A DNA stretch of 64,000 bases. It comes from Impatiens glandulifera. Its lineage: Eukaryota > Streptophyta > Magnoliopsida > Ericales > Balsaminaceae. The first letter of the stretch is position 1, and every line of letters starts with the position of its first letter. Of the stretch, positions 1 to 64,000 are shown piece after piece. The notes under the pieces were generated by a model. That model had not been told where the DNA came from. It searched no databases and saw nothing but the letters and a program-made list of their open reading frames with translations. The position numbers and the translations under genes are program-made. The stretch covers positions 34,259,133 to 34,323,132 of the forward strand of contig NC_061863.1 of NCBI RefSeq assembly GCF_907164915.1, written 5' to 3'.

Positions 1-143
1 TTGATCTTTATTGGTCATTCCTTCAGAACTATGCACATCTCATCATCCAGCGTAATCAGATGAAGATACATCTATTTCTTCCAACTGTTAAACGCTTCAC
101 TGTTTAGCATCGGTGGCCTGTTGCTATGGGTCATGCTTCCCAT
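1..143 (-). pseudogene. copia element A: gag N-terminal fragment, broken
   Basis: Read on the minus strand from an ATG at 143, this encodes the start of a Ty1/copia Gag that is closely similar to the Gag start of element B (from 23213): a THS..PPMLNSEAF..W stretch followed by MYLHLITLDDEM. It begins about 45 bp after the A LTR, the same spacing as in B. An in-frame TAG at 74-72 replaces the glutamine (CAG) seen in B, and a second stop follows where B has glycine. The rest of the element lies left of the window. It is a dead copy. Confidence 0.8.
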
Positions 144-173
144 CTTCTTCGATTGCTTGAGTGTTAAAACCTC

Positions 174-185
174 GCTCTCATACCA
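174..185 (-). other. primer-binding site of element A
   Basis: The minus strand reads TGGTATGAGAGC, one base off the usual plant TGGTATCAGAGC that pairs with the 3' end of initiator-Met tRNA. It lies 2 bp inside the LTR edge. Confidence 0.75.
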
Positions 186-187
186 CT

Positions 188-1462
188 TGTTAGGATCGGG
201 ATCGCCCTTGGAGGACCGGGGTTCCAGTTTCGAAGGGTTGACCGCTTACAACAACACAACACACGCTCTGATTGGTGATAGTCCGATTAGAGACTACAAC
301 CGTTCTCAACACTACGCAAACTGTCACAGACTCTTGAACTGGGTTCAAGGGCGGAAATGTCTATTTCAGTTTGAAGCAACACACACGATTTGGGTTTGAT
401 GAGATTAACAAGGAATCAGTTAAATAGAATATATGGACCGGTTTGGTTAAGAATTATTTTTAGGTTGGTAATAGTTCGATTTTTAGAGTAAATAATCCGG
501 AAATAAAAGAAAAAACACGAGCCAAGTTTTTTTATGGATGTTCGGAGCAAACCCTCCTACGTCACCCCTTCTTCTCGGATTATGAGAATGATCTCCACTA
601 ACTTTTAATGTTACAACACTCACAACTGTCGGACGAGCCTAACTCGTTACTCGCCGGTTACACCACTTCACTCTGATGTAATACTAATAACTTAATATGA
701 TAACAATGCGTTCGGTAAATGAAACAATTATTTAGTATCGCGCATGAGATTTCTTTCTCTCTCTTAATATTTCAGAACTGTATTTAATGAAGACCCTTCG
801 TCTTCCTTTTATAGTAAATGATATCCTAACGGTCATCTTCTTCTCTCTCCGTAGGATTGGTCAGTTTGAAAGCACGCCGGTTCAGAGATGTTGCGTGCAC
901 GTTTCATCTTTTTGACACTTGGCAAGCATGCATATACCGGTCATGTATTGATGACGTGAGCGGCTTTCAGTTTTGGACACATGTCAAACATGCACACTTC
1001 GGTTGTCTGATTCGAATCTTCGAATAAGCAAATCATCATTGTTTTTATTGCATGCTTCTGATCTGGATCTTATCTTCTTGCATTTCCCAAGAAGCATCTA
1101 TTACGTCATCTTGTGCTTCGAAGTTTCCGGTTGATCTTTTTGTAATATGGTCCGGCTGGGATTAAGAACTTTCTTGCTAGCCGGTCTGGTTGAGATGTTG
1201 AAGCCGGTTCTTCTTGATCATGACTTGATCACCTGGAACCGAATTACTTTGGTATATTCTCCAGCTGGTTTATGCGGTCTCAAGCCGGTGGCTTGATCTG
1301 TTCCTGCACATGAAAGTTGAGATTAATTTAGTTCTCTGGCCGTTTAAAATTAACTTACTTAATTTTTCTAACAATTTCTCTCTTTTTGATTATTTAGAAT
1401 AAATATTCAAAAATTGTAGTGTATGGCCGCTTTAAAAATTAACTTGCTTAATTTTTCTAACA
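188..1462 (-). mobile_element. copia element A: 5' LTR (minus strand)
   Basis: The LTR ends in TGTTAGGATCGGG at 188 (the reverse complement of CCCGATCCTAACA) and starts with TGTTAGAAAAATT at 1462. The primer-binding site lies beyond its end at 185-174 (one mismatch to TGGTATCAGAGC). A minus-strand TATA box lies near 804-814, and the shared hairpin/GTGACGTAGGAG block near 530-600. The first ~90 bp (1373-1462) is a tandem copy of the LTR start including a polypurine tract, so the boundary could also be 1373. It is a diverged relative of the element B LTR. The opposite LTR and target duplication are outside the window. Confidence 0.8.
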
Positions 1463-1850
1463 CTTAGGACTGAGAGATTCAACGTAGGACCGATAAAATT
1501 TAGACATAGGACTAGATATCTGACTTTGACTGAGACTCTCAGGACTCACGATTGAGAAATCCAAACCTAGGACTGAGAATCCCAGACCCGGGACTGAAAG
1601 CTCCCAAGTCCAGGACCGAGGAACTTAGTCCGGAGCTAGCCCCAAACTAAGAGGTTTTTACACCTCGACAATAAACATAAACCTAGGCTGGTCTGGGATC
1701 GATATGGTTTTACACCTAGACTGATAAGATTAGTTAAGGACTGAGAGTTCTTAGCACTTCGCCAAAGACTCTAGTACTAAGACTGAGAGGTCCCGAGCCT
1801 AGACTAATAAAATCGAACCCAAGCCTTATGACTCCGGTCCTAAGGCCTGT
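1463..1850. repeat. degenerate AGGACTGAGA-type short repeat
   Basis: A diffuse array of variants of 'aggactgaga', 'ctaggactga' and 'gggactgag' with irregular spacing. It lies directly outside the element A LTR. No coding potential is seen. Confidence 0.5.
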
Positions 1851-2994
1851 TTCGTTCAAATTTTCAAACTCTTAAATTATATTTGTAATTTTGGGACTCC
1901 ACATCATTTTCTAAAAATCCCGAAAAATTAGAAAATGCATTTTAAATATTTTTAGGACATTTCCACAAAAATATTTCAATAAGGGCTTGTATGGTGTTAT
2001 TTTTGAACCCTAATGCCTTTAAAAATGACCAATATTCTTCAGGTATTTCCACCCGAGTTATCATTTGCAAAAGGTACCAGTATTCAAATATTGATGTTTC
2101 CATACTTTAAATAACGTTAAACCCAGAAGTATGACTATGACCAGAAGAAAAATTGGTTAAAACTCAAATGTTATACAACCAATTTTCAAAAGCCAATTTT
2201 ATAAGTAAAGATAATTTTTAAAACGGGTGGGGAGGATAAAGCATGAAAGCTCTTTTCCTAGTATCACTAAACTTCGAACCAAACGAAACTCTAGTGCAAA
2301 ATACGTTTCTACACGTACACATTTTTATTGATTTTTCTAAAATCAATTAGGGACTCTATATTCAAATAAATAATATTTTCTTAAATTAATTATATTAAAT
2401 TAATTTATATCGAATTTTATAAAAAATCAAATTGTTATTTGATTATAACTAATCTCTAAATTATTAAAATTTGAATAATATTTATTAATTTTATCTAACT
2501 AATTTTTAAAATTGGGTAATATTAAAATTTTTTAAATAATATTTTATTTTAAAAGATGTCTGACATGCAAATCAAGATTGAAATCATTGAACTTTGAGCC
2601 AACTTGGGGCCGTATTGCCATGTGTCAGTCGACACGTGTTTAAGTTACGAAATTTCATGGGTTACAAACGTATATACATGAACTCCCTTAGTTAATTTTG
2701 AATAATGTATATATAAGTATAGTTTCCTTATAAGAATCTATGTTTCTTTACAAATAAATGTATTTTTATTTTTTTTTATAAATATATGAACTTTATTTAT
2801 TTTCTGAATCATTAATATTTATCACTTTAAAACAAATATTTATTTTTTAATCTTAATTGTATTATATACTGATCTGTTATTTTAAAGAGATAAATATTAA
2901 ACGAAAACTAAATTCTTTAATTAATTGTTTTAACATTCTTATAAATTTGATTGAAAATATAATTATGAGAAATTCTTAAGTTTATAAATAATCC

Positions 2995-2998
<4 letters not shown>
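1851..2998. other. AT-rich intergenic DNA, nothing recognised
   Basis: Both strands are rich in stops. No ORF, RNA gene or terminal repeat could be recognised. Confidence 0.5.
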
Positions 2999-3029
<31 letters not shown>

Positions 3030-3189
3030 CTATCCTTATATATAATTAATCTTTCTATTAGTTATATATATATATATATATATAAAACTTAACTGATATG
3101 GAATGTATTTTATTTGAATATATTTATTATTATTTAGTATTCTTTATTTCATGACAAAAAAATCCATTTTATAATAAATTATCTTGATT

Positions 3190-3235
<46 letters not shown>
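2999..3235. repeat. three (TA)n microsatellites
   Basis: Pure or nearly pure TA runs lie at about 2999-3028, 3065-3084 and 3194-3235, in AT-rich spacer. Confidence 0.85.
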
Positions 3236-3237
<2 letters not shown>

Positions 3238-3965
3238 TTCGATAAATTAATACTCGATAAATTAATAACCTCGATTAATTAACTAATTTTTTAGTCCCAA
3301 CTCAGAATCATTAAGATAAATTAATAATTCGCTAAATTTATAAGATAATATATTTTTATTAATGCATATAAGTCCTATATAATATATAAATTAATAATTC
3401 CATATTATATCAAAATTATAGATATTTATTTTAAGATATACATTTATAATAATACTTTAATGTGATTTTTTTTTAAATTGATGTCTCCTTATACTTCATC
3501 TTGAATCCTTCTTAATTCATTATGGAGCTAGGATATACTATGTTCATATTGCAAGAGAAAATTGCGCAATGTAATTGTTGTTTGAAGGACATTCTTTCGT
3601 GAGACCGACTTCAACTCTGTATTGTACGCAATCTAATTTATGAATGTGTTTATTTGATTATTATTTATATTCATTAATTTAGTTTAAATTTATGAATGAA
3701 TTATGTCTAGTAATATTCATGAATGTATTTAATTTATTTAAATTCATGCATCTATAATTTTTTAAATTAATGCATCTATAATTTAGTTACTTTCGGAAAT
3801 TTATTTAATTTACTAAAATTCATGAATATCTCAATAAATTAATAAATTATTAATTTATCGATTAATTTATAAATTAATAATTTATCGATTAATTAATATT
3901 TCGATTAATTAATAAATTTTCCTGGTCTCAAGGGTATTAATTTATCCAGCTTTTACTATATATAT
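3236..3965. repeat. AT-rich repeat with terminal similarity, possible MITE
   Basis: The left edge has repeated 'gataaattaataac' and 'cgattaattaac' words next to 'tagtccca'. The right edge has the related inverted words 'ggtctcaagggtattaatttatc'-like (3930-3955), and TA-rich DNA lies on both sides. This suggests a non-autonomous DNA element, but the inverted repeats are imperfect and no clean target duplication was found. Simple AT composition could also explain it. Confidence 0.3.
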
Positions 3966-5047
3966 ATTAATTATTATTTCTTTAATATTCTTTATATATC
4001 TATACAATATTGCAGTAATCGGTAATCAGATATTTATCAACATATACAGATTAATGATTAATTGGATTAATTAGGATTAATCGAATTAATCATTTTTAGC
4101 CTAAACACTTTATTTTTGAAGAATAATACTAAATTCCATTCATATAAAGTTAAAAACACACCCAAATTCATGTAGAGTCGCATGAAAGACTTAAGAGAGA
4201 AATATTTACCAGTGATAACATGATTTGGAATGGAAGATCAACAATGGCGACGCCGATTTCAGGCTCCCTACACGAGATGACCGGCGACTTGAGTAAGAGA
4301 GAGAGGGTAATAAGAACAAAAGTGAGAAAATGAAATTGAGAAAAAATTATTCATATTCTTTAGAAAATAATTTTTACATGTTAATAAAAAATTAGACCAA
4401 ATTTGACCCGAGTTAATCGGTTTCGGACCGGGTTGACCGTTGACCAAATATAGTTGACCGTTGACCGATTTTTGGTTACTGATTAGCAAAAAAACGGGAG
4501 GTTTTTATCCGATTAATCGCGAATTAATCCCGTTTTTTACAACCAAGTTTCTAACTAATTAGATAAATTTGTTATTAAGAGAAATAATAATAAAATACGA
4601 AAAGAATGTGAAAAAGTTATTTTTTATTCTTTTAAATTATTATTATTATTATTATTTCATCATATACGTCTTTTCATCAAATATATGATTAAAATATATT
4701 AGATATATAAATTGATTTGTCCTTAATTATATGGTATGACATCATTTTTATCCATCAATAAATCTGTATAAATCTATTTAGATGTCATGATGCCTTTCTT
4801 CTTTTTCTTAAATAAATATGATTTTTGAATATCATATCAACAAATGTATCATAAGTTATTGTCATTCTAATTCAATGGTGTAATCTATTCTTTATCATTT
4901 CTAGCTAAATTATTTCAAGAACATAATAAAATGTATGTTCATATTCTTAAAAATATTATAAACCTAAATCTCAATAGATCGACACAGAGAAAGCTCTAAT
5001 ACCACTTGTTAAATTCTTTAGTCTAAATATTTATTACTTAAGTATAT
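3966..5047. other. intergenic DNA with a primer-site-like remnant
   Basis: Mostly AT-rich spacer. At 4994-5013 the minus strand reads TTAACA, then AG, then TGGTATTAGAGC: an LTR end joined to a near-consensus primer-binding site. This suggests a very old minus-strand LTR element whose body is no longer recognisable. A 73-codon minus ORF at 4268-4489 has no recognisable features. Confidence 0.35.
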
Positions 5048-5055
5048 ATTCTAAA

Positions 5056-5917
5056 TAGGCTTGTAAGTGGTTCGATTCGTTCGTTTTATATACCGAAATG
5101 TACAACCAAACCGTTGGTGTCGGTTTGCCTAAATCACAAACCACGATTTCGATATACTAGTCTGTTCGATATGATCAGTTTCAACATCGGTTCGGTCGGT
5201 TTATTTGGTTTGGTCAGTTTTAGATATATATTTTTTTTTAAAATAGTTGAATTTTTAAGAAATAAACTTTACTAATCTAATTTCAAGTGATAAAACACAA
5301 CCTAATTTATTATTCTAAAAAAAACTAACATAATTTATAAGAAATAACAATAACACTAAAATCATAAAACAAAATCCCAAATGAGGCACTCAAATAAAAT
5401 TCTCTAATATACATATATATCTCTACAGAAGGAAGAGTATTACTTTCTCTTCAAGCTCAAACCCATAGAACTTCTTCAAGCGAATATTAAAATTAAGATT
5501 CTCACATTTTAGAAAGTAAATTCAGAGATATTTTTTTTTTATTTAGCGGGTAAAATAAAGTTTCTAGAATGTAATGGAACAAAAGTTAATGCCCGATAGA
5601 TGAAGGAATAGGAAGATGAAGAGGTATCTTCAACCACTAGGTTGATCTCCCGATCTGCTATGTCGAAGTTGAGGAAGCACAATGAGAGTGAAGAAAAGAT
5701 CTTTAGAGCTCCATATAACCTTAAATACAACCAATCGGTTCGATCGGTCGGTGGCACGATTTTGTAACCAAAGAACCGATGCACCGAACCAAATGAGTTC
5801 GATTCAAGCTATTTTAGACCGTCAGTTTCTCGGTTTGACCAATTTGACTTGTACGCGGTTTGATTAGCTCTGGTTCGGTCGTTTCCCAATGGTTCAGTCA
5901 GTTTACTTTCATGCCTA
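5056..5917. mobile_element. non-autonomous hAT-type transposon (862 bp)
   Basis: The ends are imperfect terminal inverted repeats: TAGGCTTGTAAGT on the left and, read inward from the right, TAGGCATGAAAGT. They are flanked by 8-bp direct repeats (ATTCTAAA at 5048-5055 and ATTCTTAA at 5918-5925, one mismatch). An 8-bp duplication with TAGG-like ends is characteristic of hAT elements. The interior is rich in CGGTT/CGGTTCGGT words, with only short non-coding ORFs. No transposase is present, so movement would need one supplied in trans. Confidence 0.7.
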
Positions 5918-5925
5918 ATTCTTAA

Positions 5926-6504
5926 TACTCTATGTCGATAAATTGAGACAAACATAAGTTGCGGAAACATACCTGAATCTGAAATGATGAACGGTTCATT
6001 AAGTCATTCTTCGTTATTTTTCAGATATTCTTTCAATCTTGGATCTTCTTGTTTTGGATCTGGACCTAGATCAAAATGTGTGATATGAATGGGGTTTAAG
6101 TCTTCGAACCCTATATCGATAGCCCTTCATTTTATCTAATGAGAGAAGTATAATAGGTAGACTATCTATATGGGTTGGGAACCTAGCCTTAATATACTCA
6201 TTTATTATTCGGCTCATCAATGAAATAGTAAATGATATTTCTGCTTCTACACAAATATGTCCCCATATTTATTATAGATATCCAAATAAGCCATAACATT
6301 TATACTTAATACATCATTTTAATTGATTTTAATATTTATATGATAATAAGTAATATACCATCACTAAATAATATATTACCTAAATGTTGGAATTAATTCC
6401 AACAACTGATAGTAAAGTCAATCGCTTGGGGAAGATCAGTTTTCGCTAGTTTCTTCGATTGCCTTTGGATCGTTTTTCATTTTATTGCTTCGGTCCATTT
6501 CATC
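5926..6504. other. intergenic DNA, nothing recognised
   Basis: AT-rich with no convincing ORF, RNA gene or repeat boundary. Confidence 0.4.
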
Positions 6505-6580
6505 CCCATCCTCCATCCTCCATCCTCCATCCTCCATCCTCCATCCTCCATCCTCCATCCTCCATCCTCCATCCTCCATG
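6505..6580. repeat. (CCATCCT)n microsatellite
   Basis: About eleven near-perfect copies of a 7-bp unit in tandem. The short ORF that crosses it exists only because 7-bp repeats cycle through all three frames. Confidence 0.9.
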
Positions 6581-7138
6581 GTTTCAGATCACCGGAGGAT
6601 GAACTATCCCTTTCCTCTCTCTTTCATCGAGTCTAGCAAAGGCATGCCCATGCCTCATCATTTTTTGGAAGGGCCCAGTTTGATTTGGCATTTAGGGGCC
6701 TGGGTGATTTTTTTTAATTTTTTTTAGCCCTATTTGTTTCCTAGAGTTAGTGTATGGGTATTTAATTGTGCATGTGCATTGTTTGGCTTGGTATGAACCT
6801 ATTTTTTTCTACAAAAATAAAATAAAATAAATAAAATAAATCAAATTCATTTAATTTGTTAGTTTTATTTTATTTAAATAAGTCCAAATTTAATTATAAA
6901 CTCATGGTGTAAAATGTGGGTGTCTATAGAATGCCCCTCTTAGACAAAGTTTGGAGATTACAACCAAGTTTTTGAAAAACGCATGTCCAATTATAAAGTT
7001 ATAGACATTGATAAGTAAAAATAGTTAATTAAGTAGTAGTATTAATTAACTATTTAAATAAGAACCTAACTATGTCAAAATAATCATGTGCAGATTAAAC
7101 CAGATCGATATTCAAATTAAAGTTGGTTTTGTTAAAAT
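6581..7138. other. intergenic DNA, nothing recognised
   Basis: AT-rich spacer between two tandem repeats. No supported gene. Confidence 0.4.
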
Positions 7139-7520
7139 ATCGGCTTTGGGAACAAATTGGCTTTTGGTGCATATCGATTTTTGGTACAAATCAGCTTTTG
7201 GTGCATATCAGCTTTTGTTGCAAATCGACTTTTGGTACAAATCAACTTTTGGACCAAATCGACTTTTGGTGCATATCGACATTTGGACCAAATCGGCTTT
7301 TGGTGTAAATCGACATTTGGAACAAATTGACTTTTGGACCATATTGGCTTTTGGTAAATATTATCTTTTGGTGCATATCAGCATTTGGAACAAATCGACT
7401 TTTGGACCATATTGTCATTTGGAACAAATCGGCTTTTGGACCAAATCAGCTATTGAACCAAATCGGCTTTTGAAATAAATTGACATTTGGAACAAATCGT
7501 CATTTGGAACTAATCGACAT
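7139..7520. repeat. 17-bp minisatellite, about 22 copies
   Basis: The unit is roughly 'cgacttttggtacaaat', varying at a few positions (ggtgcatat, ggaccaaat). The 17-bp period shifts frame each copy, which produces several long but meaningless ORFs on both strands. Confidence 0.85.
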
Positions 7521-7679
7521 TCTAGACATATCGGTATTTTGCAGATCGACTTTCTACAAAGGCGCTTCTGGTATTTTGTTGATCGATTTTCTGCAAGCAC
7601 ATCCGGCATTCTACATTTTAGCTTTCTATGAAGCGCATCCGACATTTCACAATTCCCATACTTAATCAACCCGGGGAAT

Positions 7680-9805
7680 ATATATATATGGATATTTCCT
7701 GAAAAGTCAGACATCAGCTTTACACTTTCCAAATGAGTATTTCCATTTAAGTGCAAAGACTGTTGAAAATCTTCCTGTAGCAGAAGAACCATTATCAGAC
7801 ACAGGTCAATCAGTTTGAGATATACATTCCTTGGAGATTGAAATCACATTAATAAGAATTTGGCTTATTATCATCCAAGTAGAGACAATATTAAAAAATA
7901 TCCCATCTGATGTACTATCCTAGACCTCAACCAATCAAGAAGATAGAGCCATTGAGCTTCAAATATGTCCGTTGACATATGCCTATTTAAGAAGATAGAG
8001 CTCAATCGGATTCGACACATGAACCTTTACCTGCTGTTCACCTTTTCACCAACCTTCAAGTAACTGAAACTTTTATAACAACCATGTTTTAGAACCTTCG
8101 ATTTTTCAAGTTTTCGAAATTTAAAAGTTCTCTAAGCGTGTTAGAGTTCTAAATTTATATTACAATACTAGCTATTCTATGTGAGTGGTGAGCATTGTAA
8201 GTTGATAAAATTCGTTTCTGTTCAACAAAGTGAGTGTAATGGAAGGTCAAAAATAAACAGTAACTAAACTCTGGTTGTTTGACTGAGTTTGCATACGTGT
8301 TGTAAACAGACTGAATATTCTAGTGAATATTCTAGTGATGTAGGAGTTTATACTCCGAATATCTATAAATTATGTGTCTTGTGTTGTGTGTTATTCCTTA
8401 TCTTATCATTCCTATTAATCATCTATTGTTTCAAGTTCAAACAAATAGTTCCGCACTTGAATTTAAGAGTTTGCGACGACTTGTTGTTAACAAAAACAAA
8501 TCTCTTGTGCAGGAACAGGTAAAGAATTCAACCGGTCAAAGAACTCAACCGGTTAAGAAACTCAACCGGTCAAGCAATCAAACCGATTAAAAACCTGACC
8601 GAACAAGAAAGACAAGATCGGTCAAATCAGAAGGTCAGAATCATTGAACAGTCGGTCAATCAGAAGCTATGGAGAAACCGAAAGTCATCCGGTTAACATA
8701 AACAACCGACTAGTACAAATAGATACTTCGAGTATCTATTGAGATTGATACCGAAGGAACAGACTTAGTATTGCCATATTAATACAAGTCTGAAGACAGT
8801 CTGCAGGCTGCAAAAGATCGTCCTACAAGATCTTTCCACTCCAGGATAAATCAGAAAGGCAATATTCCAGGTACAGGCAACTGTCCAACCGACAGTTGCC
8901 ATATTAAGTAAAAGACAAACCTAGCCGGTTTGACCTACACACTGGAAGACTAGACCGCCAGGTCTGAAGAGTTGACCGTCAGGTCTGAATCACTGAACCT
9001 CTGCTCAACCAATCCGATTCAAGGAAATGAAATGTGACCGTTGGCACATTTCACCTATAAAAGAAGGAGCTGAAGAGGAATAAATGCGGTTACAAGTTCT
9101 AAGAGTTCTCTACAACCTAAGTCAAAAACTGTGTTTCATCTCTATAAGATTAAGAGATGAAGTGTGTATTTACAATTTCGGTTAAAATTGTACGGGTGTT
9201 ATTGAGCAGAAAATAAGTCTCGATCGGATTGTGTTTTTGTATTCCTTAGTGAATATCCTTCTCGCGGTTTCGAGAGGAAGGGGTGACGTAGGAGTTTCAT
9301 CTCCGAACATCCATAAAAACCTGTCTTGTTATTTACTTTCCGCTTGCTTTACATTCTAACTGATCTGCACTAACCTACTAATACCGCTCCAACCGATTCA
9401 ACATCACCTAAATCGAATTACTAAGCTGCAAAACCGATCCAGCAATCTCCAAACCTATCTTATTAAAATCCGGTTCTGCCTATCTCGCGTGTGTGCTGCT
9501 TCAACCTGAAACAAACCACTTCTGCGCTTGAACTCGGTTCAAGAGTTTCTGACAGTTTGTCTAGTATTGAAACCCCGATATTAATCTCTAACCGGATTAA
9601 TCACCACCTTTAAGTGAGACGCGCTGACCGGCCAGACCCCGGTTCCCCAACAGCGACCTAGATCCTAACACTTGTGTAGAGTGGAAACGAGATAATCAAC
9701 CTCTAATATGGTTATTATCAAACGTTTTGTGTGTAAGCTTTCAACGTTGTGATACCCCCGTCTCCATCATCGATCCCGATCCCATCAGACATTACATTTA
9801 CAAAC
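7680..9805 (+). mobile_element. old LTR remnant split by the solo LTR
   Basis: Outside the solo LTR, 8200-8484 has the family landmarks: a 'gatgtaggagttt..ctccgaatatctataaa' block near 8337-8370 and a decayed CTTGAA..TTAAG hairpin near 8457-8467. After the insertion, 9676-9800 continues to an LTR-like end (…GATCCCATCA near 9792). It appears to be a diverged plus-strand LTR of the same superfamily. Its left edge could not be fixed (7680 is a guess) and no internal region is attached. Confidence 0.45.
8485..9670 (+). mobile_element. solo copia LTR (1186 bp) with CTTGT target duplication
   Basis: It starts TGTTAACAAAAAC and ends GATCCTAACA. Identical 5-bp repeats CTTGT flank it at 8480-8484 and 9671-9675, so this is one LTR left after recombination between the two ends of a full element. 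A TATA box (TATAAAAG) lies at 9056-9063, the hairpin plus GTGACGTAGGAG block near 9255-9316, and the CTTGAAC..GTTCAAG hairpin near 9527-9545. It resembles the element E LTR most closely, for example around the TATA box. Confidence 0.85.
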
Positions 9806-10699
9806 AACCTAATTTATATTCTCACTTTGTATTGTTTTTATTTATTTAGAAAAACATTAAAATGATGGATAGATAAACCTAGCGATCACATGATCGATGA
9901 TACCCCGATTCCAATGTTCATGTTGAATTGTTGGAGGGTTTATATCTTGAAAGATGTTCTCCTTGCTTCATATATAAAACATGGTAGGATTGGATTTTAG
10001 CTCTTGTCAAGGTGTTGACTGGTGACGCAAGTGTCTCATCCGGACATGGATGTCAATAAATTAAGAAAAGCTACAAGAGAATTTTTTTTTCATACTTTAG
10101 ACTAATGAAAATGGTGTATTAATCTCAAACTATTATGGTCCGAATACCAGCTATGTGATATAGCCAAAAGGTTTTCATTATTCTGCGGATGGATAAACAC
10201 AATGTATTAATCTCAAGTTTTTATTATCCGAAGACCAACTATGTGAGATAACCAAAGAATTTAACCCATTATTTCTAACAATTAACAAAAGCTTATCATT
10301 GGACATGCTTTTCTCTCTATTCAATCTTCTACAATATCTGATAGGGTGAACAAAACCACTAGATCGAATGTCGAACATATCTTTTACCGATGCATCTCTA
10401 CATATAGAAATTAAAGCAAACTCGAGGAAAAAAATTTAACACCACACCAATTATCGCTCTAAAAACTAATTGAACATTTATTAACCACAATAAAATTCGA
10501 ATGTTCCCGATAAATCTTCCACATGGTATAAATACCACCCCAAATGTTTCATCCCAAGGGTCTATAAGATTTCTTGGTGAACTATTCAGACTTATCTTGA
10601 CAATATTTACATTTAATCAATTCAGCCCAGGTACTCTCTTGTTCAAATCAATTGTACTACACCATTTAAGGGGAAGAGGGAGTCAAAGCATCAAGATGG
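9806..10699. other. intergenic or decayed element DNA
   Basis: No gene could be supported. A purine-rich stretch near 10665-10685 could be a decayed polypurine tract, but there is no LTR next to it. Confidence 0.3.
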
Positions 10700-12490
10700 G
10701 AACCAACTAAGAGGGTGCGGAGAGGTGAGGCTCGAAAACTTGTCTCAATTGTAGACGACTAAGGATGTCTTTCGGGAGATGAGACTCGAGGCACTTGTAT
10801 CATTGCTCGAGACTCGTCGTCTTCTCCTTCAATCTCGTCACATATATCCTTAAGAAATCCGGTCACCTCTTCGGATTGAATAGATTTATGAGAGAGGGAT
10901 TTCTTGGATGATGAAGGGGTTGAACGCTTGGATTTTAGGGAGGATCGCCTCTCATCAGATGTCTAATAATCCTTGTTAGATGAGATCGATTGAACAGTTG
11001 GGGAGCGCTGCTTCTCTGAAGTAGAAGAAGAGAGTAGTTCAACAACTGCAAAAGATGTCTTCTTTGAGATAGGAGCGGAATGTTGCTCAATAGCTGTAGA
11101 AGGCTCCTTCTCAGTAGACGACTTCTGCTCAGAAGCAGTGGAGATGGCAGGAGATGGCTCCTTCTTAGCAGAAGGGAGCTTCTACTACTCAACGCTTGAA
11201 GAGGTGTATGATCTTCAACCAAAGGAAATTGTAGTAGGAATAGACGACTGCACTACTACAGGGAGGGGTTGCTTCTTAGGAGGATGTGGCTGCAACTTTT
11301 CAATGAAGAGAAGCTTCTCTTTGGCATCTAAACTATTCAGCGCAGCCAAAAAATCTCTAGAAGTTCAGCAAACTTGGAGGATGCCGTGCCGTGAATGAAG
11401 GATAGGGCAATTAAACTGTTAGAATCCAACATTTGTTACAGCTATTTAATTTACCGTCTACTCAGGCCGTTCTCTCTAGAGGGTCATAATTTTCTTCCCT
11501 TTGGCGAAGTATTGGGAACAAAGTCCGCCCTCCGGCAATTTCTACAATGATCTCTCTTCTCTTGAGAGCCTCGTGAACTTAATTTGTGCAGGTCCAAGCT
11601 AAGACAAATATCTCAGGACTGAACAACGCCTCGCACTACTCAATTAGATCTCCTTGGATAACTTCATCGAATCTCTTGTGGAGCCTTATGCTGCTCCATT
11701 TATCAAAGATTTCGAGCCTCTCTAAACTCGATGACTCAACCTCCTCCTCAAGGATGAGTTCGATAGATTGCTTCACGTCTGAAATAGGGTCGGGGACAAA
11801 GACCGCGGGATTCTTACTCTTTCCTACAACTTCGGCAGGTTTGACAGCAAAGATATGTTCCTTGAAGATGATGCCCTTTGCAGCTTGAACTTTTCTTGTT
11901 ATGGCCGCTAGAGAGACACCGGAAATAAGATTTTCTGCCTTTGAAATTGCAGCTTCAAGAGTAGGCACAATAGCCGACTCAACAACAGAATTAGGCATTG
12001 TTTGAGTAACTACTGTTTCAATATCCTGAACAATAGCCTCAACAATTGTTATTGCTTAAACATGTCCCTCAGCATAGACAACAATAGGCACGTAGGCCAA
12101 AACAACTTTAGAGGCTACCTTGGAAGACGCCTCTTCAGCAGTTGTATCATCAATTCGACCAGCAGTTACAGCGACGACTGGTTCTTTAACTTGTTCCACA
12201 GTGGGAACCTCAACATACATTACGGTGGAGATATAACATGGTCTACAAAAAGATGTACCTCTGCAACATGAGTATCCTCTAGTTTCTTCAATAGAAGCAT
12301 GCTTCTAACTGGTGGAACTTGTAGTCGACTCCTGCACCCTCAACTTTCTCCTCTTTGTAGGGGTTGGATGATTGGAGGCGGCTGGGCGCTTGGATAGAGT
12401 GACCACTAGACTGTTGGAAAGATGAAGTGAACTTGGCCTCCTTAATCGCTTTCATCCTTAGGATGTAGTTGCCAACAATGTTGTAGGTCA
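10700..12490 (-). pseudogene. decayed copia accessory gene (C/D type), minus strand
   Basis: On the minus strand, 11998-11636 encodes a segment resembling the element D accessory protein: a P-x-E-V-V-G-K-x-K motif, then a hydrophobic/acidic stretch ending in LE.L.I.DKW, like GKGK..VDLILDQVK…LGIYDSW in D. Upstream (12280-12000), TVEQVKEP-like and acid/serine-rich coding resembles the EVEQAES region of D. Stops and frameshifts interrupt the reading frame throughout, and no LTR pair could be assigned. The homology is by eye and modest. Confidence 0.5.
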
Positions 12491-12494
12491 TAAT

Positions 12495-12558
12495 TTATTC
12501 AAAAACATTGAACCCCCTTTCTATTGTTGTCATCGATCTTAACAAATGGTATCAGAAC
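12495..12558 (+). other. LTR end plus primer-binding site remnant
   Basis: The sequence ...ATCGATCTTAACA ends at 12544, followed by AA and TGGTATCAGAAC at 12547-12558 (one base off the Met-tRNA consensus). It is in plus orientation, opposite to the accessory pseudogene on its left. No gag follows, so this is only a fragment. Confidence 0.45.
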
Positions 12559-12895
12559 CTGGAGAGGGTGAGCCGTTGTACTCCGATGCCTTTTATATCT
12601 AAAGTGTAGCAACGGTCAAAACTTTTTCATAGATATGTGTCAGATTTTCGTTATATGTATGCCTAATGTACGGGATTGTACGTATGAATATATTCATTGG
12701 ATTGTGGCATACGGGATGGTAGTGCGCGAAATATTCATTAGAATGTGGTGTACTGAAAGTACAATGCGAGATAGTGGAATAATAGTGTTCGTGGAAGTTG
12801 AACATTTGGCGTATTAAGATGACTTTGTAGACTATTGATAATGAACACTACTGTTTGTTATGTTGTTTGTTATGCTGATGAGATATGCAGATAAG
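12559..12895. other. intergenic DNA, nothing recognised
   Basis: No supported gene; overlapping short ORFs on both strands only. Confidence 0.4.
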
Positions 12896-13305
12896 CAAGC
12901 GCTTCTTCAGACGGCTGCGGAAGCAAGACTGCTACTCGCGCTTCTTCAAACGGTTGTTGAAGTAAGGCGTCTGCTCATGCTTCTTCAGACTACTACTGAA
13001 GCAAGGCGTCTGCTTGCGCAACTTCAGTCTGCTGCTAAAACAAGGCACCTTCTCACGTTTCTTCAGATTGCTGCTGAAGATAGACGTCTGCTCGCGCTTC
13101 TTCAGACTTCTACTGAAAGAAGACGTCTGCTTGCGCTTCTTCAGACTGTTGTTGAAGGAAGACTTCAGCTCGCACTTCTTTAGACTGCTACTGAAGAGAG
13201 ATGTCTGGTCGCGCTTCCTCAACACTACTATTGAAGAAAGACGTTTGCTCGCACTTCTTTAGACTGCTGCAGAAGAAAGACGTCTGCTCGCGCTTCTTGA
13301 GCTGT
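12896..13305. repeat. 39-bp minisatellite, about ten copies
   Basis: The unit is 'cttcttcagactgctgctga…gacgtctgctcgcg'-like, 39 bp long with scattered changes. Because 39 is a multiple of three, several frames stay open on both strands as Leu/Gln/Arg-rich 13-residue repeats. There is no start context or flanking gene structure, so this is treated as a repeat and not as a protein gene. Confidence 0.85.
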
Positions 13306-13555
13306 ACCTGCGCATTAAACATGTTCACAACTTAATTTTATTAACTTATGAATACATCATTATAACTATGTCGTATTGTTTAAACTTATTTTTATTCGCC
13401 TAAGTTAATTTTAATCAATTAAAACATATTTCTTATTTCAATTTAATTAATTATTTCTCTTTTAATTAATTTTTAATTTTTTTATTTAACTTAATCTAAC
13501 TACATCTAACATTGAAAAATGTATATGGTTCATCCAACATAACAAATACATCTAT
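13306..13555. other. AT-rich spacer
   Basis: Low-complexity AT-rich DNA. Nothing recognised. Confidence 0.4.
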
Positions 13556-13664
13556 GTCATCCGGTATTGATGAGTGCATCTGAGCTATCCGACATCGACG
13601 AGTTTGTCTGGGATATCCGACATTGAAGAGTGTATCTGGACCATCCGGCATCGACGAGTGCATT
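13556..13664. repeat. ~28-bp minisatellite, left half (split by the CACTA element)
   Basis: Units resemble 'catccgacatcgacgagtgcatctg'. The array resumes at 37974-38065 in a more diverged form, so the CACTA transposon inserted within or at the edge of this array. Confidence 0.6.
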
Positions 13665-13677
13665 CACTACAAAAAAA
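13665..13677 (+). repeat. CACTA left terminal inverted repeat
   Basis: CACTACAAAAAAA, matching the reverse complement of the right end at 37958-37970. Confidence 0.9.
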
Positions 13678-14779
13678 TTGTCAAATCGCAACGTATAGCT
13701 GCAACATTTTGTTTTTTATGCAAATCTTGAAGAACTGCAATACACATTCCAATAAAATATGAAATATTGCAAATCTTTCAACTATATTTTCAACGAAAAC
13801 GTATTTTTACGGAAAATATAATCTGGAAAGAATTTAATGCAAAATATATTACTAGAAATGAAAAAATCTAATATTTTTTCTAAAATCATATTAATATATC
13901 CTTGCAACTAAACTAGTAATAAGGAAGCCACATAATAATGTTGATAATAATACTAACATATATTTACGTTAGTGTTTGCAAAATCTTTTGCAATAAAAAT
14001 TATTTCCATTAACTATTGTAACAAATACTATATAAATAAGGCTATGATTATTGCAAATTAAAGTCGCAAGTAGCTGAGATAATATTGATAAGCAAATCAT
14101 AAACATTGCATTAACACAAATAAATAATATATTCGCAACTAATACTTCAATTCTATTATAACATATTACTGCAAACTATATTACAATTTTATATAATAGT
14201 TTTGTAAATATTTTTCGAAATATTCGTAATAATATAGAATTAAGTTATTAATTAATTATTATATATAACCTTTTCGCAACCAGTTCTGCAATAGTATGAA
14301 ATGTTATTATTGCAAACTATATTGCATATATATATTTATTAGTTTTGAAACTTTTGTTTTACAGATTTGTAATATGCCAGCAATACGTTTTGCAATATAT
14401 TATATTTAATAATTTTGAAATTATTTTTAGTAATCTATTTCCAGTAGGTTTCGCATTAAACATTATAAATAATCTGTTAGCATTAAAATGTGCATTAATT
14501 TATATGAATTTTCACATGAAATATAATTTTCAAAATATTAATAAATATTCAATGCAAGGTTTGTTGCGAGTCTTAATAAATTTAGTCTCCTTGGTTCCCG
14601 TTTCACCATCAATTCGGCCAACCATATCTTTTTTTCAACTTCACACGCCATCATTAATACTTCTTCATCATTTCATCTTCTCCATCTCCCAATTTCTTCA
14701 ACATATTTCCATAACTTTATCAAAAAATCTATTCAACCCATTTCTCTCTCTAAACCTTTTTTTCTTTCTTCATTTCATT
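13678..14779 (+). promoter_or_regulatory. CACTA left subterminal region
   Basis: AT-rich DNA dense in TGCAA/TTGCA words (such as gcaaatc, attgcaaat) in both orientations. By analogy with En/Spm these would be subterminal binding sites for the TNPA-type protein. A pyrimidine-rich stretch at about 14640-14779 looks like the leader of the small ORF that follows. Confidence 0.55.
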
Positions 14780-15073
14780 ATGGTTTCAAACAAGACAAAC
14801 TCATCCACTCCTTGCTCAGATGAGACAGAAACAATACCGGTCCCAACCACAAATACCGAATCTCCAACCGAGTTGGAGGCTACTCAATTGCTGTTTGGTG
14901 AAGCATTCGAAATAATCTATATACTTCACTCTGAAATTGAAAGACACACCACCACCGGATCGAACGAGAAAAAGACATTGGAAAGGGAGATGAGTTTATT
15001 GATGGCTAATATTGACAGTTTTATCAAAGAAACGGTCGGAGTCTTCGAAGGGATGAATAAAAAGATAATGTAA
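14780..15073 (+). CDS. small acidic/helical ORF in the CACTA 5' region (97 aa)
   Basis: An ATG at 14780 follows a ~140-bp pyrimidine-rich leader. The product starts with a Ser/Thr/Pro-rich stretch (MVSNKTNSSTP…), followed by a helical, charged segment with an EIIYILHSEIERH patch. The frame is open further upstream to 14345 but that part looks non-coding, so the ATG after the leader is preferred. A possible continuation lies after a 'ttacttcag' acceptor near 15157. No family is recognised. It may be a CACTA accessory exon or a captured host fragment. Confidence 0.4.
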   Translation: MVSNKTNSSTPCSDETETIPVPTTNTESPTELEATQLLFGEAFEIIYILHSEIERHTTTGSNEKKTLEREMSLLMANIDSFIKETVGVFEGMNKKIM

Positions 15074-15563
15074 CAATATACTATTTATATATTGATATGT
15101 TTTACCCCTTATGGTTTTAATTTGTTTATTATAATACTAGGTTAATGATTTACTTCAGATACAAAGTGACTTAATCAACATTGTGGTGCAAGGCAAAAAT
15201 CCGAAGACAAAAGGAGAAGTATTTAATTTATAAACTTTTACTTTTTGTCAATGGTTTGTATTAACATTTTGAACAATGGTTTTTGGTTTTTTTTGTTTTA
15301 TGAATAATTTTGAACAATGGTTTGGTTATTTTGTTTTATGAATGTTATGAATTTTTTGGTTATGAATGGTTTGGTTATGAATCGTTTAGTTATGATTATG
15401 AATGATTTTTGGTTATATGATATTTGGTTTTTATAAACTTTGCACTTTTTTATGACATATTTTATCTCAAAAGTTTTGGACTGCATTCAACGCGGCACAT
15501 TAACCAATCTGGCATGGTCATCAAAGTGAGAGTTAACTATCTGCTACGGTAAAACAACTTAAC
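15074..15563 (+). other. spacer before the transposase
   Basis: AT-rich with T-rich imperfect repeats (tttggttatgaatg) at 15290-15420. The N-terminal zinc-finger part usual in tnp2 transposases is not found here, so it seems to have been lost or decayed. Confidence 0.4.
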
Positions 15564-18500
15564 ATGAAATCCGAGAATAATTTTTCTGAGTGTGCTATAA
15601 ATCAAAATCTGGACTACATTAGGTCAATGTTACCAGAAAATAATTGTATGCCGGATAGTTTTTATAGCATGAAGAAATTGGTTGAAGATTTGGGTTTACC
15701 CGTGATTAGAATCGATGTATGTAGTGATGGTTGCATGCTTTATTGGGGAGTAGATATTGATAAACAATCATGCAGGTTTTGTAATCTTTCTAGATTCAAA
15801 GACAATTCTCGTAAGACGAAGCCCCATAAACAACTATTTTATTTACCACTTGCTCCTATGTTGCAAAGATTGTACGCATCGAATATGACCGCCGCTCACA
15901 TGACATGGCATGGTGGTCATGTTAACAAACTTGGGATCATGTGTCATCCTTCTAACGGAGAGGCTTTGAAGAGGTTTGATCATCATTATCCAATATTTGC
16001 ACTCGAGCAAAGAAATGTTCGACTTGGCCTTTGTTCAGATGGATTTGCTCCTTTCGGACAGTTTGGAAAATCATATTCATGCTGGCCAGTAATTCTAACA
16101 CCCTACAATCTACCACCGGGTATGTGCATGAAGTCACCGTATATGTTTATTTCACTAATTATTCCAGGACCAAAAAGTCCACAAAGAAATATTGATATTT
16201 TTCTTCAACCATTGATAGAAGAGTTACAAATGCTGTGGAATGTTGGTGTTCCTACCTATGATGTTTCCCGGGATGAAACATTTAACATGAAGGCAATGTT
16301 GTTGTGGACTATTAGTGATTTTCCTGCTTATAGAATGTTGTCGGGTTGGAGTACTCATGGACTTGATGGTTGTCCAATATGTATGAAAACATCCAAATCT
16401 TTTCGATTAAAATATGGCCAGAAGGCTTGTTATTTTGATTGTCATAGACAATTTTTGCCGTCGGATCATCCTTACAGAAATGAAAGACCGGGTGGAAAAA
16501 ACTCTTCATCCCCATATAAAAGATGGAAATGAAATATGGTCTGAATTTTCACATTACAAGCTTGCAAGTGAATCTCCCAACGATTATCCTCATGGATTTA
16601 GTGATCATCACAAGTGGACTAAGAGAAGTATCTTCTGGGAGCTTCCGTATTGGTCAAAACTTCTAATTCGACACAACTTGGATTTTATGCATATTGAAAA
16701 GAATGTGTTTGAAAATATTATAAATACCATTATGAATGTGAAGGCTAAGACGAATGACAACCTTAACGCTAGGAAGAATATGTTTCTTGTTTGCAATCGT
16801 CTAGAGCTACATGTTGATCTTGATACATTGTCTCGTAAGCCTAAGAAGGCTTCTTATACTTTGACGAGGGAAGAAAATATCTTAATTTGTAAATGGCTGA
16901 AGACGTTGAAATTCCCAGATGGTTATGTTTCCAATTTGTCAAGATGTGTTGACACAACCGAATCTAGGTTGATCGGATTCAAAAGTCATGATTGTCATGT
17001 TTTTTTAGAAATGTTATTGCCAATTACATTCTGGAAAATATTACCTAAATTCGTTTAGGGTACCTTGACTGATTTAAGTAATTTCATGCATGACCTTAAT
17101 TGTTCGACATTGAGCCAAGACAAAGAGGATAACTTACAAGCTCAATTTCCAGTAATTGTATGCAACCTAGAGAAGATTTTTCCACCATCTTATTTTGATT
17201 CAATGGAACATCTTTTGATACATTTACCATATGAAGCAAAAATAGGAGGTCCAGTACAATACAGATGGATGTATCCCTTCGAGAGTTATGTACATACATA
17301 TTTTGTATTATCTTTATACAAAATAAATAATGATACTTCATAATTTGTACCCTTTTTAATTTAGGTTTCTAAAGAGTGTAAAGAATAAGATGAAAAGCAA
17401 GGCTAGAATTGAAACATCTATATGCAATGCCTATATTCTTGAAGAAATATCAACATTTGCTTCGTATTATTTTGAATCGAATGTAAATTGCAAACATAGA
17501 CAACCTCAAAGGAACACGGAAGGGTCATTGAACAAAAATCAACAACCAATTTCTGTTTTCAATTACCTAGGACGTGGAAATGGTGGTTCAAAGATATTCA
17601 TGACCAGCAAAGAAACATTAGTAGATCACACATATGTCCTACTAAATTGTTCATAGGTTGATCCATATTATAGGTATTGAACGATCATATCATAATTATT
17701 TATTTTGAATTTGATAACTTACTTTATTTTATTATTTAAGGACATTTTGTGGTATGAATGCTGAAGTAAATCCTAATGAAACGGATTGTCAATTCTCATC
17801 ATGCTTCCGGTCAAAGGTGATTTCAATATTCATTATGACTAAAGTTGTCAAGTCTCATTTTGGTTCCGATCTAAACATTATAATAATTCACTTTGAAGGT
17901 TTTACAAGAACAAAGAAGGGATCAGCTTGACAAAGAATTAACATATTTCATATCATTTGGTCCAAAGACTCCAGCATCTAGATATTCAACGTATTTCTTT
18001 AATGGATATGTGTGGAGAGCTGGTGATTTTGGATCTAATAAATCAACCATGAATAGTGGTATTTGCGTTCATGCAAATGATTCTGATTACTATGGACTTT
18101 TGGAGGAGATTATTGAATTAGAATACTATGGTCCATGTTTACATGTGGTTCTATTTAAATGTTTTTGGTTTGATCCTATTAGAGGTACTAGAGTTAATGA
18201 AACATATAGATTGATTGACGTGAACATGAGACATATATATACTAAGTACGACCCATTTGTTCTTGCTCAACTAGCTATACAAGTTTACTATTCGAACTAT
18301 CCAACCACAACGAATGATCGTGATTCTGGATGGATGGCCGTTTGCAAAACAAAAGTAAGAGAAAATATAGAGAAAATATGGACAAATGAAGTGGTGTATC
18401 AACAAGAGTATCCTACCATAGAATTATATATTGCCCTTCATATTCCCTTACATGATGTGAACGATTTGAGTGATCCCAATGTTATTCATGGTGAGTTAGA

Positions 18501-18636
18501 TGGATTTGATGAAACTGAATTGATTGAAAGTGCTTCGGAGGAAAGTGATCATCTACAAACCGATTCGAATAATAGTACAAATGGAGATGATGAAGATTTA
18601 GAAGGGGAAGAACAATCAGGAGATGATATATTTTGA
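15564..18636 (+). pseudogene. CACTA TNPD/tnp2-type transposase, disrupted
   Basis: The first block (15564-16500) carries the Transposase_21 landmarks in order: an LPENN..P.S…LGLPV motif, a Cys-rich DGC…CRFC pair, a YLPLAPMLQRLYAS segment, H-P-S-x-G-E-A, RNVRLGLCSDGFAPFG, PYNLPP and LSGWSTHG..CP.C. A frameshift near 16490 moves the reading into a block ending at 17058 (FMHIEKNVFENI), where an in-frame stop falls. DUF4218-like sequence follows (17065-17656), split by an apparent intron near 17290-17364. A DUF4216-like C-terminus lies at 17893-18636 (YYGLLEEIIELEYYG, PFVLAQLAIQVYY) with an acidic tail. The N-terminal zinc-finger region is missing. In intact relatives the protein cuts and rejoins the CACTA ends. 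This copy looks dead. Confidence 0.88.
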
Positions 18637-18781
18637 TTTTGTTGTTTGAAATGTTAATGCTGATTTAATTACAGATGATTTTTCTTAATATGTTTTGTTA
18701 AATTCTTCAATATTCTCATTATATGAAATGAAAACTAGTATTTTAACATCGCAGGTTTTGTTGTTCGCAAATAAGAAGAAT

Positions 18782-19310
18782 AATTACTAAAAATTACATT
18801 GAATCTGCATTAAAAATGGCATTGTCCATCAATATGCAATTCAACGCTAAATGAAAATTAATACATTCATAGTTGCTATCTTAATATGCATTTCTTATCC
18901 GAGAGCTGAAAAATAATTACCAAATATGCCATTGGATCTGCATTAAAAATGACATTGTCCTTCAATATATATTATTGTCAAAACTATTGCAGTTCTGCGC
19001 TAAATGGAAATTAATGCATAGATAGTTGCTATCTAAATATGCACTTTTTACCCGAGAGCTAAAAATTAATTACCAAATATGCCATTGGATCTGCATTAAA
19101 AATGGCATTGGCCTTCAATGTATATTATTGTTAAAACTATTGTAGTTCTGCGCTAAATGGAAATTAATGCATAGATAGTTGTTATCTAAATATGCATTTT
19201 TTACCCGAGAGTTAAAAAATAATTACCAAATATGCCATTGGATCTGCATTAAAAACGGCATTGCCTTTCAATATATATTATTGCCAAAACTATTGCAGTT
19301 CAGTGATATA
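18782..19310. repeat. 153-bp tandem repeat between the two CACTA genes
   Basis: The word 'aattaccaaatatgcc' recurs at 18915, 19068 and 19221, exactly 153 bp apart. A shorter diverged copy begins near 18782. Units contain ATGCA and TTGCA words. The array sits just upstream of the TNPA-like gene's leader and may act as its promoter or as an internal binding array. Confidence 0.75.
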
Positions 19311-20993
19311 TTCCACTTTAGTGCATTGGTAGTTGCAGAACTCTTTAGTCCAAAATTAATCCGCAATATGTATTGTTTAATGCAAAGATTATTGCGGATA
19401 CCTACAGTAGAAATTTTTTAATCTACCGCGTAAATATTAATTTTGCGCCAAAACAGCCCCAAACGCCAAACACACCCTCCCATTCTATCATTTCTCTCAT
19501 TCCATTCTCTCTCTACAAACACTCTGTAAACCCTCTCCCACACAATAAACCCTAACTTCCCCAAATTGAAGCCAAACTCCGCCGCCTACCCTCGCCGCCT
19601 CTCCTCGTCGCCTATCCAAACCCGCTCCTCCTATCGTCGTCTCTTCAAACCCTAGCCTACATTAGCCTCCCAAATCCCATTCTCTAATACCCGATTCTCC
19701 ATCTTCAAGGTAACTGTACTTCATTGGATATTTTTCAACAAGTGTCTTCTCCATCTCCAAGGTAACTATTCTTATTTTCCCTAATGGTAACTGTACTTCA
19801 TTGGATGTTTTTCTTAATTTCGTTTTCCCTAATGGTTACTGTACTTCATTGGATGTCTTTATTTCTTGTTGTCTATTGCTGTTTATTGTTGTCTATTATT
19901 GAGTTATTTTGTTGATTTAATATGTGTTTTATATTTATGTAGCTTTAATGTCTAACTCTAATAGATGATACATGTTTCTGTATACTTTTCTAAATGAGCT
20001 AGTAACCATGGTTGGACTTGGAGCAACAAATTTCTCATAGAGATTACTATGTTGTATATTCTTATTGTAATTTATTATGACTTCTATATTGATTGTTTTC
20101 CCTAATGGTTGGCTGTTTTCCCAATTTCATTTTCTTTAATAGTTTTTTCTAATGTTTGATTGTCTTGCTGTCTATTGAGGTGTCTTAGGAGGTTTGTATT
20201 GAGCATGCATTCTAAAATGTGTTTAATGTCTTCATGTCTTGCTATTGAGCTGTCTTAAAAGTTTTGTTACATTTGTGTATGAACCAAGTTATGTTACATT
20301 TGTGTATGAACCAAGTTCTGTTCAAGTCTAATATGATGCTGCAATGCAAATAACTTATAAATGTGATTTGAAATATGATGATTATTGCTTATTTGAAATA
20401 TGCTGCAATTCAAATAGCTTATAATAGATATTGTTTATAGTTCAAGTCTAATATGATGCTCTTAGGTTATCTATTTGTGTTGACATGTTAGTTAGTATAG
20501 AATTAAGTTATAGTTTAAGGTTGTTTGAATATCTTATTTAACTTTTAAAACAGCAGTTTCTTCAACTTTGAGTTCTAATTGCTTTTGTATTTCATATTGG
20601 TTGAACAGGGTATCTTACAATATGAGTAGACAAAAATCTCAAAGAAAACGGGATCTAACTGAATCTGAATATACAGAATCTGACGGGGTATGATTTGGTT
20701 GATAAAGTTATAGTTTGGTTAATAATATTATTTATGTGTTTACGAAGCTTATTACTTGTTTTAAGATGTACGTGAATATGAAATTGGTGATAGAAAAACA
20801 AAAAAGGACAAAGAGGCTCCAAATACGAAAGCTTCAACTTTTAAACGTACCAAAATGGTAATATCCCCCAAACAAAATAACCCTCTTCAAGACGAACAAC
20901 CCCAAAACAACCACCCCCAACTGCAGCCAAAAAACCGTCTCCTAAAAAGAAGGCATTACCCCCAAACAAGCTTTACCCCCTAAACAACTCGTA

Positions 20994-21006
20994 CCCCCCC
21001 CCCCCC
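20994..21006. repeat. 13-C homopolymer in the TNPA-like gene
   Basis: A run of 13 cytosines in a Pro/Lys-rich coding segment. It is a likely slippage or sequencing-error site, so the reading frame across it is uncertain. Confidence 0.8.
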
Positions 21007-21837
21007 AAGAACCCTTACTCCCAAACGACATGTAACCCCATAAAAAGCACAACTGACTTCAACTCAAAAACCCCAAAACCAAAAATCCAACCAAAATAAG
21101 AAGTCTACTCCAAAGAAATTGCCTTTAACTTTAGTTCAACAAAATCTTCAATTAATCCCTTCTGAAGGATTAGAAACTCAACCTGACACAACATATGTTG
21201 TGGTCAATCGTGCCCTCATCCTCGACAATACATACCCAACACAGCCATCCTCAAATATTGAAATGGAAGATGAGGATGAAAAAGATTCAAGGGAGGATGT
21301 AGACCTAGATGATCTTTCCAAATCATCAAAGACCTACATAGAAATTGTTGGAGAGAAGTAAGTTTATTCATTTAAGTTATGTGTATATTGTACTTTAGAT
21401 ATATAAAATGACTTCATTTTTAACCCTAGTATGTTTTTGCAGCTTTTATCCGGATATTTTGAAAGACATACATAGGATAATTACGGGTTATTGGAGAGGG
21501 CCATACTTGAATTGGAATCAAGTTCCCGAAGACATTAAGAACGTTTGGTGGGAACAATTCACGGTATGTTTTGTTGTATTACTGTTATTAATTTTCATTG
21601 TTTTAAGGCTTTAACAAATTTATATAACTTGTTGTATGAGACATTTGAGTGGGATCCCATTAAGGAGGCAGACGTGAATAAACTTTTTAAGAGGAAGGGT
21701 AGTGCCAAGATAAGAAATTTTGTTATTAGGGCAAAATCTGGTATGAAAAAACCTCCCACATGTTACCCTTGAAGACTAGAACGAAATGAAAACCAGATTT
21801 GATGAGCCAAAGTATTATCAGAAGTGCACAAAGACCA

Positions 21838-23170
21838 TGATAGAAAAATTAAGTAAGTTAATTTTCTTAAAACCGGCCACACATTACAATTTTTGAATAT
21901 TTATTCTAAATAATCAAAAAGGGAGAAATTGATAGAAAAATTAAGTAGATTAATTTTTGAACCGGCCAAATAAACTAAACAGAGATTAATCTTCATGTGC
22001 AGGTACTTAACAAACCGGAACCGGTTGAGGCATCAAAAACCGGTTGCCACTACTTCAAAGAAACCAGCCTCAAGTGATCAAGTTAAAAGATCACAGGAAC
22101 CGACCTCACTTTCTCAAAGCAACCGGTTAACGAAGAACAAAAGATTACACTCCAACCGGATCATAATGCACAAGACACAGAAACCGGACAGTACAGATCA
22201 AAAGTCAGAAGATTCAAATCTCAAGAGTGACGTACCATGACGGAAGAAACGTGTCTTGAAAGAATAAAAGAAGATCAGATCCGATCAGAAGCATGCGAGG
22301 AAAGCAATGATGTTTTGCTGATCCGATGCTGACAGCCGGAAGCGGATGCTTAACACGTGTATCAATCTGAAAACCGGCGATGTCATCATATGCTCAGAGT
22401 CACCTGCATGAATGCCAGGTGTTGAGGAAGTTGAAGCGTGCAAGCAACCTTTCTGCAAATAGGCGTGCCAATGATCAACCAATCCGCAAGAGAGAGAAGA
22501 AAGTAACCGTTGGCTACTTTCAGCTATAAAAGGAAGACGGATCGTCTTCATTAAATGCAAGTGACGGATTACGAAAACAAATCATCAAAGCATTAAATTC
22601 TAGAGAGATAAAGTGTTATATTCCAAAAACCGGTGTGTTCAAAACCGGAAGTTCTTTGTGTGCGTTTTTGTTGAGTTGTTGTATTACATCAAAGTGTGAG
22701 TTTGGTGTAACCGGCGAGTAGCGAAGTTGGGCTCGACCGGAAGTGTAATTGTAACTCTAAAGAGTTAGTGGAGATCCTTCTCATAACCTGAGAAGAAGGG
22801 GTGACGTAGGAGGGTTTGCTCCGAACATCCATAAACAAATCCCTTGTCTTGTGCTCTTTCATTCGCTTTCATTTCCTGCTTTCTTAACGTAAACCGCAAA
22901 CTAATCATACTTCCAAAACCGGTCACTCACCTCCATTAAACCGACTCCTTCCTAGAACATCATCTAAAAGTCGCATTCGTTGCTTCAACCTGAAACAGAC
23001 ATTTCCGCCCTTGAACCCGGTTCAAGAGTCTATGACAGGTTGTGCAGTGCTGAGAAAGGTTTTAGTCTCTAACCGGACTATCACCAAAGAGTTGTGTGTG
23101 TTGTAAGCGGCCACCCTTACCTGAAACCGGAAAACACCCCGGTCCTCCAAGGGTGTCCCCGATCCTAATA
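21838..23170 (+). mobile_element. element B 5' LTR (1333 bp)
   Basis: It starts TGATAGAAAAATTAAG and ends CCTAATA (3' copy CCTAACA). The first 92 bp is a tandem unit that carries its own copy of the polypurine tract. A TATA box (TATAAAA) lies at 22525-22531, so transcription would start roughly 30 bp downstream. The conserved hairpin (CCTTCTC…GAGAAGG) and GTGACGTAGGAG…CTCCGAACATCCATAAA block lie at about 22773-22835. A second hairpin (CTTGAAC…GTTCAAG) lies near 23012-23030. Confidence 0.93.
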
Positions 23171-23172
23171 GG

Positions 23173-23184
23173 TGGTATCAGAGC
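23173..23184 (+). other. element B primer-binding site
   Basis: A perfect TGGTATCAGAGC two bases inside the 5' LTR, complementary to the 3' end of initiator-Met tRNA. It primes minus-strand DNA synthesis. Confidence 0.93.
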
Positions 23185-23212
23185 GAGGTTCTTAGCACTC
23201 AAGCAACCAAAG

Positions 23213-25094
23213 ATGGTGGGAAACATGACCCACAGCGACAAGCCGCCAATGCTAAACAGCGAAGCATTTAGCAGTTGGAAGAAACAGATGTATCTACATC
23301 TGATAACGTTAGATGATGAGATGAGCCGAGTCCTGAAAGAAGGACCGATCAAGATCAACAAGGAGGAAAGCCAGTGGACGAGTGAAGATCGGAGAAGAAG
23401 CAACCTGGACAACCATTGCATGAGGCATATCTACAAAGCTATAGATAACAACACTTTGAACAAAATATCAGAGTGCGAAAATGCAAAGGAAGCCTGGGAA
23501 ACGATTATCCAGATCCACGAGGGAAACGAAAGAACCAAGGAGAATAGAATCTTGGTGGCTACACAGCAGTATGAAAACATAAGGATGAAACTGGGAGAAA
23601 ATATGAAGGAATTTAGCAATCGGTTCACCAGCGTAGTAAACGAGCTTCAGACACTCGGAAAGAAGTATGACAACCGAGAAGTAATCATCAAAGCTCTAAG
23701 ATCACTGCCAAGCACGTGGGATATCAAGACCATGGTGATGAGGGAGTCTATCACCCTTGGGCTGATGAAGTTGCATGATGTGTTTGAGGATTTGAAAGCC
23801 TACGAATTCGAGATCAAATCTCGGATCGAAGATGAAGCATCTACATCAACCGCAACAAGAGCTTTGGTCACATCGGTGGAACCGGTGGCTCCAGTATCAA
23901 CCGCACCGGCTCCAGTCAAAAACACTGATCAAATAACCGACGATGTGATGGCGATGCTAGCCCAGAAATTCGGGAAATTCATGAAGAAGAGCCAGCCACC
24001 ATCTAATAATGATTTTAATTATAACTATGTAGATAAATCAAACAAAAGATGCTATAACTGTGATGGTTTTGGACATTTCAGGTCAGAGTGTAGAAAAACC
24101 AAGAAGAGACGATAGAAAACCGGAAGGAAATTATCAAGTAAATTATCAAGGAAATAATTATCAAGGGAATAATTATCAAGGCAACCGGTATCAAGGAAAC
24201 AATAATCAAGGAAACAATTATCGGGGAAACAACAATAACCAACGAAACGACTACCGAAGAAATGATGATCAACATGCTGATGAAGGAAAGGAGATCCAAA
24301 AAGCTCTCATTGCATCCGACGGTGGAAGCGAGTGGGCATATTCCGACAATGAAGATGGTGAAGAGAAAGTAACATGCTTCATGGCAAACGACGAAGAGGT
24401 ATTTGATTTCTCTTCTGATGAGTTCACTAAAGAAGATCTAGTATCTGTACTCAACCAAATGGTTGCTGAGTTCAGAAATATATCTGCGTATATGCCAACA
24501 CCTGTAGAACCTAAAACCGAACAAATAAATGATGAAAACGATAAAACATGTGAGATCAAAACACATGAACCGGATGAACTATTCTCGGATAGTGAGGAGA
24601 CAGTTCAACCGATAATGGAAATCGATGAACGAGCAATGTACGTCACGGCTGCGTGGGAGAGATCACGTCAAGCAGTGAAACAAATGTGTAACTATAAACG
24701 ACATCCGAAGTGTAGATATGGTATCGGTTATGATCCAAGTAAACAAAATGAAACAAAACAATCTAACGGGATGAAACTAACGAAAAACAATCTTCCATTT
24801 ATAAAATTTGTCAAAAGTTCACAAACCGAAAATGACCTAAAACCGGAAGAAACGCTTAAGTATGTAGGTCCTAACGAATCTGAAAAATGGCTTCATCCTG
24901 AGAGAAGGAAAGCCAACCGGAAACCAAATAAAAATAATAAAAACCGACATCAAAGAAGCCCATCACCACATAAGGCATTCTTGAGCAACGGCCAAGAAGT
25001 TAAGCCAAATATTATCAAAACAATAACCGGGAAAGTGATCCGACTAATTCAAGTCTGGATCTCAAAGGGACTAATCAACCATGGACCCAACTAA
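23213..25094 (+). pseudogene. element B gag (capsid/nucleocapsid), one frameshift
   Basis: The ATG at 23213 opens a UBN2/Retrotran_gag-type capsid region (AWETIIQIHEGNERTKENRI…, LRSLPSTWDIK). It is followed by a CX2CX4HX4C zinc knuckle (CYNCDGFGHFRSEC, about 24050-24090). Right after the knuckle a run of five A (near 24092-24096) appears to hold one extra base: the first frame stops at 24115 and Gag continues in the next frame from about 24097 to 25094. The continuation has NYQGN repeats, an acidic region and a C-terminus ending GLINHGPN. The TAA at 25092-25094 is followed in frame by MWVPK. Gag would form the virus-like particle and bind RNA. Confidence 0.9.
24120..24262 (+). repeat. in-frame short repeats coding for NYQGN units
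   Basis: About nine degenerate 15-18-bp repeats encode Asn/Gln/Gly/Tyr/Arg-rich units just after the zinc knuckle. This is a likely flexible RNA-binding tail, expanded by replication slippage. Confidence 0.7.
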
Positions 25095-25097
25095 ATG

Positions 25098-28000
25098 TGG
25101 GTACCAAAAAGGTGTAAATAATTGTTTGTTGCAGGTTAGGAGGAGCAATCGATTAAAGAATTCTAAATGGTACTTGGACAGTGGATGCTCAAGGCACATG
25201 ACCGGAAACAAGGAGCTACTGACCGACATCAAGTACGAAACCGGAGCATTCATCACATTCGGGGATAATTCAAAAGGTAAAACCGTGGGCAAGGGTAAGA
25301 TTGTCCATGGTGAACTATCCATAAATAATGTGCTATTAGTAGAAAAACTAAGCTTTAATTTACTAAGCATAAGCCAAATGTGTGATGTGGGCTACAAAGT
25401 TGAATTTCATAAAAACTCATGTTTAGTCAAAAATCAAAATGATGACACTTTGTTAACCGGTAACCGGATAGGAAACATTTACAAAGTGAACTGGAAAACT
25501 GATTTCGAAAAACCTGTGTGTATGATAGCCGGAAATGATCCAAATTGGCTTTGGCATAAACGGTTAAATCACTTGAATTTCAAAACGATTAACTTTATTT
25601 GTTCCAAGGAACTGGTTCACGGTTTTCCAAATGTTAAATTTTCAAAAGATAAAGTATGCGCTGCATGTCAAATGGGAAAACAAGTGAAATCATCCTTTAA
25701 AGTAAAGGAAATTATCAATCTGAAAGATGTTTAGAACTGTTGCATATGGACTTGTTCGGTCCGGTTAAAGTAACTAGTTTAGGAGGCATGCATTATACTA
25801 TGGTAGTTGTTGATGATTACTCCAAATTTACTTGGGTTACTTTCCTAGCTTCTAAAGATCAATCAACTTCAAACTTGATTAAACTGATTTTGAGAATACA
25901 AAATGAAAAATCTATTCGAGTAAACAAAATTAGAAGTGATAGAGGAACTGAGTTTATTAACAGTAATTTAACTACTTTTCTTGATGATTCCGGTATTAGG
26001 CACGAGTTGTCTAGTGCCAGAACTCCTCAACAAAACGGCCTGGCTGAGAGAAGAAACCGAACTCTCAAGGAAGCCGCAAGGTCAATGATAGCCGATTCGG
26101 GTATCGCTCAAAAGTTTTGGGCTGAAGCTATCAACACCGCCTGCTATACACAAAATCGATCTCTAGTGACTAAACGGTTTTCGAAAACTCCTTTTGAAAT
26201 TTATTTTGATAAAATTCCAAGTATACGGTATTTTCGAATTTTTGGTAGTAAATGCTTTGTTCACAACAACGGCAAGAAGTACTTGACCGCTTTTGATGCT
26301 AAATCCGATGAGGGAATAATGTTGGGATATTCAGCTGTTAGTAAAGCCTACAGAGTATACAATACTAGAACTTTAACAGTTGAAGAAACCGCACACGTTG
26401 TTTTCGATGAATCGGTTGAGCGAAACACTGCATTACCCTTCGACCTTCACAACAGAATGGAAAATTTCAATATCTATTCTGATGATGAAGACGAGGTTCC
26501 GGTTTTTAGACGCTTTGTCAAGGACCAAGCGGTTGATGTTGAAATTCAACCTGATCAAGCTGCTTTACCGCAGAAAGTTGACGCTTCAGTTTCTACTGAA
26601 GAAATCGGTCGGTCTGACTCTGTTCAACCTACCGATCAGTCTAACCTTGATCAGCCAGCCGAAAGCTTGGTAGACACGTCTCGGATTAACCTCAGAAGGA
26701 ACAAAAATCATCCTCTTGAACTAGTAATAGGTAACATATCCTCACCCGTCCGAACTAGGCAACAAAATTTGGATCACTATGGAAACTCTGCTTTCATATC
26801 ACAAATTGAGCCGAAAAAAGTGGATGAAGCACTGTCAGATCCAGATTGGATCTTGGCAATGCAAGAGGAATTAAACGAGTTTGAGAGAAATAAAGTTTGG
26901 TACCTAGTTCCTAGACCGAAAAACAAACCGGTTATAGGCACACGATGGGTATTCAGAAATAAACTCAATGAAGACGGTTTAGTTACGAGGAACAAAGCCC
27001 GGTTAGTGGCTCAAGGCTATAAGCAGGAAGAAGGCATTGATTTTGAAGAATCATTCGCCCCTGTAGCTAGACTTGAGGCCATTAGAATATTTTTAGCATA
27101 TGCAGCTTTCAAAAAGTTCAAAGTTTATCAAATGGATGTTAAAAGCGCTTTTCTAAACGGTAAAGTAAATGCAGAGGTGTATGTTAATCAACCTCCAGGT
27201 TTTAAAAATCCAGAACATGAAAATCACGTTTACCGGCTGAATAAAGCTCTTTACGGTCTGAAACAAGCTCCAAGAGCTTGGTATGATACTTTGACTCAAT
27301 TTCTATTTGATCACAAATTTACAATAGGTTCAGTAGACAAAACCCTCTTTAAATTTGAAAGAAAGGAGCAAATCTTACTTGTTCAAATTTATGTTGATGA
27401 TATCATATTCGGGTCAACCGACCCAAAGTTATGTGACAAATTTTCGAAAATGATGACTGATAGATTTCAAATGAGTATGATGGGGGAAATGAGCTTTTTT
27501 CTAGGACTTCAGGTTAAGCAGATGGAAGCCGGAATCTTTATAAGCCAACCGAAGTATACAGCCGAACTGCTGAAGAGATTTGGGATGGATACATGTGCCG
27601 AAGCGGCTACACCAATGAGTCCTTCCGTGAAGCTGGACAAAGATGAAGATGGTCAAGCCGTTGACATCACAGCATATCGAGGAATGATCGGATCGCTGTT
27701 GTATCTCACAGCAAGCCGACCTGATATTCTGTTTGCGGTTGGAGTGTGCGGAAGGTTCCAAGCAAACCCAAAGCAAACTCATTATACGGCGGCTAAAAGA
27801 ATCTTGAAATATCTGAAGGGAACAAAAGAAGTGGGACTCTGGTATCCAAAAGACTCGAGCTTCAATCTAATAAGCTACTCAGATGCCGATTACGCGGGGT
27901 GCAAAATCGACAGAAAGAGTACAAGTGGAACCTGTCAGTTTCTGGGTGACCGGCTAGTTACTTGGAGCGGCAAGAAACAAACGTCCGTTGCAACGTCAAC

Positions 28001-28343
28001 CGCAGAGGCGGAGTACTTAGCGACTGGAAGCTGCTGTGCACAACTCCTCTGGATTCAACAGCAACTCAGGGACTTCGGAATAGAAGCAAAAGAGTCTCCA
28101 ATATTCTATGACAACACCAGCGCCATAGCGATCACATATAATCCGGTGTTGCACTCAAGAACAAAACATATCGACATCCGACATCATTTCATCCGAGAGC
28201 ATGTTCAGGAGAAACACATCCGGCTGGAATATGTGTCGACCGAGCAACAAGTAGCCGACATCTTCACAAAACCGCTACAGGAAGCTAAGTTCTCACATTT
28301 TCGAAATATCTTGGGTCTTACTAATCTAAATCAATTGATATAA
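25098..28343 (+). pseudogene. element B pol: protease, integrase, reverse transcriptase, RNase H
   Basis: The protease motif DSGCSRHMTG is at 25177-25206. The integrase zinc-binding HHCC region starts near 25552 (WHKRLNH) and ends near CAACQMGK (about 25670). A small deletion at about 25730-25736 brings in a stop, and reading resumes in another frame from 25740 to 28343. That block has the integrase catalytic D, D and E ([22 protein letters not shown]) at residues ~4, 66 and 101. RT follows with [10 protein letters not shown] (~residue 550). RNase H has [14 protein letters not shown] and DNTSAI, and the sequence ends at FTKPL…NQLI. Integrase before RT is the copia order. Apart from the break, all catalytic motifs are intact. 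Confidence 0.92.
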
Positions 28344-28960
28344 TCAAAATGCATGCGTATATATAAAACCGGGATATGTGTTCAGGGAGAAGCTAAAGCT
28401 TCTCAAACCATATTCAAATAGGCCATTAATAAATCAAATATGCTAACCGGGAGGAAGTCTCCAGTTATGCCCGATTATCTCATTATTTCAAATCAAATGT
28501 ATGTTTACTATACGGTTGAAATAACCAGGTTGAAGTGGATAAAACAAGTCAAAAGTTGAACAATTGTTGATATCAATCAACTATTTTTCATAAACGGAAA
28601 TATCCTACTAAAACCGGTCATGGAAAACCGCTCAGTACATATGCACTCTGGTCTGATGAAATGAACTTTTCCGGTTAACCTGAGATGACCGACCGAGTTT
28701 TCGTGCATGTTTTGAAACATGAAGCCTGTGATTAATTAAAAACGAGTCTACCACAATCGAGATGACGACATGTGTCCATCATCAAGAGAGGGAGACTTAC
28801 ATCTTGTCAATAGATATTTTTTCATCATTGCTATCTTAGTAATTATTAGATTTACCATGGAAATAACCATTAGTTACTTCAACAAGTTAAGTCTATTAAA
28901 TAGCTGATGACATCATCAGGCATGCTTAAACTCATTAAAGACCAAGCCGAATCCCCGGGC
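28344..28960 (+). other. spacer between pol and the first accessory gene
   Basis: No ORF. It contains AACCGG words as in the LTRs. It presumably carries the promoter region of ORF1, since a TATA box follows directly. Confidence 0.5.
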
Positions 28961-28968
28961 TATATAAA
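28961..28968 (+). promoter_or_regulatory. TATA box of accessory ORF1
   Basis: TATATAAA, 93 bp upstream of the ORF1 ATG, followed by a CT-rich leader (tcctctctctctc) with no intervening ATG. This is a typical plant core-promoter layout. Confidence 0.6.
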
Positions 28969-29053
28969 CCATCCTTAATCCTTTTCAAAAACATCACAAG
29001 CTCACTATTCACAAGAATCACTCTTAAGATAAAATCCTCTCTCTCTCAAAAAC

Positions 29054-29815
29054 ATGAATACCAACCCCCTAGCCAAGAAAATCCTATTGGCAGATTTTGA
29101 ATCAATCTACCAATATGAGGATCATGAGGTCAAGGAAATGTTCTTAGCCATAGAAAGGAGTGGGCTAAGAAGTTTTCTTGAGAACAGGTTCATCATCGAC
29201 TACCTTGTAGTCGAAGAACTGTTTGAAACCGTGAAAGAGGTGCATCGAGATATACTCGTCGCACAGGTTTACGGTAAAAAATTCCTATTCAGCGAGACGG
29301 ATTTCGCTGTATACTGCGGTTTACCCAATGAAGGGGTAACCGACCTAACCTATTCTCCGGTGACAATGGAAGAAATGTGTCGCCGGTTCTCTGGATCTAA
29401 CATCCCGGTTAAACCCTGGGGTGCTAAGAGTCAACTTTCACACAAGTACCAGATTCTCTGCGAGATTCTGGGAAAATCTGTCTTGTGCAGAGAGAAAAGT
29501 TACTATTACACTCAAAGGGTATTCGAGATGATGATCGCCGTAACGGTTGGGACACCGGTTAACTGGTCCTGGATCATCTTCAGTAACCTGAAGAAGATGA
29601 TTCTCTCCAACAAAACCGGCTACGCTCCTTAGCTGAGCGGTTTCTGCGCAAGTCTGGAGATCCACTCCGGAGCCTTCGTCACTCTTCACCCAAGGCACGT
29701 GCTCATCAAAGAACGAGTACAAGAGATGATCGACCGGTGGGAAGCGTTTAAAGCCAGAAGAATTCAAGCGGCTGAGGCTTCAAATGCTCAAGCGGCTGAG
29801 TCATCAAATGTCTAA
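29054..29815 (+). pseudogene. element B accessory ORF1 (253 codons, one in-frame stop)
   Basis: The frame runs 762 nt, but a TAG at 29630-29632 (after …GYAP) interrupts it; the paralogue ORF2 has CAG (Gln) there, so this is a simple C-to-T loss. Downstream the frame stays open to 29815 and ends in an Ala/Gln-rich tail. The protein shares its plan with ORF2 and ORF3: an L-x-DF segment at the start, a SGLRSFLE motif, a short element like VxEhF, a beta-rich stretch, GLPNEG near residue 95, SHKYQILCEILGKS, and a helical VGTPVNWSWIIF motif near residues 165-180. By eye it resembles the 'putative plant transposon protein' domain. Function is unknown. Confidence 0.7.
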
Positions 29816-30129
29816 ACATGTCTTTCCTCTTTTCTTTTATCCTTTCTTTACAAAACCGGTACTTTTGCTGTACTACCGGTTTCGTACGTCAATTAATGAA
29901 TCGGATTTCTTTCCTTTCCAAGTCAAAATCTACAACATTCAATGCGTCGTATCAAAAATAAATCATTTTACTCTTGGAAACATAAATTCTCATTATCAAA
30001 AAGCATGCCTGACTTGATTTGACAAGACCTGCCTTTATTCTCTTGGAAAATCACAAAAACATTAATGACTAAGCATAAAACGGCTAGATTTTTAAATCCT
30101 CTCATTAAATGCTCTCATTCATTCCAGAC
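29816..30129 (+). other. spacer between ORF1 and ORF2
   Basis: AT-rich DNA without an ORF. The far end holds the ORF2 core promoter. Confidence 0.5.
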
Positions 30130-30136
30130 TATAAAA
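30130..30136 (+). promoter_or_regulatory. TATA box of accessory ORF2
   Basis: TATAAAA followed by GGGG, 110 bp upstream of the ORF2 ATG, with a CT/CA-rich leader (ttcttctctctaaaactc) between. Confidence 0.65.
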
Positions 30137-30239
30137 GGGGATCCAACCTCCATTTTCAAAAACACGCCTTCAAGCATTCTTCTCTCTAAAACTCAAAAGC
30201 TCAAGAACTCTCTCACACTTCTCTTCACTACTCATCACC

Positions 30240-31001
30240 ATGTCTGCCGAGCTAAGAAACACTCTTATCATCGACTTTGAGGATATCAAGGACAGTGCCT
30301 ACTATGAATGCATTTTTCAGCATATCATAGACTCTGGTTTGAAAGGATTTCTCAAGGGTTCGGACACCATCCTCGAAGAGGAGGTGTATGAATTCTTTAA
30401 CAATGGTCATATTCTGGATGACGGCAGCATCCGCACCATCATCGACGGCCAATTCCTCCAGTTTACCGAGGAAGAATTCGCCACCTACTTTCACCTTCCG
30501 ACCGAAGGTTTTTCTGACTTCCCGACGCCATTCCTGCCGGTTAAGGAAGACTTCTTCCAGATCTTTTCCTCCTCCAACGCTCCGATTAAGGACTTTGGGA
30601 AGAAAGATACACTTGCTCCTCACTACCAAGTCCTGCATGACTTGGTTCAAAGGTCTATCATAGGCCGAATGCCTAACCAGAACTACAGCCGGGAGGCATT
30701 CGACATTATGATAGCAATCATTCGCAACTCCTCCATCAACTGGGCGTCCTATCTCTTCAATAAGCTGAAGCAGCTTATGACCGGTAAAAGAGGAAGGATC
30801 AGCTACGCTCCTCAGATCACCCGGTTTCTGATGTCCAAGCGTCGCAACCTTGGAACCGGTGTTCCGGTTGGACCATCCAACACTTTCACCATGATCATGA
30901 TGCACAGGTGGATATCAAGGATTGAGGAACGATCACCTGAAAACACCCTTGAAAAATGGTATGAAAGGATGGTGGAAGGAGGATGGTTCACCGAAGATTA
31001 A
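30240..31001 (+). CDS. element B accessory ORF2, intact 253-aa protein of unknown function
   Basis: The ATG at 30240 is in good context (caccATGtc) after a 5' leader. The frame is fully open for 762 nt. Features in order: LIIDFEDI (residues ~10-17), SGLKGFLKG (~33-41), a helix with EEEVYEFF (~47-54), IIDGQFLQFTEEEFATYFHLPTEG (~65-90), HYQVLHDLVQRSI (~130), a helix with SINWASYLFNKLKQL (~164-178), YAPQITRFL, then a C-terminus ending EKWYERMVEGGWF. It is clearly paralogous to ORF1 and to the first ~220 residues of ORF3, though diverged. No signal peptide, membrane segment or enzyme motif is visible. A plausible role is a protein-interaction or DNA-binding accessory factor; this is inference. 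Confidence 0.8.
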   Translation: MSAELRNTLIIDFEDIKDSAYYECIFQHIIDSGLKGFLKGSDTILEEEVYEFFNNGHILDDGSIRTIIDGQFLQFTEEEFATYFHLPTEGFSDFPTPFLPVKEDFFQIFSSSNAPIKDFGKKDTLAPHYQVLHDLVQRSIIGRMPNQNYSREAFDIMIAIIRNSSINWASYLFNKLKQLMTGKRGRISYAPQITRFLMSKRRNLGTGVPVGPSNTFTMIMMHRWISRIEERSPENTLEKWYERMVEGGWFTED

Positions 31002-31406
31002 ATCTTTCTTTCTCTTTACTTCTACTTTCCGGTTCTTGGTCATTTTGCTGTACGACCAAAACCGCTCAACATCGAATATCATTTCTAATGAAATAGTTAA
31101 TCTTAAAAAGTCTCCGGCTTTTTCATTTTCATTATTCCTTTCCGGTTTTTTTTTCAAACTTATACAAAAAACTTAAAGTTAACTTAACTATCTCCGGTTA
31201 ACAAGACTTCAAAAGAAACCGGAACTTCGAGCAAAGATGAAAATTTGAAAAATCTTAACCGCCCATGGTTTTACCTCTCAAAATTTACCGCCCATCGAAT
31301 TTCCGCTTTTACCGCCGAAAGTTACGGCAGTAACTTTTGGAGGGAAAGTTGGCGCCAAAAACACTAAACTGACGGTTCATCTTCAAAACCGCTTGGAACC
31401 GCCATC
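31002..31406 (+). other. spacer between ORF2 and ORF3
   Basis: No ORF. It contains several CCGGTT/AACCGG words and 'accgccca/cgccaa' words near 31257-31350 shared with the equivalent spacer of element E (61200-61380). Confidence 0.5.
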
Positions 31407-31414
31407 TATATAAA
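31407..31414 (+). promoter_or_regulatory. TATA box of accessory ORF3
   Basis: TATATAAA, 108 bp upstream of the ORF3 ATG, followed by a CT-rich leader (gctttctctctctaaa) without an upstream ATG. Confidence 0.65.
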
Positions 31415-31514
31415 CTCAAATCAGCCCATTCAACACACGTGCTTTCTCTCTCTAAAATTTCCAGAACTTCAAAGATCTCCTCTCTCCGATCATCTTCTTC
31501 TCTCAAATTCTATC

Positions 31515-34358
31515 ATGGATCTAGGAAAAGCTCCATTTCAATCGATGTTGCAGGTTGATTTCGCAGATATTGACGAGCATGCTGACTACAAGAACAAGGC
31601 TGTTCTTCAACTTCTACGAGAATCTGGGTTGGAGAAGTTCCTTTCTGGTCCGTTCACCATTTATCCGGCGGCGGTGACGGAGTTCTTAGCGACGGCGACA
31701 CTGTTGAAGAGAAAGATCTCGGCTACTGTCAACGGGAAGGCCGTCCTCATCACTGAAGAAATCTTTGCGGAAGCCCTTGGTCTGCCCAACACAGGTTCAG
31801 ACCTAAAGTTCGACTTAACCGAAGCAGAATCAAATGCTGCCCGGTTGGTTGTATCTTTCTCAGGTCAGGATCTGGTGATCCACAACAGCCGGAAGATCAA
31901 GCTAAAACCGGAATACAGATGGTTAGTGACCGTCATCGCCAAATCACTCCAAGGAAAGGGAGGTAACTTCGATAACCTCACAAAGTTTAAGCTCAGAATG
32001 TTGTTAGCCATTGTTCGCGGAGACAAGGTGGACTGGGGATACGTTATATACGAAGAGTTTTGTCAAATGGTGATTAAGAAAGATGGCCGGGTGCAGGCCT
32101 ATGCTATGCAAATCGTCAAAATTCTTGAGTTCCTTAATGTGGAACTAGGTGAAGGCATACCGCTTCCGATCTCCAACATTCTTGACTCTGAGTCAATGGC
32201 AGAAAGACCGGAGAAGACGATCAAGCCTAAATCCTCAAAGACTAAATCATCTAAGGGAGCTAGCTCATCGGTTCCAGTTGAAGAAGAAACAAGACAGAAG
32301 AAACCGTCAAGAAAAGCGGTTGAGGCAGAAGCTCCACCAGAACCGAAGAGGAGGAAGAAGGTAGCTGCGAAGAAGAGTTCAAAGAAACCGGCGGACTCCG
32401 AGAAAACGCTTTCCTCGGACAATCCACCAGAAAGAACTGCAGATGTATTTCAGCCCATCCCAATCAACACCGTTATCCCAACTCCCATCCCATCCAATTC
32501 TCCAAGGCAAACCGAATCTTCGGGGAGCAATGAGAACAAGTCAAACTCAAAGGAGGAGGCAGAGGGAAATGTTCACTCTGCAACCTCCAAGTCACCCAGC
32601 AAGCAAGCCAAAGAGGTATTAGCCGATGTGGGCTTGAATACCTCAGAAGCAATTCAGAATGTGGTCCAGGAGATCACAAGAGACACCGAAGAGGACGATG
32701 TCTCAAGTCGTCGGAAGCCAGACAATCAGGTTGAAATACCTGATCAAACAGAAGTTCAACCGGTCGATGAGACGACCAAATCAACAGAAACTGCACCTCC
32801 GGCTCAGGAGGTCAATATTGAAGAACAGGAACCTTCCGGTTCCTCAGGAGGCAAAACAGCTCCAGAAGGTCCCACTCAGGTAGACAAAGGCAAATGCATT
32901 CTTTTTGAAGAAACAACGGAAACCGGAACGGGCACGTTGCAAATCAATCCTCAAACTGAAGCCATAACCGGAGACGAGCTTCCATACACCATAGAGCAAG
33001 AAAATGAGCTATTTGATGAATTTATTCAAGACATGAACAAAGGTGCAAGTGAAGCGCTAGCTCCATACATCCGGTGGGTGAAGCTCCGATGCGAAACCAA
33101 ATTATCCGACATGCTTCCAGGTTTTAGTGGAAACAGACAGTGGGACAAACTCGTCAAGCTAGAAGAAATGGCACTCGAGCTAGCTAACACCAATCTAATC
33201 CAACCGGCGTTTAACAAAGCTCCGGTAATCCTTGAAAACGTTCGGTTACAGGCAGTTGAGAATGCCTTTCAAGAAATCAAAGGAAAGACACTAGAACCGA
33301 TTGAAATGAAGATGGCCGAACGATTTCTTGGGGTACGAGAACAGCTTGTGCGAAATTTCGATCGTCTTGATAAGCATTGGTGGAAAAGTTGCCAACGTCA
33401 ATTCAACAATCCTGAGTTATATCAAAGTAAGCCTCTCTTTATAAGTGGTGAAACATCCGGCACCTCTGAAAACCTGGAACAAGAAGCCTCTCAACCGGTC
33501 AAAGCTCTGGACATAGATCAAATCAAGCAAGCAATAGTGGAAACAGCTGATTCATGCCTTGGGAACTTTACAGTAGTAACCGACGAAAGAATTTCAGTGG
33601 CTGAAGATAAAATGTTAATTTCTCTACAAACCATGATGGACACGACCATGCAAACAATAGTTAAAACCATGATTGCCGAGTCCGTCAAAGCCGCAACCGC
33701 TCCACTTTTGGACATGCTGCAAGCAATGGCAATTCAAATCGGGGAAATGTCCAAGGTTCAAGTCAGCTCAACCCAAACACAAATCGAACAGGATGCTGAA
33801 ACCGCACAGAAATTGCAAGAAGAAGAGATTGAAAGAGAACGGCTACAGAAGGAACTTGAAGATAAAGACCATGAGCTTGCCCAACAATGTAATGAAGAGG
33901 AGCAAGCTAACGTCCAGGAACAGGTACTGGGTCAATCGTCCCACTCCATGAGCACAAGGAACAAGAACAAGAAGAAACGAAGTGCCGTTAAAAACGTGAT
34001 GAAGCGGGCAGAACAGAAAACAGCCGCACCGGTTGCGATAAATGCGGAACCGCTTGATGAGGAAGAAGAAGAAGATCCGGAGGAACTTAACAGACGGAAG
34101 AGAAGGACAACCGGAGAATCCACAGCAACTCCAAGCTTCAGACTTTCGACTGTTCCACCTCCTCCACCGCCAAAGCCAGCTTGCGCCAACTTCAACCTTA
34201 AGTATAAGGGCACCGGTCATTCAAGTGTATGGGCCGGTGTGCTGATCGATGCCGACAGACGTGCTAGAGAACACAGAGCAAGGCAAGAAGAAGAAAGAAG
34301 ACGGTTGGAAAAAGAGCTGGAAAAAGAGCAACACAAGGGGGGACCATCCAAGCCCTAA
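31515..34358 (+). CDS. element B accessory ORF3, intact 947-aa protein
   Basis: The ATG at 31515 opens an uninterrupted 2.8-kb frame. Residues ~1-220 are the same domain as ORF1/ORF2: LQVDFADI, SGLEKFLSGPF, VTEFLATATL, ISATVNGKAVLITEE, GLPNTG, VDWGYVIYEEF, GEGIPLP. Then come a Lys/Ser/Pro-rich region with a basic PKRRKK cluster near residue 275 (possible nuclear signal), an acidic Ser/Thr/Gln-rich linker, and a helical block around residues 490-640 with LPGF. A region of possible coiled coil follows (~700-800, EEEIERERLQKELEDKDHELAQQ). The C-terminus has a Pro run (PPPPPPKP) and a final charged helix (RRLEKELEKEQ). No transmembrane segment is seen, so it differs from a classic envelope-like protein. 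Function unknown; structural or RNA/DNA-associated roles are guesses. Confidence 0.82.
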   Translation: MDLGKAPFQSMLQVDFADIDEHADYKNKAVLQLLRESGLEKFLSGPFTIYPAAVTEFLATATLLKRKISATVNGKAVLITEEIFAEALGLPNTGSDLKFDLTEAESNAARLVVSFSGQDLVIHNSRKIKLKPEYRWLVTVIAKSLQGKGGNFDNLTKFKLRMLLAIVRGDKVDWGYVIYEEFCQMVIKKDGRVQAYAMQIVKILEFLNVELGEGIPLPISNILDSESMAERPEKTIKPKSSKTKSSKGASSSVPVEEETRQKKPSRKAVEAEAPPEPKRRKKVAAKKSSKKPADSEKTLSSDNPPERTADVFQPIPINTVIPTPIPSNSPRQTESSGSNENKSNSKEEAEGNVHSATSKSPSKQAKEVLADVGLNTSEAIQNVVQEITRDTEEDDVSSRRKPDNQVEIPDQTEVQPVDETTKSTETAPPAQEVNIEEQEPSGSSGGKTAPEGPTQVDKGKCILFEETTETGTGTLQINPQTEAITGDELPYTIEQENELFDEFIQDMNKGASEALAPYIRWVKLRCETKLSDMLPGFSGNRQWDKLVKLEEMALELANTNLIQPAFNKAPVILENVRLQAVENAFQEIKGKTLEPIEMKMAERFLGVREQLVRNFDRLDKHWWKSCQRQFNNPELYQSKPLFISGETSGTSENLEQEASQPVKALDIDQIKQAIVETADSCLGNFTVVTDERISVAEDKMLISLQTMMDTTMQTIVKTMIAESVKAATAPLLDMLQAMAIQIGEMSKVQVSSTQTQIEQDAETAQKLQEEEIERERLQKELEDKDHELAQQCNEEEQANVQEQVLGQSSHSMSTRNKNKKKRSAVKNVMKRAEQKTAAPVAINAEPLDEEEEEDPEELNRRKRRTTGESTATPSFRLSTVPPPPPPKPACANFNLKYKGTGHSSVWAGVLIDADRRAREHRARQEEERRRLEKELEKEQHKGGPSKP

Positions 34359-34564
34359 ACTCTATTTCTATAATTATTTTTGAACAATTATGTTTTACCG
34401 TGTTTCAGAACTTGGCTACTTTGCTATCTCTTATGTTTTTCAAACATATCTTTTATGTTTTTCAAACATATTTTTCTTAAAAATCTTACTTATTTCAAAA
34501 CATACAAAATCAAACTCATGTTTTTCAAACACATTTCTCTCAAATCAATTGAACTCATACTGTT
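34359..34564 (+). other. 3' spacer of element B
   Basis: T-rich with short repeats (catgtttttcaaacatattt) at 34435-34540. No gene. Confidence 0.5.
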
Positions 34565-34807
34565 AACCGGCCACACATTACAATTTTTGAATATTTATTC
34601 TAAATAATCAAAAAGGGAGAAATTGATAGAAAAATTAAGTAAGTTAATTTTCTTAAAACCGGCTACACATTACAATTTTTGAATATTTATTCTAAATAAT
34701 CAAAAAGGGAGAAATTGATAGAAAAATTAAGTAAGTTAATTTTCTTAAAACCGGCCACACATTACAATTTTTGAATATTTATTCTAAATAATCAAAAAGG
34801 GAGAAAT
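34565..34807 (+). repeat. 92-bp tandem repeats spanning the 3' LTR start
   Basis: Units starting TGATAGAAAAATTAAG and ending AAAAAGGGAGAAAT occur at 34624-34715 and 34716-34807, preceded by a partial unit from 34565. The 3' LTR begins inside this array (34716), so each unit carries a polypurine tract. The 5' LTR also begins with one such unit. Confidence 0.88.
34702..34715 (+). other. element B polypurine tract
   Basis: AAAAAGGGAGAAAT directly before the 3' LTR. It primes plus-strand DNA synthesis. Further copies lie in the flanking tandem units. Confidence 0.88.
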
Positions 34808-36048
34808 TGATAGAAAAATTAAGTAGATTAATTTTTGAACCGGCCAAATAAACTAAATAGAGATTAATCTTCATGTACAGGTACTTAACAAACCGGAACC
34901 GGTTGAGGCATCAAAAACCGGTTGCCACTACTTCAAAGAAACCAGCCTCAAGTGATCAAGTTAAAAGATCACAGGAACCGGCCTCACTTTCTCAAAGCAA
35001 CCGGTTAACGAAGAACAAAAGATTACACTCCAACCGGATCATAATGCACAAGACACAGAAACCGGACAGTACAGATTAAAAGTCAGAAGATTCAAATCTC
35101 AAGAGTGACGTACCATGACGGAAGAAACGTGTCTTGAAAGAATAAAAGAAGATCAGATCCGATCAGAAGCATGCGAGGAAAGCAATGATGTTTTGCTGAT
35201 CCGATGCTGACAGCCGGAAGCGGATGCTTAACACGTGTATCAATCTGAAAACCGGCGATGTCATCATATGCTCAGAGTCACCTGCATGAATGCCAGGTGT
35301 TGAGGAAGTTGAAGCGTGCAAGCAACCTTTCTGCAAATAGGCGTGCCAATGATCAACCAATCCGCAAGAGAGAGAAGAAAGTAACCGTTGGCTACTTTCA
35401 GCTATAAAAGGAAGACGGATCGTCTTCATTAAATGCAAGTGACGGATTACGAAAACAAATCATCAAAACATTAAATTCTAAAGAGATAAAGTGTTATATT
35501 CCAAAAACCGGTGTGTTCAAAACCGGAAGTTCTTTGTGTGCGTTTTTGTTGAGTTGTTGTATTACATCAAAGTGTGAGTTTGGTGTAACCGGCGAGTAGC
35601 GAAGTTGGGCTCGACCGGAAGTGTAATTGTAACTCTAAAGAGTTAGTGGAGATCCTTCTCATAACCTGAGAAGAAGGGGTGACGTAGGAGGGTTTGCTCC
35701 GAACATCCATAAACAAATCCCTTGTCTTGTGCTCTTTCATTCGCTTTCATTTCCTGCTTTCTTAACGTAAACCGCAAACTAATCATACTTCCAAAACCGG
35801 TCACTCACCTCCATTAAACCGAATCCTTCCTAGAACATCATCTAAAAGTCGCATTCGTTGCTTCAACCTGAAACAGACATTTCCGCCCTTGAACCCGGTT
35901 CAAGAGTCTGTGACATGTTGTGCAGTGCTGAGAAAGGTTTTAGTCTCTAACCGGACTATCACCAAAGAGTTGTGTGTGTTGTAAGCGGCCACCCTTACCT
36001 AAAACCGGAAAACACCCCGGTCCTCCAAGAGCGTCCCCGATCCTAACA
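34716..36048 (+). mobile_element. element B 3' LTR (1333 bp)
   Basis: Same length and layout as the 5' LTR. The TATA box is at 35403-35409, and the hairpin plus GTGACGTAGGAG block at about 35651-35712. The end CCTAACA is followed by the GACCA duplication. Confidence 0.93.
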
Positions 36049-36739
36049 GACCAAAAGAAATCGAAATAAATACAAAGAAAACGGTCGTGCTACATATTGT
36101 GGGGGTTCAATCTCGGCTATAGAACATAAAAGAAGATTGGTAATTAAGTAATTTATTTATTTGAGTTGTATTTAATTGATTGAATTTTATATTACTAACA
36201 CCTAAATGTATAATTTATAATAGACAAAGGAACTTGGAAGACCTCCTGCTCTTCTTGAAACATTTGAGAAGACACATAAAAAGAGGGATGGTACATGGAG
36301 TGGAAACAGGGCAACAAAAGTTATGGTAATATTAATGTTTTATGTTCATTAAAAGGTTGAGGTTTATTTTTTATGCACAACTAACTATATTTTATTTGCT
36401 ATGCAGCAATCTTTTACTCAACTCCATCAAACTCAAGAAACTTTGGATCCAAATGAACAGAAATCTGAAACGGAGTTGTGGATGGAGGCAGCAGGGCGTT
36501 CCAAGAATGGACGTGTGTTTAGAATAGGCTATATGGGCCGAAAACAGGTATTCAAAAATGGACAATCTAACACACAATTTTCTTTGGAGTTAAATACACT
36601 TAAGGAAACCGTTACTACTTTACCAACTATAAATTCTGAGAAAGAGAAAGAGATTGCACTACAAAAAGAAGAAGTTGAGAAATGTAAGGAAGAGTATGTA
36701 GAACATCAAAAGAAAATTGCTAGAGTCCAACCAAGTTGA

Positions 36740-37957
36740 ACTAGTTCAGGACAAGGTTGTTCTTCAAACTCAAGTGCAATCTTTAAAATTTGGAAATATC
36801 ATTTTGTGTAAAATTTGGCATGTTTTGGTTAATATTTTTGGTCATATTAATGGAACAAGTCCAAGTAGTTGGTGAATTTCATTTGCAAATATGTTTTGCA
36901 AATTTGTAATGAATTTATGTTGGTGTACTAAGAATTGATACATGAATCATTGATGAATATAAGCTGGTTTTTGTTAATATTTATGTACAGAAATTTGAAT
37001 TCTATTGAATTACAATATTTGTTTTTTAAATATTGCGCTGAAGGTTGTAAAAATTATGCAAATTTATTGCAAATTTCGAAAATATATTATTTTGAATTAT
37101 GCAAATCGTGCATTACAAATAATGCAAATGAAGTTGTATCAATTATTGTTAATATTAATACAAAGTTGTGAATAAGGTAATTGCAAGAATAGTTGCAGTT
37201 TTATCATAATGCAAAGAAAGTTGCAGATATGTATAATGCAAATGATAATACTATAATATACAAAAATATAATTTGGGTAATATAAATAGAATTTCAAACG
37301 AAATAATGCAAATTGAATTGCACATATATTTGTAATTGATTATGAAAATTATAAATATAGATATTGCGAAGATTATTGCAGTAAGAAATTTAAAATATTA
37401 TTGCAAAGAGTATTGCGTAACATAATTTTATAAACTAATGTAGTTTTTATTGAATGCACGTTTTCATATAAAATGTGTAAATATTGTAGTATTTGTTGAA
37501 GATACTTTTATAGAAAGATGCAAATTTTATTACTTCATTTTTATATATTTGTTATATTGGTTATTGCGAAACATATTGCAGTTCATAATTTTATACGTTA
37601 GTGCAGTTTATGTTGAATCTATTTTTATTGTTAAATAGATTTATCTTATTGCAATTTCTATTGCAAAACATTAAATTTATTAATAAAATATATATTGCAA
37701 ATCTTATGGCAAATATACTTTAACCATGGTTAGTTACCGTTTCAGAAAAAATGAATTTTTCTGTAATATCTCTGTATTTAGTGAAAATATTGTTGAAACA
37801 GTTAATGTAAACACCAATGCAAATTTGCAACCAGCGATTTGCAATTTTTTTGGTAATTGCCAATGTGGTTGCAAAATTCAGAAATAATGCTAAGACAAAT
37901 GTTAAAGGCCGTTTTTAATGCAAAGATAGTTGCGGAGCACCAGTTGCAAATGAGCAT
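36740..37957 (+). promoter_or_regulatory. CACTA right subterminal region
   Basis: About 1.2 kb of AT-rich DNA crowded with TTGCAA, TGCAAA and ATTGCA words in both orientations. These are probable TNPA-type binding sites by analogy with En/Spm. No gene seen. Confidence 0.55.
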
Positions 37958-37970
37958 TTTTTTTGTAGTG
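37958..37970 (-). repeat. CACTA right terminal inverted repeat
   Basis: TTTTTTTGTAGTG on the plus strand, the inverted partner of 13665-13677, followed by the ATT duplication. Confidence 0.9.
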
Positions 37971-37973
37971 ATT

Positions 37974-38065
37974 TTGATCATCCAACATTATAAAGTGCAT
38001 CTTGGCCATCTAGAATCTACGAATGCATCTAGGTAATCTAATATGAACAAATGCATCTGTTAAGT
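37974..38065. repeat. minisatellite, right half after the CACTA insertion
   Basis: Diverged 'catc…gtgcatctng' units continue the array seen at 13556-13664. Confidence 0.45.
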
Positions 38066-38839
38066 TGTTTTAAATCAATTATAGATTAAAGAGAGAGGAA
38101 ATATAATATACGGGCAATGATTAATACATTTTGGGAATTTGAGTTCAAGTAAATGTGGAGATTTGTTAAGTTTTTTTGAATGGGTGGTACAAGGAAAGAA
38201 AATATTAAACAAAAAGTAACTATATATTTTTGGTGTATAATTTTGATATAAGGAAATAAGATTAACACAAAATGAAAATTTCATCTTTTTTTGGTAATAT
38301 ATGTAGAAAAATATTGTGACAATATTTTGTAGACTCTTTTCCAATATATTAGTGTTGACATAGTTGAGGTTTATTTAAAAGTGTAGTCAAACACTTTAAA
38401 AAGTTTAAATATTTTTTTTAAGAGTATCGCTTTAAGTTCCAATTCTATATTTGTTAGGATTTTAGGGACCAATTGTTATATAAATTCGTTCCATTACCAT
38501 ATTCTCTCATGATATAATATATGTTATAATCTTTTTAATAATATTCTCTCTTCTAGGTGAACGTAGCTAAATCTTTTCTTGGTGAAGCAAGTTAAATCCG
38601 TTTCTTTTTTATTATTTACATCATCTCTCGTATTTTTTAGAGTAAAGAAGATACGATGAAACCTCGAATGCTACTCTAGCCAATACGTTTGTATAAGTAA
38701 GCCACTTTTATTGATTTTCAAAAATCAATTGGCTACTCTATTTCAATTAAAAAATCTTTTAAATTGATTATATAAATCTTAACATATAATATATATATAT
38801 ATATATATTATATTCTTTATATTATGAGTATAAAAAAAT
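38066..38839. other. AT-rich intergenic DNA
   Basis: No supported gene. A short (TA)n run lies near 38790-38808. Confidence 0.45.
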
Positions 38840-39379
38840 GAGGAATGATATTCTCAACGAATGGTTAGCGAAATCTAGGCCACGAATCCTACGTGGCATT
38901 GCCAGCTAGGAGAGTGAAAAACAAAAAAAAAAATTATAATTCACCAATAAGGCTTCATATTTTTCGACTGCATTTATTTCTGCATTTATTTCTCTCTCTG
39001 AAACGTTTTCGGCGTCATTTATTTCTCTTCTTCGGCTGCATTTATTTCTCTTCTCCAACTGCATTTATTTCTCCCCCTGAAACTTCTCCATGGTATCTTT
39101 TTAAGGATCTAGATTATTTGTTTTTATAGATCTAGAGTTTAGATTTTACAGATCTATTTATTTACAGATCTAAAGGTTTATGGATTTATTTCAGAGCTGT
39201 TTGAACTTTCAGGAAACTGAAGCATAGAACTTGAACAACACAGTAGATGAAGAACTGAAACTGAACAAATCCACCCCCGTTGAACCCAAAAGGTACCCGA
39301 TTGCCCAATTGGTATAAAAAATGTACATTTCAATGTGTCAAAATGTCCTGAAACCTACCATTTATTGACCTAAAATTAT
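38840..39379 (+). promoter_or_regulatory. probable 5' end and leader of the FAR1-domain locus
   Basis: 38845-38910 ('aatgatattctcaacg' … 'cacgaatcctacgtggc') resembles ends of plant Mutator-like elements, but the partner end is not in the window. CT-rich leader-like DNA follows (38950-39090) and an AAAAG|GTACCC donor-like site lies at 39292. It is read as the 5' untranslated exon of the FAR1 locus; inference only. Confidence 0.35.
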
Positions 39380-39993
39380 AGTTTCGGGACCAAAGAGGGT
39401 CGTTTCAGGACTAGAATGTTTGGTTGAAGGACCTTAGAGGCTCATTTCGGGTCCCGAAAGGATGGTTTCTTATCCCGAAAACATGGTTTAAGGACCTCAT
39501 TGATTGTTTATGGTTAAAAATAATTTGTATCGGAACCCATGATGGTTGTTTCGGGACCCAAAAGGGTGTTTTTGGGACACATTATGAATGTTTATTGTCC
39601 TAAAACCAATCTTTCTAGAATGATAGAGTGCTTTCGGGTCCTGAAACCAATCTTTTAGGTCTTGAAACGACGCTTTCAGGTCCCGAAATCACCTTTCTTG
39701 TACTGAAACCACTCCATAAGGGTGCTTTCTCGTCCCAAATGGATGGTTTCGGGACCAGAAAGGGTCGATTCGAGACAAGAAATGGTCATTCCTTGTCCCG
39801 AAACTGTGTTTCTTGTCCCGAAACCGTGTTTCTTATCCCGAAACCGTGGTTTCAGGTCCTGAAATCGTGGTTTCTGGTCCTGAAACCGATGTTTCTTGTC
39901 CCAAAAGGGTGGTTTCGGGATAAGAGGAGTTGGTTTCGGGACCTGAAATGGGTGGTTTCGTGACCTAAAATGGGTGGTTTCGGGACAAGAAAG
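39380..39993. repeat. GGTTTCGGGACC-type minisatellite in the FAR1 intron
   Basis: Irregular ~17-25-bp variants of 'ggtttcgggacctgaaa'. The array continues as 'ggtggtttcgggactcgaaaggg' at 50823-50860 after element C, showing that C inserted within it. An ORF through the array (39628-39963) is a repeat artefact. Confidence 0.75.
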
Positions 39994-39998
39994 GGTGG

Positions 39999-41995
39999 TG
40001 TTGGGTCAAATTATTTTGACTAAGTGTTGAAATAATTTAACCACTAATATTTTGATGATGAAATAACTTATGAGTTTTGATACAGGTGTATTGAGACAAT
40101 ATGTTATAAAACTTGGATTTAACGAGGGTCATTAGACTGATTTTGGATTTCATTGCATAAAATTAGACGTACAGTCTAACTCATCGGAGTTAGACGTGTA
40201 GTCAAATAGATGTAAAGAATTAGACGGATAATCTAATGAATACACAGAATTAGACGTAAGTCTAATAGAATTAGACGTACAGTCTAACTCATCGGAGTTA
40301 GATGTGTAGTCTAAAAGATGTAAAGAATTAGACGGATAGTCTAATGAATACACGGAATTAGACGTAAGTCTAATAGAATTAGACGTACAGTCTAACTCAT
40401 AGGAGTTAGACGTGTAGTCTAATAGATGTAAAGAATTAGACGGATAGTCTAATGAATACACAGAATTAGACGTAAGTCTAATAGAATTAGTCGTACAGTC
40501 TAACTCATCAGAGTTAGACGATAGTATAAAAGATGTAAAGAATTAGACGGATGGTCTAATGAATACACGGAATTAGACGTAAGTCTAATATGTTTGTAAT
40601 TAGACGGGTAGTCTAATTGATATTCGGAATTAGACGTGCAGTCTAACTCAGTGGAGTTAGACGTGCAGTCTAATGGTTATTGAATAATTAGACGTGTGGT
40701 CTAATTAATAAAAGTTAGACGTGAGTCTAACTCCTTCAGACAAGTCTAAAGTAGAACCAGAATTAGACGTGCAGTCTAACTCAGTAGAGTTAGACGTGCA
40801 GTCTAATGGTTATTGAATAATTAGACGTGTGGTCTAATTAATGAAAATTAGACGTGCGTCTAACTCCTTCAGACAAGTCTGAGGTAGAACTGAAAGTTAG
40901 ACGTGAGTCTAACTCCTTCAGACAAGTCTGAGGTAGAACCGGAATTAGACGTGTAGTGTAACTCAATGGAGTTAGACGTGCAGTCTAATGGTTATTTAAT
41001 TAGACGCGAGTCTAATTCTATTAGACCATGCGGTCTAATAAACGTTTTTCTATTAGAAGGAGATGACTTATTTCATTAGACTGATTTTCACAATCATTCT
41101 AACTGAAATACGTCTAATGCTCAGTTTAAGCAGTACGCTTGAATCTAGTATTTCACCTACCCACGTGCTATAGCTGTACCTTACTTCTGTTCCACTTTAT
41201 AGTAAAGATTAGTACAGCAGCTATACGCATCCAATCAAGGAATGCCACGTAAGAGAATTTTCCTCAAATTACTTGTTTTGCAGGTACATCCCTGATGGAA
41301 TATTCGGCGCACTACTAGTTCTGTACGGCCACAATCCTTGTGCTCAGAACCTGTTGTGTACAATGGAGGCTTTCTAATGGAAGAGTGCCACGTATAATTC
41401 TTGAAGATTCGACCGTTAGTTCCTGCTCAGTATTTAACAAATCTCAAGGACAACGGACAATCTGCCTCACAAACAAGCGAATACAAAAAACAAGAAATCT
41501 GATTTTGCAGAGAGAGAAACTACTCAATCATCTTGCTTACTGAACTGTGAAGCTTCTTTCTGATTGTACTGTGTGTGAATCGAGAGAGAGAGCTATAATC
41601 AAAACACCTTTAGCTGAGTGATATTCTTCATCTTGTAATTAAACAGAAAGTGTTCTGTTCACTAGTGAGCTAAGTGTGTGTGTAAACTGTATTTGATTCT
41701 AATCATATTATAGTGAATCTTTTCGGTGATTGGAAGAATGAGTGACGTAGGAGAGTTTCTACGAACATCCATAAACAAACTGCTGTATTGTTCTTTTCTG
41801 TCATCTTTTCATATTTCATCTTGTGCTTCAAACCCAAGTAAACAATTCCGCCTTGAATCCGTTTCAAGTGTTTACACAAGTTTGCATAGAATAGAAAACG
41901 AATTAAATCCCTAACAGTATTTCTTTCAAACTGTTTTTCATAAGCCTTCATCCTTAGCCAGACCCCAGTCTCTATCGATAAAGCCGATCCTATCA
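39999..41995 (+). mobile_element. element C 5' LTR (1997 bp)
   Basis: It starts TGTTGGGTCAAATT and ends GCCGATCCTATCA. It holds a palindrome-rich array at about 40165-41060, a TATA-like TATTTAAC near 41430, the GTGACGTAGGAG…CGAACATCCATAAA block near 41740-41773, and a CTTGAA…TTTCAAG hairpin near 41852-41870. Confidence 0.9.
40165..41060. repeat. array of TTAGACGT/AGTCTAA palindromes in the C 5' LTR
   Basis: Dozens of short inverted-repeat units (such as TTAGACGTGCAGTCTAA) are organised into higher-order ~108-bp repeats in the first half and ~85-110-bp variants in the second. Because 108 is a multiple of three, a minus-strand ORF stays open here; it is not a gene. Confidence 0.88.
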
Positions 41996-41997
41996 AT

Positions 41998-42009
41998 TGG
42001 TATCAGAGC
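41998..42009 (+). other. element C primer-binding site
   Basis: A perfect TGGTATCAGAGC two bases after the 5' LTR. Confidence 0.92.
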
Positions 42010-42040
42010 CCTGTTTCTATTCTCAAGCCTTTCCTGAAAT

Positions 42041-44304
42041 ATGTCGAACATACCCAAAGATGCCAGTGCTACATCCATTCCAACTTTCTCTCGTGAAAAC
42101 TACATTGTTTAGAAGAAAAGAGTTCGTGCTCATCACTCTTCTCTTCATGATGACATGTGGAGTGTTGTGATAGAAGGTCCTATCAAGATTGATAAGGAGA
42201 AGGCCGACTAGACCGCTGATGAAAAGAGGCAGAATAACCTCAACAACATGGCTCTTGATATTCTCTACAGATCTCTCGATGACAGTATGTTCAACAACAT
42301 CATCGAATTTGACATTGCCAAAGAGGTCTGGGACAGACTCACTCAACAATGTGAGGGCAACGAGCAAACCAAGGAAAACAAGATCATGGTTGCTACTCAA
42401 CAGTTCGACAGCTTCAAAATGCGTCCTGGTGAAACAATGAACGATTTTGACACCAGATTTAGCAAGATCGTCTCCTCTCTGTCATGCGTGCAAGACATAT
42501 AACAACTTGGAGCTTGCTATCAAAGTCATGCGTGCTCTTCCAAGAGAATGAGACATAAAGACTATGGCGATGAGAGAATCCAAAGATCTTAAGAAGATCT
42601 CTCTCTTTGATCTCTTCGCTGACTTGAAGGCCTATGAGTTCGAGCTGAACTGTAGGATGGAAGAAGATAAACCTGAAGAAGAGCCACCAACCGCTACGGA
42701 TGTAAAGATGGCGGCTCAGCAGCTGAGCAACGATGCCATGTCTCTCTTTGTGAAGAAGTTTGGCGACTTCATGAAGAAGAGCAACTCTAACTCAAACTCT
42801 TCAAATTCTAATGATAATAGAAAATCTAAAGCTAATGTTACTTGTTTTAACTATGGTATTAAAGGTCATTATTCATCGGAATGCCGGAAGCCAAAGCGTG
42901 AAGATGCCAAGGATGATGGAAAAGAGCTGAAGGCTTTTATGGTTGGTGACGGAAAGAACAGAGAAAGTAGCCGTGGCTCGTACTTCTCATCTAGTGAAAG
43001 TGATGAAGAAGACGTGGCTTGCTTCATGACTAGAGAAGATGAAGAAGGAACTCAGAAGACTGAGGTATTTGATTTCTCTTCCGAAAGGTTTTCAAGGGAA
43101 CAACTGGTAGCTGCACTAGATGACATGGTCATCGAGTACAGGAAGCTATCAGAATCTCTAAATGAAACTAAATCTTAATCAGATTTAAATAAACTAAATC
43201 TGTCTAAAGGGGAATAGTCAAATGATTTTGAAAAGAAGATTGAAGAGATCTCATCTGAGAATGAGATGCTCAAGGAACAGATTCAAACTCTTTCATCTGA
43301 AAACAAAAGGCTTAACTATGTTGTCTGTGCATGGACAAGGTCTGGTGATGCTATCAAATATCAGATCAGCATGTTGAAACATACTAGATCTAGATATGGA
43401 TTGGGATTTGATAGCAATGACCCTAACTTGTCATGAAAAAAGTCAAAACCAAATGACAAGTTTAGAAATGGTTAATGATACAATCAACCAATGAATTATA
43501 ACGTAATTATTCTATTGCTAAGATTCATATAGTGGAAGTAACTAAGAACTTGGATTGGAGTCAAAATATTATTGAATTCTCAGAACTACTTCAGGATCTT
43601 CTATCCATAGAGTCTTTGTGAATCCAGCCGACTTTCGTTGTTGCATTTGTTTGCCCCGATCGTTAAATTCTTCGATCTTTTTTTGGATCTGATCTCCTTA
43701 TTTATTCAATTTGCAGTCACAGACAAGATGGAAGAACTTCTTTTTGAATTCCCATCTAAATTCACAGTAGTAGGGCAAATTGGATATATTTTTAATTCAT
43801 ATATAACTAGTCAATATCTAATGTAATATCCCATATACATGTCTTTCTTCCATAACGTAAACTAACTATTACTATCTTAGATTTAATCGAATTCTAGAAT
43901 AATTCGGCAAAACCTTCACAATAGTTGGCTTATTTCTATAAAATTCCATAGGCCTAGTTTGACCTAAGCCTATAAACTTTGTCAAAGGGAGTACGACTGA
44001 CAGTGAACCTGATTCTATTCATTAAGAAGTTGCTTTCAAAAATGAAATAGTTTATGTTCCACCAACTGTTAGCTGGCTTAAGAATAAGTTAGAAATAGCT
44101 AATAAGTCTGGTAATTTAAAACCTGACTCTAAGTCATGGAGTTTTAAGAGAAAATCTTCTTCAAAAGTCAAAGGATCAGTGGCTAGTAGGAAGTCATCTG
44201 CTAAGTCAAAATCTTATGCATTAATCACAACACAAAATGGGAAATCCATTAGAATAACTCAAATATGGATTCTTAAAGGACTAATTGATCGAGGACCCAA
44301 TTAA
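42041..44304 (+). pseudogene. element C gag, heavily broken
   Basis: From the ATG at 42041 the product resembles B Gag (EGNEQTKENKIMVATQQF, LKAYEFELNCRMEE). TAG stops at 42110-42112 and 42209-42211 replace tryptophans, and a frameshift lies near 42490. The zinc knuckle near 42850-42890 is damaged: its second Cys is Tyr (CFNYGIKGH…C). After a stop at 43178 the frame continues with a helical ENEMLKEQIQTLSSENKRL segment and RYGLGFD. A foreign insertion of about 350-470 bp follows. The C-terminal part (43975-44304) ends LIDRGPN, with TAA then VWVPK, exactly as in B. Confidence 0.85.
43507..43965. other. foreign insert in the C gag, with an exon-like stretch
   Basis: Gag similarity stops near 43500 and resumes near 43970. 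Inside, 'tttgcag' is followed by an open stretch coding TDKMEELLFEFPSKF…GQIGYIFN (43718-43795), which looks like a splice acceptor and part of a host exon. A 9-bp direct repeat ATAACGTAA (43498-43506 and 43852-43860) may be a target duplication, but no inverted ends were found. The source gene is not identified. Confidence 0.35.
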
Positions 44305-45154
44305 GTATGGGTACCAAAATTTGTAAATAGTTTATTTTGTAGGTGATGCAGGAGGATAGCAGGAAGGAAGCTAGAAGAGTACTCCTCTGAGTACACGGCT
44401 TGGAAAATCAACAATGGCATTTGTCATTCTGGAAAAATAAATGTTTTTATTTGTTAAAAAATGGTTTTGGTCTTTAGACCACAAAATTTTTTTTATTCTA
44501 AATGTCTATATTCATAATGAGAAGCAAAAATCTCTTTGGAATTAAAGATATTCTCTAGACGAATATCCTTAATCGGTCTAACTAGACAAGAGTGGCTAAA
44601 AGAAATAATATGTACTAAGACGTATTTTTCCTCATAATCCATACATCTAAGTCTATATGTTGAGGTGTTATACCTACGTAATTAGACGGACACATCTAAT
44701 AGACGTTAGACGTTTTTACGTCATGAGCAAGTGGATACTCACGTCTAATCAAACACACGTCTAACACGTGGTGTTTATGCGGAATTAGACATACACGTCT
44801 AATAAACATTAGACGGATTTTTATAAACACGGAATTAGATGTATGCGTCTAATACACTCATTCGTCTAATAGACGCTGTGTTATATTGGATTTATGAAGT
44901 AAGACAAACGTCTAACTACGTGCCGATAGACTGATCAAGGACAACTATCCCACGTTGAGAGATATCTGCTTTTCCCGCTCAAAACATCAAACAGTCATCT
45001 CTTAATAACATGAAGACATGTGTCTATCAAGTTTAGAGAAAATGACTGATATACCCTCATTTTTAATGATGACTTCTTGAAAAAGGACGTCTAACATTTA
45101 TTAATGGGCCATACCCCTAGAGTAGACGGTTATTATGTATTTTCCTCTTTCATC
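44305..45154 (+). other. element C gap where pol is missing
   Basis: None of the copia pol motifs (DSGCSRHMTG, the integrase D/D/E, YVDD, RNase H) can be found between the end of gag and the accessory promoter. The region holds TTAGACG-type words like the LTR array (44680-44930) and no ORF. Confidence 0.75.
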
Positions 45155-45162
45155 TATATAAG
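45155..45162 (+). promoter_or_regulatory. TATA box of the element C accessory gene
   Basis: TATATAAG, 105 bp upstream of the ATG at 45260, with a CT-rich leader between. Confidence 0.6.
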
Positions 45163-45259
45163 GACATTACTACATGAATTTGAAAACTTTCAATCTCTTG
45201 AAATCCTTAAGAACCCTAGCTTTTCTTGCATTTCTCTCACTAAATCTCTCTGAAATACT

Positions 45260-48200
45260 ATGTCGATTCATATTCTTTCGAAAATGGTGAATCAAATCAC
45301 TCTTGGTCACTGTACTTTGCAGGTGGATTTTCCATCGGTGTATACGTTTGATCAACCGGAAGTGGTAAAGATGTTCCAAACCTTAGAATATTCTAGGTTA
45401 AGGAAGTATTTGGGCGGACCGTTCATCTTCTACGAAGACGGAGTTCGCGAGTTCTTCAAAACGACAGTTATGGTGGATGATTCTATCGTAACAACCGTCA
45501 ACAGAACGGAGATTTCTTTCGACGAAACAGTTTATGCGGAGTTCTTTGAACTTCCGACGGAGGGTCATCTATTCGACCTGGTTCTCTCTTCAGGAATCAT
45601 GGAGGAGATGAAGGCAACTTTCTCTGCAGACGGTTCAAAGATCCATGTGAATGGATTCAAGAAGGTATTCAAACCACACTTTATTCTTATGAACGACGTG
45701 GTGGCGAAGGCGTTGCAATGGAAAGCTGGTTCCTTTAATCTCTATAGTCAAGACCGTTTTGACTATATGTGTGCTATCTCAAAAGGGATGCAGGTAAACT
45801 GGACTCATACCCATTTTTAGAATTTGTGTTATTCTATCAGTTAGACGAACAAGGAGAGTATAACGTATGCGGCTCAACTAAGTCACTTATTGAAGCATTT
45901 GGGGGTTACTGTTGGTGAACCGGCGCAGATCAACTCTCCAAGAGTATTTACTGCTCTTACGGTGGCTAGCACGCTAACGAGGTTGAAGAACAACCTTGAA
46001 TCTGCATCTGGTGCTTTCAGTTACCAGACCAGTGGAAAACCTTCCACGCGATCCAAGCCTCTGCTTCTGTTATGTCAACAGGGGCAAAGAGAACCAAAAT
46101 TGTGAACGAATCGGAGGCCAGTTCCTCTAGTCTAAAAAGTCCAAACCAAAAGGACTCTGAATCTGTTGATTCAAGGTTGAAGCAAGGTCCAAGCGTACTT
46201 GCTGCAACCCCAATGTCATCAATATCCACTTCCTCAACCTATTTGAGGAAACCTTCGAGGTCCTGTGCCTTAAAGGAGAAGAAGACAAAGGCGTCCCGCG
46301 CGTCAAAATCCTCTAAGGTAAAGTCTTCCAAATTTTTGGCTGCTGTGCCAAAATTTAATGTTCCCGTAGTGGAACAAGCTGAATCCATATTCTCTCCTTT
46401 GAGAGAATCTGCTGAAGGGCCTTCTGTTGAGTTAGCCGATCCAAATGATGAAACTGTTGACAGGGCTGAATCTCCTATTAATCAAACTGATCATGTAGCC
46501 GCCGGTCCTACAGAGTCATCGCAACCAGAACAAGGTATTGTTCTTACCCTTGTGGCTGGTGAACCCATTATTCCTATTCCTAAAGATTCTTTGGTATCCG
46601 GGAAAGTTGTTTGCATGGAGCTTCCTGCTGAGCTCTGTAAGAAACTACAATCTGCTTTCAAACTGTTGCTCTCCAGAAAAGGAACATGTGGAATTGTGAT
46701 TGGTGAATCAAGACCCGCTCCAAAACCCGTAGAGGTTGTTGGAAAAGAAAATCCATTGCAATTCAAGCTCTTGAGAAGGTATCTGAGGCAACAGGTATCG
46801 TTGACCTTATTTTGGATCAAGTTAAAGTCCTTACTGCTGAGAGATTGGGAATTTATGAGTCATGTTCCATGGAGAGGCTGTCCTCCAAGTACAACAACTC
46901 TCTGTCAAACGCTGCCATAACAAAAGAATGGAAGAAGAGGGTGGCAAACGAGAAGAAAGTCTTGAAATGGGCAAGAACTTCAGAAGTTGGTGAGGCTCTA
47001 AAGAGAAGAGAACTAGTGGAAGCGTGCATTTTTGGAAAAGCTCTTTTCCAATTTTTGAAGCCAGGAAAGCTAACTTCAATCCTGATGTGAAAGGAGCTGA
47101 TGTTGAAGTGAAAGCATTGAATAAATTGAATGATATCTTGGATAGTTACGTCTCTGTTGCTTCTAGAAACATTCACGGCGTCGATTGTTCTGGCGCAGAA
47201 CCTCTCAATGAAGTTGAAGAAGAAGAAGCTATGGATATTCCAGATGCTGATAATGATGCTGATGAGACAGATGCTGCTCTCTTGATCGAATTCGGAAATC
47301 TTTCTGCCGAAGAGAGACGCATTCTAGATCAACCTATTCAAGAGTGTTTAAATGGAGAAGAAGAAGAAGATGTGATTATCCAAGAGCATGAACAAGCTCT
47401 TGAGATAAATGAAGAAGAAGTCATCATAGATGATGTGATTGAGGAGGATTTGAAAGCTCCTATTTAAGAAGACATGTTAATAACCCCTGTTGCGAGAACA
47501 AAGGTTGTTCAAGAAAAATTGGTCGAGAAAACTCAGCCAGAAACTGTCAGAACTGAGGGGGAACCCTCCAAAGAGAAAGACGATGAAGAAGAAAGTTTCT
47601 CTTTTAAGGAGGAATAGGATCAACAAGCAACTTTTGTGAAGTCCCGTTTATTTCCCGACGCCGTTGTGGGAAGTGTTCACGAAAACATCAACATTCCTCG
47701 TCACTACTCTGGAAATCTGCTTGAAAGATTTGAGAGGGAAGAAAAAGAAATTGAAGAAGAGGAACGAGACAAAGCTGCTAAGGATGCCGAAATGAATCAG
47801 CCGGAGCAATCCTTGCAGGTTCATACAAACTTTGAGCCTATTCAAAGTATGGCAGTAGAATCTGAAGAAGTTTCCTCTCATGAAGAGTCATCTGCCAGAG
47901 GAAACAAAGTGCTAAGATCTATGAGGTCTATGATTTCATCGATTCATAAGACCATGTCTCAGACAATGAACTCAAGGGAAGAAGAAAGGGAGAGCTTTCG
48001 CAATATTTTCAAGGTCCTCACTGATCTGGATAACACTTTGAAGAAGAACACATATGAAACCCATATCGCAAATGTAAATTTTTCAAAGTTTGAAAAGGAT
48101 CTCTTCAACCGTCAAAGTGAATTATTGGACATTGAAAGGCATTTCAATGATGAACGCCACAAGGAAACCTTAGAAGAATTTAGTCTGGTGAAGAATAAGA

Positions 48201-48670
48201 TGGTGGAAATTCAGGGTTGCATGAGAAGGAATGACAATGAACGTCAAGAATTTGCTGACTCCATTGCTAGGAAGTTTCAAGCAAAGGAGGATGCAATAGC
48301 CAATGCTGAAGGTGCTCAACCTCGACTAATTCAAGGAGAATCAAATAGAAGAAATGATGGTGTGTCAACTGGCACAAGATCCAGGCGAGCCCCAAGTACT
48401 GATGACAATCCTAGGCCAACCAAGAGAGGTGGTGGTCGAAGCGGTGGTGAGCGTGGAGGTCGAAGTGGTGGTGGCCGGAGTAGGCTATCCAATGTCGATC
48501 AAGATGGACGTGCCAGTGGTGGTGAATGCAGTGGAAGATCAAGTGCAGGCGGTCGTGGTGGTCGCGGCTATCCTCTCTTCTTCAACAAGCTTCCTGGGCA
48601 AAATATGAGTCCAACCGATCCTCGAGTTAAAAGGGAAGAACAACGATTTCTCTTCTTTTACTCTATTTAA
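45260..48670 (+). pseudogene. element C accessory gene with Gly/Arg-rich tail, broken
   Basis: The ATG at 45260 starts the N-terminal domain shared with B ORF1-3 (LQVDFPSVYTF, YSRLRKYLGGPF, VREFFKTTVM, ELPTEGHLFDLV, MQVNW). TAG stops at 45818-45820 and 45842-45844 replace CAG glutamines that D retains. A frameshift near 46020 leads into a Ser/Lys-rich region (46072 onward), then a helical block (RLSSKYNNSLSNAAITKEWKKRVANEKK, 46870-46960) and an acidic region to 47467. After further breaks a coiled-coil segment follows (47636-48300) and a tail of RSGG/GGRG repeats (48425-48590) ending near SPTDPRVKREEQ. Intact, it would be about 1,100 residues. RGG-like tails often bind RNA, but a role here is inference. 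Confidence 0.8.
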
Positions 48671-48809
48671 CTCTCATGAACAATTGTCTTTGATGGTTTC
48701 TCGAATACTAGTTCTTTGGATGAATGATGTAAGTGAACAAGGTTTTTGTTTATTTATATGATGAATGCATGTTTTGTTATATATATGTAGGTTTGAAATT
48801 TCTTCATCG

Positions 48810-48822
48810 AAAAGGGGGAAAT
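48810..48822 (+). other. element C polypurine tract
   Basis: AAAAGGGGGAAAT directly before the 3' LTR. Confidence 0.85.
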
Positions 48823-50822
48823 TATTGGGTCAAAATATTTTGACTAAGTGTTGAAATAATTTAACCACTGATATTTTGATGATGAAATAACTTATGAGTT
48901 TTGATATAGGTGTATTGAGACAATATGTTATAAAACTTGGATCTAATGAGGGTCATTAGACTGATTTTGGCTTTCATTGCATAAAATTAGACGTACAGTC
49001 TAACTCATTGGAGTTAGACGTGTAGTCAAATAGATGTAAAGAATTAGACGGATAGTCTAATGAATACACGGAATTAGACATAAGTCTAATAGAATTAGAC
49101 GTACAGTCTAACTCATCGGAGTTAGACGTGTAGTCTAATAAATGTAAAGAATTAGACGGATAGTCTAATGAATACTCGGAATTAGACGTAAGTCTAATAG
49201 AATTAGACGTACAGTCTAACTCATCGGAGTTAGACGTGTAGTCTAATAGATGTAAAGAATTAGACGGATAGTCTAATGAATACACGGAATTAGACGTAAG
49301 TCTAATAGAATTAGGCGTACAGTCTAACTCATCGGAGTTAGACGTGTAGTGTAATAGATGTAAAGAATTAGACGGATGGTCTAATGAATACACGGAATTA
49401 GACGTAAGTCTAATATATTTGTAATTAGACGGGTAGTCTAATTGATATTCGAAATTAGACGTGCAGTCTAACTCAGTGGAGATAGACGTGCAGTCTAATG
49501 GTTATTGAATAATTAGACGTGTGGTCTAATTAATGAAAGTTAGACGTGAGTCTAACTCCTTCAGACAAGTCTGAGGTAGAACCATAATTAGACGTGCAGT
49601 CTAACTCAGTGGAGTTAGATGTGCAGTCTAATGGTTATTGAATAATTAGACGTGTGGTCTAATTAATGAAAGTTAGACGTGCGTTTAACTCCTTCAGACA
49701 AGTCTGAGGTAGAATTGAAAGTTAGACGTGAGTCTAACTTCTTCAGACAAGTCTGAGGTAGAACCGGAATTAGACGTGCAGTCTAACTCAGTGGAGTTAG
49801 ACGTGCAGTCTAATGGTTATTGTAATTAGACGCGACTCTAATTCTATTAGACCAAGCGGTCTAATAGACGTTTTTCTATTAGAAGGAGATGACTTATTTC
49901 ATTAGACTGATTTTCACAATCTGTCTAACTGAAATACGTCTAATGCTCAGTTTAAGCAGTACACTTGAATCTAGCATTTCACCTACCCACGTGCTATAGC
50001 TGTACCCTTCTTATGCTCCACTTTCTAGTGAATATTAGTACAGCAGCTATACACATCCAATCAAGGAATGCCACGTAAGAGAATTTTCCTCAAATTACTT
50101 GTTTTGCAGGTACATCCCTGATGGAATATTCGGCGCACTACCAGTTCTGTATGGCCACGATCCTTGTGCTTAGAACCTGCTGTGTACAATGGAGGCTTTC
50201 TAATGGAAGAGTGCCACGTATCATTCTTGAAGATTCGACCGTTAGTTCCTGCTCATTATTTAACAAATCTCAAGGACAACGAACAATCTGCCTCACGAAC
50301 AAGCGAATACAAAAAACAAGCAATCTGATTTTGCAGAGAGAGAAACTACTCAATCATCTTGCTTACTGAACTGTGAAGCTTCTTTCTGATTGTACTGTGT
50401 GTGAATCGAGAGAGAGAGCTAGAATCAAAACACCTTTAGCTGAGTGATATTCTTCATCTTGTAATTGAATAAAAAGTTTTATGTTCAATAGTGAGCTAAG
50501 TGTGTGTGTAAACTATATTTGATTCTAATCATATTATAGTGAATCCTTCCTGTGGTTGGAAGAAGGGGTGACGTAGGAGAGTTTCTCCGAACATCCAAAA
50601 ACAAACTGTTGTGTTGTTCTTTTCTATCATCTTTTTATATTTCATCTTGTGCTTCAAACCCAAGTAAACAATTACGCCTTGAATCCGTTTCAAGTGTTTA
50701 AACAAGTTTGCGTAGAATAGAAAGCGAATTAAATCCCTAACAGGATTTCCTTGCAAACTATTTTTTATAAGCCTTTATCCTTAGTCAGACCCCAGTCTCT
50801 ATCGATAAAGCCGATCCTATCA
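48823..50822 (+). mobile_element. element C 3' LTR (2000 bp)
   Basis: It starts TATTGGGTC (TGTTGGGTC in the 5' copy) and ends CCTATCA before the GGTGG duplication. The palindrome array is at about 48986-49870. The GTGACGTAGGAG…CTCCGAACATCC block is at about 50569-50600. Confidence 0.9.
48986..49870. repeat. array of TTAGACGT/AGTCTAA palindromes in the C 3' LTR
   Basis: Same structure as 40165-41060, with about four ~108-bp higher-order copies and then diverged units. The minus-strand ORF through it is a repeat artefact. Confidence 0.88.
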
Positions 50823-50889
50823 GGTGGTTTCGGGACTCGAAAGGGTGGTTTTGGAACTTATTTCTTACGATTGCACTTAATTTTTGCAG

Positions 50890-51210
50890 TCACATTCCCA
50901 GTGTTGGAATGACATTTTCCTCCGATGAACAACTTCTTGAATTCTACACATCAGATGCCCACTTAACTGGATTCGGCATTACAAAATTAGGGAGCAAAAA
51001 TGTAGGTGGTAAGAGGAAATACTTCAATATTAGTTGTGCCAAGAGTTTTATGAAAGAATCGAATGCCAAAAATATGTTTCATCAGCCTAAACCAATAACG
51101 AAGACAGATTGTAAAGCAAAGATTAATGTTGTTGTTCGAAATGAAGGGGAATATGTAATAACAAGTGTTTCTCTTGAGCACAACCATACATTAATCCTTA
51201 AGAGGATACG
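50890..51210 (+). pseudogene. FAR1 DNA-binding domain exon, cut by element D
   Basis: After a TTTTTGCAG splice acceptor, the frame reads HIPSVGMTFSSDEQLLEFY…GFGITKLGSKN, with a Cys near residue 48, then TDCKAKINVV and VSLEHNHTL. The invariant C…C…H-N-H pattern is that of the FAR1 DNA-binding domain (WRKY-GCM1 zinc finger), found in FHY3/FAR1 transcription factors and related Mutator-like transposases. The exon is cut at 51210 by the element D 3' LTR; the transposase-like core and SWIM domain are not in view. Whether this was a host FAR1-RELATED SEQUENCE gene or a MULE cannot be decided here. Confidence 0.8.
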
Positions 51211-53369
51211 TGATAGGATCGACTTTATCGATAGAGACGGGGTCTGGCTAATGATGGAGGCTTATGAAAAACGGTTTAATAGAAATTCTGTTAGGGATTA
51301 ATATCTCTTTCTATTCTACGCAAACTTGTGTAAACACTTGAAAAAGATTCAAGGCGGAATTGTTTACTTGGGTTTGAAGCACAAGATGAAATATGAAAGG
51401 ATGACAGAAATAAAGAACACAACAGTTTGTTTATGGATGTTCGGTGAAACTCTCATACGTCACCCCTTCTTCCAACCACCGGAAGGATTCACTATAATAT
51501 GATAAGAATCAAATACAGTTTACACACACACTTAGCTCACTATTGAACACAACACTTTCTGTTTAATTACAAGATGAAGAATATCATTCAGCTAATGGTG
51601 TTTCGATTCTAGCTCTCTCTCTCGATTCACACACAGTACAATCAGAAAGAAGCTTCACAGAATGAGTTCAGTAAGCAAGATGATTGAGTAGTCTCTCTCT
51701 GCAAAATCAGAATGCTTGTTCGTAAAATTGGTTAAGGAAGATTGTCCGTTGTCCTTAGGATTGATTAAATACTAAGCAGAGACTAACGGTCGAATCTTCA
51801 AGAATGATACGTGGCGCTATTCCATTGGAAAGCCTCCATTGTACACAGCAGGTTCTGAGCACAAAGATCGCGGTCGTACCAAACTGGTAGTGCGCCGAAT
51901 ATTCCATCAGGCATGTACCTGCAAAACGGGTAATGTAAGAAAAATTCTCTTACGTGGCATTCGTTGATTGGATGCATATAGCTGTTGTACTAATCTTCAC
52001 AAGAAAGTGGAGCAGGAGTAGGGTACAACTATAGCACGTGGGTAAGAGAAATACTAGATTCAAGTGTACTGCTTAAACAGAGCATTAGACGTATTTCAGT
52101 TAGACGGATTTGAGAAAATCAGTCTAATGAAATAAGTCAACTCCTTCTAAAGAAAAACGTCTATTAGACCGCCTGGTCAAATATAATTAGACTCGCGTCT
52201 AATTTCAATAACTATTAAACGGGTACGTCTAACTCCACTGAGTTAGACTACACGTCTAATTCAGGTTCTACCTCAGACTTGTCTGAAGTAGTTAGACTCA
52301 CGTCTAACTTTCACTAATTAGACAACCCGTCTAATTATTAAATAATCATTAGACCGGCACGTCTAACTCCACTGAGTTAGACTACCACGTCTAATTTCGG
52401 TTCTACCTCAGACTAATCTGAAGGAGTTAGACTCACGTCTAACTTTCACTAATTAGACTACCCGTCTAATTATTAAATAACCATTAGACCGACACGTCTA
52501 ACTCCTCTGAGTTAGACTGCCACGTCTAATTCCGGTTCTACCTCAGACTAATCTGAAGGAGTTAGACTCACGTCTAACTTTCACTAATTAGACTACCCGT
52601 CTAATTATTAAATAACCATTAAACCGGCACGTCTAACTCCTTTGAGTTAGACTGCCACGTCTAATTCCAGTTCTACCTCAGAATAATCTGAAGGAGTTAG
52701 ACTCACGTCTAACTTTCACTAATTAGACAACCCGTCTAATTATTTACGTCTATTAGACTTACACGTCTAACTCTGATGAGTTAGACCGTACCTCTAATTC
52801 TATTAGACTAACGTCTAATTCCATTAGACTCACGTCTAATTCCGCGTATTCATTAGACCATCCATCTAATTCTTTACGTCTATTAGACTTACACGTCTAA
52901 CTCCGATGAGTTAGGCTGTACGTCTAATTCTATTAGACTAACATCTAATTCCATTAAACTTACGTCTAATTCCGTGTATTCATTAGACTTACGTCTAATT
53001 CCGTGTATTCATTAGACTATCTGTCTAATTCTTTACAGTATTAGACTTACACGTCTAACTCCGATGAGTTAGACTGTACGTCTAATTCTATTAGACTCAC
53101 GTCTAATTCCATTAGACTCACGTCTAATTCATGCGTCTATTAGACTGCACGTCTAACTCCGTTGAGTTAGACTGTGCGTCTAATTCTATTAGACCTGCGT
53201 CTAATTTTATGCGAATAAAAATCAAAATCGGTCTAATGACCCTCATTAGATCCAAGTCTAAAGACATGTTGTCTTAATACACCTGTATCAAAACTCATAA
53301 GTTATTTCATCATCAAAATATCAGAGGATAAATTATTTCAACACTTAGTCAAAATAATTTGACCCAACA
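51211..53369 (-). mobile_element. element D 3' LTR (2159 bp)
   Basis: On the minus strand it starts TGTTGGGTC at 53369 and ends CCTATCA at 51211. It carries the same palindrome array as C (52080-53220). The conserved block lies at about 51430-51470 (complement of GTGACGTATGAG…CACCGAACATCCATAAA). Confidence 0.88.
52080..53220. repeat. array of TTAGACGT/AGTCTAA palindromes in the D LTR
   Basis: More than 1.1 kb of AGACNNNACGTCTAA-type inverted-repeat units in higher-order repeats of about 120 bp. Its copy number and unit order differ from C. Confidence 0.88.
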
Positions 53370-53384
53370 ATTTCCCCCTTTTTG
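53370..53384 (-). other. element D polypurine tract
   Basis: The minus strand reads AAAAAGGGGGAAAT directly before the LTR start. Confidence 0.85.
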
Positions 53385-53548
53385 ATGAAGAAATTGCAAA
53401 CTTGCATACACATAGCAAGACATGCATTCATTCAATAAATAAACAAACACCTTGTTCACTTACACCATTCATCCAAAAAGAACCAGTATTCGAAAAACTT
53501 ATCAAGAAACCATGTTCAATAAAGTTAAACAGAGTAAAAGAAGAGAGA

Positions 53549-56500
53549 TCATTGTTCTTCCCTTTTCACTCGAGGATCGGTTGGACTCATCTCTTGCCCG
53601 GGAAGCATGTTCATGAAATGAGGATAGCCGCGACCTCCACGACCTCCTGCACTCGATCTTCCTCTACGCTCAACAACACCGGCACGTCCACCTTGATCAG
53701 CATTAGACAGCCTACTCCGGCCGCCACCACTTCTTCCACCACACTCAAAACCATTTCGACCACCACCTCTATTGGTTGGCCTATGATTGTCATCAGTAAT
53801 TGGGGCCCACCTGGATCTGGTCCTGGTTGACACACCATCATTCCTTCTGCTTGACTCACCTTGAACTAGTTGAGGTTGAGCACTTTCAGCATTGCCCAGG
53901 GCATCCTCCTTCGCTTGAAACTTCCTGGAAATGGTCTCAGCAAATGCTTGTCGTTCATTATCATTTCTGTTCATGCAACCTTGCATTTCTACCAGCTGAT
54001 TCTTCACCAGACTGAGTTCATCCAAGGTTTCCTTGTGGCGTTCGTCATTGATGTGCCTCTCAATGTCAAATAATTCACTTTGATGGTTGAAACTTTCCTG
54101 TTGAAATTTTGTAAACTTTACATTCAAAACATGGGTCTCATAAGTATTCATCTTCAATTTCTTATCCAGCCCAGTTAGGATCTTGAAAATGTTGCTGAAA
54201 TTCGCTCTTTCCTCTTCCCTGGAGATCATTGACTGACACATAGTCTTCTGCATTGAGGAGAGCATAGACCTCATAGATCTTAACATTTTATTTCCTCCAG
54301 CAGATGGACCTTCGTGAGAAGACACTTCTTCAGATTCTGTAGCCATACTTTGAATAGGCTCAAAGTTTGTATGAACCTTCAAGGATTGCTCTGGCTGATT
54401 TACTTCAGCATTATCAGCAGCTTTATCTCGTGCTTCTTCTTCGTCAATTTCTTTTTGAGCCCTTTCAAATCATTCGAGCAGACTTCCAGAATAGTGACGG
54501 GGAATGTTTATGTTTTCGTGAACACTTCCCACGACGCCATCAAGAAATAAGCAGGTCTTAACAACCTTTGGTTGCTCATCCTGTTCCTCCTCAGACGAGG
54601 AACTTTCTTCTTCATCATTTTTCTCTTTAAAGGGTTCCCCCTCAGTTCTTACAGTTTTTGGCTGAGTGACCTCGGCCAGTTTCTCTTGAACACCCTCTGT
54701 TCTCGCAACAGGGGTTATAATCCCATCTTCTTTAATAGGAGCTTTCGAAGCCTCCTCAGCTACATCTTCTAAGATCACTTCTTCAACATTTGTCTCAAGA
54801 GCTTGTTCAGGCTTTTGAACATTCACCATTCCTTCTTCTTCATTTGGAAGCTCTTGAACAGGATGATCTTGAATGCGTCTCTCTTCGGCAGAAAGATTCC
54901 CGAATTCGATCAGGAGAGCAGCATCTGATTCATCAGCGTTTGGAATATCCATTGCCTCTACTTCGTTCAGCGGTTCTGCGCCATGAATGTATCTGGATGT
55001 AGTAGAAACATAACTCTCCATGATATCATTCAACTTCTTCAGAACTTTTGCTTCAACATCAGCTCCTTTTGCGTCAGGGTTGAAGTTCGCTTTCCTGGCT
55101 TCATAGATTGGAAACAGGGCTTTTCCAAGAATGCAAGCTTCCACCAGTTCTCTTTTACTCAACGTTTCACCCACATCTGAAGTTCTTACCAATTTCAGGA
55201 CTTTCTTCTCATTTGCTACTCTCTTCTTCCATTCTTTTGTTATGGCAGCATTAGACAGACAGTCGTTGTACTTAGAGGACAGCCTCTTAGTACACCAGGA
55301 ATCATAGATTCCTAACTTTTCAGAGGAAAGAACTTTCACTTGATCCAGAATGAGATCAACGATACCTCTTGCTTCAGATACCTTCTCAGGAGCTTGAAAA
55401 GCAGTGGATTTCCCTTTTCCAACAACTTCTACAGGTTTTGGAGCTGGTCTTGGTTCACCAATTACAATACCTCTTGTCCCTTTCCTGGCCCGCAACAGTT
55501 CGAAGGCGGATTGGGGTTTCAGACAGAGCTCAGCAGGAAGCTTTCTACAAACAATCTTTCCGACCACCAAAGAATCCTTGGGAGCAGGAATGTTGGGTTC
55601 ACCAGCAACAAGGGTAGAAACAGCACCTTGTTCTGGTATCGACGACTCTGTAGCACCGACGGCTACATGATTAGATTGAGTAACAGGAGACTCCGCCCTG
55701 TTAATAATTTCAACATTTGGACCGGCTGACTCAACAGTAGGCCCTTCAGCAAATTCTCTCAAGGGAGAGAAAACAGATTCAGCTTGTTCCACTTCGGGAA
55801 CATCAAATTTAGGCACATCAGCCAAAGATTTAGAAGACGTTACCTTAGCAGATTTAGACGCGCGGGGCGCCTTTGTCTTCTTCTCCTTTGAGGCACAAGA
55901 CCTCGAAGGTTTCCTCAAGTAAGTTGAGGGAGTAGATAACGATATCATCGGGGTTGCAGCAAGTACGCGTGGACCTTGCTTCACCTTTGAATTAACAGAT
56001 TCGGAGTCCTTCTGATTTGGGCTCCTCATGCTGGAAGAACTGGCCTCCGATTCATTCACAGTTCTGGTTCTTTTTGCCCCTATTGACATAACAGAAGTAG
56101 AAGGCTTTGATCGGTGGAAGGCTTTCCACCAGTCTAGAAACTAGAAGCCCCAGATGCAGACACTAGGTTGTTCTTCATCCTAGTCAGAGTGTTGGCCACC
56201 GTAGAAGCAGTAAAAACTCTTGCGGAGTTAATCTGCGCCGGTTCACCAACAGGAACCCCCAAAAACTTCAACAGGTGGCTCAGTTGAGCCACATACGTGA
56301 TACTCTCCTTGTTCGTCTGGCTGATGGAGTAACACAGATTCTGAAACAGGGTATGACCCTAGTTCACTTGGATCCCTTTAGAAATGACGCACATATAGTC
56401 AAAACGGTCTTGACTATAGAGATTGAAAGAGTCGGCCTTCCCTTGCAACGCCTTTACCACCATGTCGTTTAGGAGAATGAAGTGAGGTTTGAATACCTTC

Positions 56501-56875
56501 TTGTATCCATTCACATGGATCTTAGAACTGTCAGTAGAGAAGGAGTCTTCATTTCCTCCATAATTTTTGAAGGGAGCACCAAGTCGAACAAATGACCCTT
56601 CGTTGGGAGTTCAAAGAACTCCGCATAACCCGCTTCGTCAAAAGATATCTCTTTTCCGTTAACGGTTGCTACGATGGAATCATCCACCATAACTGCCGTT
56701 TTGAAAAACTCACGAACTTCATCTTCATAGAAGATGAACGATCCGCCCAGATACTTCCTCAACCCAGAATATTCTAGGGTTTAGAACATCTTCACCACCT
56801 CCGGCTGATCAAAAGAATACACCGATGGAAAGTCCACCTGCAAAGTACAGTGACCGAGCGTGATTTTTTTCACCA
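53549..56875 (-). pseudogene. element D accessory gene with Gly/Arg-rich tail
   Basis: The minus-strand reading begins near 56875 (MVKKITLGHCTLQVDF) with the shared N-terminal domain. A TAA at 56783-56781 replaces Gln, and frameshifts fall near 56530 and 56100. From 56089 the frame is open for 539 codons: a Ser/Lys-rich start, PKFDVPEVEQAES, an EVVGKGK motif, a helical block with YNDCLSNAAITKEWKKRVANEKK, and an acidic region. Then comes one in-frame TGA at 54472-54470 (CGA in C). The frame continues to 53549 with a coiled coil, RSGG/GGRG repeats (about 53790-53620) and a SPTDPRVKREEQ end. It is closely related to the gene in C but better preserved. Function unknown. Confidence 0.82.
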
Positions 56876-56943
56876 TTTTGAGAGAATGTGAATCGATACG
56901 ATATTTCTGAGAGTTTTAGTGAGAGAAATGCAAGAAAACTAGG

Positions 56944-58240
56944 TGTTAGGATCTAGGACGCCGCTGGAGGACCGGGGTTAGACCGGTTAGCGGTTCTCAC
57001 TCAAGGGTGGTGGTTAATCCGGTTAGAGATTAACACCAGGGTTTCAATACTACACAAACTGTCACAAACCCTTGAACTAGGTTCAAGCGCGGAAGAGGTT
57101 TGTTTCATGTTGAAGCAGCACACTTGTATGATAGGCAGAACCGGTTTCGGATGATGAAGGTTAAAGAAAATGATGGGTCGGTTTCGGTAACCTAGTAATT
57201 CGTCTTGGATAGAGTTTAGTGGGTTAGAGCGGTACGGATCGGTTAGATAATGGAACCGGTAGAAAGTAAATGATAAGACAGATTTTATGGATGTTCGGAG
57301 ATAAAACTCCTACGTCACCCCTTCCTCTCGAAACCGCGAGAAGGATATTCACTAAGGAATACAAGTACAATCCGATCAAGACTTATTTCCTGCTTGATAA
57401 CACTCTTACAATTTGCACCGAAATTGCAAAACACACACTTCAACTTTAGCACTTAGACCTTTTCTAGAGAGAGAACACACTCTTATCACTTGTAATTTGG
57501 TTGCTCGCTATGTCACTTGTGTCCCCCTTTTTGTCACTGTATTACTCTTCTTCAGTTGCTCCTTTTATAGGTGAAATATGCCAACGGTCATATTTCAGTT
57601 CCTTGAATCTGATTGGCTGAGCATAGGTGCAGAGGTTTAGTGATTCAGTGATTCAGACTCTGCAGTCATCTTTTCAGACCTGACGGTCAATCTGACAGAC
57701 TTGACAGTCTGTTCTTCCGGTATGTAAGACAAACCTGCTAGATTTGTCTTTTACTCAATATGGACACTGTCTGTTAGACAGTTGTCTGTACTTGGAAGAT
57801 CTCCTTTCTGACTTATCCCGAAGTGGAAAGATCCTGTAGGACTGTCTTCTGCAGTCTGCAGACTTTCCTCAAACTTATATAGATATAGAAATGTTCAGTC
57901 TATTCCTTTGGTATCATCCTCAACAGATACCCGAATTGTCTTCTTGTACTTGGTCGGTCATTTGTCTTTAACCGGATGACTTCCGGTGTGATTGATTTAA
58001 CCGGACATCTTCCGGTTACTCTTCTGCCTTGTGGCTGATCGGCTGTCTGATATTTCCGGTTTTGAGCTTTGGCCGATCCTTTCTTTGTGCGGTCATGTTC
58101 CAAGTGTTCTTGGTCGGTTTCGTAGTTTGACCGGCTAGTCTACTTAGCCGGTTCTTTTGTTTGACCGGTCCGGTTCCTTGTTCCTGCATAAAAGGTTTAT
58201 TTATGTTAAGTTCTGTGAACCGGTCTAATTTTATCTTACA
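56944..58240 (-). mobile_element. element E 3' LTR (1297 bp, or to 58413)
   Basis: The minus strand ends CCTAACA at 56944 and starts TGTAAGATAAAATT at 58240. A TATA box lies near 57564-57571 (minus TATAAAAG), the hairpin/GTGACGTAGGAG block near 57293-57350, and the CTTGAAC…GTTCAAG hairpin near 57074-57092. A second polypurine tract and LTR-like start (TGATAGGATAAAAAG) at 58413 lies one ~173-bp tandem unit further out. In B the equivalent outer unit is part of the LTR, so the true start may be 58413. Confidence 0.82.
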
Positions 58241-58495
58241 ATTTCTCCCTTTTTGATTATTTTATTTAAAATTATTAAAACAATGTAAGTTTGCAAACGT
58301 AGGCCGGTTCTTTCTTTGTCCGGATTTTTGAAACTGACTTGGGAGAATTTTTCGAAAAATTTGGAAAAATTTTGAGAAATTTTTTGGAAAAGTCTTATCT
58401 TTTTATCCTATCAATTTCTCCCTTTTTGATTATTTTATTTAAAATTATCAAAACAATGTAAAAATGCAAACGTAGGCCGGTTTCAAAAATAACTT
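58241..58495 (-). repeat. ~173-bp tandem units with duplicated polypurine tract (E)
   Basis: The minus-strand word AATAATCAAAAAGGGAGAAAT occurs twice (near 58241-58261 and 58414-58434), each time after 'acattgtttt…attttaaataa'. This mirrors the 92-bp units of B. Confidence 0.8.
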
Positions 58496-58572
58496 TATAT
58501 ATATAGATAACCGAAAATAGAAAATATTATATAGAAACATTAAGATAGGCATAGTTAAGAGAAGGGGAGCCC

Positions 58573-61090
58573 CTATTCCGAGTCCGAGAAGTCATAGCTG
58601 GCCATCAGATTCTTGTTCCGCTTTTTCTTCACTAGTTGCGGTCGACTGGCCGATTCGGAGACTCGTTGTCTTGTAGACCGGGGCTGCAGGTGCTCTTCAT
58701 CTTCATCTTCGTTGTGAGTAACCGGGTCCGGTTGATTCTGAATAACCGTTTCAGTGACCTCGTTCAGCAGCCCGGTTACTAGGTCCTTCTTAGATTGTTT
58801 TCTTTTCCGCTTTGCCGGTATCGAAGAGGCAGAGGCCTCCTTTTTCTTTTTGTTAGCGGCTGCAAAGCCTTTTAGCCTCTGTCTTTCCCTTTCTAACCGC
58901 TCAGCATCCTTCGCAGCTTGAGCGGCTACCGTCTTTGCAAATCCCGGAAACTTAGCCTCTGTCCTTCGTACTCGCTCGGCCTCTTCCTCTTCGGGAAGTT
59001 GCGGTGGATCCTTCGCTTTTCTTGCTTCGTTGTCCAGCGTATCCTGGACTTCTTGAGCCGCTCGGGCATCGGCCTCTACAGCCGCGGCATCCGCATTCAT
59101 CTTGGCTTGGAGCAATTTGGCAACTTGTGCGGTCAGCGCTTTGAGGTCGTCCTCGAGACCCACATTCTTCTTTTCAAGATCGGAGACCCTATCAAGTGTT
59201 GTGCCGACCAGATCCTTAGTAACCTCTGTCAGTCTTTCATCGGTCTCTCTTTCAAGCCGGTCAAAGTTCTCTTTTATCTCGGAGGTCGTATCCTCCAAAA
59301 TTACGGTTCGCCTAAGGTGGTTGCTGCGCAGAACCGCTTCTTTCTGTTGATCATCTTCGATTTCTGAGAACCGGTCTTCTGTTCTTGACAAAAGTTGCCT
59401 TGTAGTGTTGGCGAACCGGAGTGCCGAGCTAACGGTTCTCTTGAATTTCTCCTCCAATGGGTTAACCGTCGAGTCTTCAAATTCTTGAATGAGGCTCTTG
59501 ACCCATTCTTTTGTAACACCCGGTTCGGAGACTTCCGGTTGTTTATGTGGAGATTGCTCGGTGAGAGGAGGGTCTGTCCTTTCATCGGTTTCATCTGTTG
59601 CCGGATTCGCCCTTGGAGGGGTTGCCTCACTAGTTTGACCCTTTTCGATCCGTGGAGGTATATAGTGCGGTATTTCTCTTTGTTTGTACATCACCTCCAG
59701 CCGCTCTATTTCTTTAACGAGTTCCCCTCTCGCTTTCTCAAGCCTTTCCAACACCAACGGTGTTAAGGTGTCCTCTGATATTACCTCTTCGAACCTTAAC
59801 GTAATTTTCCGGATCCGTATGGTTAGCTTCCGTAGCTGTGCTCGCGGTCTTAAGAGGCAGGTTCGGCCCAGGGCCTCGTGAATGGTTTCGGAGTTTGTGA
59901 GATCCATGACTACGTCCTCCACTTCCCTCAGCCTTTGGAAACATTCCTCGTCGGTGTAGCCCGGTAGGATGTGCCTATACCGTTTGCTGAACCGGTGCTC
60001 GTGCCATTCCCGGTATATCTCGCCAACCTTATCAGCTCGCTGTTCAATGACCTTTAGGGTTTTGCGCGCTATCTTGTCGGCCTTTGTCGGTTCGTCCTCC
60101 TCCTCCTCTTTTTCACTACTTTCCTCACCGCCCTCCTCGGTCTCATGATCTGCGCCCGTACTGGTGTTGTCGGGACTTTGGCCCGAATGCTCTTCTTCAT
60201 CATTCGGTCTTTCGTCATCGGTCTTTTCTGATTCGGTCTGTTCAGATGTGGAAGCCGACTCTTCCACCTCCGTTTGTTGTGGCGGTTCTGAGAATACTAT
60301 CTTCTCTTTCCCTTTGCGCTCGGCCTTTTCTTTCGCCGGGGCCGATTTCTTGCCGGTTGTCTTCTTTCGGCCACCTGTGGAACCGGGGGCCGGTTGCTTC
60401 CTTTCCGGGAATTGTTTGGCTCTGATTAGGCTTCTTGAAGGGATGGTGACGCCGGGACCGATTTTGAGGTTATGGTGAAGGAAGATTTTACCGAGAGGAA
60501 CAGCGTATCCCCATGACCGGGTGGAATCCGGTTTCACCATATCCTTCAAGTTGTTGAACACCTCCTTTGCCCAGTTCACCTTTGTGCCTTCTATCAGGCC
60601 GACTAGCATCCTGATTTTGTCTTTGGTTAGGCTGCTGTAGTTTCCTCCTCTTGCTTGAACCGCCTTTGTGAAGATATCACAAATCGGTATATACTCCGGT
60701 CGCAACGTCGATTTGTTACCGGATACTATTATCGGCTCCTTAGTTTGCTGAGAGTATCTGGCATGCTGCTTCAAATGTCCTCATCTCTATATCCGCCGTT
60801 GCATCCTGGCCGGCTGTTGGAAGGCGCAGTCTCTCCGCCACCGATTCCTCGGTTAGCTCCAATTCAGTACCGCATACAGTTGCGGTGATCTTGTCGTCGG
60901 AGAGAGTTGCGGTGTTGAAAAATTCTACAACCGCATCTCTATATAGAACGTGAGGACCACCGAGAAAATACTCCAGACCGGCTTCGGCTACCCGGTTAAT
61001 GACCCTTTTTGCCGCAGGCGTGCCTCTCTGTCGGATTTCCTCGACATCCACTTGAGTCAAGTGTTTGAACAGAACTGAGTTGCGCCCCAT
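58573..61090 (-). pseudogene. element E accessory ORF3, one frameshift
   Basis: The minus ATG at 61090 starts the shared domain (LTQVDVEEI, AGLEYFLGGPH, VVEFFNTATLSDDKITATVCGTELELTEE, RLPTAG). A frameshift in 60774-60740 moves reading into a 733-codon frame: KVNWAKEVFNNLKDM, YAVPLGKIF, GPGVTIPSR, a Lys/Arg-rich segment, a long acidic linker (EEGGEESSEKEEEEDEPTK), a helical block with LPGY (matching LPGF in B), a Pro/Thr-rich stretch, a coiled coil (LERETDERLTEV…LEKKNVGLEDDLKALTAQVAKLL), then basic clusters (KRKRKQSKK) and an acidic end. It would be roughly 845 residues if repaired by nature, against 947 in B. Confidence 0.82.
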
Positions 61091-61197
61091 CTTAGAGAGT
61101 TTGAGAGAGTTTGAAGAATAACCGCTTCAGAGAGTTTGAGAGCTTAGAGAGACAAAGCAATTTCGCGTGAGAATGAAATGAATTGGCCGAGAGCCCC

Positions 61198-61204
61198 TTT
61201 TATA
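61198..61204 (-). promoter_or_regulatory. TATA box of element E ORF3
   Basis: Minus-strand TATAAAA followed by GGGG, about 108 bp upstream of the ATG at 61090. The spacing matches B ORF3. Confidence 0.65.
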
Positions 61205-61580
61205 GGTGCGGTTTGGAAACCCAACCGTCCCATCAATATTTGGCGGGAGTTTTCCCTCCAAGCCGAATGGGCGGCAAACCATGGGCGGTAAACCAAGGGC
61301 GGTAATGGAATAGGCGCCAATCCGTGGGCGGTAAACCAGGAGGCGGGAGTTTTGGGCGGGAAATTTCCCTCCAAAATTTTGCTTTCGACTTTGATGACGC
61401 AATCTTCTTTTGATACCGATTGATGCTCCGGTTTTCTAAAGTTAACCGGTTATTTTGAGTAGGCGGAATTTTGCAATCTTTTGAGTTTAAGCGGTTTTTG
61501 AGACCGGATAAGTGCGCGGTTATTTTGACAATGTTAACCGGTTACTTAGATAGATAGTCAAGATGTTAAATATGACACTG
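61205..61580 (-). other. spacer between E ORF2 and ORF3
   Basis: No supported ORF. It is rich in 'ggcggtaaacc/gggcggt' short repeats (61255-61360), partly shared with the B spacer at 31257-31350. Confidence 0.5.
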
Positions 61581-62387
61581 TCATTTAAACTGAAATGGAA
61601 TTGTATTCAAGAGACTTTGCAGAAAGGAAACCGAAAGATAGATCGGTGTGAAGACAAACATAAAGATGTGAAAATACAACTTATGTAATAACCATTTTGG
61701 AGATCTTTTTTCTTCCACCGCATCCTTGTCAAGAATGTTTGAGGTAGAGGCCGGTGTGCCCGGTCCAAATTCTGGCCGGTACTTGAGGATTAGTTTACTT
61801 ATGTGAGGTGCATAACCGAGACCTTTCTTGGTCAGCACCATGTTCTTCAGGTTTTGAAAGATGACCGTTGACCAGTTTATGGCCTTATGGCTAACGATAT
61901 TGGTCATCATATTGTAGGTGTTCTTTGAGTACCGCTGATTTGGTGACTGACAGAGGATAAACTGAGTCACAATCTAAAGAAGGAGTTGAGCGTGACTGGC
62001 GAGGCGGGTTTTTAACCCATAGTTTTCCACCGGATCAATGGTTCCATAGAAGAGGAGTGCGTGATAAAATACCTCAAGCCCCTCCAGAGTTGGAAAGTCA
62101 GAGAACCCTTCAGTGGGCAGATTGAGTAAGGAAGCAAATTCGGCTTCATCAAGCCAGAAGGTGTGGTCTCTTACCGTAGAGACTATGTAATTGCCCCTGA
62201 TGCAGGCGCTTCTGAAGAACGTCTTGACGTCCTCAATCAGAATAGGACCGGATTCTTCGAGGAAGGTTCGAAGGCCGGTATCAATAAGGGATTCGAACAT
62301 GAGTTTCTTTGCATGATTTCCGTCTCATTCCTCCATGCATGATTCGAAATCGATGCTCAAAAAGTTTCCTAAGGTTCAGCTCGGCAT
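61581..62387 (-). pseudogene. element E accessory ORF2, broken
   Basis: The likely original ATG is at 62387 (ATGCCGAGCTGAA…, against ATGTCTGCCGAGCTAAG in B): a 4-nt loss breaks the frame at once. The clear reading starts at 62300 (LIDTGLRTFLEESGP, FFRSACIRGNYIVSTV, LDEAEFASLLNLPTEGFSDFPTLE). An in-frame TAG at 61976-61974 follows LLL. The frame continues with NQRYSKNTYNMMTNI, AINWSTVIFQNLKNM and GYAPHISKLIL, then drifts to a stop at 61581. It corresponds to B ORF2, sharing LPTEGFSDFPT. Confidence 0.78.
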
Positions 62388-62477
62388 GATTACGGTTTTG
62401 CAGAGAGAGATAGAGTTCAAGAGATTTCAGGAATGTTTTATGCTTTAGGATGTGTTGAGTTGAGTAGAGGATGGTCC

Positions 62478-62485
62478 TTTATATA
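62478..62485 (-). promoter_or_regulatory. TATA box of element E ORF2
   Basis: Minus-strand TATATAAA about 95 bp upstream of the inferred ATG at 62387, followed by a CT-rich leader. Confidence 0.6.
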
Positions 62486-62862
62486 GGGTCGGTTTTGGGG
62501 GGAAAATATGATCATTGAATGTCAGTTTTGTTTTATTAGAAGAGGGAATCTTTATGTTTCCAAGGTTTATTGGGAAGAGGCTGATTGCGGAGCCCGAGGT
62601 AGGTATTAGTTGAGAAGTAACCAAGTTAGTTGGATATTATTTCAGGTGGTTGGGGGTTACTACATTAATTAAATATTACTTTTCATTAATGCATCAACAC
62701 AAAGGAGGTTAATCAAAAGAAACCGAGAATAACATAGATTAAGCCGAGGAAGGCACGGATAACACCGAAGAGAACAAAGATAACACCGAAGGATCATAAT
62801 GGAATTGGACAACGATACACCCGGTACGTGCAGCAAAATGACCGCGTGTAGGAAGAAATAAC
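62486..62862 (-). other. spacer between E ORF1 and ORF2
   Basis: No supported gene; presumed ORF2 promoter DNA. Confidence 0.45.
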
Positions 62863-63624
62863 TTAGTGTTCATGGGAGTTGACGACACCGTTGGGGTTGT
62901 TGCGGCGGTTCCTTCTCCTCCAAGCCCTTTCGAACCGCTCATAGAAGGAGTCGGTTATCTCTTTGGTCATCACTTGAGACTGGTTTAGACCTTCGCCCGG
63001 ACAGGTCGGAACACCAAGTTCAACTAGTAGGCAGCTTAGTTGTGGGACCAGGCCGACTGTTCGCACCCCAATCATCCAGATCAGAACATCGAACAGGACC
63101 CTCGACCAGTTCACTGGTGTACCGGTGGTGATGGTTGCCATCGTGTTGAAAGCCGCTGTGCAGTAAGTGTTTATTACATCTCTTCCCAATATATTTCTTC
63201 CTATCACATCGTTGAGGAGTTGATATTCAGCTCTCAAGAGTGATTTAGTGCCATGATCATCGACAGGTTCGTTTGAACGTGCGAAGGTGAGGGAAATTTA
63301 GGCCTTGACATCGGCCGGAACATTTAGATCTGTTAACCCTTGATTTGGTAAGCTAAAGCACCTAGCAAAGTCGTTCTCGGTGAAGTCAAAGACTATACCT
63401 CCCACTTTCGATTGGATGTGAGTATCGAAATTAGGAGTTCCTCTGAATACCCTGGCATTATACATGAATTCCAGGACTGATTCAGAGTATATAGTCTGCT
63501 TATCATCCAGGAAGTACCGAAGACCAGTATCTTCCAGGGACTTGATCACTTTGTACACCTCATAGTGTTCGTTGCTCAAGGCAGATTGGAAATCAACTTG
63601 AAAGATGTTAGGAAACTGAGACAT
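62863..63624 (-). pseudogene. element E accessory ORF1 (762 nt, one in-frame stop)
   Basis: The minus ATG at 63624 (MSQFPNIFQVDF…) opens a frame of exactly 762 nt to 62863, the same length as B ORF1 and ORF2, broken only by a TAA at 63300-63298. Landmarks are LEDTGLRYFLDDK, VLEFMYNARVF, FDFTENDFARCFSLPNQGLTDL, EYQLLNDVIGRNIL and GTPVNWSRVLFDVLIWM. It corresponds to B ORF1 by position and by the shared GTPVNWS motif. The tail is Arg/Asn-rich. Confidence 0.8.
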
Positions 63625-63685
63625 TTTTGCCTTAGTGAGAGAATGATCTTTTGTCTTGTGAGTGTTTTGGTGAATGTTTGCTTCT

Positions 63686-63693
63686 CTTAAATA
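63686..63693 (-). promoter_or_regulatory. TATA-like box of element E ORF1
   Basis: Minus-strand TATTTAAG about 65 bp upstream of the ATG at 63624. It is weaker than the other TATA boxes. Confidence 0.4.
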
Positions 63694-63882
63694 CTAGTTG
63701 AGGGAGTATCCTAATGTCCAAGTATTACATTAGATGATATCTATTAACTGCAGGATAAAAGAGATTGCATGAAATAGGTATGTTTACAGTCTAGGGTGTT
63801 GGTCATAGACCTGGACCATGAAAGATATCATCATATCTTCACGTCTTTTTAGGTACGACCATTTTACTTTGAAAAGGCAATG

Positions 63883-63982
63883 NNNNNNNNNNNNNNNNNN
63901 NNNNNNNNNNNNNNNNNNNNNNNNNNNNNNNNNNNNNNNNNNNNNNNNNNNNNNNNNNNNNNNNNNNNNNNNNNNNNNNNNN
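63883..63982. other. assembly gap (100 N)
   Basis: A run of exactly 100 N, the usual placeholder for a gap of unknown size. The 18 bases after it cannot be assigned. Confidence 0.99.
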
Positions 63983-64000
63983 CTAAGTGGTGGTTCGGTT

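What the first reader, a model, noticed from the sequence alone, without database searches (positions are those of the whole stretch)
28344..34715. Three accessory genes downstream of pol, each with its own TATA box, in one copia element
Element B carries three consecutive sense ORFs after pol. Each has a TATA box 93-110 bp upstream of its ATG (28961, 30130, 31407) and a CT-rich leader without upstream ATGs. This looks like a cassette of separately transcribed genes inside a retrotransposon. It contrasts with soybean SIRE1, where the envelope-like ORF is reported to be made by stop-codon suppression from pol. The layout is seen directly; independent transcription is inferred.
Basis: partly seen in the sequence, partly recalled or inferred. 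Interest (0 to 1): 0.9.

Follow-up and report, generated by a model that had tools for sequence, protein, structure and literature searches.

The report
Jumping gene with three self-promoted genes
A plant retrotransposon carries three related extra genes, each with what looks like its own switch for making RNA, which would mean that such elements can run a small, separately controlled gene set instead of a single transcript.

Summary
A young Ty1/copia element (LTRs 21838-23170 and 34716-36048, 99.1% identical, 5-bp target duplication) has three sense ORFs between pol and its 3' LTR. TATA boxes lie 93, 110 and 108 bp before the ATGs; the leaders are G-poor, CT-rich and free of ATGs.

A strongly diverged element on the minus strand (63.6-58.6 kb) has the same three-gene layout, and a pol-less element D (40.0-50.8 kb) has one such gene. 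TATAWAW sits at -130..-60 for 6 of these 7 genes (shuffle P 2e-8). Of 31 window ORFs of 100 codons or more, the 5 that have it are all starts of this gene family.

In 30 genomic copies (the source is Impatiens glandulifera) the three TATA boxes are kept in 29, 28 and 30. All three genes show coding constraint, and promoter-proximal DNA varies less than third codon positions. Third-gene-type promoters share an E2F-like site (B 29/30, D 11/11).

Separate Pol II units are the best explanation. This fits an internal-promoter hypothesis made in 2002 for Sirevirus "env" genes. A 2010 paper still had no identified promoter. No RNA data could be examined.

The parts
21838..23170 (+). 5' LTR of element B (TG..TA); own TATA CTATAAAAGG at 22525; target duplication GACCA at 21833-21837; tRNA-Met type PBS TGGTATCAGAGC directly behind
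   Evidence: blastn of the LTRs 99.1% over 1331 bp, no gaps; ends and flanks read; TATA; PBS type recalled
23096..28343 (+). gag-pol region, split over four ORFs (23096-24115, 24060-25094, 25081-25734, 25740-28343), so broken in this copy
   Evidence: ORFs; Pfam Retrotran_gag_2, zf-CCHC, Pol_BBD, gag_pre-integrs, rve, SH3_retrovirus, RVT_2
28961..28968 (+). TATA box 1 (TATATAAA), 93 bp before ORF1
   Evidence: TATAWAW kept in 29 of 30 copies
29054..29632 (+). accessory ORF1 (192 aa here, cut short by an internal stop; 253 aa in 22 of 30 copies)
   Evidence: paralog of ORF2, 32% identity, E 1e-28
29853..29900 (+). 3' element of gene 1: 9-bp hairpin with loop CTTTTGCTGTAC (29853-29882), then AATGAA at 29895
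   Evidence: z -2.74; 9 of 9 pairs in 26 of 30 copies; UGUA in the loop 28 of 30; AATGAA or AATAAA 24 of 30
30130..30137 (+). TATA box 2 (TATAAAAG), 110 bp before ORF2
   Evidence: TATAWAW kept in 28 of 30 copies
30240..31001 (+). accessory ORF2 (253 aa)
   Evidence: codon-position differences .035/.019/.118 among 30 copies, open in 28 of 30
31030..31092 (+). 3' element of gene 2: hairpin 31030-31064 with loop ATTTTGCTGTAC, then AATGAA at 31087
   Evidence: z -3.21; stem swap TTGGTC/GACCAA to CTGGTC/GACCAG between copies; AATGAA 30 of 30
31257..31406 (+). conserved proximal promoter of ORF3, with E2F-like palindrome TTGGCGCCAA at 31349-31358
   Evidence: mean pairwise difference .047 against .159 at third codon positions; E2F core kept in 29 of 30 copies
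31407..31414 (+). TATA box 3 (TATATAAA), 108 bp before ORF3
   Evidence: TATAWAW kept in 30 of 30 copies
31515..34358 (+). accessory ORF3 (947 aa): N-terminal domain shared with ORF1/2, basic runs, Glu/Lys-rich C-terminal half
   Evidence: (PF20167, 36.8 bits, under the curated cut-off of 45)
34610..34815 (+). three copies of the polypurine tract AAAAAGGGAGAAATTGATAG (34610, 34702 and 34794, the last inside the LTR) in a 92-bp repeat
34716..36048 (+). 3' LTR of element B, target duplication GACCA at 36049-36053
58575..63694 (-). element C: same three-gene cassette; TATTTAAG at -69 of gene 1, TATATAAA before gene 2, TATAAAAG at -114 of gene 3 (ATGs 63624, 62387, 61090), several E2F cores before gene 3; genes 1-3 are broken in this copy
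   Evidence: tblastn; sequence
39999..50822 (+). element D: LTRs 40001-41995 and 48825-50822 (95.2%), gag, one accessory gene with E2F core 44971 and TATATAAG 45155; no match to B's pol

Best explanation
The 28.3-34.7 kb segment is a tandem array of three paralogous accessory genes of a SIRE-like copia element, and each gene is its own RNA polymerase II transcription unit: TATA promoter, short ATG-free leader, ORF, and for genes 1 and 2 a conserved 3' hairpin plus AATGAA. The LTR promoter makes the gag-pol/genomic RNA; the internal promoters make short mRNAs whose first ATG is that of ORF1, ORF2 or ORF3. Gene 3 is probably turned on in dividing cells through an E2F-like site. Shown: anatomy, paralogy, recurrence in diverged elements, conservation among copies, coding constraint. 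Inferred: transcription start, E2F control, poly(A) role of the 3' element, protein function (most likely trans-acting regulators of the element; ORF3 probably nuclear, and none looks like a membrane envelope).
For: TATAWAW at -130..-60 in 6 of 7 genes of three families, shuffle P 2.3e-8. The part independent of the finding (C and D) is 3 of 4, P 4.5e-4. 5 of 5 ORFs of 100 codons or more with such a box are this gene family (31 ORFs examined); of 120 ORFs of 50 codons or more 8 have the box and 5 also a Y-rich leader, all family members. TATA kept in 29, 28 and 30 of 30 B copies, 27 of 30 C copies for gene 3, 9 of 11 D sequences. Promoter-proximal 150 bp varies less than third codon positions.094 v .151.075 v .118.047 v .159. 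E2F core: 4 in the three gene-3-type promoters against 0 in five other promoters (shuffle P .001), kept in B 29/30, D 11/11, at least one core in C 27/30. In B and C the site sits in the same context GGAGGGAAA..TT[GG/CC]CGCC.AAAAC with different but E2F-compatible cores. Codon-position constraint: ORF1 .075/.051/.152, ORF2 .035/.019/.118, ORF3 N-part .042/.021/.159. LTR-started RNA would hold 141 ATGs before ORF1, the internal leaders none. No window above Kyte-Doolittle 1.27, basic runs in ORF3.
Against: No RNA evidence. Ranked against all non-coding 8-bp windows the TATA boxes are not exceptional (10.5, 43 and 7.5th percentile). Gene 1 of C has only TATTTAAG, also in the two other copies looked at, and the gene 2 box is not TATAWAW in one of three. 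B3's single E2F core is not significant alone (shuffle .10). The 3' hairpin is missing after C gene 2 and after B ORF3 and D, and the C gene 1 hairpin of the window does not beat shuffles (z -0.51). The E2F, leader and proximal-block tests were defined after looking, and columns of related copies are not independent.
Confidence: 0.72

Rival explanations
1. The ORFs are translated from spliced subgenomic RNAs that start in the 5' LTR (as reported for Bagy2 and predicted for Athila); the TATA-like boxes are incidental.
For: Splicing of env-like RNAs is described for plant Ty3/gypsy elements (PMC7264820). AG dinucleotides exist in all three leaders, so acceptors cannot be excluded.
Against: Does not explain a TATA at a constant place in 6 of 7 diverged genes or proximal promoter conservation. 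The last AG lies 27, 36 and 42 nt before the ATG, upstream of the last CT-rich stretch.
Confidence: 0.14
2. Stop-codon suppression or reinitiation on the genomic RNA, as reported for SIRE1.
For: SIRE1 is reported to use it (PMC2829016 section 20; the original paper is not held).
Against: 11, 5 and 7 in-frame stops lie between consecutive ORFs, and pol/ORF1 and ORF1/ORF2 differ in frame; 141 ATGs precede ORF1 on an LTR-started RNA.
Confidence: 0.04
3. Relict promoters: a gene with its own promoter was captured and duplicated long ago, and the promoters are now silent or irrelevant to the element.
For: Each unit looks like a whole gene with promoter and 3' end, and the copy in the window is partly broken.
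Against: Promoter-proximal DNA still varies less than third codon positions in all three genes among 30 copies; the E2F core is kept in 29 of 30 and 11 of 11; the ORFs are under constraint.
Confidence: 0.1

Closest known systems
Sirevirus/SIRE-lineage copia elements with an env-like or extra ORF behind pol (SIRE1, ToRTL1, Endovir1-1)
   Same: Copia domain order, PBS behind the LTR, several polypurine tracts before the 3' LTR, sense extra ORF behind pol. An internal promoter was hypothesised in 2002 and CpG-rich repeated motifs were seen 5' of env, but no promoter was identified (PMC2829016, passages and section 20). 74% of SIRE elements have such an ORF, in 19 mostly unrelated groups (PMC6317226, passages).
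   Different: Three paralogous genes rather than one, each with an identifiable TATA promoter; the consensus octamer AGGGGGAG is not present.
Maize Grande gene23
   Same: Accessory gene of a plant LTR retrotransposon between pol and the 3' LTR, transcribed from its own promoter, nuclear protein (title and summary in PMC7264820; original not seen).
   Different: Ty3/gypsy, antisense, one gene; here copia, sense, three genes.
Yeast Ty1i RNA and its p22 protein
   Same: Copia-superfamily element with a sense internal start that yields a separate regulatory protein (search listing with starts of abstracts only).
   Different: Ty1i starts inside gag and makes a truncated Gag; here separate genes with their own TATA boxes.
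Foamy virus internal promoter; CaMV 19S promoter
   Same: Retro-elements with an LTR or genomic promoter plus an internal sense promoter for accessory genes (foamy virus: one figure legend in PMC7828637; CaMV recalled).
   Different: One internal promoter each, unrelated proteins; here three in tandem.
Athila 3' aORF(+) of sunflower with partial PF20167 similarity
   Same: Sense ORF behind pol with the same weak Pfam similarity, predicted nuclear (PMC11728184, passages).
   Different: Ty3/gypsy, one such sense ORF; the passages read mention no internal promoter for it.

Membership tests
Ty1/copia LTR retrotransposon | LTRs with target duplication; integrase before reverse transcriptase | tested here: met
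Sirevirus / SIRE lineage | Placement by reverse transcriptase phylogeny | not tested
   No reference set of named elements was available; the resemblance of gag-pol is recalled only
Sirevirus / SIRE lineage | Multiple identical PPTs AGGGGGAG clustered near the 3' LTR (PMC2829016) | tested here: inconclusive
   Three copies of AAAAAGGGAGAAATTGATAG at 34610, 34702 and 34794, but no AGGGGGA between 28344 and 36050
Sirevirus / SIRE lineage | Sense extra ORF behind pol | tested here: met
Pfam PF20167 Transposase_32 | Score above the curated cut-off | tested here: not met
   ORF3 36.8 bits against 45; ORF1 and ORF2 no match at E up to 1
Gene with its own Pol II core promoter | TATA box at conserved distance, short ATG-free leader | tested here: met
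Gene with its own Pol II core promoter | Capped transcript starting 25-35 bp after the TATA box | not testable with these tools
   no RNA data
SIRE1-type expression by stop suppression | Extra ORF follows pol in frame after one stop | tested here: not met
   710 nt, 11 in-frame stops, other frame
Envelope-like protein | Transmembrane segment | tested here: not met
   maximum Kyte-Doolittle mean over 19 residues 1.27, 0.79 and 1.16; no dedicated predictor was run

The most novel reading that the evidence does not exclude
A copia retrotransposon lineage has evolved a virus-like expression programme: a tandemly duplicated set of accessory genes, each a complete gene with promoter and (genes 1 and 2) 3' processing element, with the last gene under E2F (cell-cycle) control, so that different accessory proteins are made in different cells or phases independently of the LTR promoter. 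The pol-less element D carries gag and this gene with the same E2F/TATA promoter, as expected if the gene matters on its own.
Probability: 0.38. Interest if true: 0.85.

Novelty: new variant of a known kind. Interest (0 to 1): 0.72.

Why it matters
How env-like or extra genes of Sirevirus-type elements are expressed has been open since an internal promoter was hypothesised in 2002 (as told in PMC2829016). This family gives concrete, conserved promoter positions in an abundant, young family of a sequenced plant, so one CAGE or long-read cDNA experiment can decide. If true, plant LTR retrotransposons can carry several separately regulated genes, one possibly tied to the host cell cycle; such internal promoters would also matter for gene annotation, since host gene models already contain pieces of these ORFs.

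Tried and rejected
Protein homologs: the first two searches found five Impatiens glandulifera gene models only and a profile of eight domain pieces found nothing at E <= 0.001. These searches need shared 5-residue words, so the family may well exist elsewhere. Rfam found nothing in 28344-34800 up to E 1. Structure prediction of ORF2 never ran (nine busy answers), so protein function stays a guess. Paper searches: ten. None listed a paper that names TATA promoters for several sense accessory genes of one plant retrotransposon; the library lacks most subscription journals. A search for E2F sites in transposons gave nothing I could use.

I first read the C gene 2 ATG and the D ATG one base off and corrected them. 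The 45260 ATG of D is kept in 3 of 11 sequences, so the next in-frame ATG, 45284, may be the start (TATA at -129); the count does not change. I first took 15 of the 30 B loci for another arrangement: they were the opposite strand. Considered and dropped: E as a deletion derivative of D; it is more simply a D-like element interrupted by the 3' LTR of C at 56948.
Full report
What is there. Element B is a Ty1/copia retrotransposon with LTRs 21838-23170 and 34716-36048 (blastn 99.1% over 1331 bp). The target duplication GACCA lies on both sides and gag, integrase and reverse transcriptase domains lie between. Its gag-pol is split over four ORFs, so this copy is not intact. Between pol (end 28343) and the 3' LTR are ORF1 29054-29632, ORF2 30240-31001 and ORF3 31515-34358.

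Paralogy. ORF1, ORF2 and the first 220 residues of ORF3 are homologous: 32% (E 1e-28), 29% (2e-22) and 28% (5e-18) identity. ORF3 adds a long Lys/Glu-rich part. Only ORF3 touches a Pfam family, PF20167 'putative plant transposon protein', below its curated cut-off. The cassette thus arose by duplication of one gene type.

Other elements in the same window. tblastn found three more copies in order on the minus strand: 63609-63043, 62351-61806 and 61069-60220 (element C). There is one on the plus strand at 45287 (element D) and one at 56876 on the minus strand (E, a D-like element cut by the 3' LTR of C). D has 2-kb LTRs (40001-41995 and 48825-50822, 95.2%) and gag, but no match to B's pol. So the gene is also carried without pol. 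D and E accessory ORFs differ most at third codon positions, for example .132/.126/.238 and .125/.102/.294 in E's frames and a weaker .131/.170/.191 in one D frame.

Test of the TATA boxes. With the pattern TATAWAW at -130..-60, the three B genes score 3 of 3 (shuffle P 2.8e-5). All together 6 of 7, P 2.3e-8. Of 120 ORFs of at least 50 codons in the window 8 have such a box; 5 of those also have a pyrimidine-rich, G-poor leader, and all 5 are starts of this gene family. Of 31 ORFs of at least 100 codons 5 have it, the same 5. The leader thresholds were set after seeing the leaders.

Copies in the genome. The window lies in a 654-Mb assembly whose contig lengths equal those of Impatiens glandulifera records. 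ORF2 gave 19,006 loose candidates, of which the tool scores 150. I took the top 30 by ORF2 similarity, so they are biased towards close, open copies. In them TATAWAW is kept in 29, 28 and 30 of 30. An ATG-started ORF1 of 253 aa is open in 22, ORF2 in 28, and the fetched part of ORF3 stays open in 28; all three are open in 20 of 30 (my tally). Pairwise differences at codon positions 1/2/3 are .075/.051/.152.035/.019/.118 and .042/.021/.159, so all three genes have been under protein-level constraint. The 150 bp before each TATA box vary less than third codon positions (.094 v .151.075 v .118.047 v .159), and for genes 2 and 3 less than the upstream spacer (.119.168), while the leaders vary freely (.153.151.097). 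Against this, the TATA octamers themselves rank only at the 10.5, 43 and 7.5th percentile of non-coding 8-bp windows. The within-family signal therefore lies in the proximal block and in box retention, and the stronger evidence is the recurrence between families.

E2F-like sites. The core TTTSSCGC (recalled consensus) occurs 7 times in the window on both strands. Four of these lie in the 300 bp before the TATA box of the gene-3-type genes of B, C and D (shuffle P .001), and none before B1, B2, C1, C2 or in the LTR promoter. The B site is kept in 29 of 30 copies. D's TTTCCCGC is kept in 11 of 11, and 27 of 30 C copies have at least one core. In B and C the site follows GGAGGGAAA and precedes AAAAC, with GGCGCC in one and CCCGCC in the other, a change that stays within the E2F consensus. 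This is the most informative sign of function in the promoters, but it was found by looking, not predicted.

3' elements. TTTTGCTGYAC occurs three times in the window, each just behind the stop of a gene 1 or gene 2: B ORF1 frame end, B ORF2, C gene 1. The loop is closed by different stems. Hairpin 1 keeps 9 of 9 pairs in 26 of 30 copies, hairpin 2 keeps 6 of 6 inner pairs in 25 of 29 scorable copies. By my reading of the list, 15 copies have CTGGTC/GACCAG, 10 have TTGGTC/GACCAA and 5 are otherwise; this may be one inherited two-sided change. AATGAA follows in 24 and 30 of 30 copies, and UGUA is in the loop in 28 and 29 of 30. RNA folding beats shuffles for both B hairpins and one other copy (z -2.7, -3.2, -3.1) but not for C gene 1 of the window (z -0.51). 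The element is absent after C gene 2 (no match of the standard form in 30 loci) and not found after B ORF3 or D. A polyadenylation role (UGUA plus a near-upstream AATGAA) is my guess.

How it most likely works. The LTR promoter (own TATA at 22525) gives genomic RNA, on which 141 ATGs precede ORF1. Readthrough from pol is ruled out in practice by 11 in-frame stops and a frame change. Three internal promoters giving short mRNAs explain the boxes, the leaders, the conservation and the recurrence. The proteins have no obvious membrane segment and ORF3 has basic runs, so I favour regulators acting in trans over envelope proteins; this is inference.

Known background. PMC2829016 (section 20 read) says that an internal promoter for Sirevirus env was hypothesised in 2002 without one being found, and that CpG-rich motifs at the env 5' end hint at one. 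[quoted passage not shown] Ty1i in yeast is an internal sense start in the copia superfamily (listing). So internal promoters in retro-elements are known. Several in tandem, sense, with paralogous genes and an E2F-like site were not described in anything I found in ten searches of this library.

Limits. One genome, no RNA, relatedness of copies, post hoc motifs. The lineage label SIRE-like is from recall and structural features; the PPT octamer differs from the Sirevirus consensus and no reverse transcriptase tree was made.

Noticed in passing
39999-50822 (+): Element D: LTR element with gag and a single accessory gene but no match to B's pol; its LTRs carry 108-bp and 133-bp tandem repeats.
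   Followed up: partly
56948 (-): The 3' LTR of C ends directly at the leader of E's accessory gene: a nested insertion close to the presumed start site of E's gene.
   Followed up: partly
28767 and 45015 (+): GACATGTGTC occurs only twice on the plus strand, upstream of B gene 1 and of the D gene, with similar flanks.
   Followed up: no
59-1459 (-): Remains of a related LTR and gag (72-85% identity to B) at the left edge of the window.
   Followed up: no
15564-17058 (+): ORFs that recall a CACTA-type (tnp2-like) transposase; by recall only, not searched.
   Followed up: no
P0001, P0002 (Impatiens glandulifera gene models): Host gene models (a drug-resistance transporter and a sesquiterpene synthase) contain pieces of ORF2 and ORF3, probably annotation fusions or exonised element sequence.
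   Followed up: no
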